Position numbers and translations under genes: made by a program. Of a stretch of 47,500 bases of DNA, positions 1 to 47,500 are shown piece after piece. The notes below the pieces were generated by a model. It was not told the DNA's origin, ran no database searches, and worked only from the letters and a program-made list of their open reading frames with translations. The stretch lies in contig KV908483.1 of assembly GCA_002005505.1 (NCBI GenBank), positions 184,335 through 231,834 on the forward strand, written 5' to 3'. Every line of letters starts with the position of its first letter. Position 1 is the first letter of the stretch. The DNA is from Botryococcus braunii. Lineage: Eukaryota; Chlorophyta; Trebouxiophyceae.

Positions 1-430
1 TCCTCAACGTTCTGTGCACACAAGTGAGTCCATCAGTTATCTTGACCACAATAGTTATTTCTAAACAGTAGAAGCTTGTTTGCAATGCGTGGCAGCACTC
101 ACCGCTACTATCTCTCGTGAGCTATTTTCGCTATCGTGGCGATTCTATAGCTGTCGCGGTAACGCGCGCCACCGGAGCTCAAAGCCGGTAACCATCTACT
201 GCTCGAGATGCCGTACCGTACTGCACTGTCTTTTTTTTACATAAGCGATCTTTTTTTCTTCTGACTTGGCGCCTAATGCCACGGTTTTTCTATGCGCTAC
301 ACACAGGCTGTTTTTTTTTTTTTCTGCATCAAGTGTACGCAAGACACCACGTGGTACACACTCACTGAGTCTTTACAACCGGTGACCAACCACTGGCCAG
401 ACTGTACTACTGAGGTGCTATATGATCCAG
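1..430 (-). repeat. Old Copia-2-like LTR, inner part
   Basis: Read on the minus strand, this stretch aligns patchily with the Copia-2 LTR (13727 onward). Shared words include gtaccgtactgca, ctgacttgg, gtacacactca and tatatgatc, in the same order. Poly-T runs at 229-236, 250-257 and 311-324 are later additions. Near the left edge, minus-strand GCG|GTGAGT (donor at 102) and GTGCACAG|AA (acceptor ending at 12) sit where Copia-2 LTR intron 2 would be. That gives a 91-nt intron-like segment against 86 nt in Copia-2. The other part of this LTR is at 4977-5164, on the far side of Copia-3. Divergence is high, so the alignment is only approximate. Confidence 0.6.
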
Positions 431-1072
431 GTGGCATAGGTTAGCATCGCATCCTGTAAACATGCAACAGGTCGTAAATAGGGCCTCAAACTCCAGTCCG
501 GACGACGTTCTATATGCACATCAACAATGGACAACTACACAAGAATGCTAGCATCTTCCAAACCATGACACGATGATCACAGTGGCATACATCAACAATC
601 ATGATAGCTCTGACGGCTAGAACGATACCTTCCTTCTTCAACCTCGTCCTTATTTTGGGTGGTCGATTGTACACTAACATGGTTCACTCACACTTCAGCA
701 ATCACACATGCACATCTTACACACCACACACTGCTTCGTCGCACCTGTAAACATGCAGACAGGGTCGTTAAAGTAGGTGCCTCAAGCTCCAGTACGGACG
801 ACTGTCTGCTATATTGCACATGCAACTCAATGGACAAGACTAGCATCAAGAATGCCCAGCATCTTTCCAAACCAGTTGCCCGACTAAGCGACGACAGCAG
901 CCTTAAGAGTTCGACCACAAACGTGTGATAACGATCACAATGTTCGAAATAGACCTCATCCGAACGTGTCTCGAGGTACCTTATGTGGATAGTGGACCCG
1001 TATCCTAATATTGTACATTTGAAGATCACCTTAAGCACATGGGATTCTAAAATGTATGTTCACAACTCAACA
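431..1072 (-). repeat. Copia-3 3' LTR (left)
   Basis: This is homologous to 4241-4971. The part from about 646 to 1072 is nearly collinear and close in sequence, while 431-645 has lost many small blocks. It ends ACTCAACA at 1072, directly before the purine tract (on minus). Exon copy 1 and its CAG|GTGCG donor (minus, around 745-743) are kept; copy 2 (about 452-560) is eroded. The left boundary is approximate. Confidence 0.75.
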
Positions 1073-1084
1073 TTTCCCCTTGCC
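1073..1084 (-). other. Polypurine tract of Copia-3
   Basis: Minus-strand GGCAAGGGGAAA lies directly before the 3' LTR, where plus-strand DNA synthesis would be primed. Copia-1 has the near-identical GGCAAGGGGAAG at the same place (5968-5957). Confidence 0.7.
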
Positions 1085-1139
1085 TGCATGCTTTATGTGT
1101 GTCTTCTCAGTCCCTTGTGAATCCCTATATAGTCATATA

Positions 1140-1640
1140 TGACTAACACCACGGCCTTGTTAAGTGGTTTGGTCATAAAGTCAGCCACATTGTGAGCAGA
1201 TTCCACATAGAGGATATCTGCCAGCCCCTTTCATATGGCCTCCCTAGCATAGTGGCATCCACAAAGCCATCACGCTCGTGTACCTTCCCTCCAAGAGTTA
1301 AAGCTAACTCTCGGGTGTCCCTAAGATACTTCAGCACTCGAATGGCTTCACTCCAGTGCGAAGTGGTAGGGCTCATTCTGTACCTTGGCAACACACCAAC
1401 TGCCTGTGCAATGTCAGATCTGGTGGTGTTGGCAATGTACCGCAGTGACCCATTAAGCTCACAATATCGATGGCCAGGAGCCAGTGGTGTGCCTGACCCT
1501 ACTGACTCCACATCCTTGGACTCTAGCCTGCTGCTGGCCACAAAGTCCTTGTACATTGGAGTATCAACTCCACGACCATCCTCACACACACCCTTTCCAA
1601 CGTTTTGCAACGCTGTTCTAAGTCCACAGACACCACTCAT
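1140..1640 (-). pseudogene. Copia-3 RT C-terminus / RNase H remnant
   Basis: The minus-strand translation carries copia signatures: a DTPM.KDFVA segment, then LAPGHRYCELNGSL, YIANTTRSDIAQAVGV, and AIRVLKYLRDTRELAL followed by GFVDA. These match the same part of Copia-1 and Copia-2 pol. The sequence after GFVDA is deleted. In another frame it resumes as LADILYVESAHNVADFMTKPL, which is the conserved C-terminal end of copia RNase H. A deletion plus a frame change has therefore removed most of RNase H. No RT catalytic core remains upstream. This is a dead gene fragment. Confidence 0.85.
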
Positions 1641-3948
1641 GTATACTGTAGTAATACCTCTGACAACAATTGAATACTAGTCTCCTCGACGTGTTCAAAT
1701 GACGACATGGATTTAGTACGTACCCGTCATGATGATTATGGCAGCTAAGCATGCATGTAAACTCAAACTCCATCCCTCACTTTCAAAGGCCCCCATACAT
1801 TCATCTGACCCTTTTGTCGCTGCGCGACATCGACACTCGTTGCGACCGTGATTTCCCTGTGAGTTCCCTTTCTATCACCATATGGAGGCCAATACTTGCA
1901 CAACCAACATGACTCAGGGCTTACTGCTTAAGTACCCTCTCTATTGAAGAAGTCATGGTTTCTTTCAAGTTTTCTTGCCCTATCCTCAACTCACTTCGCT
2001 TCCCCTGGAAGTGCTATTACATGTTTCACGGTCCGTCGACCAAATTATATGTCTCCAACCTCTATACTTTCATTTGGTTAAGGATTTGAAGCATCATGAC
2101 TAAACAGACACCGTTACAAGCAACGTGCACCCAAAACGCATCTAACAACTATGTTTCATGTTATATAACCTGGAGTCTGGATGTCAACAACTTTTATCTG
2201 GAACTTTCAAGATTTGTCACATATGGCCACAACTCCCAAACTTGGTTCTGTGGCTATCTCTAAGAACTATCTCTAGCTTTCATTGATTTCACTGGCTATC
2301 CCGGTCTAGCCCTCTAACGTGAGGGTGCACCGATGCATCAAGGCCTTGGGATTGAATTGTCTGTAACTGACAATTCTACCACCCAAAGCTCAATTGTATT
2401 GGTCACAATTATGGTAGCTCACCTCTACCCTATTTATACACATAACCCTTTAAAAAATCTTATCTATATACCATCAGTACTATGATCAGTCTCTAAGCGC
2501 GTTGCTGCAACAATACACATGACTTACAAAGTCACCAACGCTTTCGTGTGTTGGGTACCCAGCACACGTAACACCATCCTCTGCTTGAGGATCTAAGCTT
2601 ATCACAATTACCTATCAGTAACCTCATCTTGAGCATAGTAGCTCCTTTCCATCATCATTACTAGACATTAGGCTACTCAACATCCAAACGCGCGCAAAGC
2701 GCAAGGCGTGCAAGCGCACAACGATAATTGATGAGCTTCCCCTGACCACATTATGTCACTGATTAACCCAAAACTCTTCAAATTAATTCAGTGTCCTCAG
2801 AAACCAATTCTTTTCCACCTCAATTTCAGAATTACTAACTTGCAGCTATTTCTACCCCAACTGTACCTCTTTGCATTCCTAGAGTCATTCATGTATATCC
2901 CTTAAACATTCTGGGTCAATTACCCTATGGTCCATGCCAGACTGTAGGTCAGGGCGTGAAGCGCATGCATTGCGCAACGATAAAATTGTAATATTCTGGT
3001 ACCCACAACTCACTCCTGGTCAGCCAAAAAACTTTCAACACCATGTAAAAATAAACTCACTTAGAGATTTTCACAACACCACATACACAAACACACATAG
3101 AGAGGTCTCACAAGCCACACTGGACCCATATATGACCCTATGTAGGACCACTCAAGGTTTGAAATTCGCCTTGGCCCCACAACATCAGCCACACATCGCA
3201 TTGACTACACATCATTGACCAGACACAACCAGTCAATGTCTAGTTTCACACTCTGGAAAACATGGAAGGAATGCCAGGCTCATAAGACAAGTCATGGCAT
3301 TGATTAAGACACAGGCGTTCCGATAAAGGGTTTTGACTCCGCAAGTGCACGACAGTTCAATGAGGCACAGGACTCCCGATTTAGCATTTCTCACCCTCAA
3401 CATTAGGGAGTCCGAACGCGACACCTGATCAGCCTTTCTCACCCTCAACATTAGGGACTAGCCATCAGCGAGTAGCAGCGCAAACCACAATAAGAATGTG
3501 CTCAGTGGACTGGGGAACCAAAAGTCCCTTACCACCATATTGCGCCAACTCCTGGCTGTTGTCTTTCAAGCCCCAGCTCATGGACATCTTTACACACGCT
3601 TACACATACAACACATATGTAAGCCCATCCACGTGCTACAGTACCTGTACTGTTGCTCATGGTGTCTACCAATACCTGGGTGGGGGCTCCCTAGGGTCCA
3701 CCCACTTCTTCCTGCTGAGTATCACACTTAATGTCAGTGTGTAGAGGCCATTCATTACTATTGTAAATCTGACCCCCTTGATCTCCAGCCTTACGTAAGT
3801 GACAGACTTCAAAAGAAGCCTTTCTATTGGTTCACCTCTCAACCACTACACTTACTGTAACACAGGAGCATCACTTCCTCTCTCAACTCATTGAGCCACA
3901 CACTCACAATTGCGGGACCTAAAATCACACACAACCTCCCATATGCAC
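1641..3948. other. Decayed interior of Copia-3
   Basis: I see no credible coding region here. It should correspond to gag, protease, integrase and most of RT of Copia-3, but no motifs survive. Minor structures are two related patches ending caacgataa (about 2690-2726 and 2952-2985) and a phrase containing tctcaccctcaacattagg, repeated about 57 bp apart around 3390 and 3445. An unrelated insertion cannot be excluded. Confidence 0.4.
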
Positions 3949-4197
3949 TCAAAGTTTCACTCCTTCATCCCAAGGTGGTCTTCCGCCTCGTCCCCTTCCA
4001 ACCGGGATTTCACCAGCTCGCCTTGCGGATGAAACTGCCAAGGTTTCTTGGCATTTCAGAATCCACTCGAATGGATTCTGATACATATACTGCGACTTGA
4101 AGGCGGGGTATACAACTGCGGGGCTGTCGCTCCCTGTCGGACTGGAGTAGACTTGTCTAGTATCTGCTGGCCACCAGAGCCTTGCCCAAAACCACAT
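3949..4197 (-). CDS. Short ORF after the Copia-3 primer site
   Basis: An ATG-started frame of 82 codons begins about 26 nt downstream of the primer site on the minus strand. Copia-1 and Copia-2 place their extra ORF1 in this position. The product begins MWFWARLWWPADTRQ and has a Gly/Arg-rich patch (VGRGRGGRPP) near its end. I cannot align it with the other two ORF1 products, so it may be a truncated ORF1 or chance. No function is assigned. Confidence 0.3.
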   Translation of the reverse strand: MWFWARLWWPADTRQVYSSPTGSDSPAVVYPAFKSQYMYQNPFEWILKCQETLAVSSARRAGEIPVGRGRGGRPPWDEGVKL

Positions 4198-4222
4198 ATC
4201 GGCTTGTCCTCAGCACCCAGAG

Positions 4223-4240
4223 TTGGGTGGGCCCATAACT
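4223..4240 (-). other. Copia-3 primer-binding site (internal tRNA-iMet type)
   Basis: On the minus strand the LTR ends CTAACA and is followed at once by AGTTATGGGCCCACCCAA. This matches the complement of the anticodon arm of a eukaryotic initiator methionine tRNA (GGTTATGGGCCCAC...), the kind of site used by Drosophila copia with a half-tRNA primer. The site identifies the right LTR as the 5' LTR of a minus-strand element. Confidence 0.75.
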
Positions 4241-4971
4241 TGTTAGGTTATGGGCATTCGGCATCACCTGTAAACATGCAGACAGGTCGTTAAAGTAGGT
4301 GCCTCAAGCTCCAGTCCGGCCAGCCTGGAGTCGTCCGCGGACGACTGTCTGCTATATTGCACATGCAACTCAACGGACAAGACTAGCATCAAGAATGCCC
4401 AGCATCTTTCCAAACCAGTTCGTTACACGATGATCTGACAGTGAGCACTACGACCAACAATAACTGATAAGCTCCTTACGGCCAAGAACGAGTACCTTCC
4501 TGTACTCAATCAAGCCTCCGTCCCTTAACTGTTTGGGCGGCTTGATTGTACACCAAGATGGTTCACTCACACTTCAGCAATCACACATGCACATCTTACA
4601 CACCACACTCTGCTTCGTCGCACCTGTAAACATGCAGACAGGTCGTTAAAGGAGGTGCCTCAAGCTTGAGCTTAAGCTCCAGTCCGGACGACTATCTGCT
4701 ATATTGCACATGCAACTCAATGGACAAGACTATCATCACGAATGCGCAGCATCTTTCCAAACCAGTTGCCCGACTAAGCGACGACAGCAGCCTTAACAGT
4801 TCGACCACAAACGTGTGATCACGATCACAATGTACCTTATGTTCGAAATAGACCTCATCCGAACGTGTCTCGAGGTACCTTATGTGGATAGTGGACCCGT
4901 ATCCTAATATTGTACATTTGAAGATCACCTAAAGCACAAGGCATTCTATAATGTATGTTCACAACTCAACA
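4241..4971 (-). repeat. Copia-3 5' LTR (right), with duplicated leader exon
   Basis: The 731-bp LTR has TGTTAG...CTCAACA ends in plus reading. In the sense (minus) direction, exon copy 1 runs 4767-4624 and ends CAG|GTGCGACG, a possible donor. Copy 2 runs 4420-4268 and is preceded by TGTAACG (TGTAA at 4427-4423). Copy 2 then continues into the last bases of the LTR. The copies have drifted: copy 2 has an extra block of about 20 nt and copy 1 has about 12 nt. A weak TTAAGG lies 29 nt before copy 1. Confidence 0.75.
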
Positions 4972-4976
4972 TCAAC

Positions 4977-5164
4977 ACACTCCATCCTAGACACGCAAGC
5001 AGGCGTATCTGCTGCCTTGTACTCCACACGTGGAGAAGTTCAAGTCACCCAATGTTTTCTAAAACCGTTTGGTAAACTGTTGAAGTCCTTGAACGTTTGA
5101 CCGTGTATCTTTGTACGTTTATCATCACGTAACTATACGTACTCATCAGTTTACACAACACACC
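4977..5164 (-). repeat. Old Copia-2-like LTR, outer (U3) part
   Basis: In minus reading it starts TGTTGTGTAAACTGATGAG at 5164, closely matching the start of the Copia-2 LTR (TGTTGTATAAACTGATAGG). It includes the shared palindrome-like ccacacgtgg and the gacacgcaa/gcaggcg block. It continues on the other side of Copia-3 at 430-1, which shows that Copia-3 jumped into this LTR. Confidence 0.8.
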
Positions 5165-5227
5165 TTCAAACAGAGTTCCTAGCTGTGAAGCAGCAGCTCT
5201 CAAGTCGTGTGCGTCCACCTCGGATAT

Positions 5228-5956
5228 TGTAAACTTCTGAGTTCGGCGTTCCCTGTATGACCCGGCACGAGGGTGTTTAGCCCGGCGACACTCTTGTTGT
5301 GTGTCGAGTAACAAGCAGTGTCGACTGTGAATGAGATGACTTGACTGGCAACAGTGAAGTAGCAAACACCCGAAGTGCTTTTGATGTCCCAATCAAGTCT
5401 TACAATGCTTATTGCTTTCTCTCATCACTCAGCAATTCAAACTACTCTATCGACGAAGTTACTGATAGTCTGCATTACCGATGTCCGATGAGCTAAGCAG
5501 TAGCACCTTTCTATTACACATTATCTAGACCCTTTCCTAATCCATTGTTCTTGTGCATGTGATGTCCTAACAGCAGTTTACCTGTATGACCCGGCACGAG
5601 GGTGTTTAGCCCGGCGACACTCTTGTTGTGTGTCGAGTAACAAGCAGTGTCGACTGTGAATGAGATGACTTGACTGGCAACAGTGAAGTAGCAAACACCC
5701 GAAGTGCTTTTGATGTCCCAATCAAGTGCCTCAACCCTTCGAGCCAGGAGCATATATCCTTTCGAGCAAACCGTGTCTGATTACCTCATCCTCCATTGTT
5801 AACGTGCAATTGGTCTAGATTGGTTCTGGCAGAACTCCTAGGTTCTGCCACCTATTACTCATTTTAATAAGTGGTCTCACTGGTAATTGGAGCTGATCTG
5901 GCCACTATTACTCTTCTGAGGGAAAGGCACCAAAATGTTCAGTCACTATTATAACA
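5228..5956 (-). repeat. Copia-1 3' LTR (left)
   Basis: It appears identical to 11824-12552. It holds a 147-bp exact direct repeat (5252-5398 and 5581-5727) separated by 182 bp. In sense (minus) order: U3, TATATG (5756-5751), exon copy 1 (5727-5582) ending CAG|GTAAAC, spacer ending TGTAAG (TGTAA 5404-5400), exon copy 2 (5398-5253), then a 25-nt tail to the LTR end. Confidence 0.95.
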
Positions 5957-5968
5957 CTTCCCCTTGCC
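5957..5968 (-). other. Polypurine tract of Copia-1
   Basis: Minus-strand GGCAAGGGGAAG lies directly before the 3' LTR, which begins TGTTATAAT in sense. This is the normal location for priming plus-strand DNA. Confidence 0.8.
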
Positions 5969-5974
5969 TTTTCC

Positions 5975-7717
5975 TCACAAAAACTTGGCCAAACCCAGAG
6001 CCTCACGATGTCCCTGAAATACCTTCCTTGTTAAAGGCTTCGTGAATATATCTGCCACATTCCTTGCAGAAGGAACGTATTTCACATCAACTTGACCCAA
6101 TGCAATAGCTTCCCGCGCAAAGTGGAAGCTGATAGCGATATGCTTGGTATGCTTAGAGAACACTGGATTTCTGAGATGATTGATGCATCCCTGATTATCA
6201 CAGTGAATCTTGACAATCCATGGGGAAATCCCAATTTCCTCCAGGAATCCCTTCATCCAATTGGCCTCTTTGACAGCTGCACTTGCTGCCATGAACTCAG
6301 CTTCTACAGTGGATGTGGCAACTGCAGACTGCTTCTTGCTCCCCCAAACTACAGCTCCACCAAACACTCTGATTACATACCCTGTAGTGGAAAATCGATG
6401 ATCTTGATCCCCACCATAATCTGCATCAACGAAACCCTCAAGCTCTGTGTCCTTCCCTCCAAGGACCAAAACGAGATCTCTGGTTGCCTTCAGATATTTC
6501 AACACTCTGATGGCTTCATTCCAGTGAGCAGTAGTAGGGGTAATCCTGTACCTGGAAAGCACTCCCACAGCCTGTGAAATATCAGGCCTGGTGGTATTTG
6601 CAATGTACAACAGTGACCCAACCAGTTCACAATACCTGTGTCCTGGTGGAAGTGGGCTCCCAGCACCAATGCTGTCACTGTTGTCCTTGGACAAAGGTCG
6701 CTGTGTGGCCACAAAATCTTTGGTCATAGGGGTGTCGGGCCCCACAGACTCCAGATCCAGCCCAAATTTCTCAACCAGTGCATCTATCTTAGGGATGCAG
6801 CTCAACGAAATGAGCCCTTTATCCCTATCTCTCATCACTTGACAGCCCAGAAAATCTTTCACCTCTCCTAGAACATGAATGGTGAACTCTTGCTTGAGTA
6901 ACCCCTTCACTCTCTCAATCTCTCCCATTCCCTTTGAAACTATTAGTAGATCATCTACATAAATCAACACAAATGACTTTCCTCCATCTACTGAACACTT
7001 CACATAGACACCAGCATCACTCTTGCACACTTCATAGCCCATGGTATGCAGCTTCTCATTAAGGGTCTTATGCCATGCCCTTGGAGCTTGCTTCAGGCCA
7101 TTCAAGGCCTTCTTCAAGCGACACACTGTGTTACCATCCCCATTTTCAAACCCAGGAGGTTGTGTGACATACACTTCCTCCTCTAATTCCCCATTCAGGA
7201 ACGCAGTCTTGACATCCACCTGGTGAATTTCAAGACCCTCTTGTGCAGCCACTGACAGTAAGGCTCTCCTAGATCCATAGCTGCTAGTTGGGGCAAAGAC
7301 TTCCATGACATCTACTCCAGGAATTTGCCTGCATCCTTGAGCTACCAGCCTAGCCTTGAACCTCAGCACATTGCCATGGGCATCCATTTTCACGGAAAAG
7401 ATCCAATGAACTGGAATCACCTTATGGCCACGAGGTCTAGGGACATACTCCATGACCTCGTGGGCATCCAAGGAATTCTGCTCTTCTTGCATAGCAGCCT
7501 TCCAATATTCCCACTGAGGGGACTTCTGTGCCTCCCTCAAGTTGGAAGGCACACTAATCTTCCCAAACCGTACCCCTGTGTGCTTCCCCTGATCTGGCTT
7601 GCTCTCACTCTCTCTTTCACCCACTACTCTTTCGCTGAATGTCGCCGCACTGCACCTGGGTGCAGGTTGTGAGGATTCTGACTTTCCTCGCTGCTCTCTC
7701 TCTCTCTTTTGACTCAC
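5975..7717 (-). CDS. Copia-1 reverse transcriptase-RNase H frame
   Basis: A 580-codon frame encodes the C-terminal part of a copia Pol. RT motifs are RFKARLVAQGCRQ (about 119-131), the Asp-bearing HQVDVKTAFLNGELEEEVYV (165-184) and the YVDD catalytic loop (253-256). RNase H follows: GFVDADYGGDQ, STTGYV, SKKQSAVATSTVEAEFMAA, then the C-terminal VADIFTKPL. The usually conserved LYGLKQAPRAW block reads ALNGLKQAPRAW, a Tyr-to-Asn change relative to Copia-2. The frame is separated from integrase by two frame changes at GA-rich microsatellites (sense) and a stop, so it is not translated with gag in this copy. The listed start lies in linker sequence and is not a true initiation site. Confidence 0.9.
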   Translation of the reverse strand: MSQKREREQRGKSESSQPAPRCSAATFSERVVGERESESKPDQGKHTGVRFGKISVPSNLREAQKSPQWEYWKAAMQEEQNSLDAHEVMEYVPRPRGHKVIPVHWIFSVKMDAHGNVLRFKARLVAQGCRQIPGVDVMEVFAPTSSYGSRRALLSVAAQEGLEIHQVDVKTAFLNGELEEEVYVTQPPGFENGDGNTVCRLKKALNGLKQAPRAWHKTLNEKLHTMGYEVCKSDAGVYVKCSVDGGKSFVLIYVDDLLIVSKGMGEIERVKGLLKQEFTIHVLGEVKDFLGCQVMRDRDKGLISLSCIPKIDALVEKFGLDLESVGPDTPMTKDFVATQRPLSKDNSDSIGAGSPLPPGHRYCELVGSLLYIANTTRPDISQAVGVLSRYRITPTTAHWNEAIRVLKYLKATRDLVLVLGGKDTELEGFVDADYGGDQDHRFSTTGYVIRVFGGAVVWGSKKQSAVATSTVEAEFMAASAAVKEANWMKGFLEEIGISPWIVKIHCDNQGCINHLRNPVFSKHTKHIAISFHFAREAIALGQVDVKYVPSARNVADIFTKPLTRKVFQGHREALGLAKFL

Positions 7718-8410
7718 AGTTTGCCCTTTCGAGCTTACTGCTTCGCACTCTCACATCGTCCTCCCAAACACAGGTATCTCTCGGAAAGCTCTTATAATTA
7801 GGCACATTCTCACACTGTCCGAGCTTCCGATTCACCTCCTCATCCACACTCTTACATGTCTGACGGGTTTCAGCCACATCAGAGCTCTCACAAGCAGTTG
7901 AACCACTCTGCACAGCTTGGACACTTGGTCTGTCTTGGTGTTGTGCCCATGTCTCTCTCTCTCTCTCTGTCTGCTCCCCACCAAACATGAGCGCTGGGGC
8001 GCAGGCCCAGTCGCTCCCTCACAAGCAAGGCCCACACTTGTGTGGCTGGCACCACATTGTCTTTGGGCATAACAGACAGAACTCACATCTCTAACAATCC
8101 CCTCAGGCACTGGACAGGTCCCACCCATACTTCTCAGCTCGCTTGGACCATTTTCAGTCTGATCAGAGACTGTCCCCCTTTCATCGCTCACATGTAGTTC
8201 AGGTCTCTCAGGATCCTGACCTCTTTCCTGCACTTCCCCTGGTCCCTGTGACTCGGAGTCACATTCAGTCACCCCCACTCGCTCACAGCTCTCTCCCTTC
8301 TCCTGTGCCAGCAGGAGCTCGCGAGCAGCAGTGCGATGCTCATAGCGTTGGGCCCGAGAGGGTCCATTCAAAGGCGGAATTACAGGAGCAGGAGGTGTAT
8401 TCCGGAGGGA
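7617..8410 (-). pseudogene. Copia-1 linker between integrase and RT, frame-broken
   Basis: After the integrase frame stops at TAG (8413-8411), the same frame stays open to 7832 with a low-complexity Glu/Arg/Ser/Pro-rich product, as expected for the copia integrase-RT linker. Frames then change near a (CT)n tract at about 7951-7970 and again near one at about 7690-7711. The overlapping frames 7988-7617 and 7717-5975 pick up the reading. The breaks fall at the simple repeats, which suggests slippage (replicative or sequencing) rather than loss of selected sequence. Confidence 0.7.
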
Positions 8411-11215
8411 CTACTGTGCTCGCTCCAAGGTCCGTTGATGCTGCCCACTGTCAGAGCCTCCTCGCGCAAGTTGCTGCAGTGTATCCAGTGCCCCGGACTG
8501 GTCCAGATCCAGCTGCAGTGGTTTCTCACTTGGTCCATGACCAATTTCTGGAGCGCCCTCCTCTTGGGAAGACTTCCCCTGACATGCAGGCTCGGTTGCA
8601 GCTTGGTCAGGGGGTCCTGGGAGGGTGCTGTCAGGTCTGCTGCTGGGGCAGGGAGCTTTGACAACCTGATTCTGAGTGCTGCACTGAGGTGAGGAGACTG
8701 TCGGGTCGCTGATGTGCTGCTGAGCTGGCAAACCTTCAGGATAAGAGAACTGTAGTGGCTGGTCAGGGAGGGTAGACATTCCCACCCGAGAGGCTCCTCG
8801 GATGTGTTCCACAAACTGGACATCTCTGCTCTCTCTCCAGACCCCCCCTCCCAGATAAATACGATATGCCTTGGACACTGGGGAATAACCAGTGAACATG
8901 CCAGGTACAGCCTTTGGTGCAAATACCCCCCTCTGCTGATCGGGCACATGCACAAATGCCAGGCATCCCCACGTACGAAGAAATGACACATCTGGCTTGT
9001 ATCCCATGAATAATTCACAAGGAGTGAGAGGCCTGCCTGTACTGGGTCCCATATTCAGGAGGATGCAGGCTGTTTCTAGGGCCTCTTTCCACATGACTGG
9101 GCTGGCACCAGCAAAATTGAGGAGGGTTCTGGTTCGCTCCTTCAAGGTCCTTTTGGCTCTCTCTGCTATCCCGTTCTGCTGGGGAGTGTAGGGGGCAGAC
9201 ATCTCCAGTTTAGTGCCCTGAGATGCACAGAACTCCTTGAATCTGGAATTAATAAATTCTGTGCCTCTGTCACACCGAATGCACTTGACAACTGTCCCTC
9301 TTTCTGTCTGCCAAAATAGGATCAGGTCCCTGACAACTGAGGCAATTACATCCTTTGACTTTACTGGTAGGACAGCCTTCCATCCAGATGCCTCATCAGC
9401 TACAGTCACCCAAAAACGTTCTCCAGAGATGGCTGCTGGTGAGATGGGGCCCACAGTGTCAATATGGATTCTGTCAAGAGGATTTATTGCCGGCCTGGAA
9501 CTTTCACCAAAGGGAGGACGGGTGTGCTTCCCCTCAATGCATGCTTCACAATACTTTGGACAGTTCTCACAGGATGACAGGGAGGTATCAATGCCTGTGA
9601 CCAGCTGTTCATTGCTCAGGCGCTGCATCCATGGTTCACCCGGATGTCCCATTCTGCTGTGCCACAGAAAGCGTTTTGCACAATCATGCTGCAGGTTCTT
9701 CTTGGATTTGTTCTTCACTGCAGCTGCCACTGGTAACGACCATTGTACTGGGGGAACAGATAAGCAGTCATGTACATAATAGAGACCTTTTTCTGCTCTA
9801 ACAGGCATCTTCCAGCCATTCGGGCCAGAGACTGTGGTAAATGCACCCATGCTGTCTGTGGTAAAGCAAGCTCCATCACGAAGGGCAGCAGAAACAGACA
9901 AGATGTTCATCGTTGCAGAGGGAACACACTGGACATGGTGCAGCCACAGTGGGATAGAATGCTGGTTCAATAGGCAGATTGATCCAGTGGCAGTGATTCC
10001 TCCTGTTGCATCAGACGTGGCCAGCTGCAGAGGGATAGGAGCAGCATGGACTGTGGGAGCATGTAACAGTGACAGATCATTGACAAGATGGACTGACGCT
10101 CCACTGTCTACCAACCAGAACTGTTTGGAAATTCTCCCCTTGCATGGTTTGAGAACATTATAGGATACCACGTGTGGCATACCTTCAGGTGGGGGAGAAG
10201 GTGGACCAGGTGGTGGGTGCAGCAGTGGGAACGCTCCCACTGCAGGGAAGACATGCTGGACTGGTGGTGGGGGCTGGGGTCCTCCAGGAAACTGACCTTG
10301 GGGCCACATGCCTGCCAGTTGCTGCACTGCTGCTACCACATTCCTCTGGGTTTCGGTGTCCCTCTGTCTCTTGCGGCAGTCTCTCCAGAAGTGTCCCCTT
10401 TTGTGGCAGTAGTTGCATGTACCACGTACTTCCCCCTTGGTCTCTGTGTCTGCAGGCTGTCTGGTGTGAGTCAAAGCACATGCAGTAGGGGCAGGGGCTG
10501 CAGCAGCCTGCACTGGTTGTGCAGTCATGACCAATGCAGGCAGATCTGGGTCATCATCGTAGCCCGTTGCATCTGCTATGGTGGAGATGAGGTCTGCGAG
10601 TTGGTCCAAGGGATAAGCAACGGCTGTAGGTAGTAGTCCAGGGGGGTTGGCAGCTGCTGGCAGACCCTGCACAATCTGTGTGGCCACGTGCCCATCTAGA
10701 AGATCATGTCCATTTCGTTTCAAGCAACCTTTCAGATTGATAATCCTATTGACATACTGAGAAATGGTTTCTCCTTGTTTCATGCCACGGGACATCTCCT
10801 TTAACCAGTCAGCATTGGCCTGAGTATTGTAGCCTCCCACAAACTTCCTACAAATATACACATATGCGTCATATGCCGATGGCTTACTTGACAGCTCCCC
10901 CAACCAGTCTTCTGGTACTGATTCATACAGCAACAATAATGCTGCGGCATTGTGGGTAGTCCCAGGCATAGCTTGTTGAATGGCTGGCAACGAACCCTTG
11001 GCATCATTTGCTGCAGTGAAAGCATTGTCCCACACCACAAAGTTCTGGCCCTTACGTTGCAGTTTTATATGTACCTTGACCTGAGTAGCAATAACCTTGG
11101 GAAGGGTGTCTCCTTCCCCTCTGGAGGTGCTGGGAGTGCAAGGCTCCCTGGTAGGAGTTGATGTGGACTCCTCTCCTGCTGACTTAGATTCTGTGCTGGT
11201 ACCCTTCTTCTTCAT
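8411..11215 (-). CDS. Copia-1 gag-protease-integrase
   Basis: This is an ATG-started frame of 934 codons. Gag occupies roughly residues 40-260 (UBN2-like pattern: VWDNAF, VPEDW, GMKQGETISQYV). A zinc knuckle CNYCHKRGHFWRDC lies at 267-280. The aspartic protease has DSGAS at 370-374. The GAG-pre-integrase region has an HHCC set (LWHSRMGHPGEPW ... CEACIEGKHT, about 517-566). The integrase core has D586, D649 and E685 with the exact D-35-E spacing. The C-terminal core domain ends in a Pro/Ser-rich linker. The frame stops at TAG (8413-8411), and the sequence stays open in the same frame beyond, so this is one in-frame stop. It starts 15 nt after the ORF1 stop. Confidence 0.93.
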   Translation of the reverse strand: MKKKGTSTESKSAGEESTSTPTREPCTPSTSRGEGDTLPKVIATQVKVHIKLQRKGQNFVVWDNAFTAANDAKGSLPAIQQAMPGTTHNAAALLLLYESVPEDWLGELSSKPSAYDAYVYICRKFVGGYNTQANADWLKEMSRGMKQGETISQYVNRIINLKGCLKRNGHDLLDGHVATQIVQGLPAAANPPGLLPTAVAYPLDQLADLISTIADATGYDDDPDLPALVMTAQPVQAAAAPAPTACALTHTRQPADTETKGEVRGTCNYCHKRGHFWRDCRKRQRDTETQRNVVAAVQQLAGMWPQGQFPGGPQPPPPVQHVFPAVGAFPLLHPPPGPPSPPPEGMPHVVSYNVLKPCKGRISKQFWLVDSGASVHLVNDLSLLHAPTVHAAPIPLQLATSDATGGITATGSICLLNQHSIPLWLHHVQCVPSATMNILSVSAALRDGACFTTDSMGAFTTVSGPNGWKMPVRAEKGLYYVHDCLSVPPVQWSLPVAAAVKNKSKKNLQHDCAKRFLWHSRMGHPGEPWMQRLSNEQLVTGIDTSLSSCENCPKYCEACIEGKHTRPPFGESSRPAINPLDRIHIDTVGPISPAAISGERFWVTVADEASGWKAVLPVKSKDVIASVVRDLILFWQTERGTVVKCIRCDRGTEFINSRFKEFCASQGTKLEMSAPYTPQQNGIAERAKRTLKERTRTLLNFAGASPVMWKEALETACILLNMGPSTGRPLTPCELFMGYKPDVSFLRTWGCLAFVHVPDQQRGVFAPKAVPGMFTGYSPVSKAYRIYLGGGVWRESRDVQFVEHIRGASRVGMSTLPDQPLQFSYPEGLPAQQHISDPTVSSPQCSTQNQVVKAPCPSSRPDSTLPGPPDQAATEPACQGKSSQEEGAPEIGHGPSEKPLQLDLDQSGALDTLQQLARGGSDSGQHQRTLERAQ

Positions 11216-11230
11216 GCTGTTGGGACCCTG

Positions 11231-11755
11231 TCAGTCGTCGCTCCTTTCTGACAGTCTGGAGTCTCCGTCCTCGTCCTCACTGTCGTCCTCTGTGACCCAC
11301 TCGTCCACGTGAAATTCGCCCTCACCGTAGAGAATTAGACGATCAATGAAGTCGTCTCCCAAGCTGCTCAAAGCTAGCTCAATCGCTGCGTAGGCGGCTT
11401 TCTCTGTCCAATAAGCTTCGTGCGATGGACCTCCCGTTTGCTGTAAGCACCTCTCAAAAATTGCTCTTGTCAGATATCCTGGCTCTCCGTTGATGAATGA
11501 GATTTCCCAAACAGTGAATTTATAAGCTGGATATATCGGAAAACGCTCTCGGAACCACTGAGGGGGTGTGAGTGCTCCCCGTCCGTGAGCTTCGTGGACG
11601 AAGTCCTTCACCAGGAATGCTCGTTCTTCTATCGTCCGTGGTCCCTTTTCTCCTCCTGCCTTTCTTCGCTCGTTATATGTTGGAGGAGGAGGTGGAGGTG
11701 GAGGAGGTCTACTTCCGCCCGTGCTCATACGTCCGGTTGGTCTCTTTCGCGCCAT
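11231..11755 (-). CDS. Copia-1 ORF1, unknown protein upstream of gag
   Basis: This ATG-started frame of 174 codons lies between the primer site and gag, with only 15 nt to the gag ATG. The N-terminus is basic and then proline-rich (a run of nine Pro, residues about 17-25). A folded-looking middle (WFRERFPIYP, WEISFINGEPGYL, AAYAAIELALSSL) precedes an acidic Ser/Asp/Glu tail (about 155-174). Ordinary copia elements start with gag, so this is an added gene. Copia-2 has an ORF at the same position (326 codons) with no obvious sequence match. A packaging, nuclear-import or gag-like role is possible, but nothing in the sequence shows it. Confidence 0.65.
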   Translation of the reverse strand: MARKRPTGRMSTGGSRPPPPPPPPPTYNERRKAGGEKGPRTIEERAFLVKDFVHEAHGRGALTPPQWFRERFPIYPAYKFTVWEISFINGEPGYLTRAIFERCLQQTGGPSHEAYWTEKAAYAAIELALSSLGDDFIDRLILYGEGEFHVDEWVTEDDSEDEDGDSRLSERSDD

Positions 11756-11804
11756 CGCAGACTACTTTGCCCAAGTCATACATTTTTTTCATGCCTCAGC
11801 AGAA

Positions 11805-11823
11805 AAGTCGTGGGCCCATGACC
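11805..11823 (-). other. Copia-1 primer-binding site (internal tRNA-iMet type)
   Basis: On the minus strand the 5' LTR ends TTTACA and is followed directly by GGTCATGGGCCCACGACTT. This is close to the complement of the initiator-tRNA anticodon arm (GGTTATGGGCCCACCACG for plant-type initiator tRNA), with a single mismatch in the first 14 bases. The usual 3'-CCA-complementary TGG start is absent. I infer a half-tRNA primer as in Drosophila copia. Confidence 0.75.
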
Positions 11824-11848
11824 TGTAAACTTCTGAGTTCGGCGTTCC

Positions 11849-12177
11849 CTGTATGACCCGGCACGAGGGTGTTTAGCCCGGCGACACTCTTGTTGTGTGT
11901 CGAGTAACAAGCAGTGTCGACTGTGAATGAGATGACTTGACTGGCAACAGTGAAGTAGCAAACACCCGAAGTGCTTTTGATGTCCCAATCAAGTCTTACA
12001 ATGCTTATTGCTTTCTCTCATCACTCAGCAATTCAAACTACTCTATCGACGAAGTTACTGATAGTCTGCATTACCGATGTCCGATGAGCTAAGCAGTAGC
12101 ACCTTTCTATTACACATTATCTAGACCCTTTCCTAATCCATTGTTCTTGTGCATGTGATGTCCTAACAGCAGTTTAC
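11849..12177 (-). other. Predicted leader intron of Copia-1
   Basis: The predicted donor is CAG|GTAAAC at 12177 and the acceptor is CATACAG ending at 11849, which is the end of exon copy 2. Removing these 329 nt joins copy 1 to the LTR tail. The product has exactly the sequence of copy 2 plus tail. The putative poly(A) signal TGTAA lies inside this intron. Confidence 0.55.
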
Positions 12178-12346
12178 CTGTATGACCCGGCACGAGGGTG
12201 TTTAGCCCGGCGACACTCTTGTTGTGTGTCGAGTAACAAGCAGTGTCGACTGTGAATGAGATGACTTGACTGGCAACAGTGAAGTAGCAAACACCCGAAG
12301 TGCTTTTGATGTCCCAATCAAGTGCCTCAACCCTTCGAGCCAGGAG

Positions 12347-12352
12347 CATATA
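12347..12352 (-). promoter_or_regulatory. TATA box of Copia-1 5' LTR
   Basis: TATATG in the sense direction has its first T 29 nt before the start of exon copy 1 (12323). Its spacing makes the start of copy 1 the likely cap site. The same motif is present in the 3' LTR at 5756-5751. Confidence 0.65.
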
Positions 12353-12557
12353 TCCTTTCGAGCAAACCGTGTCTGATTACCTCATCCTCCATTGTTAACG
12401 TGCAATTGGTCTAGATTGGTTCTGGCAGAACTCCTAGGTTCTGCCACCTATTACTCATTTTAATAAGTGGTCTCACTGGTAATTGGAGCTGATCTGGCCA
12501 CTATTACTCTTCTGAGGGAAAGGCACCAAAATGTTCAGTCACTATTATAACAGATAT

Positions 12558-13721
12558 ACAACCTTCCATGATGATGAGGATGGCCTATTGCATCCCCAAT
12601 TAGCATGCTGCCCCTGCTTACACTATTATCTAAAGGGATAAATCTTTAGAGTCTTCTCCATTACCTGCAAAGCATCCATTTGGGCCCGACCCCGGGGTTC
12701 CATGCGGATTGCGAGTAGAAGGAACACCGATATTAACAACACCATTGCCCGGTTATCGGAGACCTGACAATTACCGTTGAAGTCACATACATGCGGTTCC
12801 CAAATTTCAGTCCACTTAAATCAAGTCAAGGGTCCCACGACTAAAGTATATAGAGTTCCATTGACATACAGTTCTCGGAACTAACAATAGTTGCAAGACA
12901 CAATAAGCGATACGAAACAGAGAGAGAAAGGCTATTAAGGCCCCCCGTGAGGTTTAGAATGGGCCAAGCTTGTTGTTGTTGCTGTTGTTTGGAGGTTCGC
13001 ACAGCGAAGGCAGTCCTTCGGAAGCATCCGTTGCAAGCTGCAGTACCCCTTTCGTGTACGAATGTACGAACGGACCCTTTTCACCCTATAATAACCCACC
13101 CTGATACAGGTTTTTAGGGGTCCGATGGATGCTTTGCATCGTTGGGATTGTGTGTTTCCGTTTACCTTCTATGTTGATACATTTCTCACAGACACCAGTA
13201 ACCTTCATATGCCTCAGCCCAACGTGCATTTCCCGTGGACACCCTAGTGAAGTTAACCCACCTTACCGTGTTCCTATGACCCACCCACACCACAGCTTCT
13301 TGCATGCATGTACACGGGACCTTGTGGGACTAGATGAGGGCCCCATCTGCTCCTATAGGTCCCCTCACACCTTCAGTGACAGGTACGGCAATACGAACAT
13401 TACACTTCACACTTTCACCCTTCGTTGGGCTGTGGGGGTTGTTTGTGCTGTAGGGGTTGTTCGCTCGTCAGACAATTGTCTGACCCTTTGCAAAGGGTTT
13501 TATAAAATTCTTGAGGGGTGGGGGGTAGGGGTAGGTATCCGTAGGTCTAGGCCCAATCTGACCTGCTCTTTCTGGGTTTCCCGGGTATTTCTTGTTAGTC
13601 ATGCTGGGGGGAGGGAAATAGGTCACACCCATGGGTCACACTGCCGGGAGTGTCTGGGTGGGAGTTTAGGGCTCTCGCCCCCATCTTCCTTTTTCCTTCG
13701 TGTACGAATGTACCGCTTACC
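12558..13721. other. Unannotated DNA between Copia-1 and Copia-2
   Basis: About 1.2 kb carries no retroelement motif I can recognise. The longest frame (plus, 13129 into the Copia-2 LTR) has no recognisable motif and crosses the LTR border, so I reject it as a gene. A ttgttgttgttgctgttgttt run at 12972-12990 and a repeated cgtgtacgaatgta phrase (about 13052 and 13698) are the only local structures. Confidence 0.5.
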
Positions 13722-14140
13722 CATGATGTTGTATAAACTGATAGGTACGTATAGATACGTGATGGCAAACGTACTAGATACAGGGGCGCTATCAGTTTAT
13801 CAAGTGGTTTTAGGAAACATTGTATAACTTGAATTTCTCCACGTGTGGAGTACAAGTAAGAAGATGCGCCTGATTGCGTGTCAAAGGGTATTGTATTATG
13901 TTCAGTTAGGTTGATCATATAAGTGACCTCCATGCAGTACAGGTCTTGTACTAGTGACGGTAAGGTCACAAGGTAAAGACTCCATTGAGTGTGTACGCGT
14001 GTATAAGTATGAGATCCCTGGTGCAGCTATAGAGCTACACGTTGGCATAGGGCCAAGTCAGGGTTGTTTATGTGACCATGCAGTACGGTACAGCCTCTCG
14101 AAAGGAACTGTACCGTTACCGCCGGTTACGATCAGAAGGC

Positions 14141-14147
14141 ATAGAAA
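14141..14147 (+). promoter_or_regulatory. TATA-like box of Copia-2 LTR
   Basis: ATAGAAA lies about 32 nt before the start of leader exon A (14172-14174). It is weaker than the Copia-1 box but equally placed, and it supports a transcription start at exon A. Confidence 0.4.
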
Positions 14148-14280
14148 CGCCAGATCGCGAGCAAGCTTGGCAGTCGATGGGGTGTGGAATGCATCTGGGC
14201 TTCGAGCTCCAAGCTGAATAGTGTTTGCTCTGTATTGAAGGACTGCTTGATATACTGCTGTCACATTCATTTCAATACAG

Positions 14281-14403
14281 GTAAGCTTGCGATCGCTGGC
14301 AAGGGTAACGGTCGCAGTCGTGTGGCTGCGATCGTAGGCGTTAAGCACATGCATACTGATGTTTCTGCTGATTATGAAACATTACATGTGTCTTGTGTTG
14401 CAA
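14281..14403 (+). other. Copia-2 LTR leader intron 1
   Basis: This 123-nt intron has donor CAG|GTAAGC. In the 3' LTR (21010-21132) it ends TTGCAG|GAGC, a proper acceptor. Here in the 5' LTR the last G is A (TTGCAAG|AGC), so the original acceptor is damaged and an AG one base downstream is available. The spliced copy at 14947/14948 uses the undamaged boundary. Confidence 0.9.
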
Positions 14404-14482
14404 GAGCTGCATTGCTTGTATGTTACTGTTGTGCGAACAGTAAGGCTATTTGTGTGTGACGAGTTGCACACTGGTTATAGCG

Positions 14483-14568
14483 GTGAGTACAGATACGTAT
14501 AACAAGCATGCTCCTGCTGGTTAAATAACTGTTTTGTTTTGATCTCTGATAGTCCACATATTGTGCAG
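14483..14568 (+). other. Copia-2 LTR leader intron 2
   Basis: This 86-nt intron has donor GCG|GTGAGT and acceptor TTGTGCAG|ATTGG. It is absent at the matching point of the joined copy (15026/15027). A 91-nt counterpart may survive in the old LTR at 102-12 (minus). Confidence 0.92.
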
Positions 14569-14640
14569 ATTGGTTGGGAGTAGCCATTAAACTCCTGGGA
14601 CTGCTGAAGGGCCAAGGGTGTCCTGATCGGAGAGCAGTCG

Positions 14641-14744
14641 GTACGTACACATATGTGGATAGGTTGCGTGTGTGTTTTATGTGGTTTAGATATATTTTAT
14701 GGACACTGATGAACCCACAAGTAAATCGTAACGCTCGGGTGCAG
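14641..14744 (+). other. Copia-2 LTR leader intron 3
   Basis: This 104-nt intron has donor TCG|GTACGT and acceptor GGGTGCAG|GCAG. It is absent at the matching point of the joined copy (15098/15099). Confidence 0.92.
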
Positions 14745-14811
14745 GCAGATATAGACGGCAGTGCGAGCACTGGTCTATACAGACATTGAGATTACTTGGT
14801 GGTGTTCACAG

Positions 14812-15165
14812 GTAAATATACGTAAACCATTTGTAACGAGTCGATGGGGTGTGGAATGCATCTGGGCTTCGAGCTCCAAGCTGAATAGTGTTTGCTCTGT
14901 ATTGAAGGACTGCTTGATATACTGCTGTCACATTCATTTCAATACAGGAGCTGCATTGCTTGTATGTTACTGTTGTGCGAACAGTAAGGCTATTTGTGTG
15001 TGACGAGTTGCACACTGGTTATAGCGATTGGTTGGGAGTAGCCATTAAACTCCTGGGACTGCTGAAGGGCCAAGGGTGTCCTGATCGGAGAGCAGTCGGC
15101 AGATATAGACGGCAGTGCGAGCACTGGTCTATATAGACATTGAGATTACTTGGTGGTGTTCACAG
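14812..15165 (+). other. Copia-2 LTR predicted intron 4, enclosing poly(A) signal and spliced copy
   Basis: The donor is CACAG|GTAAAT after exon D. The likely acceptor is TTCACAG|GAAG at the end of the joined copy. Splicing here would remove TGTAA and the whole of leader copy 2, and join exon D of copy 1 to segment E. The result is the same mature sequence as copy 2 followed by E. The acceptor choice is inferred. Confidence 0.55.
14832..14836 (+). terminator. TGTAA, putative poly(A) signal of Copia-2 LTR
   Basis: TGTAA is the usual poly(A) signal of chlorophyte algae, with cleavage typically 10-20 nt downstream. Here it stands 2-4 nt before leader copy 2, so cleavage would fall a few bases inside that copy. 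The equivalent in the 3' LTR is 21561-21565. Copia-1 and Copia-3 have TGTAA at the same place. Confidence 0.55.
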
Positions 15166-15232
15166 GAAGTGATTCTCCGACGGCATACGTACCGCTTACA
15201 GTTACGGCATCCTCCAACTAATACATAACAAA

Positions 15233-15250
15233 GGTGCTGGGCCCACAACT
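15233..15250 (+). other. Copia-2 primer-binding site (internal tRNA type)
   Basis: GGTGCTGGGCCCACAACT starts 2 nt after the LTR. It shares GGT..TGGGCCCAC with the Copia-1 and Copia-3 sites and with the complement of the initiator-tRNA anticodon arm. The two bases facing the anticodon differ (GC for TA), so either the site has drifted or a different tRNA is used. Confidence 0.6.
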
Positions 15251-15256
15251 TGCTGC

Positions 15257-16237
15257 ATGCCAGAGGAGGAAGTCATTGTGATCGAAGATACACCGGAACC
15301 TGAAGAGCAACGGACGCCGAGACCTTTCCCAACAACGAGAGGAAGAGGACTGCGACCTGCAGTACGTCAACAGCATCCAAGAAGACCGGAATACTCAGAG
15401 TATCCCATTCCTTTTGTCAGGACTCACTTTAAAGTTCCTGACTATTTTGGAGACCCGGGTCTGTATATTCATATTGAGAGGCCTGGTGTTCCAAAGGGTC
15501 AATTTCAAAGGCCAATTGTGCATCACCAAGACATTGTGCTGAACAATCTTCCTGATCCTGTTGAACGAGCAAACTACATCTTTGTTAAGACTTGTGAAAG
15601 TGAAGAAGGGTCCGCTCTGTGTGAAGGAATCATATCAACGGCATTCTTGGCTGGTCTGACACAGCCACGAGAGGAGCCCATTTTGGTCAAGTGGGAGGAA
15701 TTGATTGTGTTCAGTGATCCCCTTGCTGATAGCCTGGTGCATGAGGTAGCATACCTATACGGGAAGAGCCTTCCAAAAGAAGACTGGGAGGTGCACTATT
15801 TTCTGAAAGTGTGGAACCGTTTGCAGGAGTTATTTAAGCTAACTGCAGACGGGCCACTGGAAGGTTTTCCTTCGTTCTTTCTCGACAGAGCTATTGTTGA
15901 GGGAAGAGAGGGAACAGGACAGGTACTCAGGTGGTACAGAGAATACCACGTGTATATCGAGCTGGTACAGTTCCAGTTCCGTTTACACCAAGGGCAGAGT
16001 AAGGCAGTATTTGACCGACTGCCATCATGGAGGGAGGTGGAGGAGCTGGGACTCAATCCGTTGCGGCTCCATCCGGATTACTTCCAGACCTACGAGGGGA
16101 TCTCACGGGGGTGGCTGGAACCAGTGATGGGGTTACAGCGACTGACATGGGAAGAGATTCAGGAGTTGGAACAGCAGTGGCTAGGGGATCTGAACCGGCC
16201 AGTACATCTGGCCGGGAAGATCCGACGAGTCCAGTGA
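15257..16237 (+). CDS. Copia-2 ORF1, unknown protein upstream of gag
   Basis: The frame has 326 codons and starts at the first ATG after the primer site. The product begins with an acidic patch (MPEEEVIVIEDTPEPEEQ), then an Arg/Pro-rich segment (to about residue 50). A long globular region follows, rich in aromatic residues and Leu (PDYFGDPGLYIHIERPG, EDWEVHYFLKVWNRLQELF, LRWYREYHVYIELVQFQFRLHQ). There is no signal peptide, membrane helix or zinc motif. It ends 14 nt before the open gag-pol frame. Copia-1 has an ORF in the same slot with no clear sequence match. I do not recognise the family. Confidence 0.75.
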   Translation: MPEEEVIVIEDTPEPEEQRTPRPFPTTRGRGLRPAVRQQHPRRPEYSEYPIPFVRTHFKVPDYFGDPGLYIHIERPGVPKGQFQRPIVHHQDIVLNNLPDPVERANYIFVKTCESEEGSALCEGIISTAFLAGLTQPREEPILVKWEELIVFSDPLADSLVHEVAYLYGKSLPKEDWEVHYFLKVWNRLQELFKLTADGPLEGFPSFFLDRAIVEGREGTGQVLRWYREYHVYIELVQFQFRLHQGQSKAVFDRLPSWREVEELGLNPLRLHPDYFQTYEGISRGWLEPVMGLQRLTWEEIQELEQQWLGDLNRPVHLAGKIRRVQ

Positions 16238-16284
16238 ACTCCAGTCTGTAGGTCACCACCTCCTTAGATAGACTGGGTTTTTCG

Positions 16285-19200
16285 TTGGACATCTGGAAAC
16301 AAAATGTGTTCCATTGTGCCGTGAGCAGGAATGTGCTGGAATGCCCAAAAACGTCCATGCCGGGGACTAAAGGGGATGCAGTGGCACTGCATTTGTTGCT
16401 GCAAAAGGTTCCAGAAGTGTGGGCTCAGAAGGTGGCATTTGCTGAATCTGCAGCAGTGGCATTTAAATGGATTATGAGCCAGTTCCAAGGGGGAGCAAAC
16501 TTGGAAATCAATGACCAATGGTTGGAGCTGTTGGACAGTGAAATAATGGGGAATGAGGGCACGTTGGAAGAATATGTGGCTAGGAAAGAGCTGCTGGCAA
16601 AAAGACTGAACGATAACAACATGCCAGTAACGCAAACAAAACTCAAGAAGTCAATCCTGAAGTGCCTTCCGTACCAGTTTGATGCTCATAAACCAAGTTT
16701 ATCTTCTTCCACTGCTACATGCAATATTAACCAAACCTTGGCTGCTATAAGGGTGGTTGCAGAAACCATAGGTTTCAATGATCAGCAACCAAGGGCTCCA
16801 AGGGCGGCTGTTGTCCGCAAGCCGGGTCCGGCTGTCAGGAACGATAATCGGACATGCTATGAGTGTGGTGAGAGGGGGCACATTAAAGTGAACTGCCCAA
16901 GACTTGTGCACCCTCCTAACCGAGGTAACCCACCCACTGGAGAAGAGGTAAATCCAAGGGCAGGGATGGCATCCTCAAAGTTACAAAACACTGGGGAAGG
17001 GCAGTGGATTGTTGACACGGGTGCTACTAACCATATATGCAATGATTTGCATTTAATGTCCAATGTCATTGTTTATGATGAAGCCAAACCACTGGGACTG
17101 GCAGCGAGTGATGGTCAAGGATTGCGAAAGGCACAGGGAAATGTGTGTCTATCTGTGCAAGGTGGGGGAAGTGTGTTGCTTACACATGTTGAGTATGTCC
17201 CGACAGCGACTGATAACCTCTTGTCCGTGTCAGCTGCTGTCAAAGATAGATGCACATTCTCTGTAAATGAAAAAGGGGAATATGTGGCTGTCATGTGCCA
17301 GGCAAATGAGTTCATGTGTGATATTGAACCGAAAGGGAGCTTATACTTCCTGTCACACAAAAGTCGGCTCTGTGCATGGGGAGGGGCGGCTGCACTTTTA
17401 GTAACTACACGAGAAGAGACAGAGTTGTGGCACAAAAGGTTGGGACATCCGGGAGTTGTATGCATGTCAAGAATGTTGAGAGAGCAGATTGTGAATGAGG
17501 TTAAAGGAAGTGTGGGTGAAGTAGAAAGAGTTGTGACTCACTGTGACGGTTGTATACGGGGGAAGCAGACTAGGACTCCCACGCCTTCCTCCACTGCGGC
17601 TGAGTCTACTGAGAGACTTCAGCTGGTCCATATGGACGTAGTGGGAGAGCTGCCTGTGGCTGGGCTGAATGGAGAGAAGTATATGCTGGTCCTTTTGGAC
17701 GACTTCTCGCATAGAATCCAAATCAGGACGTTCAGTTCAAAGACTGAGGTAGGAGCACTCGTTCAAGAGGTCCTCTTGAATTGGGAGATGTCAACTAAAT
17801 GTAAAGTTGGCACTGTTAGGACGGACAGAGGTACTGAATTTGTAAATCGCGAGCTGGCAGATTTCTTTGCCAGAAAGGGGATCGCGCATCAGACCTCTGC
17901 ACCGTACACGCCTCAACAAAATGGCAAGGTAGAGCGTGTAAACAGGGTAATCAAGGAACGAGTGAGGGCTCTCCTCTTCACAGCAGAGGCAGGGCCTGAA
18001 CTATGGGCTGAGGCAGCACACACTGTGGTACGACTGCTGAATGTGAGTGCCGTCAGTGGAAAGGAGTCTTGTCCGTATGAGGCATTCTATGGCAAGAAAC
18101 CCTCAGTTGCTCACCTGAAGGTTTGGGGTTGTTTGGCTTATGTGAAGCTGCCTGATAGGCAGCTGTCAGCACTTGGTCCGCGCTCAGTTGCGGGCATGTT
18201 TGTGGGATATGAAACAGGATCCAAGGCGTATCGGATCCTGGTGCAAGGCAAGGTAATGGTGAGTAAGGATGTGAGATTTATTGAAGATGAGTTGGGCTAT
18301 CCGGTTGTAACTCCACCCACACTACAACCTGAAATGAGGGTTGAAGAGTTGTTTCATGATGAAGAGGAGGTACCTGAGGTTTCCCTGGAAGAGGCAATTG
18401 ATGCCCCGCGCGAAATTGCGATAAACCCGGAATTACGAACGGACGATATGCATGAAGTCATGAGGCGTGCACGGGAGGTTCTGCAGCAGCTTCCTGCAGA
18501 ACTTCCAGCCGGGGAAGTGACTGATGAGGGAAATGGTGATGGTGAAAGTCAAGGGCAGGCGAGTGAGAGAGACGAAGAGCAGCATGATAATGAGGAGAAT
18601 GCAGAGAGGGGAAGAGGTGGTGGGCGTTACGAATTGAGAGAGAGAGTTGGCCCGCCAGATAAGTATGTTCCTGGGGCATATCACACGCAAGTAAAAGCCC
18701 ATGCAGTAGTAGTTGAGGAGGCAAAATTGAAAGCATCAGAGTTGTCCATTCCAAAACACATTGGAGAAGCGCTTGCCAGTCCTCAAAAGGAGTACTGGAA
18801 GCAAGCCATGCAAGAGGAGCTAGATGCTATTGAAGAATGTGACACGTATGAGGTGGTGAGGAGGCCAGAGGGAGCAAAAGTGATTCCTCTGATTTGGGTG
18901 TTTGCCTTAAAGACGGATGAATATGGCGATGTCATCCGGTTTAAGGCAAGACTCGTAGCGCAAGGTTGCAGGCAGGTAGAAGGTATAGATTGTGATCAAA
19001 CCTTTGCACCTGTCAGCACCCATGCATGTAGGAGAGTGTTGCTGAATATTGCAGCAACAGAAAATCTTGAAATCCACCAAGTGGATATCAAGACGGCATT
19101 TCTCAATGGAGAATTAGAGGAGGAGGTGTATGTAACGCAGCCTCCTGGTTTCTCTAATGGTGATAAAAAGGAGGTGTTTCGCTTGAAGAAGGCTTTGTAT

Positions 19201-20319
19201 GGACTCAAGCAGGCACCTCGGGCATGGCACAAAAGGCTCTCCAAGGATCTTGGAGAGATGGGTTTCAAGGCATGTAGGAGCGACCCGGCCTTATTCTTGG
19301 ACTCCGGAAGGGGTGAAGACCGGGCGTTCATTGTTACCTATGTGGATGATTTGCTGATCATCTGCAAGAGTGGTGAGAGAGTGTCAGAAATCAAGGGTGA
19401 GTTGAAAGCAAGATTTGAGGTTCACGACTTGGGGGAAGTGAAGAACTTCCTCGGAAGTGAAGTCAGGCGCGATCGCGATGGGGGAGTGATAGTGATTTCC
19501 AACGCTCAGAAGATCAAGGATCTTGCGGAGTCATTTGGAGTGAGTGAGAGTGACAAGGGAGTGAGCACACCCATGTGTAAAAGCTTTGTGCAGACAGAGC
19601 TTCCACAAGGGAAGGTGGGGGATGAGAGTGCGGGTTCAGGGTCTCCACTACCGGACGGACACCGGTACCTGGAACTCGTAGGGTCACTGCAGTACCTGGC
19701 CAATACCACTCGTCCTGATATTTCACAGGCAGTAAGCCTGCTGGCACGTTACCGTGCTGCCCCAACCACTGCACACATGCGTGCAGGGTTGAGGATTGTG
19801 AGATACCTGTTGGGCACCAAGGAGATGGGTTTGGTTTATGGGGGAAAGGGGAAGCAAAGTCTGGCTGGCTTTGTAGATTCAGATTTTGCGGGAGATGTTG
19901 ATACACGAAAATCAACAACTGGTTTCGTGTTCATGCTGAATGGGGGAGCAGTGTCGTGGGGAAGTAAGAAGCAACAGTCAGTTGCTACTTCCACTGTCGA
20001 GGCGGAGTTTATTGCGGCGAGCCATGCAATAAAGGAAGGAGTATGGCTTGGGAGCTTGTTGGAGGAGCTCGGTCAGTCTGTGTCTGGTGTAGAATTAAGA
20101 ATGGACAACATGGGCTGTATTGCAAATCTGCAAAACCATGTATTGTCCAAATACACCAAGCATATTAGCGTGTGCTATCATCAAGCGAGGGAAAAGGTAG
20201 CATGGGGGCAGATCACGCCGGTGTACGTCAACACAGAGGAAAATGTGGCTGACATTTTTACAAAGCCGTTGGCCAGTCCAGCATTTCTCAAGCACCGTGA
20301 CAGCTTGAGAATGGGTTAA
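16285..20319 (+). CDS. Copia-2 gag-pol polyprotein
   Basis: One uninterrupted frame of 1344 codons, counted from a TTG at 16285; the frame is open from 16252 and the first in-frame ATG is at 16357. Gag lies at about 1-180. The zinc knuckle CYECGERGHIKVNC is at 191-204. Protease has DTGATNH at 244-250, and pre-integrase has LWHKRLGHPG...CDGCIRGKQT. Integrase has D451, D514 and E550 (exact D-35-E). RT has FKARLVAQGCRQ, HQVDIKTAFLNGELEEEVYV, LYGLKQAPRAWHK and YVDD at 1019-1022. RNase H has GFVDSDFAGD...STVEAEFIAA...NVADIFTKPL. All catalytic residues are present. Compared with Copia-1 gag, roughly 55 N-terminal residues and the ATG are missing, so how translation starts is unclear. Confidence 0.95.
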   Translation: MDIWKQNVFHCAVSRNVLECPKTSMPGTKGDAVALHLLLQKVPEVWAQKVAFAESAAVAFKWIMSQFQGGANLEINDQWLELLDSEIMGNEGTLEEYVARKELLAKRLNDNNMPVTQTKLKKSILKCLPYQFDAHKPSLSSSTATCNINQTLAAIRVVAETIGFNDQQPRAPRAAVVRKPGPAVRNDNRTCYECGERGHIKVNCPRLVHPPNRGNPPTGEEVNPRAGMASSKLQNTGEGQWIVDTGATNHICNDLHLMSNVIVYDEAKPLGLAASDGQGLRKAQGNVCLSVQGGGSVLLTHVEYVPTATDNLLSVSAAVKDRCTFSVNEKGEYVAVMCQANEFMCDIEPKGSLYFLSHKSRLCAWGGAAALLVTTREETELWHKRLGHPGVVCMSRMLREQIVNEVKGSVGEVERVVTHCDGCIRGKQTRTPTPSSTAAESTERLQLVHMDVVGELPVAGLNGEKYMLVLLDDFSHRIQIRTFSSKTEVGALVQEVLLNWEMSTKCKVGTVRTDRGTEFVNRELADFFARKGIAHQTSAPYTPQQNGKVERVNRVIKERVRALLFTAEAGPELWAEAAHTVVRLLNVSAVSGKESCPYEAFYGKKPSVAHLKVWGCLAYVKLPDRQLSALGPRSVAGMFVGYETGSKAYRILVQGKVMVSKDVRFIEDELGYPVVTPPTLQPEMRVEELFHDEEEVPEVSLEEAIDAPREIAINPELRTDDMHEVMRRAREVLQQLPAELPAGEVTDEGNGDGESQGQASERDEEQHDNEENAERGRGGGRYELRERVGPPDKYVPGAYHTQVKAHAVVVEEAKLKASELSIPKHIGEALASPQKEYWKQAMQEELDAIEECDTYEVVRRPEGAKVIPLIWVFALKTDEYGDVIRFKARLVAQGCRQVEGIDCDQTFAPVSTHACRRVLLNIAATENLEIHQVDIKTAFLNGELEEEVYVTQPPGFSNGDKKEVFRLKKALYGLKQAPRAWHKRLSKDLGEMGFKACRSDPALFLDSGRGEDRAFIVTYVDDLLIICKSGERVSEIKGELKARFEVHDLGEVKNFLGSEVRRDRDGGVIVISNAQKIKDLAESFGVSESDKGVSTPMCKSFVQTELPQGKVGDESAGSGSPLPDGHRYLELVGSLQYLANTTRPDISQAVSLLARYRAAPTTAHMRAGLRIVRYLLGTKEMGLVYGGKGKQSLAGFVDSDFAGDVDTRKSTTGFVFMLNGGAVSWGSKKQQSVATSTVEAEFIAASHAIKEGVWLGSLLEELGQSVSGVELRMDNMGCIANLQNHVLSKYTKHISVCYHQAREKVAWGQITPVYVNTEENVADIFTKPLASPAFLKHRDSLRMG

Positions 20320-20440
20320 GCCTAGAGTGTTGAAGTTCTAGGGCTTTAGGGCTTCAAAGATTCTAAGTTTGGCTCGGAAGAGTAGTGCGTTAATGGGAAC
20401 AATTGAACTCAACATTAATGAACGACATTATACATGTTTT

Positions 20441-20455
20441 TTAAAAGGGGAAGAT
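20441..20455 (+). other. Polypurine tract of Copia-2
   Basis: TTAAAAGGGGAAGAT directly precedes the TGTTG start of the 3' LTR. Confidence 0.8.
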
Positions 20456-21959
20456 TGTTGTATAAACTGATAGGTACGTATAGATACGTGATGGCAAACG
20501 TACTAGATACAGGGGCGCTATCAGTTTATCAAGTGGTTTTAGGAAACATTGTATAACTTGAATTTCTCCACGTGTGGAGTACAAGTAAGAAGATGCGCCT
20601 GATTGCGTGTCAAAGGGTATTGTATTATGTTCAGTTAGGTTGATCATATAAGTGACCTCCATGCAGTACAGGTCTTGTACTAGTGACGGTAAGGTCACAA
20701 GGTAAAGACTCCATTGAGTGTGTACGCGTGTATAAGTATGAGATCCCTGGTGCAGCTATAGAGCTACACGTTGGCATAGGGCCAAGTCAGGGTTGTTTAT
20801 GTGACCATGCAGTACGGTACAGCCTCTCGAAAGGAACTGTACCGTTACCGCCGGTTACGATCAGAAGGCATAGAAACGCCAGATCGCGAGCAAGCTTGGC
20901 AGTCGATGGGGTGTGGAATGCATCTGGGCTTCGAGCTCCAAGCTGAATAGTGTTTGCTCTGTATTGAAGGACTGCTTGATATACTGCTGTCACATTCATT
21001 TCAATACAGGTAAGCTTGCGATCGCTGGCAAGGGTAACGGTCGCAGTCGTGTGGCTACGATCGTAGGCGTTAAGCACATGCATACTGATGTTTCTGCTGA
21101 TTATGAAACATTACATGTGTCTTGTGTTGCAGGAGCTGCATTGCTTGTATGTTACTGTTGTGCGAACAGTAAGGCTATTTGTGTGTGACGAGTTGCACAC
21201 TGGTTATAGCGGTGAGTACAGATACGTATAACAAGCATGCTCCTGCTGGTTAAATAACTGTTTTGTTTTGATCTCTGATAGTCCACATATTGTGCAGATT
21301 GGTTGGGAGTAGCCATTAAACTCCTGGGACTGCTGAAGGGCCAAGGGTGTCCTGATCGGAGAGCAGTCGGTACGTACACATATGTGGATAGGTTGCGTGT
21401 GTGTTTTATGTGGTTTAGATATATTTTATGGACATTGATGAACCCACAAGTAAATCGTAACGCTCGGGTGCAGGCAGATATAGACGGCAGTGCGAGCACT
21501 GGTCTATATAGACATTGAGATTACTTGGTGGTGTTCACAGGTAAATATACGTAAACCATTTGTAACGAGTCGATGGGGTGTGGAATGCATCTGGGCTTCG
21601 AGCTCCAAGCTGAATAGTGTTTGCTCTGTATTGAAGGACTGCTTGATATACTGCTGTCACATTCATTTCAATACAGGAGCTGCATTGCTTGTATGTTACT
21701 GTTGTGCGAACAGTAAGGCTATTTGTGTGTGACGAGTTGCACACTGGTTATAGCGATTGGTTGGGAGTAGCCATTAAACTCCTGGGACTGCTGAAGGGCC
21801 AAGGGTGTCCTGATCGGAGAGCAGTCGGCAGATATAGACGGCAGTGCGAGCACTGGTCTATATAGACATTGAGATTACTTGGTGGTGTTCACAGGAAGTG
21901 ATTCTCCGACGGCATACGTACCGCTTACAGTTACGGCATCCTCCAACTAATACATAACA
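20456..21959 (+). repeat. Copia-2 3' LTR
   Basis: 1504 bp, with the same plan as the 5' LTR shifted by 6729. Leader exons with introns: A 20903-21009, B 21133-21211, C 21298-21369, D 21474-21540. TGTAA is at 21561-21565, and the joined copy is 21570-21894. Here every GT...AG boundary is intact, including the intron 1 acceptor, and I saw no mismatch between the four exons and the joined copy (325 nt). Confidence 0.95.
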
Positions 21960-21964
21960 CATGA

Positions 21965-22089
21965 CAATAAATCTTGTCAGGCGCACATCTGGGCTGCAGA
22001 AATCGGCATTTTAGGAATTTAATCAGGGGATTTGAGGGCCATGGGCAGTACACGTGTGATGCGTACTGCAAGTTGCCGTAGTACAAAGA
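21965..22089. other. Short spacer between Copia-2 and the DIRS-like element
   Basis: About 125 bp with no recognisable feature. The start of the DIRS-like element is set at 22090 from the repeat boundary. Confidence 0.4.
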
Positions 22090-22336
22090 AAATACCATTG
22101 CTACGGGAGGGCTAGTAAACCCCTCAGGAGGGGTGACTAAAGGGAACAAGCACGTGTCTCCAGATCACGGATGAATGATCTGAGATGTTTCAGGGGAAAC
22201 AACGGGTGAACGAACTCATTAAGGCTATCAAGCTTGGTCAAGGGCAGTGGATTCAAACTGGAGAGACAGGAGCGGTGTTTCACTAGCTTGACTGAGTATA
22301 CCCTGGTGACGGACGGCTCATCGCACCTTTATTGGT
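22090..22336. repeat. Split direct repeat A, left copy
   Basis: Nearly identical to 44128-44374 and 44517-44763. The visible differences are cattaagg here against ctttacgg there. Boundaries were set by where identity starts (aaataccattg) and ends (ttattggt). Confidence 0.92.
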
Positions 22337-23469
22337 GACGGTGGTCGGGACCACGGGTTTTGGAAGAAGTAATCTGTACTTGTTGTTTCTCAGCATGACT
22401 TAAAACAAGCTCCCTCGAATTGTTTGAGGATTGTCAAGCTCGTGAGTTGCCGGTTCCAGGTTTGCGACGAGCTTTAAGCCGACACAGAAAAGGAAACGGC
22501 CACTGGCTACGCCATACGGGCGGCAAGGTGATGTATGATTAATTTCAGCCTTGGCGTAGCGGTGACGCCGACTTGATTGCAATGTCGATTTGAATGCAAG
22601 CAATATGATGAAGTGATCGCTTAGAAGCTGCGCTTCGCAGTCTGCGCAGCTTACAGGGTCCCCAGGGGACCAAGCGCATACAGCGTTGCAAACAACGTGC
22701 AGACCACTGTCACAGGATTTGAAAAGCAGTTTCTTTGTCCGACCATATGGTTTGTTGTTGCCGAAGCTAAGCTTAGTCCAGCTTGAGTGCCACTATTGCT
22801 TGCTACAGCTGTGTTTGCAGGGACTGAATAGTGCTGCGAAAGCACACATAGACAAAGCTTTTGGATTTGCAGTGAGTGGTTGATGCCTCAAAAGTTATTC
22901 TAAGCTATGTTCCGAGCTCTTGTATGCTAAAGCTTTATTGATTTGATTGTAACTGGGAGGACTGACCGGGTAAGAGCAGAATGTTAAAGCGCAGCCGGGG
23001 AAGAAGGTAAGGCTGCATCAAAGAGCTGGGAAGGATTGAAAAAAAACATGCATATAAGTGCTCGTGTCGTGGCACACAGTTTCACATAAGCAAGCTCTTT
23101 TGCATTTGAATTATGTTGAGGTTGGAATGGTTGCTAGGTCCTGCAACTTCAGTTAAGCGCTTGCAAAGAAGACGGTGGCTGGTGGGCTATGCAAGGCTTG
23201 TTATTTGTCTATGTGCATGCATTCTATCCAACATTGAGCAGGTGGAGAGCTCGGCGTAGCCGTCAGGGCCTGAGAATTGCAGGTGGGACACAGAAAATTG
23301 GGGGCAGAGGAAGGGCTGGACCAGGAGTACGGCGGCTGGGACTCATCAAGGGTTCCCCAATGTGAATATATGCAATTACTAAAGCTTGTCAGCCTTTAAG
23401 ACATGAATGATTCAGCCCTCGGGTAAAGGAGTGCATGAGTGGGCTGGCTAGCAGTCTGTAGAAGTTGGA
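22337..23469. other. Left arm of the DIRS-like element, no gene visible
   Basis: This should hold the 5' part of the element, where a gag gene would be expected, but I see no supported frame on either strand. The only local structure is a hairpin at 22625-22652 (AAGCTGCGC, 10-nt loop, GCGCAGCTT). Confidence 0.4.
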
Positions 23470-23474
23470 GGAAG

Positions 23475-23939
23475 TGTCGTAGAATGCACAAGTTAGAGAG
23501 AATTTCCAAGTTGTGAGAGAGAGAGAGACAAGGCCGGATGGCCGACAAGTTGGACGCTCTTTCCAATTACAAGTAACCCCCACCTCACGGAGCTTCCACT
23601 CCCTACTTGTGGTCTACTAAGCTTCCAAATTACCTGAGTGCGTGTCTTCCCGTGGCTTACGTCTCTATCCGTTCCTTCCCGTGGTTCGTGATCGTGTGTT
23701 CACGTTCCTCCAATGGTAGCGCACTAGTCCACCAAACCTCTACAATAGTATCTAGAAAATATCCTAGAATCCTACTATGAGAGTAACGTCCATAACTATC
23801 CAATGGAATTCGACGGCTAGGAAGCCAAGGCTAGACGCTAGGCACGTGCGTACTCGCGTTGCTCGTACGACATGTGCGCCTAGGCTCGGGGGTAAGGGAA
23901 ATGTCTAGAAATGCCGGGAAATCCCTACATTCCATCACA
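23475..23939 (-). repeat. Gypsy-1 3' LTR (left)
   Basis: 465 bp, TGTCGTAG...CCATCACA in plus reading, so TGTGATGG...CTACGACA in sense. It is about 13 bp shorter than the Gypsy-2 LTR, which has a local duplication around cacatgtggcg. The purine tract AAGGGGGGGATGA lies at its inner edge (minus, 23952-23940). Confidence 0.95.
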
Positions 23940-24904
23940 TCATCCCCCCCTTAATTCCTGCATGTCCTCATGCAGCCACATACACACATACAGTAGACCA
24001 CAATTATAAGGGAATGGTCGTCACCGAACGGCCCATCCACCAGCGCCGTTAGACCCTTGCCGAATGGGTTACATTAGGGTCCCCGCCTCCAAGTTATTCC
24101 CCTATCATCCCAAGCAATTGACTAAAGCGTCCATTTTTTTTTTGTTTTTTTTTTTAATTTATTTATTAGGTGTGCTTTATTTTAGTCCTAAGTACAATAC
24201 TGTACGATACGATACGACACGGTACGATAATTACGATAAATTACGATAAATTACGGCGAACTACGACGAACGTTCGCCTTATTCCTTTCGAACTATGCAA
24301 GTCCGCCTTTATTGACACATCCCTATTTATTATTTATTAAAACAATACAATGCTTGTGACACAACCGATAAACAATCCGAACAAGATAAATATGACACAG
24401 GTGTAGCTCAGTCCACAATGCTTCCCTAAAGTGGCTATCCATACAACACAGTTTCTTTATGATACATTGTCCATACTGTACACATACTGTACACATAAGG
24501 TACACATATAGTACATAGAAAGAAATCCATCCCAAGATGCCGAGTAGTCCATATCCAAGGGTTCCAAGTAGCCCATAGCCAAGGGTTCCAAGTAGCCCAT
24601 AGCCAAGGGTTCCAAGTCACTTCTGTACTTCAAGCCCACGTCCCAAGTGCTAGTTAAGCAGACTGCGGTTGCGCGCCATGTGTACTTCAATTCCCATCCC
24701 TGAATGCAGAACCCCGAGTTCAATGCATCGAAGCGGTATGAGGCCTCATGCCACACATACCGAGGTAGGCAACCTACCCCGTCCCTTGTCCCAAAGTACA
24801 CAAGATATACAGTCCCTACCATAGGTCCCGTCCCATGTATTCCCAGACACCAGGTGGGAACTCCACAAGTGGAATGAGGGGGACAACCGTCCGGAGGGGC
24901 CCGT
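23940..24904 (-). other. Gypsy-1 3' non-coding region
   Basis: It lies between the pol stop and the 3' LTR. It contains a T-rich run (plus, about 24134-24156), a patch of short tacgata/acgataa repeats (24190-24260) and a 24-bp in-frame tandem repeat (about 24545-24620; minus translation LEPLAMGY three times; Gypsy-2 has fewer copies). A frame overlapping the end of pol (25041-24457) stays open through this region. I see no recognisable domain in it. Confidence 0.6.
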
Positions 24905-27900
24905 TCAAGGGAAGGTGTCGCGCAGCGCCACCTGGTCCCAAATGGGCGGGGCGAGCCCCTGGAGTCTATGATAGGTATTAACCAGCCCGGGATGGGTCTC
25001 GAATGCCTCCTGAGATTCCCATGAGTCCTCTGTGGCCCCATGGCCTGCCCACTTTACAAGGTACTCGAGAAAGGGTGTGCCATCCTCAAAATGGTAGGAG
25101 AACCCATCCTTGTCGTGCAACAGCCGGTGATCGACTAGTGCATCCACTACCCACTCCAGGTGAGTGGTGCCATCCGCTTTGGTGATGACTTTTGGGGGGC
25201 AGTATCCACGCGACTGCGCCTCCTCACGTGTCCAGTATGGCTTCAAATAGCAGACATTTATGCGGGGGTGGATGTCCAGCCGGTCCGGAAGATCCAGTGT
25301 GACGAAGTTAACGTTGTCGGGCGTGACCGCCATGACCCTGAAGGGTCCCACGTGCCTGGGCTGCAGCTTGCTGAATCTGTTTGAAGTTAGCGTGGGGGCC
25401 GCACGGGTTGAAAGGAGGACATAGTCCCCTTCCTGGTAGATGGCCTCCCTCCTATGCCGGTTGGCATAGGCCGTCTGACGGTCTTGAGCTGCACGCAAAC
25501 ACTTCCTTGCAAGGGTGATTTTGTCTTGCATTTTTCTCATGAAGAGATCAGCCCTATCCACCTTAGTGCCCTCCATGTGTCCCACCGCAAACGGTATATT
25601 TGGATCTTGCCCATATGTTAACCTGAAGGGTGTGGAGTTTAGGGAAGTTTGCCAAGAGTTGTTGTAGGCAAATTCCGCCACTGAAAGGTAATCCTCCCAC
25701 TCCTTTGGGTTATCCTTGACATAGTGTTTCAGAAAATCTTCCAAGATCCTATTCACCCGTTCCGTTTGACCATCTGACTGAGGATGATATGCCGTAGTTC
25801 GAGCCGGCTTGCACCCCGTCAGACTTAGAAGTGTGTTCATGAAATTATTCACAAACCGAGGATCTCGGTCCGAAACAATTTCTTCAGGGAAACCGTGATA
25901 CTTCCATACTTTATCCCTCATCAGAACAGCAACTTCATAAGCATCTGCATTGGTAGTGGTAGGGGCAAAGTGGGCACATTTGCTCAACCTGTCAACCACT
26001 ACCCATATTGCGTTATGCCCGTGTTTGCTTTTAGGCAGTCCCGTGATGAAATCCATTGAGATGCTTTGCCATTTCCTTGTGGGGATTTGTAAAGGGTGTA
26101 AGAGTCCTGCGGGTAACTGGTTTGAGGCCTTCACCCGCTGGCATGAATCACAATACTTCACATACTCCCGCACATCCTCCGCCATTCCCGGCCACCACCA
26201 GTCCCGCTTCACTAGATCATACATCTTCGCAAAGCCTGGATGACCAACAGAAGGAGGTTCATGCAAAGCTTTCAATATGTCCTGCCGCAGATTCCTAGCA
26301 ACTGGACCTTCCTTATCCCGGACTTCATAAAATGCAGGCACATATTTTCTTCCCTCCCTTCCAAATTCCCAAACCCCGTCCGTAAAGTGAACTTTTCTCC
26401 TATTTGCCCTTGTTCCCAACCACGAATCATGTGCGTAAGCACCCTTCAACAATTCCAAGAAGGTGTCACACCCGTCAGACCCGAGGGTGATGGAGCCCGA
26501 GCGGGCCCTCCCGTCCCCATCCATCGAGGTTGCATTGGTCCCCTTCCCGGGGTTGGGCTCCGTGGAGACGTTGCGCTGCTGTTGTCCCTGGAGCTGTCCC
26601 AAGAGGACTGGGTTCCTGGACAACGCATCCGCAACGTTAGTCTTTCCAGGCTCCCAAACCCAAAGAATGTTGAACTCCTGCAACTTCTCAGCCCACCGTG
26701 CCCTCCGAGGGCTTAAACCAACCTGTTGCTGAAGAAAAGTGTTACACTTATGGTCTGTGGTGACAGTGACTTGTTTCCCTAGGACATAACATCTCCATTC
26801 CGTCAAGGCATACACTACAGCAAGTAACTCCCTCTCAGTTGCAGAATAGTTCCTTTCTGCACTATTGAGCTTCTTACTGTAATAAGCAATGACTCGACCT
26901 TCCTGCAATAGTACAGCGCCAACCCCAAAATCACTCGCATCACAAATTACCTGGAAGGGTTTACGAAGGTCTGGCAGTGATAGTATGGGTGCCTGTATTA
27001 ATGCATCCTTGAGAGCCGCAAGGGCCTCATCTTGCTCCTTTCCCCAAGTCCAAGAACTTTTGCTACTGGACAGTTTAGTCAAAGGTGCAGCAAGTGAGCT
27101 GAACCCCTGAATAAATTTTCGAAAATAATTTGCAAGCCCCAAAAATCTACGCACGTCGGTGACGTTTTGGGGTGTGGGCCAATCCTTGACTACCTCCACC
27201 TTTTGGGGGTCCACTTTCAGTCCATCCTTGCCAATGATATGCCCGAGGTATTTGAGTTCTGAGCATAAGAATTCACATTTGGCAAGTTTTGCAAACAATT
27301 CCTTTTCCCGAAGGCGTTGGAACACCTTTCGAAGATGAGCATAATGCTCCTCTTCATCCCGACTGAAAATTAGAACATCGTCAAGGTACACTACCACAAA
27401 CCCTTCCCTTATGAAATCATGAAAGATTTCATTCATTAGGCGTTGAAAGGTAGCGGGGGCGTTGGTGAGTCCAAAAGGAAGCACTAAGAACTCATACAGC
27501 CCAAAGGGTGTACGAAACGCTGTTTTAGGAATGTCTTCCTCCTTTAGCCTTACTTGATGATAACCACTGAGGAGGTCCAGACTTGAGAAAATCTTAGCAC
27601 CTTTAAGTTTATCAAGCAAGTCGTCTATGCGAGGGAGAGGGTACCTATCATGAATGGTGATTTTATTTAATGCCCTGTAGTCTATAACCATTCGGTATGT
27701 GCCCTCCTTCTTCCTCACAAACAAGACCGGTGAAGCATATGGTGAACATGAGGGGCATATGTGTCCCTTAGAAAGTAGTTCATCCACAGTTCGCTCACAT
27801 TCCTCAGTTTCTTCCACGGACAAGCGGTAAGCAGGACGGTTTGGAGGAGTTATTCCTTCCTGCACATTAATAGTGTGATAGACTTGTCGGTGTGGGGGTA

Positions 27901-29065
27901 GTCCTGGTAGCCCATTTGGAAAAATGTCCTTGTACTCCCGGAGCAAGTGTGCTAGCCGCTCAGGCTTTTTAGCACAAATTTCCTCTAGAGGGTCCGAAGG
28001 CTTACCCGTGGTGACCTCGGATTCTCCCTCTTCCTCTTCCTTTTCCTCTTCCCTTTCCTCTTCCTCTTCCACTTCCTTCTCCACTTCTAGGCAACTCTCC
28101 ATATCCGGGGCCGTGCCCGAGGTATCCCCCGGCGCAGAGTTGTGTAAGGAAGTCCCGGATGACTCCGTCGAGGGGTCGTCCATATCCACCAAAGGTGGCA
28201 TCTCTTCCTGTTCATCCCAACCAACATGTTCATCCTTGGCCATGACATTGAACAAGCAGGTTTTCCAATGATCCCGTTTCCCTTTCCTGGTGTTTCCTAA
28301 TTTGATTCCCCATCCCAACTTCTTTCCCAAGCCTTTTCCATGTTTGTTTAACAAGACCCATTTGTTATTGTGTCTAATATGAGCCTTGCCAGCTCTCACA
28401 TTAACATTAGCATGTCGTGGTGCTAGCCAATCCTGTCCCAAAATTATGTCAATTCCTTCCATTATTGAGTCACACACAAGAAAGGAGTGTCTCGTAATGA
28501 TAGATGGAGCAAACCGGACACTCAAATCCACTTTCCCATTTGTGTGTGTTACTGTCCCATCAGCAAGTGTGACGGGTGAAGTCCTCTTGTTATACCTCAA
28601 ACCTTGCAAAACTTTTTCCCGGACAAAAGAGTGTGTGGCCCCGGTGTCCATTAAAGCTTTACATTGTTGTCCCCTTGCCATGACAGGAAATGTGAGGTTA
28701 AGAGGTGCAGCACTTGACGTTGAACCCAACTGACAAGATGCTTTGGGTGCTGCATAAGCTAAAACAAAGGAAAAAGGAAATGTACATTGCTGTCCTTGAA
28801 AAGAAAAGCATTCCCCTTTTGAGCCCCTAGCAAGAATTTTCAGGTTTGCGCGAGAGCGTAACCGCAAAAAGAAACTCCTACTTTTCCACACCTTCTGGCC
28901 TATCACAAAGCATGCACTGACTTGTGAGTTTTCTTTTCGTTCAGCAAGAAAAGATTCAATACAAGTCTCAGCTTTGTGTTTGCCAGGAACAATCAGAGGT
29001 GTATTCCAACTTCCCAAGGACTTCTGAACAAGAAAAGTTAAATATGAAAAACAAATTTCATTCAT
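24905..29065 (-). CDS. Gypsy-1 pol polyprotein
   Basis: The frame has 1386 codons, with ATG 2 nt after the gag stop (TAG TC ATG). Protease has DTGATHSF at 140-147 and IILGQDWL. An acidic linker follows (about 330-350, mostly Glu). RT has YRMVIDYRALNK, FSSLDLLSGYHQ and YLDD (560-563). RNase H has CDASDFGVGA, SATERELLAVVYAL and TDHK. Integrase has an HHCC zinc region and D1005, D1066, E1102 (D-35-E). A C-terminal chromodomain occupies about 1318-1375 (FLEYLVKWAGHGATEDSWE). One conserved RT position differs from Gypsy-2: GHICPSCSPYASP here, GHIRPSCSPYASP there. The Arg-to-Cys change fits deamination at a CpG and may impair RT. Confidence 0.95.
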   Translation of the reverse strand: MNEICFSYLTFLVQKSLGSWNTPLIVPGKHKAETCIESFLAERKENSQVSACFVIGQKVWKSRSFFLRLRSRANLKILARGSKGECFSFQGQQCTFPFSFVLAYAAPKASCQLGSTSSAAPLNLTFPVMARGQQCKALMDTGATHSFVREKVLQGLRYNKRTSPVTLADGTVTHTNGKVDLSVRFAPSIITRHSFLVCDSIMEGIDIILGQDWLAPRHANVNVRAGKAHIRHNNKWVLLNKHGKGLGKKLGWGIKLGNTRKGKRDHWKTCLFNVMAKDEHVGWDEQEEMPPLVDMDDPSTESSGTSLHNSAPGDTSGTAPDMESCLEVEKEVEEEEEREEEKEEEEGESEVTTGKPSDPLEEICAKKPERLAHLLREYKDIFPNGLPGLPPHRQVYHTINVQEGITPPNRPAYRLSVEETEECERTVDELLSKGHICPSCSPYASPVLFVRKKEGTYRMVIDYRALNKITIHDRYPLPRIDDLLDKLKGAKIFSSLDLLSGYHQVRLKEEDIPKTAFRTPFGLYEFLVLPFGLTNAPATFQRLMNEIFHDFIREGFVVVYLDDVLIFSRDEEEHYAHLRKVFQRLREKELFAKLAKCEFLCSELKYLGHIIGKDGLKVDPQKVEVVKDWPTPQNVTDVRRFLGLANYFRKFIQGFSSLAAPLTKLSSSKSSWTWGKEQDEALAALKDALIQAPILSLPDLRKPFQVICDASDFGVGAVLLQEGRVIAYYSKKLNSAERNYSATERELLAVVYALTEWRCYVLGKQVTVTTDHKCNTFLQQQVGLSPRRARWAEKLQEFNILWVWEPGKTNVADALSRNPVLLGQLQGQQQRNVSTEPNPGKGTNATSMDGDGRARSGSITLGSDGCDTFLELLKGAYAHDSWLGTRANRRKVHFTDGVWEFGREGRKYVPAFYEVRDKEGPVARNLRQDILKALHEPPSVGHPGFAKMYDLVKRDWWWPGMAEDVREYVKYCDSCQRVKASNQLPAGLLHPLQIPTRKWQSISMDFITGLPKSKHGHNAIWVVVDRLSKCAHFAPTTTNADAYEVAVLMRDKVWKYHGFPEEIVSDRDPRFVNNFMNTLLSLTGCKPARTTAYHPQSDGQTERVNRILEDFLKHYVKDNPKEWEDYLSVAEFAYNNSWQTSLNSTPFRLTYGQDPNIPFAVGHMEGTKVDRADLFMRKMQDKITLARKCLRAAQDRQTAYANRHRREAIYQEGDYVLLSTRAAPTLTSNRFSKLQPRHVGPFRVMAVTPDNVNFVTLDLPDRLDIHPRINVCYLKPYWTREEAQSRGYCPPKVITKADGTTHLEWVVDALVDHRLLHDKDGFSYHFEDGTPFLEYLVKWAGHGATEDSWESQEAFETHPGLVNTYHRLQGLAPPIWDQVALRDTFP

Positions 29066-29067
29066 GA

Positions 29068-30306
29068 CTAATCTTGTTTAGGGCCCTTGCCCTTCCCTTT
29101 CCCTTTCCAATGTTTTCCCTTGTTAAATCCCTTAGGCCCAATGTGTGAGGGAGGTGAAACACCTTGCAGTGGTGCTGCCACTGGTTGATTGTTTCCTTGC
29201 CTCGGATAGAATCCAGGCTGAAAATTTGATGGGGTGTGCCCACTAGCTTGAGCTTTGGCAGCTAGATATTGCTTTTTAGCAACACACTGCCATGACTCGT
29301 GGCCTAGTTTATGACAAAAATAGCATTCCCTATCCTTTGGAATAGAGGTTCTAGAATCAATTTTTCTCCCGGACCCAAAAGGGGGTGCTCCCACCAAACC
29401 CAAGGAAGGTGGTGCAGGGGGCTGTTGTTCCACCACTCCTGCTGCCACTTGAGGTGTCTGGGTGTAGACCCTCTTCCTCTTGGGTCCCTGTGCATCCACA
29501 TATGTGCTTTTGAGACTTGCCTCATATTTAACAACATAAGTGCAAATGTCTTCCAGATCAGTGAAAGGACTGCCTGTTGCAGGGTTCACAGTGCATGCAA
29601 GTTTGAGAGGAGTATTAAGACCCTTGGTAAAAAGATGTAACTGGTCTTGCATGGCTATTTGATAGTCAACCTCTACATCTGCTAAGAGAGACATAAATCT
29701 TTCAATATATCTCTCGACAGTCTCATTTCCTTGAAAGACTTTGTCTAATTTTGCCCTGGCAATGGCCACTGTGTCTGTGGAATCATATCTTTTAACCATA
29801 AAAGTTTTAAAATCCTTCCATTCCAATGTATGCTCATGTATCCCTTCCTTTTCTAGTTTCCTTACATGTGTGTCCCAAACTTTTGTGGGTCTTTCTTCCA
29901 TCAATTGCACTCCCAAGGCCACCCACTTTCCTGCAGGCACATTGGTTAGTTTTGCATAGCCTTCCAACTTCCTTGCAAAATAGCAAAAAGATCCCCTCTT
30001 TCCCGAAAACAAAGAAGGAGGAGTTGCTCTTACTTGTCCACTAGGGCGAGGAGTCTCCTCCACCCCATCCCCTCCAACTTGCCTTTCGGCAAGAAGCTTT
30101 TCCTTAAATTCCAAAAATAACTGCTCCTTTATTTTATTGGTCAACTTGATCTTCTTTGTCTTTGGTGTGGACGGAGCGGGCGACGGATCGCGAGATGCCC
30201 CCTCCATCAAGTCCTCTACCAGCTCCCCTGAGCTTTCCAACGCTTCCAAAAATTCTCTTTCTTCCGAAGAAAGGTTTTTAAACTTCCCAGAAGAGGGCGG
30301 TGACAT
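29068..30306 (-). CDS. Gypsy-1 gag, full length
   Basis: 412 codons from ATG. Residues 1-91 form a charged, probably disordered N-terminus. Residues about 92-273 hold the retrotransposon capsid region (WKDFKTFMVKRY, QGNETVERYIERFMSLL). CYFCHKLGHESWQC is a zinc knuckle near residue 330. The C-terminus is Lys/Gly-rich (NKGKHWKGKGKGKG), suited to RNA binding. Codons 92-273 lie exactly between GTAAGA (30033) and CACAG (29488) in sense. This segment is missing from Gypsy-2. Confidence 0.93.
   Translation of the reverse strand: MSPPSSGKFKNLSSEEREFLEALESSGELVEDLMEGASRDPSPAPSTPKTKKIKLTNKIKEQLFLEFKEKLLAERQVGGDGVEETPRPSGQVRATPPSLFSGKRGSFCYFARKLEGYAKLTNVPAGKWVALGVQLMEERPTKVWDTHVRKLEKEGIHEHTLEWKDFKTFMVKRYDSTDTVAIARAKLDKVFQGNETVERYIERFMSLLADVEVDYQIAMQDQLHLFTKGLNTPLKLACTVNPATGSPFTDLEDICTYVVKYEASLKSTYVDAQGPKRKRVYTQTPQVAAGVVEQQPPAPPSLGLVGAPPFGSGRKIDSRTSIPKDRECYFCHKLGHESWQCVAKKQYLAAKAQASGHTPSNFQPGFYPRQGNNQPVAAPLQGVSPPSHIGPKGFNKGKHWKGKGKGKGPKQD
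29488..30033 (-). other. Exitron-like segment in Gypsy-1 gag (546 nt, GT...AG)
   Basis: The sense boundaries are GGACAA|GTAAGAGC and GATGCACAG|GGACCC. Its length, 546 nt, is a multiple of three. Gypsy-2 reads GGACAA|GGACCC at this point. The segment is coding when retained, and it supplies the capsid region. No strong pyrimidine tract is visible before the acceptor. Confidence 0.75.
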
Positions 30307-30407
30307 CTACGGCCCACATATGAGAGTTAGGACCTTCCATCGAACGATCTCCCTCCTACGACTTTCCTCCTTCCACCACGCGAAAGACTTGCAGAGAACA
30401 ATTCGGC

Positions 30408-30422
30408 ATCTCGCCGATACCA
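30408..30422 (-). other. Gypsy-1 primer-binding site
   Basis: TGGTATCGGCGAGAT on minus starts 2 nt from the 5' LTR, as in Gypsy-2 (31829-31843). Its first seven bases equal those of the plant initiator-Met site (TGGTATC), but the rest differs. The complement would be a tRNA 3' end with acceptor strand CGCCGAT, then A and CCA. I cannot name the tRNA. Confidence 0.7.
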
Positions 30423-30424
30423 GA

Positions 30425-30889
30425 TGTCGTAGAATGCACAAGTTAGAGAGAATTTCCAAGTTGTGAGAGAGAGAGAGACAAGGCCGGATGGCCGACAAGT
30501 TGGACGCTCTTTCCAATTACAAGTAACCCCCACCTCACGGAGCTTCCACTCCCTACTTGTGGTCTACTAAGCTTCCAAATTACCTGAGTGCGTGTCTTCC
30601 CGTGGCTTACGTCTCTATCCGTTCCTTCCCGTGGTTCGTGATCGTGTGTTCACGTTCCTCCAATGGTAGCGCACTAGTCCACCAAACCTCTACAATAGTA
30701 TCTAGAAAATATCCTAGAATCCTACTATGAGAGTAACGTCCATAACTATCCAATGGAATTCGACGGCTAGGAAGCCAAGGCTAGACGCTAGGCACGTGCG
30801 TACTCGCGTTGCTCGTACGACATGTGCGCCTAGGCTCGGGGGTAAGGGAAATGTCTAGAAATGCCGGGAAATCCCTACATTCCATCACA
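30425..30889 (-). repeat. Gypsy-1 5' LTR (right)
   Basis: 465 bp, apparently identical to 23475-23939. In sense it includes CTTGTAATTGG (a TGTAA) shortly before a CT-rich run, a likely poly(A) region. Confidence 0.95.
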
Positions 30890-30894
30890 GGAAG

Positions 30895-31343
30895 CGCACG
30901 TGAAGAGCGAATCAGGGATTTGCATGCAGCCCAGTTGTCCCACATTGTGATCTGTCTTGCTGTGTGTGGACTTAAAAGGGCGGGGGCTTTTTCTTGCTTG
31001 TTAATGTTTGTTGCTGACAGGGCATGCAAGGTGCAAGGTGAGAGGACCAGTGGCCAGGCAGGCCAGGTGTTGGACATGGGCTACGGCAGGGTTGTGCGTG
31101 GTCAAAAGATTTGCTCTGTTTGACACCTGCACTAACACAAGGGGGGATTGGTTTTGGTCTGGACAGAAATTGCAGGATGAGAGCATGCATGAGAAGGCAG
31201 CTTGCCGGTGCGCTTGGCTAAGAAGATCTGCAAGGGCATGTGGCAAGTGCTTGTCCATGAATATGGCTGTTGGACCTCATCAAGGTTTCTCATTGTCTGG
31301 TACGTAGTACGCATGGCTTGGGTGCAACGAGGGCATGGGGGAA
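30895..31343. other. DIRS-like element segment between the gypsy insertions
   Basis: 449 bp that would be continuous with 23469 and 38215 if both gypsy elements were removed. It contains G-rich phrases like those of the right arm (ccaggcaggccaggtg). No gene is visible. Confidence 0.5.
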
Positions 31344-31348
31344 TATGG

Positions 31349-31826
31349 TGTGATGGAATGTAGGGATTTCCCGGCATTTCTGGACATTTCCCTTACCCCC
31401 TAGCCTAGGCGCACATGTGGCGCACATGTCGTACGAGCAACGCGAGTACGCACGTGCCTAGCGTCTAGCCTTGGCTTCCTAGCCGTCGAATTCCATTGGA
31501 TAGTTATGGACGTTACTCTCATAGTAGGATTCTAGGATATTTTCTAGATACTATTGTAGAGGTTTGGTGGACTAGTGCGCTACCATTGGAGGAACGTGAA
31601 CACACGATCACGAACCACGGGAAGGAACGGATAGAGACGTAAGCCACGGGAAGACACGCACTCAGGTAATTTGGAAGCTTAGTAGACCACAAGTAGGGAG
31701 TGGAAGCTCCGTGAGGTGGGGGTTACTTGTAATTGGAAAGAGCGTCCAACTTGTCGGCCATCCGGCCTTGTCTCTCTCTCTCTCTCACAACTTGGAAATT
31801 CTCCCTAACTTGTGCATTCTACGACA
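31349..31826 (+). repeat. Gypsy-2 5' LTR
   Basis: 478 bp, TGTGATGG...CTACGACA. It carries an extra local repeat of gcgcacatgt (about 31409-31430) relative to the Gypsy-1 LTR. TGTAA lies within ttacttgtaattgg (about 31729). Confidence 0.95.
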
Positions 31827-31828
31827 TC

Positions 31829-31843
31829 TGGTATCGGCGAGAT
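31829..31843 (+). other. Gypsy-2 primer-binding site
   Basis: TGGTATCGGCGAGAT, 2 nt after the LTR; same as in Gypsy-1. Confidence 0.7.
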
Positions 31844-31944
31844 GCCGAATTGTTCTCTGCAAGTCTTTCGCGTGGTGGAAGGAGGAAAGTCGTAGGAGGG
31901 AGATCGTTCGATGGAAGGTCCTAACTCTCATATGTGGGCCGTAG

Positions 31945-32637
31945 ATGTCACCGCCCTCTTCTGGGAAGTTTAAAAACCTTTCTTCGGAAGAAAGAGAATT
32001 TTTGGAAGCGTTGGAAAGCTCAGGGGAGCTGGTAGAGGACTTGATGGAGGGGGCATCTCGCGATCCGTCGCCCGCTCCGTCCACACCAAAGACAAAGAAG
32101 ATCAAGTTAACCAATAAAATAAAGGAGCAGTTATTTTTGGAATTTAAGGAAAAGCTTCTTGCCGAAAGGCAAGTTGGAGGGGATGGGGTGGAGGAGACTC
32201 CTCGCCCTAGTGGACAAGGACCCAAGAGGAAGAGGGTCTACACCCAGACACCTCAAGTGGCAGCAGGAGTGGTGGAACAACAGCCCCCTGCACCACCTTC
32301 CTTGGGTTTGGTGGGAGCACCCCCTTTTGGGTCCGGGAGAAAAATTGATTCTAGAACCTCTATTCCAAAGGATAGGGAATGCTATTTTTGTCATAAACTA
32401 GGCCACGAGTCATGGCAGTGTGTTGCTAAAAAGCAATATCTAGCTGCCAAAGCTCAAGCTAGTGGGCACACCCCATCAAATTTTCAGCCTGGATTCTATC
32501 CGAGGCAAGGAAACAATCAACCAGTGGCAGCACCACTGCAAGGTGTTTCACCTCCCTCACACATTGGGCCTAAGGGATTTAACAAGGGAAAACATTGGAA
32601 AGGGAAAGGGAAGGGCAAGGGCCCTAAACAAGATTAG
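31945..32637 (+). CDS. Gypsy-2 gag, capsid region missing
   Basis: 230 codons from ATG. Residues 1-91 equal the Gypsy-1 N-terminus, and residues 92-230 equal Gypsy-1 274-412, including the zinc knuckle CYFCHKLGHESWQC and the Lys/Gly-rich tail. The capsid region is absent and the join (SGQ|GPKRK) is in frame. The missing DNA starts GTAAGA and ends CACAG in Gypsy-1. The product keeps the nucleic-acid-binding part but could not build a particle alone. It may be a natural short gag isoform or the mark of a reinserted spliced RNA. Confidence 0.93.
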   Translation: MSPPSSGKFKNLSSEEREFLEALESSGELVEDLMEGASRDPSPAPSTPKTKKIKLTNKIKEQLFLEFKEKLLAERQVGGDGVEETPRPSGQGPKRKRVYTQTPQVAAGVVEQQPPAPPSLGLVGAPPFGSGRKIDSRTSIPKDRECYFCHKLGHESWQCVAKKQYLAAKAQASGHTPSNFQPGFYPRQGNNQPVAAPLQGVSPPSHIGPKGFNKGKHWKGKGKGKGPKQD

Positions 32638-32639
32638 TC

Positions 32640-35600
32640 ATGAATGAAATTTGTTTTTCATATTTAACTTTTCTTGTTCAGAAGTCCTTGGGAAGTTGGA
32701 ATACACCTCTGATTGTTCCTGGCAAACACAAAGCTGAGACTTGTATTGAATCTTTTCTTGCTCAACGAAAAGAAAATTCACAAGTCAGTGCATGCTTTGT
32801 GATAGGCCAGAAGGTGTGGAAAAGTAGGAGTTTCTTTTTGCGGTTACGCTCTCGCGCAAACCTGAAAGTTCTTGCTAGGGGCGCAAAAGGGGAATGCTTT
32901 TCTTTTCAAGGACAGCAATGTACATTTCCTTTTTCCTTTGTTTTAGCTTATGCAGCACCCAAAGCATCTTGTCAGTTGGGTTCAACGTCAAGTGCTGCAC
33001 CTCTTAACCTCACATTTCCTGTCATGGCAAGGGGACAACAATGTAAAGCTTTAATGGACACCGGGGCCACACACTCTTTTGTCCGGGAAAAAGTTTTGCA
33101 AGGTTTGAGGTATAACAAGAGGACTTCACCCGTCACACTTGCTGATGGGACAGTAACACACACAAATGGGAAAGTGGATTTGAGTGTCCGGTTTGCTCCA
33201 TCTATCATTACGAGACACTCCTTTCTTGTGTGTGACTCAATAATGGAAGGAATTGACATAATTTTGGGACAGGATTGGCTAGCACCACGACATGCTAATG
33301 TTAATGTGAGAGCTGGCAAGGCTCATATTAGACACAATAACAAATGGGTCTTGTTAAACAAACATGGAAAAGGCTTGGGAAAGAAGTTGGGATGGGGAAT
33401 CAAATTAGGAAACACCAGGAAAGGGAAACGGGATCAGTGGAAAACCTGCTTGTTCAATGTCATGGCCAAGGATGAACATGTTGGTTGGGATGAACAGGAA
33501 GAGATGCCACCTTTGGTGGATATGGACGACCCCTCGACGGAGTCATCCGGGACTTCCTTACACAACTCTGCGCCGGGGGATACCTCGGGCACGGCCCCGG
33601 ATATGGAGAGTTGCCTAGAAGTGGAGAAGGAAGTGGAAGAGGAAGAGGAAAGGGAAGAGGAAAAGGAAGAGGAAGAGGGAGAATCCGAGGTCACCACGGG
33701 TAAGCCTTCGGACCCTCTAGAGGAAATTTGTGCTAAAAAGCCTGAGCGGCTAGCACACTTGCTCCGGGAGTACAAGGACATTTTTCCAAATGGGCTACCA
33801 GGACTACCCCCACACCGACAAGTCTATCACACTATTAATGTGCAGGAAGGAATAACTCCTCCAAACCGTCCTGCTTACCGCTTGTCCGTGGAAGAAACTG
33901 AGGAATGTGAGCGAACTGTGGATGAACTACTTTCTAAGGGACACATACGCCCCTCATGTTCACCATATGCTTCACCGGTCTTGTTTGTGAGGAAGAAGGA
34001 GGGCACATACCGAATGGTTATAGACTACAGGGCATTAAATAAAATCACCATTCATGATAGGTACCCTCTCCCTCGCATAGACGACTTGCTTGATAAACTT
34101 AAAGGTGCTAAGATTTTCTCAAGTCTGGACCTCCTCAGTGGTTATCATCAAGTAAGGCTAAAGGAGGAAGACATTCCTAAAACAGCGTTTCGTACACCCT
34201 TTGGGCTGTATGAGTTCTTAGTGCTTCCTTTTGGACTCACCAACGCCCCCGCTACCTTTCAACGCCTAATGAATGAAATCTTTCATGATTTCATAAGGGA
34301 AGGGTTTGTGGTAGTGTACCTTGACGATGTTCTAATTTTCAGTCGGGATGAAGAGGAGCATTATGCTCATCTTCGGAAGGTGTTCCAACGCCTTCGGGAA
34401 AAGGAATTGTTTGCAAAACTTGCCAAATGTGAATTCTTATGCTCAGAACTCAAATACCTCGGGCATATCATTGGCAAGGATGGACTGAAAGTGGACCCCC
34501 AAAAGGTGGAGGTAGTCAAGGATTGGCCCACACCCCAAAACGTCACCGACGTGCGTAGATTTTTGGGGCTTGCAAATTATTTTCGAAAATTTATTCAGGG
34601 GTTCAGCTCACTTGCTGCACCTTTGACTAAACTGTCCAGTAGCAAAAGTTCTTGGACTTGGGGAAAGGAGCAAGATGAGGCCCTTACGGCTCTCAAGGAT
34701 GCATTAATACAGGCACCCATACTATCACTGCCAGACCTTCGTAAACCCTTCCAGGTAATTTGTGATGCGAGTGATTTTGGGGTTGGCGCTGTACTATTGC
34801 AGGAAGGTCGAGTCATTGCTTATTACAGTAAGAAGCTCAATAGTGCAGAAAGGAACTATTCTGCAACTGAGAGGGAGTTACTTGCTGTAGTGTATGCCTT
34901 GACGGAATGGAGATGTTATGTCCTAGGGAAACAAGTCACTGTCACCACAGACCATAAGTGTAACACTTTTCTTCAGCAACAGGTTGGTTTAAGCCCTCGG
35001 AGGGCACGGTGGGCTGAGAAGTTGCAGGAGTTCAACATTCTTTGGGTTTGGGAGCCTGGAAAGACTAACGTTGCGGATGCGTTGTCCCGGAACCCAGTCC
35101 TCCAGGGACAGCTCCAGGGACAACAGCAGCGCAACGTCTCCACGGAGCCCAACCCCGGGAAGGGGACCAATGCAACCTCGATGGATGGGGACGGGAGGGC
35201 CCGCTCGGGCTCCATCACCCTCGGGTCTGACGGGTGTGACACCTTCTTGGAATTGTTGAAGGGTGCTTACGCACATGATTCGTGGTTGGGAACAAGGGCA
35301 AATAGGAGAAAAGTTCACTTTACGGACGGGGTTTGGGAATTTGGAAGGGAGGGAAGAAAATATGTGCCTGCATTTTATGAAGTCCGGGATAAGGAAGGTC
35401 CAGTTGCTAGGAATCTGCGGCAGGACATATTGAAAGCTTTGCATGAACCTCCTTCTGTTGGTCATCCAGGCTTTGCGAAGATGTATGATCTAGTGAAGCG
35501 GGACTGGTGGTGGCCGGGAATGGCGGAGGATGTGCGGGAGTATGTGAAGTATTGTGATTCATGCCAGCGGGTGAAGGCCTCAAACCAGTTACCCGCAGGA

Positions 35601-36800
35601 CTCTTACACCCTTTACAAATCCCCACAAGGAAATGGCAAAGCATCTCAATGGATTTCATCACGGGACTGCCTAAAAGCAAACACGGGCATAACGCAATAT
35701 GGGTAGTGGTTGACAGGTTGAGCAAATGTGCCCACTTTGCCCCTACCACTACCAATGCAGATGCTTATGAAGTTGCTGTTCTGATGAGGGATAAAGTATG
35801 GAAGTATCACGGTTTCCCTGAAGAAATTGTTTCGGACCGAGATCCTCGGTTTGTGAATAATTTCATGAACACACTTCTAAGTCTGACGGGGTGCAAGCCG
35901 GCTCGAACTACGGCATATCATCCTCAGTCAGATGGTCAAACGGAACGGGTGAATAGGATCTTGGAAGATTTTTTGAAACACTATGTCAAGGATAACCCAA
36001 GGGAGTGGGAGGATTACCTTTCAGTGGCGGAATTTGCCTACAACAACTCTTGGCAAACTTCCCTAAACTCCACACCCTTCAGGTTAACATATGGGCAAGA
36101 TCCAAATATACCGTTTGCGGTGGGACACATGGAGGGCACTAAGGTGGATAGGGCTGATCTCTTCATGAGAAAAATGCAAGACAAAATCACCCTTGCAAGG
36201 AAGTGTTTGCGTGCAGCTCAAGACCGTCAGACGGCCTATGCCAACCGGCATAGGAGGGAGGCCATCTACCAGGAAGGGGACTATGTCCTCCTTTCAACCC
36301 GTGCGGCCCCCACGCTAACTTCAAACAGATTCAGCAAGCTGCAACCCAGGCACGTGGGACCCTTCAGGGTCATGGCGGTCACGCCCGACAACGTTAACTT
36401 CGTCACACTGGATCTTCCGGACCGGCTGGACATCCACCCCCGCATAAATGTCTGCTATTTGAAGCCATACTGGACACGTGAGGAGGCGCAGTCGCGTGGA
36501 TACTGCCCCCCAAAAGTCATCACCAAAGCGGATGGCACCACTCACCTGGAGTGGGTAGTGGATGCACTAGTCGATCACCGGCTGTTGCACGACAAGGATG
36601 GGTTCTCCTACCATTTTGAGGATGGCACACCCTTTCTCGAGTACCTTGTAAAGTGGGCAGGCCATGGGGCCACAGAGGACTCATGGGAATCTCAGGAGGC
36701 ATTCGAGACCCATCCCGGGCTGGTTAATACCTATCATAGACTCCAGGGGCTCGCCCCGCCCATTTGGGACCAGGTGGCGCTGCGCGACACCTTCCCTTGA
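32640..36800 (+). CDS. Gypsy-2 pol polyprotein
   Basis: 1386 codons, ATG 2 nt after the gag TAG, so in a different frame from gag. Protease DTGATHSF is at 140-147. RT YLDD is at 560-563 (34317-34328), with the conserved GHIRPSCSP intact. RNase H motifs match those of Gypsy-1. Integrase has D1005, D1066 and E1102. A C-terminal chromodomain could direct insertion to marked chromatin. All catalytic residues are present. The stop-2nt-ATG junction suggests reinitiation or a -1 shift; no clear slippery heptamer was seen. Confidence 0.95.
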   Translation: MNEICFSYLTFLVQKSLGSWNTPLIVPGKHKAETCIESFLAQRKENSQVSACFVIGQKVWKSRSFFLRLRSRANLKVLARGAKGECFSFQGQQCTFPFSFVLAYAAPKASCQLGSTSSAAPLNLTFPVMARGQQCKALMDTGATHSFVREKVLQGLRYNKRTSPVTLADGTVTHTNGKVDLSVRFAPSIITRHSFLVCDSIMEGIDIILGQDWLAPRHANVNVRAGKAHIRHNNKWVLLNKHGKGLGKKLGWGIKLGNTRKGKRDQWKTCLFNVMAKDEHVGWDEQEEMPPLVDMDDPSTESSGTSLHNSAPGDTSGTAPDMESCLEVEKEVEEEEEREEEKEEEEGESEVTTGKPSDPLEEICAKKPERLAHLLREYKDIFPNGLPGLPPHRQVYHTINVQEGITPPNRPAYRLSVEETEECERTVDELLSKGHIRPSCSPYASPVLFVRKKEGTYRMVIDYRALNKITIHDRYPLPRIDDLLDKLKGAKIFSSLDLLSGYHQVRLKEEDIPKTAFRTPFGLYEFLVLPFGLTNAPATFQRLMNEIFHDFIREGFVVVYLDDVLIFSRDEEEHYAHLRKVFQRLREKELFAKLAKCEFLCSELKYLGHIIGKDGLKVDPQKVEVVKDWPTPQNVTDVRRFLGLANYFRKFIQGFSSLAAPLTKLSSSKSSWTWGKEQDEALTALKDALIQAPILSLPDLRKPFQVICDASDFGVGAVLLQEGRVIAYYSKKLNSAERNYSATERELLAVVYALTEWRCYVLGKQVTVTTDHKCNTFLQQQVGLSPRRARWAEKLQEFNILWVWEPGKTNVADALSRNPVLQGQLQGQQQRNVSTEPNPGKGTNATSMDGDGRARSGSITLGSDGCDTFLELLKGAYAHDSWLGTRANRRKVHFTDGVWEFGREGRKYVPAFYEVRDKEGPVARNLRQDILKALHEPPSVGHPGFAKMYDLVKRDWWWPGMAEDVREYVKYCDSCQRVKASNQLPAGLLHPLQIPTRKWQSISMDFITGLPKSKHGHNAIWVVVDRLSKCAHFAPTTTNADAYEVAVLMRDKVWKYHGFPEEIVSDRDPRFVNNFMNTLLSLTGCKPARTTAYHPQSDGQTERVNRILEDFLKHYVKDNPREWEDYLSVAEFAYNNSWQTSLNSTPFRLTYGQDPNIPFAVGHMEGTKVDRADLFMRKMQDKITLARKCLRAAQDRQTAYANRHRREAIYQEGDYVLLSTRAAPTLTSNRFSKLQPRHVGPFRVMAVTPDNVNFVTLDLPDRLDIHPRINVCYLKPYWTREEAQSRGYCPPKVITKADGTTHLEWVVDALVDHRLLHDKDGFSYHFEDGTPFLEYLVKWAGHGATEDSWESQEAFETHPGLVNTYHRLQGLAPPIWDQVALRDTFP

Positions 36801-37715
36801 ACGGGCCCCTCCGGACGGTTGTCCCCCTCATTCCACTTGTGGAGTTCCCACCTGGTGTCTGGGAATACATGGGACGGGACCTATGGTAGGGACTGTATAT
36901 CTTGTGTACTTTGGGACAAGGGACGGGGTAGGTTGCCTACCTCGGTATGTGTGGCATGAGGCCTCATACCGCTTCGATGCATTGAACTCGGGGTTCTGCA
37001 TTCAGGGATGGGAATTGAAGTACACATGGCGCGCAACCGCAGTCTGCTTAACTAGCACTTGGGACGTGGGCTTGAAGTACAGAAGTGACTTGGAACCCTT
37101 GGCTATGGGCTACTTGGAACCCTTGGATATGGACTACTTGGCATCTTGGGCTGGATTTCTTTCTATGTACTATATGTGTACCTTATGTGTACAGTATGGA
37201 CAATGTATCATAAAGAAACTGTGTTGTATGGATAGCCACTTTAGGGAAGCATTGTGGACTGAGCTACACCTGTGTCATATTTATCTTGTTCGGATTGTTT
37301 ATCGGTTGTGTCACAAGCATTGTATTGCTTTAATAAATAATAAATAGGGATGTGTCAATAAAGGCGGACTTGGATAGTTCGAAAGGAATAAGGCGAACGT
37401 TCGTCGTAGTTCGCCGTAATTTATCGTAATTTATCGTAATTATAGTACCGTGTCGTATCGTATCGTACAGTATTGTACTTAGGACTAAAATAAAGCACAC
37501 CTAATAAATAAATTAAAAAAAAAAACAAAAAAAAAAATGGACGCTTTAGTCAATTGCTTGGGATGATAGGGGAATAACTTGGAGGCGGGGACCCTAATGT
37601 AACCCATTCGGCAAGGGTCTAACGGCGCTGGTGGATGGGCCGTTCGGTGACGACCATTCCCTTATAATTGTGGTCTACTGTATGTGTGTATGTGGCTGCA
37701 TGAGGACATGCAGGA
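36801..37715 (+). other. Gypsy-2 3' non-coding region
   Basis: Same content as the Gypsy-1 counterpart: a 24-bp repeat (translation LEPLAMGY, then LEPLDMDY), tatcgta repeats around 37420-37470 and an A-rich run at about 37515-37538. A frame (36664-37347) overlaps the end of pol and stays open for 227 codons. It has Cys- and Tyr-rich patches but no known domain. Confidence 0.6.
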
Positions 37716-37716
37716 A

Positions 37717-37731
37717 TTAAGGGGGGGATGA
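37717..37731 (+). other. Polypurine tract of Gypsy-2
   Basis: TTAAGGGGGGGATGA ends at the first base before the 3' LTR. Confidence 0.8.
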
Positions 37732-38209
37732 TGTGATGGAATGTAGGGATTTCCCGGCATTTCTGGACATTTCCCTTACCCCCTAGCCTAGGCGCACATG
37801 TGGCGCACATGTCGTACGAGCAACGCGAGTACGCACGTGCCTAGCGTCTAGCCTTGGCTTCCTAGCCGTCGAATTCCATTGGATAGTTATGGACGTTACT
37901 CTCATAGTAGGATTCTAGGATATTTTCTAGATACTATTGTAGAGGTTTGGTGGACTAGTGCGCTACCATTGGAGGAACGTGAACACACGATCACGAACCA
38001 CGGGAAGGAACGGATAGAGACGTAAGCCACGGGAAGACACGCACTCAGGTAATTTGGAAGCTTAGTAGACCACAAGTAGGGAGTGGAAGCTCCGTGAGGT
38101 GGGGGTTACTTGTAATTGGAAAGAGCGTCCAACTTGTCGGCCATCCGGCCTTGTCTCTCTCTCTCTCTCACAACTTGGAAATTCTCCCTAACTTGTGCAT
38201 TCTACGACA
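37732..38209 (+). repeat. Gypsy-2 3' LTR
   Basis: 478 bp, apparently identical to the 5' LTR; followed by the target duplication TATGG. Confidence 0.95.
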
Positions 38210-38214
38210 TATGG

Positions 38215-40700
38215 CATGGGGGAAAGGGCATTGGAGGCCTGGGAGGCTATGGAGGCCTGGGAGGCATTGGTTGGCAGGCTGGCCGGGAAGCCTGGGCATG
38301 GGGTTCATGATAATTTTGGCATAGTAAGGATACTGTAGTCCAGGATGGGTAACTGTGCAAGGGCTGGCAGGCCAGGGAGTGTGGGGCCAAGGGATTGGCA
38401 TAAGGTACAGTTGAAATAAGGTACAGTCCAAATACATTAGGCTGACCGGGAAGCCTAGGCATGGAATTGAGGACGATAGGGCAGCTGGGGGTGGCTATGG
38501 AGGCTATGGAGGCAATGGAGGCCTGGGAGGCATTGGAGGCCTGGAGAGGCATTGAAGGCCTGGGAGGCATTGGTTGGCAGGCTGGCCGGGAAGCCTGGGC
38601 ATGGGGTTCAGGATGATTTTGGCATGATAAGGGTGCTGTAGTCCAGGATAGGTAACCGTGCAAGGGCTGGCAGGCCAGGGAGTGTGGGGCCAAGGGATTG
38701 GCATAAGGTACAATTGAAATAAGGTACAGTCCAAATACATTAGGCTGACCGGGAAGCCTAGGCATGGGGTTGAGGACGATAGGGCAGCTGGGGGTGGCTA
38801 TGGAGGCTAAGGAGGCATTGGAGGCCTGGAGAAGCATTGGAGGCCTGGAGCGGCATTGGAGGCCTGGGAGGCATTGGAGGCCTGGGAGGCATTGCTTGGC
38901 AGGCTGGCCGGGAAGCCTGGGCATGGGGTTGAGGATAAAGTTTGGCATGATAAGGGGGCCAGGAGACAGCAAGGATGGGTAACCGGGCAAGGGCTGGCAG
39001 GCCAGGGAGGGTAGGGCCAAGGTGATTGGCAGAAGGTACAGTTGAAATAAGGTACAGTTCAAATACATTAGGCTGTGCTGCCAGAGTGGGGGCAGCTGGA
39101 TGTGCCTATGGAGGCTGAATCCTTGTGGGGAGAGGTACGGCTGGGTGGAAAGGACCAGCGCTGAAAAGATGAAGTAGCCTTGAGGTTGGCAGGTGTAGGG
39201 CTAACCCCAGGGAGGCATTGGCAGGCAGGCAGGGAAGCCTGGGCATGGGGTTGAGGGTAACATTGGCATGATAAGGGTGCTGTGGGCCAGGAGACAGCAA
39301 GGATGGGTAACTGTGGAAGGGTTGGCATGCCAGGGAGGATAGGGCCAAGGTGACTGGCATAAGGTAGAGTGTAAATCAGGTACAGTCTAATTACATCAGG
39401 CTGTGCTGATAGAGTGGGGCAGCCGGATGTGCCAAGGGAGGATGGATCCTCTTGGGGAGAGGAAGGGCTGGGTGGATAGGACCAGCATGGAAAAAGAAAA
39501 TAACCTGGAGGCTGGCAGGGGTATGGCCGTAGGAGTCTTCGGCAGGCAGGCAGGGAAGCTTGGGAATGAGGCTAAGGATAATCTTGGCTGGATAAGGTTG
39601 CTGTGGGACAAGAGGCAGCAAGGATGGGCAACCGTGCAAGGCTGGTAGGCCAGGGGGGACTGGGCCGAGCGGTTGGCATAAGGTACAGTTTAAATAAGGT
39701 ACAGTCTAGATATATGAGGCTAAGCATACAGCTTGACAGGTACAAGTATGCCATGGTAACATGCGAGCGTGCGTAAACACAAAGCCACACACATTAATCT
39801 TAGTAGGCCAGGATGGGACGGCCGGGGGAAAGGGCAGGCAGGGTAGAGCAATGGAAGGGGGGATCAGATGGGACCAGCAGGGTGCTGGTATCTAATAACG
39901 GTTGCATGGAGGATGAGGGAGGATGGTGTATGTCAACAATCAATGTAACCGTGTGTGGTATGCTAACTCTGTGGGACTGATCAAAAGGAACCATGGGATC
40001 TGTAGTTGCAATTGGTGATAGGGATTTGGTGAACGGCGCTTAAGAATTGCACGATAAGAGCGTTGTGGGCCACGAGACAGCAAGGATGGGTAACCGTGAA
40101 AGGGCTGGCAGGCCGAGGGGTGCAGGGTCAAGGTGACTGGCATATGGTACATTTAAACAAGGTACATGCTAATTGCAATAGGTTAAACTGTCAGGTTGGG
40201 GCAGCTGGAGGTGCCTATGGAGGCTGGACCATCGTGGGGAGAGGAAAGCTGGTGGAAGGAAACAGCAGAATGGAACGGAATTAGCATGGAGCCCGGCAGA
40301 AGACGGCAATTCCCTAGGAGTCTGTTGGCAGGCAGGTAGGGAAGCCTGGGCATGAGGATAATGATTATACTGGCAGGGTAAAGGTGCTGTGGGGCAGAGA
40401 CATTACGTATGACTAACCAGGCAAGGCTGGCAAGCCAAGGGGGGGCTGGGCCAGGGGCTGACATAAGGTACAGTTTTGTTAAATAAGGTACATGCAAGAT
40501 ACAGAGGTTGTGCATACAGCCTGGAAGGTACCTGTATGCGATGGAACGTGCGAACGTGCGCGTACGCAAGTACACACACGGTAACCACCCGTATGCCAGG
40601 CTGGGAAGACATGGAAGGAGGGGCAGGCATGGTACAACCAAGGAAAGGGTGATCAAATAGGACCAGCAAAGCGCTTGCATCTGATAAGGGAGGCATGGAG
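38215..40700. repeat. Degenerate tandem array of ~320-bp units
   Basis: Units share an anchor with two AAGGTACA-type words about 15-20 bp apart. Anchors start near 38402, 38705, 39033, 39361, 39680, 40145 and 40465, and once more at 42105. Spacings are 303, 328, 328, 319, 465 and 320. Before each anchor is a ggcaggccaggga...gggccaaggtga phrase. After it, later units carry a ctgccagagtggggcagctgg phrase. In the first units a ggaggcctgggaggcattgg sub-repeat is expanded. Frames here (for example 39068-38247 minus) are repeat translations, not genes. Confidence 0.8.
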
Positions 40701-40720
40701 GCTGAGGGAGGACCGCCTGG

Positions 40721-41405
40721 GTGGCAGGGCAGTGCTTGGTATTAGTGGATTTGGAAGAGCAGGCGTTCCATGTGCATGATAAGGCAGAGTACATCCTGGA
40801 GCGAATAAGTTGGGTGAGGGCAAATGGGTGCACAAAGAGGGACTTGGCTAGGTTGGCAGGCATGCTATTGAGCGTGAGTCCTGAGGTACGGCTGGCTCCT
40901 TTGTACACCAGAAGGTTATCTTCACGACATGGGGGATTTCCAGGAGTGGGGGATAGCCTGCCAGAGGAGCTGGCAGGTTTGTCTGAGGAAGATTTGTTGT
41001 ACTGAGTAGAGGCCTTGAGGAATGAGAAAGGCAAACCATGGAGGCAGGAGGGGCCTGACTATGTGTGCTATGGGGATGCCTCTGCTGGGGGATATGGAGA
41101 TTTCTCAGAGGAGTTTGCTGGTGCAGCCAATGCAGGAAAGCTTCACATTTGAGGAACAAGAGCTGGCTAGCAAAGGGTCGTTGTCATCATGTCACTGGGA
41201 AATGAAAAAGATATGTCTGTTGGGAAGGACATATATCAGAGCTAACAGTGAGAAGTTTCGGGAAGCTGTGCTGCTGGGGTTGTGTGACAGCCAAGGGGCA
41301 GTGTCAAAAGTGAATAACATGAATTGGGAGGCCCACACCCCGAAGGAGTTCAGGTTGAGGTTTGAGGCAGCAGCCCAGGCAGGGGTAAAAGTGAGGGTCC
41401 AGTGA
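40721..41405 (+). pseudogene. DIRS-type RT tail and RNase H, frame-broken
   Basis: The frame from 40721 reads VDLEEQAFHVHDKAEYILE and KRDLARLAGMLLSVSPEVRLAPLYTRRL, like the region between RT and RNase H of DIRS elements. After a TGA (41003-41005) the same frame continues with PDYVCYGDASAGGYGDFSEEF, carrying the first RNase H Asp (YGDAS). The rest of RNase H is in another frame (up to 41405), with HWEMKKICLLG (Glu) and LCDSQGAVSKVNNM (second Asp). The RT catalytic core is not visible upstream and was probably lost to the tandem array. Confidence 0.7.
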
Positions 41406-41506
41406 GTGGCAAGGAAACTCCTGAAATGCAAAGAGCTGGGCATGCTGTCTAGGTGTGATGATGTTGGGGATTTGGCTCTGGGCAGGGGGGTGTACAGGCA
41501 TTATGC

Positions 41507-41833
41507 ATGACCAGTTACCAGAAGGGGGCGACTGGGGTTCCCCACAGGGGATTGGTTGCTGGGACAGTGGACAAGTTCAAGCAGGTGAGGAGGTACTCTA
41601 CACAATACCCTGTTGCAGAGGGTATGGGGGCTGATGCCCCTGGGGTTGCCTTGGAGTCTGCTAGACTCCACAAGGGGTACACCGTTGATGTGGGTTTTTT
41701 CCCACCGAGAGAACGCCTTAAGGAGGTATTAGGTGCGGCAGCACAGGAGATGAAGAATTGCATCCATGGGGTCTGCAACATGCCAGCCAAGTGGAAGGCT
41801 TGGCTGCATCCACTGGAAGGTAGGGAAGCCTAG
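41507..41833 (+). pseudogene. Possible downstream remnant of the DIRS-like pol
   Basis: A 108-codon open stretch follows the RNase H debris. A PP.E.L...L...A motif and MPAKWKAWLHPL are loosely like the region after RNase H in DIRS elements (where a methyltransferase-like domain often sits). The match is weak, and the reading could be non-coding. Confidence 0.35.
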
Positions 41834-41919
41834 GCATTGTAGTGGGAATTTTGAATTGGCTCTAAAGGCGGCTGAAAGCCAGAGGGCATCAGGCACGGTA
41901 AAACGGGCAGGGGATGGGC

Positions 41920-42066
41920 AGGCCAGGGGGCCAGGGGCAGGCCAGAGGCAGGGGCCTGGGCCAGGGGCAGGCCTGAGGCAGGGGCCAGGGCCAGGAGCAG
42001 GCCAGAGGCAGGGGCCAGGGCCAGGGGCAGGCCAGAGGCAGGGGCCAGGGCAAGGGGCAGGCCAGG
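41920..42066. repeat. 30-bp minisatellite
   Basis: About 4.5 copies of a G-rich 30-bp unit (ccagaggcaggggccagggc plus about 10 more bases) with minor variation. It lies between the plus-strand RT/RNase H debris and the end of the recombinase debris. Confidence 0.85.
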
Positions 42067-42350
42067 GAGCCATGGTCAGGGGGCCAGGGCAAGGCGACTG
42101 GCATAAGGTACAATGTCAATAAGGTACACTCCTATTACAATAGGTGGTGCTGCCAGGGTGGGGCAGTTGGGCGTGCTAAGAAGACTGGATCTTCTTGGGG
42201 AGAGGAGGGGCTGGTGGAAAGCAACCAGCAGGAGAAAGGAAAGCACATGTAAGCCTGAGCAGGGTTAAGCAAGGCGAACTCGCTTGTTAGGGCGTTTGCC
42301 CTTGGGCAGCTTTGGGGGCAGGTGACGGGTAGGGTTGATGTAGCGTTTGG

Positions 42351-43249
42351 TCACACTGGGTGTCTTGATTTGGGCAAGGAGGCCGAGAGCTTCCAGAGAC
42401 TGGCCTTGCTGGTCATGGTGCTGGAGAGCGCCGCGCCTGCTCCCATGGAGGGTAGGATGATGGGGATGTTGGCAGCTGTAAAATGGGTGTCGATGTCGTC
42501 TTCAAAGGCAGCCACGCTGAGGCTGCGCTCGAGGAATTGGTCCTTGTTGGCAGACAAGGGGCGACACAGGAACTGGGTGACGGGGTGACCCAGGGCAGCA
42601 GATTGGGCGAGCAATGTATGGAGGCGCTGGATGGGGCACATGGGGCCGTCTCTGCGAGTGACGATCATCACCTCGGGATGCAAGTTGTGCTTGAGCTCTA
42701 TGGCTTTGAAAAAGACGGCCGCGCCCAGCGGAAGTTGCAGGGTGGGGTAAAGGTAGGGGGCGGCAGGGACCCCTGTAGCCGCAAGCACACATAAGCATAG
42801 TCATGAAGGGAAGGAGAAGGGATGGGGCAACGAAGGAAGCATGAACATTTGGCGGAGGAAGCCCAGAGGAGCCTGGCAAGGGGCTATGGAGGGCCAGGGC
42901 CAAGGGGGGTGTAACTGGCAAGGGGGAGAGGGACTGGGGACACACCCGAGGCCAACAACAGGTCATCCAGACACCAAGAGACTGCAGTAGCCCCCCTGGA
43001 ACAAGTCTCCCACAGTATGGTCATGGTGAAGGCATCCCGGTGAAGGCGGAGCAAGGGTACACCAATGGTACTGGCGATGCGAGAATCCAAATGCTCCAAA
43101 ACTCTTTGTAGGTCGTCCAAACTCCAGGGATGTGCGGACTGTGGATTGTAGCCCAGGTGGGCCAGCCAGCGAGTGCAGCCAGTGGCCCACTCTGCCACAT
43201 CAAGGGAGCGCACGGGGTTTCCTGCGGCAGGAGGCAGTTTGTTCTTCAC
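42351..43249 (-). pseudogene. Tyrosine recombinase, catalytic part, degenerate
   Basis: Read on minus over overlapping frames (43249-42884 and 42788-42351). A helical region with RDAFTMTILWETCSRGATAVSW holds the box I Arg (CSRGA). Then come a beta-hairpin-like KHNLHPEVMIVTRRDGPMCPIQRLHTLL and THFTAANIPIILPSMGAGAAL, where box II (H-x-x-R) should be. The His and Arg of box II appear replaced. The frame changes between these blocks, and I cannot place the catalytic Tyr. The gene is inverted relative to the RNase H debris. Confidence 0.65.
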
Positions 43250-43255
43250 TTACAC

Positions 43256-43560
43256 GTCCTCAAATTATTTACACGTTTATTCAAACACGTATGCTATGGA
43301 GCAAGGCAAGCTGCAATGCATGGGGGCAAGAGCCAGGCAGTGGAGGAGGTACCTCTGCCATGGAGAGGATCCCAATTGCCATGGGGCGGTGGCGTAGCGG
43401 TCAAACACGCTTTCAAATTGGTTACACGTTTATTCAAAACACGAGTACGGTGGAGCAAGGAAAGTGGCAATGCATGGGTTCAAAGGTAGCTCAATGGAGG
43501 AGGTACCTCGGCCGTGGAGAGGATCCCAGTTGCCATGGGTGGTGGCGTAGCGGTCAAACT
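43256..43560 (-). repeat. Tandem duplication inside the recombinase gene
   Basis: Two imperfect units of about 150 bp (about 43256-43410 and 43411-43560) share tttattcaaa, ggaggaggtacctc and ggtggcgtagcggtcaaac. The duplication splits the N-terminal and catalytic parts of the recombinase and explains the stop in that frame. Confidence 0.75.
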
Positions 43561-44074
43561 CGGTGGCTAAGAAGGACAGTAAGCATCGCATGCTGATGGG
43601 AGCGACAAGGTCCAAGCCTTGATGCTTGTATCTGCCACTGGAAGTAGCCCACATGGTCATGTGGACTTTGATGTCTTGGGGGGTCGCCTGAAGGGCATGG
43701 CGGCCAGTGTCACGCATGAATTCACAGAACCTATCAAAGGCGCTGAGCTTCTTCTGCATGGTAGCCCCCTTTACGGCTAGCAGCTGGATGGTATTGGCCC
43801 TGGTGAGCCATTGGAAATATTGGTCCGCGGTTGCTGCGCTGAGGGGAGGACCAGGCTGGCAAGGAATTTGGCGGCCCAACAACATGGTGTCAACCATGCC
43901 CAAGAGTCTGGGGGACTCTATGATGGCTGCCAAAGGGGATCCTGCATGCTGCAGGACAGCCAGCGTGTCAGCAGGCTGCCAGTTGGGATACTGGGGAGGT
44001 GGATGGTCTGGTGGAAAATTTCCCACTAGCGTAGGGTCTCCAAGCCCTAAGGCCACCTCAAAAGGCTCAGTCAA
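43430..44074 (-). pseudogene. Tyrosine recombinase, N-terminal part
   Basis: About 214 codons open on minus (the start at 44074 is not an ATG; the frame is open upstream). The product has a SAM-like core-binding pattern: SAATADQYFQWLTRANTIQ, TMQKKLSAFDRFCEFMRDTG and VDLVAPISMRCLLSFLATEFDRY-like segments. It runs into the duplicated block, where it ends. Its first codons overlap split repeat B. Confidence 0.55.
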
Positions 44075-44902
44075 CCTATTGTAAACCCGATTGGGGACTC
44101 CGGATTGGCAAACAAAGGCTTCGTGACAAATACCATTGCTACGGGAGGGCTAGTAAACCCCTCAGGAGGGGTGACTAAAGGGAACAAGCACGTGTCTCCA
44201 GATCACGGATGAATGATCTGAGATGTTTCAGGGGAAACAACGGGTGAACGAACTCTTTACGGCTATCAAGCTTGGTCAAGGGCAGTGGATTCAAACTGGA
44301 GAGACAGGAGCGGTGTTTCACTAGCTTGACTGAGTATACCCTGGTGACGGACGGCTCATCGCACCTTTATTGGTCCCGCCCGCCCACCCGGATGGTCTGG
44401 TGGAAAATTTCCCACTAGCGTAGGGTCTCCAAGCCCTAAGGCCACCTCAAAAGGCTCAGTCAACCTATTGTAAACCCGATTGGGGACTCCGGATTGGCAA
44501 ACAAAGGCTTCGTGACAAATACCATTGCTACGGGAGGGCTAGTAAACCCCTCAGGAGGGGTGACTAAAGGGAACAAGCACGTGTCTCCAGATCACGGATG
44601 AATGATCTGAGATGTTTCAGGGGAAACAACGGGTGAACGAACTCTTTACGGCTATCAAGCTTGGTCAAGGGCAGTGGATTCAAACTGGAGAGACAGGAGC
44701 GGTGTTTCACTAGCTTGACTGAGTATACCCTGGTGACGGACGGCTCATCGCACCTTTATTGGTCCCGCCCGCCCACCCGGATGGTCTGGTGGAAAATTTC
44801 CCACTAGCGTAGGGTCTCCAAGCCCTAAGGCCACCTCAAAAGGCTCAGTCAACCTATTGTAAACCCGATTGGGGACTCCGGATTGGCAAACAAAGGCTTC
44901 GT
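44001..44902. repeat. Split direct repeats B-A-B-A-B, right end
   Basis: B (about 127 bp) is at 44001-44127, 44390-44516 and 44779-44902. A (247 bp) is at 44128-44374 and 44517-44763. A 15-bp C-rich spacer (cccgcccgcccaccc) follows each right-hand A. The 389-bp A-spacer-B period is present twice. The standard Kangaroo/PAT end is B-A-B, so one extra unit has been added here. Copies look nearly identical. Confidence 0.92.
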
Positions 44903-45594
44903 AGCAAATCTAGTGGCCCTGCGCGACAAAGATGGTACAGTACCGCCCTGAAGTTGCAGGTGGGACTTGCCGTTTGAAGCCCGGGGCGGTAAGGGCTCTG
45001 TTTGCACGAGCTTTAGAGGGCGTTCCCAGGGCTTTCTTTTTGCAAGAGGCATACCTGTGGGTGGCCGTGGTGGCAAGGAGAAGGGGTGCGAAGTTTGGAG
45101 AGCATCGGAGAAGGAACGGAATTTTGCATGCCCAAGGTCCGAAAGGAAGCCGTGAGCCCTTGGTAGCATTTTGCTGCAATATTTTCAACAAATCCGTGAT
45201 TGTTTTGGGGTATTTCTGAATGTTTTGGCTGGGCTGAAAGCCTGGCCCGTGTGAATGCGGAAGGGCAGAGGGGAGGGGACGCACCCTCAAGGGGTGATGT
45301 TGGGCCCTACGCCGAGTTTTGGGGCCCAAAATTGAGAAATATGGTGAACTTCCACTTGTTGGTGCAACTGGGGTGTGTGAAACCAAGCGTTGGTCATGTG
45401 TAGGGGCTGTGTCTCGTCGGCCTAGCTTCCACCCACGTTTTGCCTTGCTCATGTAGGACCTTGATATTGAAGCTTGTGGGCTGTAAGCGCAAAGTGGGGT
45501 TTTGCAGGCCAGACTTGCGTGAGTAACGCTGTGACAAGACTTCTCGTCATGGGTGCGCTGAGCTCTGAGCGCTCCTCAATTCTCGAGCTCTCAG
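44903..45594. other. Unannotated DNA after the DIRS-like element
   Basis: About 690 bp. Frames on both strands (for example 45452-44910 minus, 180 codons) show no domain and no coding-like pattern I trust. I see nothing else in it. Confidence 0.4.
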
Positions 45595-45599
45595 CAGTG

Positions 45600-45840
45600 T
45601 AATATTAGTGGCAGAATTCTGCCAAAATGGCAGAATCAATTGGATTGAGGAGGTCAGGTGACAGAAATTATGGATTTTCTGAGTGCCGCTTCCGCCATTT
45701 GTGGCAGCGTAAAAGAAATGCGGATGGCCCGATTCCGTCACCCGTAGCAGTGGGGAAATTAAATTGAACACAGCTACATCTGCCACGCTGGCAGAATGAA
45801 ATGTAATTGGTGGTCGACAAATCTGCCACCCTGGCAACCG
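45600..45840. repeat. Cluster of TGCCA/TGGCA palindromes
   Basis: GGCAGAATTCTGCC and ATTCTGCCAAAATGGCAGAAT-type palindromes occur at about 45611-45635, and TCTGCCACGCTGGCAGA at about 45779-45795. A related TCTGCCACCCTGGCAA lies near 45821 and a ccgccatttgtggcag near 45691. They lie just upstream of the hAT remnant and could be subterminal transposase-binding repeats. Confidence 0.55.
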
Positions 45841-45962
45841 AGGAAGCCACCAAGTACTCCAGCAGTGCATCCAGGCCCCTCCGGCAGAGGGCAAAGGGCA
45901 TTATATACACTAAACTTCAGCCTTACAAAAGTTATCAGTTATCGGTACGCATAAAGCTATTT

Positions 45963-45965
<3 letters not shown>

Positions 45966-46022
<57 letters not shown>

Positions 46023-46090
46023 CTCTCTCTCTCTCTCCACCCCCCTCCCTCCCCCCTCTTTCTCTCCTCTCCCTCCCTCCCCCCCCCCTC
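45966..46090. repeat. Simple repeats (CA)n, (CT)n, C-rich
   Basis: About 27 CA units (45966-46019), then CT repeats to about 46037, then a C/T-rich run to about 46090. Translations across this stretch are not genes. Confidence 0.95.
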
Positions 46091-46141
46091 CTCTCTTTCC
46101 TCTACCCTTGGAGCAGTACGATGCTCTGCTGATTTTTTTGG

Positions 46142-47358
46142 TAACAGAAGGGGTAGATGATTTTGCATTGGAAGAAGTAGGGGATATGATGCTTCATGCA
46201 GAGGTATTTGTGGGGTCCAGAGCACTGAATCTTTGCTGGAAAAGTTGCATGTATTGAGCAAAGAATTCCAAGGATCCGATTTCTCGTTTGAGAATCTTGG
46301 TAAAAGAATTCAGCAGCTTCAAAGATTCATTAGAACAAATTATGATATCGAGAATTTGGAAGAATCTGCCGACGAATCCTTTCGTAAGGTCATAAGTGTT
46401 CAAGAAAGTCCATCCATATTGAGCCCTCTGTCATTCAAGGAGGGTCGGCTGGTATACACATCACCTGGTCATGGATATTACCATTGTCTAACATATGGTG
46501 AGACAAAAACGACTATCAAAGAGGCATCATGGTTGCAGTGCCTTAGGAACATACTTAGCGAAGTCGGTGCTCTCGCAAGGACACTTGCGGAACAATTGGT
46601 TGAGCGGTTCCCTCATAAAGATTTGTTGGATTCACTGAGCATTTTGCAAGCGTCTTATTGGGAGAAACCACAAGTTGTGAGTCTTGATGAGTCAATTGAT
46701 TTTTTTGTAGATTTCTATGGCACAGATAAGGTACAGCTGGTGGGCTCATCTCGTGATAGCACCATTGCCCCTATAATAGATGGGGATTTGCTCCGTGCAC
46801 AAGCAAAGCGTTTACTGAAATACTGAAATAATGCACGAAACCCTGCCACGTATTCGCAATGCAATTGACAAGCGCAGACGGGAAGAGGCGGCTCGCAAGG
46901 AACGGGCACGTGCGGAATGGGCACGTGTAGAACAGTCAGCTGACTTTGAAGAGGAGGAAGGGCGAAATAATGAAGTCAAAACTCTGACCCAATACGTCGG
47001 GGCCTAGCTTGTCAAGGCAGGTGAACGGCACGATATTTCAGAGCTTGTCAAGCTGGCATTGACTATGTTGATAATTCCTGTAAGTTCTGCGCAGGCTGAG
47101 CGTCTTTTTTCTTCTATGCATTTTTCGAAGAACGATCGTTGCAATCGCTTGGGTGAACAACATTCTAATGACTGTGTGAGGCTTTTCTTGTCCGAGTAAG
47201 ACATGAGCAAGTTACCTTATGGGAAAGCTCTCGATTACTTCTTGACTGCAAAAGACCGTAGAGGTGTCATGGCTGGGCCTTCAGCATCAAAACGGCCTTG
47301 GGATGTGGCCTTTCACGAGAATGTGCTGGATGCCATCATGGAAGAAGAGAATGAGTGA
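46142..47358 (+). pseudogene. hAT-type transposase, degenerate C-terminal half
   Basis: Coding-like sequence is spread over three frames. One block (about 46148-46210) reads VDDFALEEVGDMMLHAEVF. A 198-codon frame (46233-46826, entered without ATG) has LLEKLHVLSKEF and KDLLDSLSILQASYW. A third frame from ATG 46831 reads to TGA 47358 with stops at TAG 47005 and TAA 47197. It contains ISELVKLALTMLIIPVSSAQAERLFSSMHFSKNDRCNRL, the C-terminal dimerisation signature of hAT transposases (Pro, Ser, Glu-Arg and Phe-Ser pattern). No upstream zinc finger or catalytic Asp region is visible. A KRRREEAARKERARAEWAR stretch forms a charged helix. Confidence 0.75.
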
Positions 47359-47500
47359 AAGAATGGCTGTCATGAGTCCAGACCAAAACGCTTGTCGCAT
47401 AGGGTGAATGGTAAGAGGGATTAGCAATAGATTATAATGTGGTAGTAACCTTACAGGAGTTACGTAGTTTTATAAGGGTGCCATGGTTTTGTAAAACTCA
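47359..47500. other. Right edge of the window
   Basis: 142 bp with no recognised feature; the 3' terminus of a hAT element, if present, would lie here or beyond. Confidence 0.3.

Follow-up and report, generated by a model that had tools for sequence, protein, structure and literature searches.

Strand transfer via the terminal redundancy R is the accepted route for Ty1/copia retrotransposons, and EVADE and Ogre are notable intron-bearing plant LTR elements, the introns of which make subgenomic RNAs, according to one review (PMC12786077); the same review recounts the intron-tagged Ty of 1985, whose intron was lost on passage through RNA. Regarding retroviruses, a second source gives the genomic RNA as the unspliced one and places the poly(A) signal in R in HIV-1 and foamy viruses, where U1, acting at the major splice donor, represses it in the 5' LTR, and in U3 only in RSV, MMTV and HTLV-1 (PMC12789967). 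For complex LTR insertions in Triticeae, a change of structure by abnormal template switching during reverse transcription has been described (PMC1950507).

The window analysed here, a stretch of 47,500 nucleotides from the green alga Botryococcus braunii, contains two Copia elements, Copia-2 and Copia-1, the LTRs of which carry their leader twice. The analysis makes it very probable that these are Copia elements with a spliced 5' leader in the genomic RNA, in which the LTR would be rebuilt in each cycle from two differently processed ends. Going beyond the original prediction, which had described a processed leader copy in tandem with its unprocessed form, the second leader copy seems to undergo renewal together with its element, and several Copia families of this genome share the plan.

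The Copia-2 LTR and its two leader copies

The two LTRs of Copia-2 are 1504 nt each and differ at 4 of 1504 positions, and CATGA on both flanks forms a 5-bp target duplication (Table 1). The pol product has the domains in copia order, Pol_BBD, gag_pre-integrs, rve (443-543) and RVT_2 (853-1098), with the integrase before the reverse transcriptase. Just inside the 5' LTR, GGGCCCAC is found in both Copia-2 (15231-15250) and Copia-1 (11804-11823), and may point to priming by part of an initiator tRNA; GGTGCTGGGCCCAC, which follows the Copia-2 LTR, may resemble the complement of initiator tRNA. Comparison of the reverse transcriptase piece with solved structures gave no match, and one scan of viral contigs detected no relative. 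Among host genes, RuBisCO large gave no match, SQS_PSY had matches on two contigs, and exons of HSP90 were present.

The presence of a leader with introns, followed after 29 nt by the same four exons joined, was borne out in both LTRs, the exons of 107, 79, 72 and 67 nt aligning without gaps to positions 14841-15165, with 0 mismatches in 325 in the 3' LTR and 1 in 325 in the 5' LTR. The predicted donors GTAAGC, GTGAGT and GTACGT, the GTAAAT after copy 1 and the acceptors TTGCAG (TTGCAA in the 5' LTR), GTGCAG and GTGCAG were likewise confirmed. The stretch common to copies 1 and 2 starts 2 bases earlier than had been predicted, its first letters being an AG located at 14172 in copy 1 and at 14839 in copy 2. 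Another AG closes copy 2 (CACAG/GAAGTG, 15165/15166) and could serve as acceptor for the GTAAAT donor. The leader start occurs twice in the Copia-2 LTR with the only TGTAA, which we take to be a poly(A) signal as in green algae, between the two, an arrangement that, with these putative sites, speaks against a continuous R.

Table 1. Positions of the Copia-2 and Copia-1 features in the window.
Feature	Position	Strand	Remarks
Copia-2, whole element	13727..21959	+	LTR pair, CATGA target duplication, RVT_2, rve, gag_pre-integrs
Copia-2 5' LTR	13727..15230	+	TGTTG..TAACA
Copia-2 3' LTR	20456..21959	+	
U3, 5' LTR	13727..14171	+	promoter part; ends GGC before putative start A at 14172
Leader copy 1, 5' LTR	14172..14811	+	exons to 14280, 14404-14482, 14569-14640, 14745-14811
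Intron 1	14281..14403	+	GTAAGC..TTGCAA (AG intact in 3' LTR)
Intron 2	14483..14568	+	GTGAGT..GTGCAG
Intron 3	14641..14744	+	GTACGT..GTGCAG
Putative last intron	14812..15165	+	GTAAAT donor, TGTAA, copy 2, end CACAG; 354 nt GT..AG
TGTAA, putative poly(A) signal	14832..14836	+	only TGTAA of the LTR (position 1106 of the 3' LTR)
Joint letters	14837..14838	+	CG here; differ among elements
Leader copy 2	14839..15165	+	four joined exons
U5	15166..15230	+	start of exon after putative last intron
ORF at gag position	15257..16237	+	no Pfam match
pol ORF	16285..20319	+	
Candidate polypurine tract	20443..20454	+	AAAAGGGGAAGA
Leader copy 1, 3' LTR	20901..21540	+	
Putative last intron, 3' LTR	21541..21894	+	TGTAA 21561-21565, copy 2 21568-21894
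Copia-1, whole element	5228..12552	-	same LTR plan
Copia-1 3' LTR, leader copy 1	5582..5727	-	one exon, then GTAAAC
Copia-1 3' LTR, TGTAA ahead of copy 2	5400..5404	-	another TGTAA earlier in spacer
Copia-1 3' LTR, leader copy 2	5253..5398	-	ends CATACAG/GGAACG
Copia-1 5' LTR, leader copy 1	12178..12323	-	
Copia-1 5' LTR, leader copy 2	11849..11994	-	

Regarding other repeats in the window, Gypsy-type elements with a chromodomain-bearing pol lie in opposite orientation at 23475-38214, and their alignment of 6034 columns gives 98.8% likeness; three Gypsy-type LTR copies of the window were free of internal repeats. A fragment at 4990-5167, on the opposite strand and adjoining Copia-1, is about 78% like the Copia-2 U3, and a tandem repeat with a period of 389 nt, its units 99.6% alike, occupies 44001-44909, part of it also occurring at 22090-22336 just after Copia-2.

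The plan in the Copia-2 family and in other Copia elements

When the genome assembly was searched for a pattern spanning the copy 1 end, at a tolerance of 3 mismatches, 138 places matched, and the reversed control matched 2. The sample comprised 108 loci, in which two places are represented twice, and hence 106 distinct genomic places which, since they were chosen by match to the leader-duplication structure, provide no measure of how common other plans are. The full order E1 i1 E2 i2 E3 i3 E4 i4 E1E2E3E4 (E, exon; i, intron) was present in 95 of the 106; in these, 282 of 285 internal donors are GT and 283 of 285 internal acceptors are AG. Only 5 of the 570 internal splice dinucleotides in these 95 places deviate, and exon joins elsewhere were seen at none of the full-order Copia-2 places, in agreement with the original prediction, under which joins in other copies of the family fall on GT..AG boundaries. 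The terminal donor was GT in all 95 full-order places, and the AG closing copy 2 was present in 91 of them. The remaining 11 places were truncated, deleted, interrupted, masked or at a contig end, L091 having an extra repeat; an intronless copy 1 together with a copy 2 was detected at none of the 106 structure-picked places, several being too damaged to judge.

An extra leader copy or part copy was observed in L021, L091 and L101, and the added middle copy of L091 retains intron 3; a standard LTR on the same strand (L012), 6.75 kb from L091, is probably its partner. The interpretation of L021 and L091 as captured partly spliced leaders was dropped, since unequal recombination fits equally well, and these loci are therefore not used as proof. 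Two further irregular forms were seen, a Copia-2 LTR in which the end of a Copia-1-like LTR takes the place of exon 1 ahead of intron 1 (L010), and two places with a full copy 2 where copy 1 is reduced to its final 27 nt, preceded by the same unrelated sequence (L022 and L023).

Regarding other Copia elements, Copia-1 has identical LTRs of 729 nt with a spacer ending in TTGTAAG, its joint pattern occurs at 440 places in the assembly, and its reverse transcriptase is 56% identical to that of Copia-2. A search with a distant reverse transcriptase as query listed 150 matches, which fell into several groups, and the 3' ends of six loci were examined; the plan with two internal introns was present in all six, and all 12 internal introns were GT-AG. 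These six loci, Copia-1 and Copia-2 all have CAG/GT at the end of copy 1 and CAG at that of copy 2. In each of the eight, the stretch common to the two copies begins at a C/A step of copy 1, and copy 2 is preceded by a TGTAA that starts at a distance of 4-7 nt, its last A being the first base of the copy where the distance is 4; L120, L122 and Copia-1 have one further TGTAA, intronic or in the spacer, between the two starts of the leader. Since the pol ends of L121, L124 and L125 are identical, these loci represent one family, which gives six leader types in all. The leaders of L121 and L123 are recognisably related (71%), the pairs L121-L122 and L122-L123 are slightly above shuffled sequences, and the leaders of L120, Copia-1 and Copia-2 gave no BLAST match to any other leader type. 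The pol end of L120 is 89% identical to that of Copia-2 over 149 aa and their leaders are 55% alike, with shuffled sequences reaching up to 55%, which suggests that leaders turn over and the plan stays.

The joint before copy 2 consists of 1-4 letters and varies among elements in both Copia-1 and Copia-2. At the 106 Copia-2 places the joint is CG (62), CC (17), TG (15), C (3), G (3), CCG (2), TC (2), GG (1) or CT (1), and among the 100 Copia-1 matches listed of 440 it is G (43), TG (30), C (17), AG (3), TAC (2), TAG (2), CC (2) or AGGC (1). The letters ahead of copy 1 are constant (98 GC, 1 GT, 7 unmatched). LTRs paired by spacing agree in their joint in 25 of 25 Copia-1 pairs (shuffled mean 8.0) and in 26 of 28 Copia-2 pairs (shuffled mean 12.6), the two disagreements being L077/L078, with C to T, and L034/L035, probably a wrong pairing. 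On a weakly resolved tree of U3 and introns from 70 LTRs, with 11 of 62 inner branches starred, the joint changes 25 times (mean 29.1 and range 24-31 in 300 shuffles), and a control trait, the letters of which are themselves within the tree columns, changes 3 times, against 17.6 when shuffled. A third family has one joint, with no extra letter, in 99 of the 100 matches listed (101 in all), and variable joints are therefore not a general feature.

Origin and age of the second leader copy

Divergence was analysed in 78 distinct LTRs, obtained from 91 loci with all segments near full length after removal of 13 identical ones. The exons of copy 1 and copy 2 of the same LTR differ by a mean of 0.79%, and between LTRs the values are 2.31% for copy 1, 2.43% for copy 2 and 3.39% for the introns. 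Of the LTR cells with minority states present in at least two LTRs, 225 have the state in both copies, 31 have it in copy 1 only and 36 in copy 2 only, and the states confined to a single LTR, which are taken as mostly later mutations, are found in both copies in 22 cases, in copy 1 only in 59 and in copy 2 only in 75. The subfamily haplotypes, defined by nine markers, are equal in the two copies in 75 of 78 LTRs.

Pairing of LTRs by spacing alone gave 28 elements, of which 22 have both LTRs complete, with L034/L035 omitted as a doubtful pair. In the 21 elements that remain without L042/L043, the two copies differ on average by 1.33 and 2.10 in the two LTRs, and copy 1 and copy 2 differ between the two LTRs by 1.00 and 1.86, respectively; with L042/L043 included, the values are 1.59 and 2.36 within versus 0.95 and 1.82 between LTRs. 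An outlier with 16 differences (L063) was retained in all of these means. In 12 Copia-1 LTRs, the two copies differ from each other at 0-2 letters and the LTRs at 0-6, a variation too small to add much. Since the markers are alike and the distance within an LTR is about that between the two LTRs of an element, copies 1 and 2 evolve together and copy 2, judged by these sequence distances, is about as young as the element. These data indicate that transposition produces copy 2 anew from spliced RNA.

Mosaic elements bear on the same question. In L085, the U3, copy 1 and introns are nearest to one subfamily and copy 2 and U5 nearest to another, the break being the joint before copy 2, which is where a first strand transfer would fall and which would make this LTR a natural cross. 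In L042/L043, the two LTRs of one element, copy 2 is from another subfamily and U5 is like the first subfamily, by a comparison over 65 nt with few markers; this element would need one more template switch, within the leader or where it ends, and counts against the simple form of the model.

A query combining the U3 tail with the joined exons revealed five one-piece LTRs among 40 scored of 346 candidates, four matching over all 318 letters and one over letters 1-312. All five read U3-E1E2E3E4-U5, without introns or a second copy, and TGTAA is absent from the part fetched, which runs from about half of U3 to U5. They were counted as three elements: L126 by itself, the pair L127 and L128 at a spacing of 19.4 kb, and the pair L129 and L130 at a spacing of 6.1 kb; in both L127 and L128 one base is missing directly before the leader. 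The exons of the three elements belong to three subfamilies, two having 0 differences from intron-bearing relatives and L127 having 3, and the joins therefore probably arose separately. Such elements would be the product expected if spliced strong-stop DNA landed on copy 1 instead of copy 2.

Among other explanations of these observations, an old duplication whose copies have been kept alike by gene conversion or recombination, through DNA or cDNA, is improbable. Conversion would yield like copies, and the extra leader copies of L021 and L091 and the part repeat of L101 show that such exchanges may happen; however, it would have to proceed exon by exon while sparing the introns between, and it leaves unexplained the exon-exon joins beside U3 in three elements, the break of L085 at the joint with U5 following copy 2, and the constant position of TGTAA across all leader types. 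Somewhat less probable still is a single ancestral event that joined an unspliced LTR end to end with cDNA of the spliced leader and has been passed on passively ever since, for which one event per leader type would suffice and with which the single plan of the full-order Copia-2 places agrees. Under such inheritance the copies would have diverged before the subfamilies, yet the marker haplotypes are equal in those 75 of 78 LTRs; passive duplication also predicts the opposite of the finding that the distance between copies is about that between the two LTRs of an element, and neither the variable joint letters nor the unlike leaders with the same plan are foreseen by it. Gain of introns, by introner-type insertion, in copy 1 of a pre-existing tandem repeat can be set aside as very improbable, for although it likewise leads one to expect exact GT-AG boundaries, the same gain would have to be repeated separately in unlike leaders, and neither the joint evolution of the copies nor the order U3-E1E2E3E4-U5 in three subfamilies, with exons equal or nearly equal to those of intron-bearing relatives, is explained.

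A proposed replication cycle and its relation to known systems

Renewal of copy 2 from spliced RNA is thus the preferred reading, and it is probable that this lineage replicates via an RNA spliced at its 5' end only, the LTR being composed of a genomic-type part and a renewed cDNA of its own spliced leader. There is a similarly good probability that the LTR is a hybrid in this sense, the genomic-type part comprising promoter, exons, introns and a poly(A) signal situated within an intron. The evidence consists of the exact splice boundaries, the plan in six leader types, the young copy 2, the mosaic and the exon joins in three intronless elements; from these we infer the start site, the use of the splice sites, the poly(A) site and the events at the RNA level.

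Transcription would start at the first base of copy 1. In the transcript of the 5' LTR, the internal introns would be removed and the donor of copy 1 joined to the AG closing copy 2, so that the putative last intron would take out TGTAA and copy 2 together and the mature 5' end would consist of exons-U5, letter-identical to copy 2-U5. In the 3' LTR, the RNA would be cut and polyadenylated just past TGTAA, a few bases into copy 2, leaving U3, the intron-bearing copy 1, TGTAA and the start of the leader as the RNA 3' end. Reverse transcription would then copy U5 and the spliced leader into strong-stop DNA, the 3' end of which could pair with the leader start at the 3' end of the RNA in the first strand transfer, and extension through the introns into U3 would give U3, copy 1 with introns, TGTAA, a fresh spliced copy and U5. 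The introns would survive in this model because copy 1 comes from the unspliced 3' end; retention of introns 1-3 at the RNA 3' end is required by the model and is left unexplained by it.

If this reading is true, the lineage has a new means of retaining its introns and of confining the use of a poly(A) signal to one end, the whole promoter-leader block would be exchangeable, as in L120 with its Copia-2-like pol end and unlike leader, and each insertion would record where the 5' end of its parent RNA started and how it was spliced, as well as, in two families, the letters of the joint, providing a natural system in which first-strand transfer could be read event by event from the genome.

Compared with known systems, these elements are like Ty1/copia elements, including Tto1 and Tnt1, in the LTR pair and the copia-order pol, but here R-U5 looks like the cDNA of a spliced leader, and the LTR contains introns. 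They resemble EVADE and Ogre in having what would be functional introns, given the putative splicing, in an LTR retrotransposon; in contrast to those elements, the introns studied here lie within the LTR, and reverse transcription appears to act on the spliced RNA. The Triticeae insertions are fused elements, whereas the arrangement described here is a standing plan across several families.

Introns of a retroelement are expected to be lost in one cycle when the spliced RNA is the template. Unlike the intron of the tagged Ty, the natural introns persist here despite what would be a spliced template, being supplied in the model by the other end of the RNA; they are present in the 95 examined Copia-2 LTRs, and in this reading the unspliced 3' end stores them. 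A limited literature search, which lends such an absence weak support, found no account of introns kept in this way inside an LTR.

Regarding retroviruses, the problem is the same, namely to make use of the signal in the 3' LTR while passing over it in the 5' LTR. In contrast to them, the signal here would be transcribed at the 5' end but would lie in an intron and be removed, and, in contrast to retroviral repression by a downstream donor, the donor lies upstream of TGTAA. If true, splicing would resolve the old problem of one LTR sequence acting as promoter and as terminator, and these elements would add a third solution for keeping the poly(A) signal of the 5' LTR out of use, beside the two described for retroviruses.
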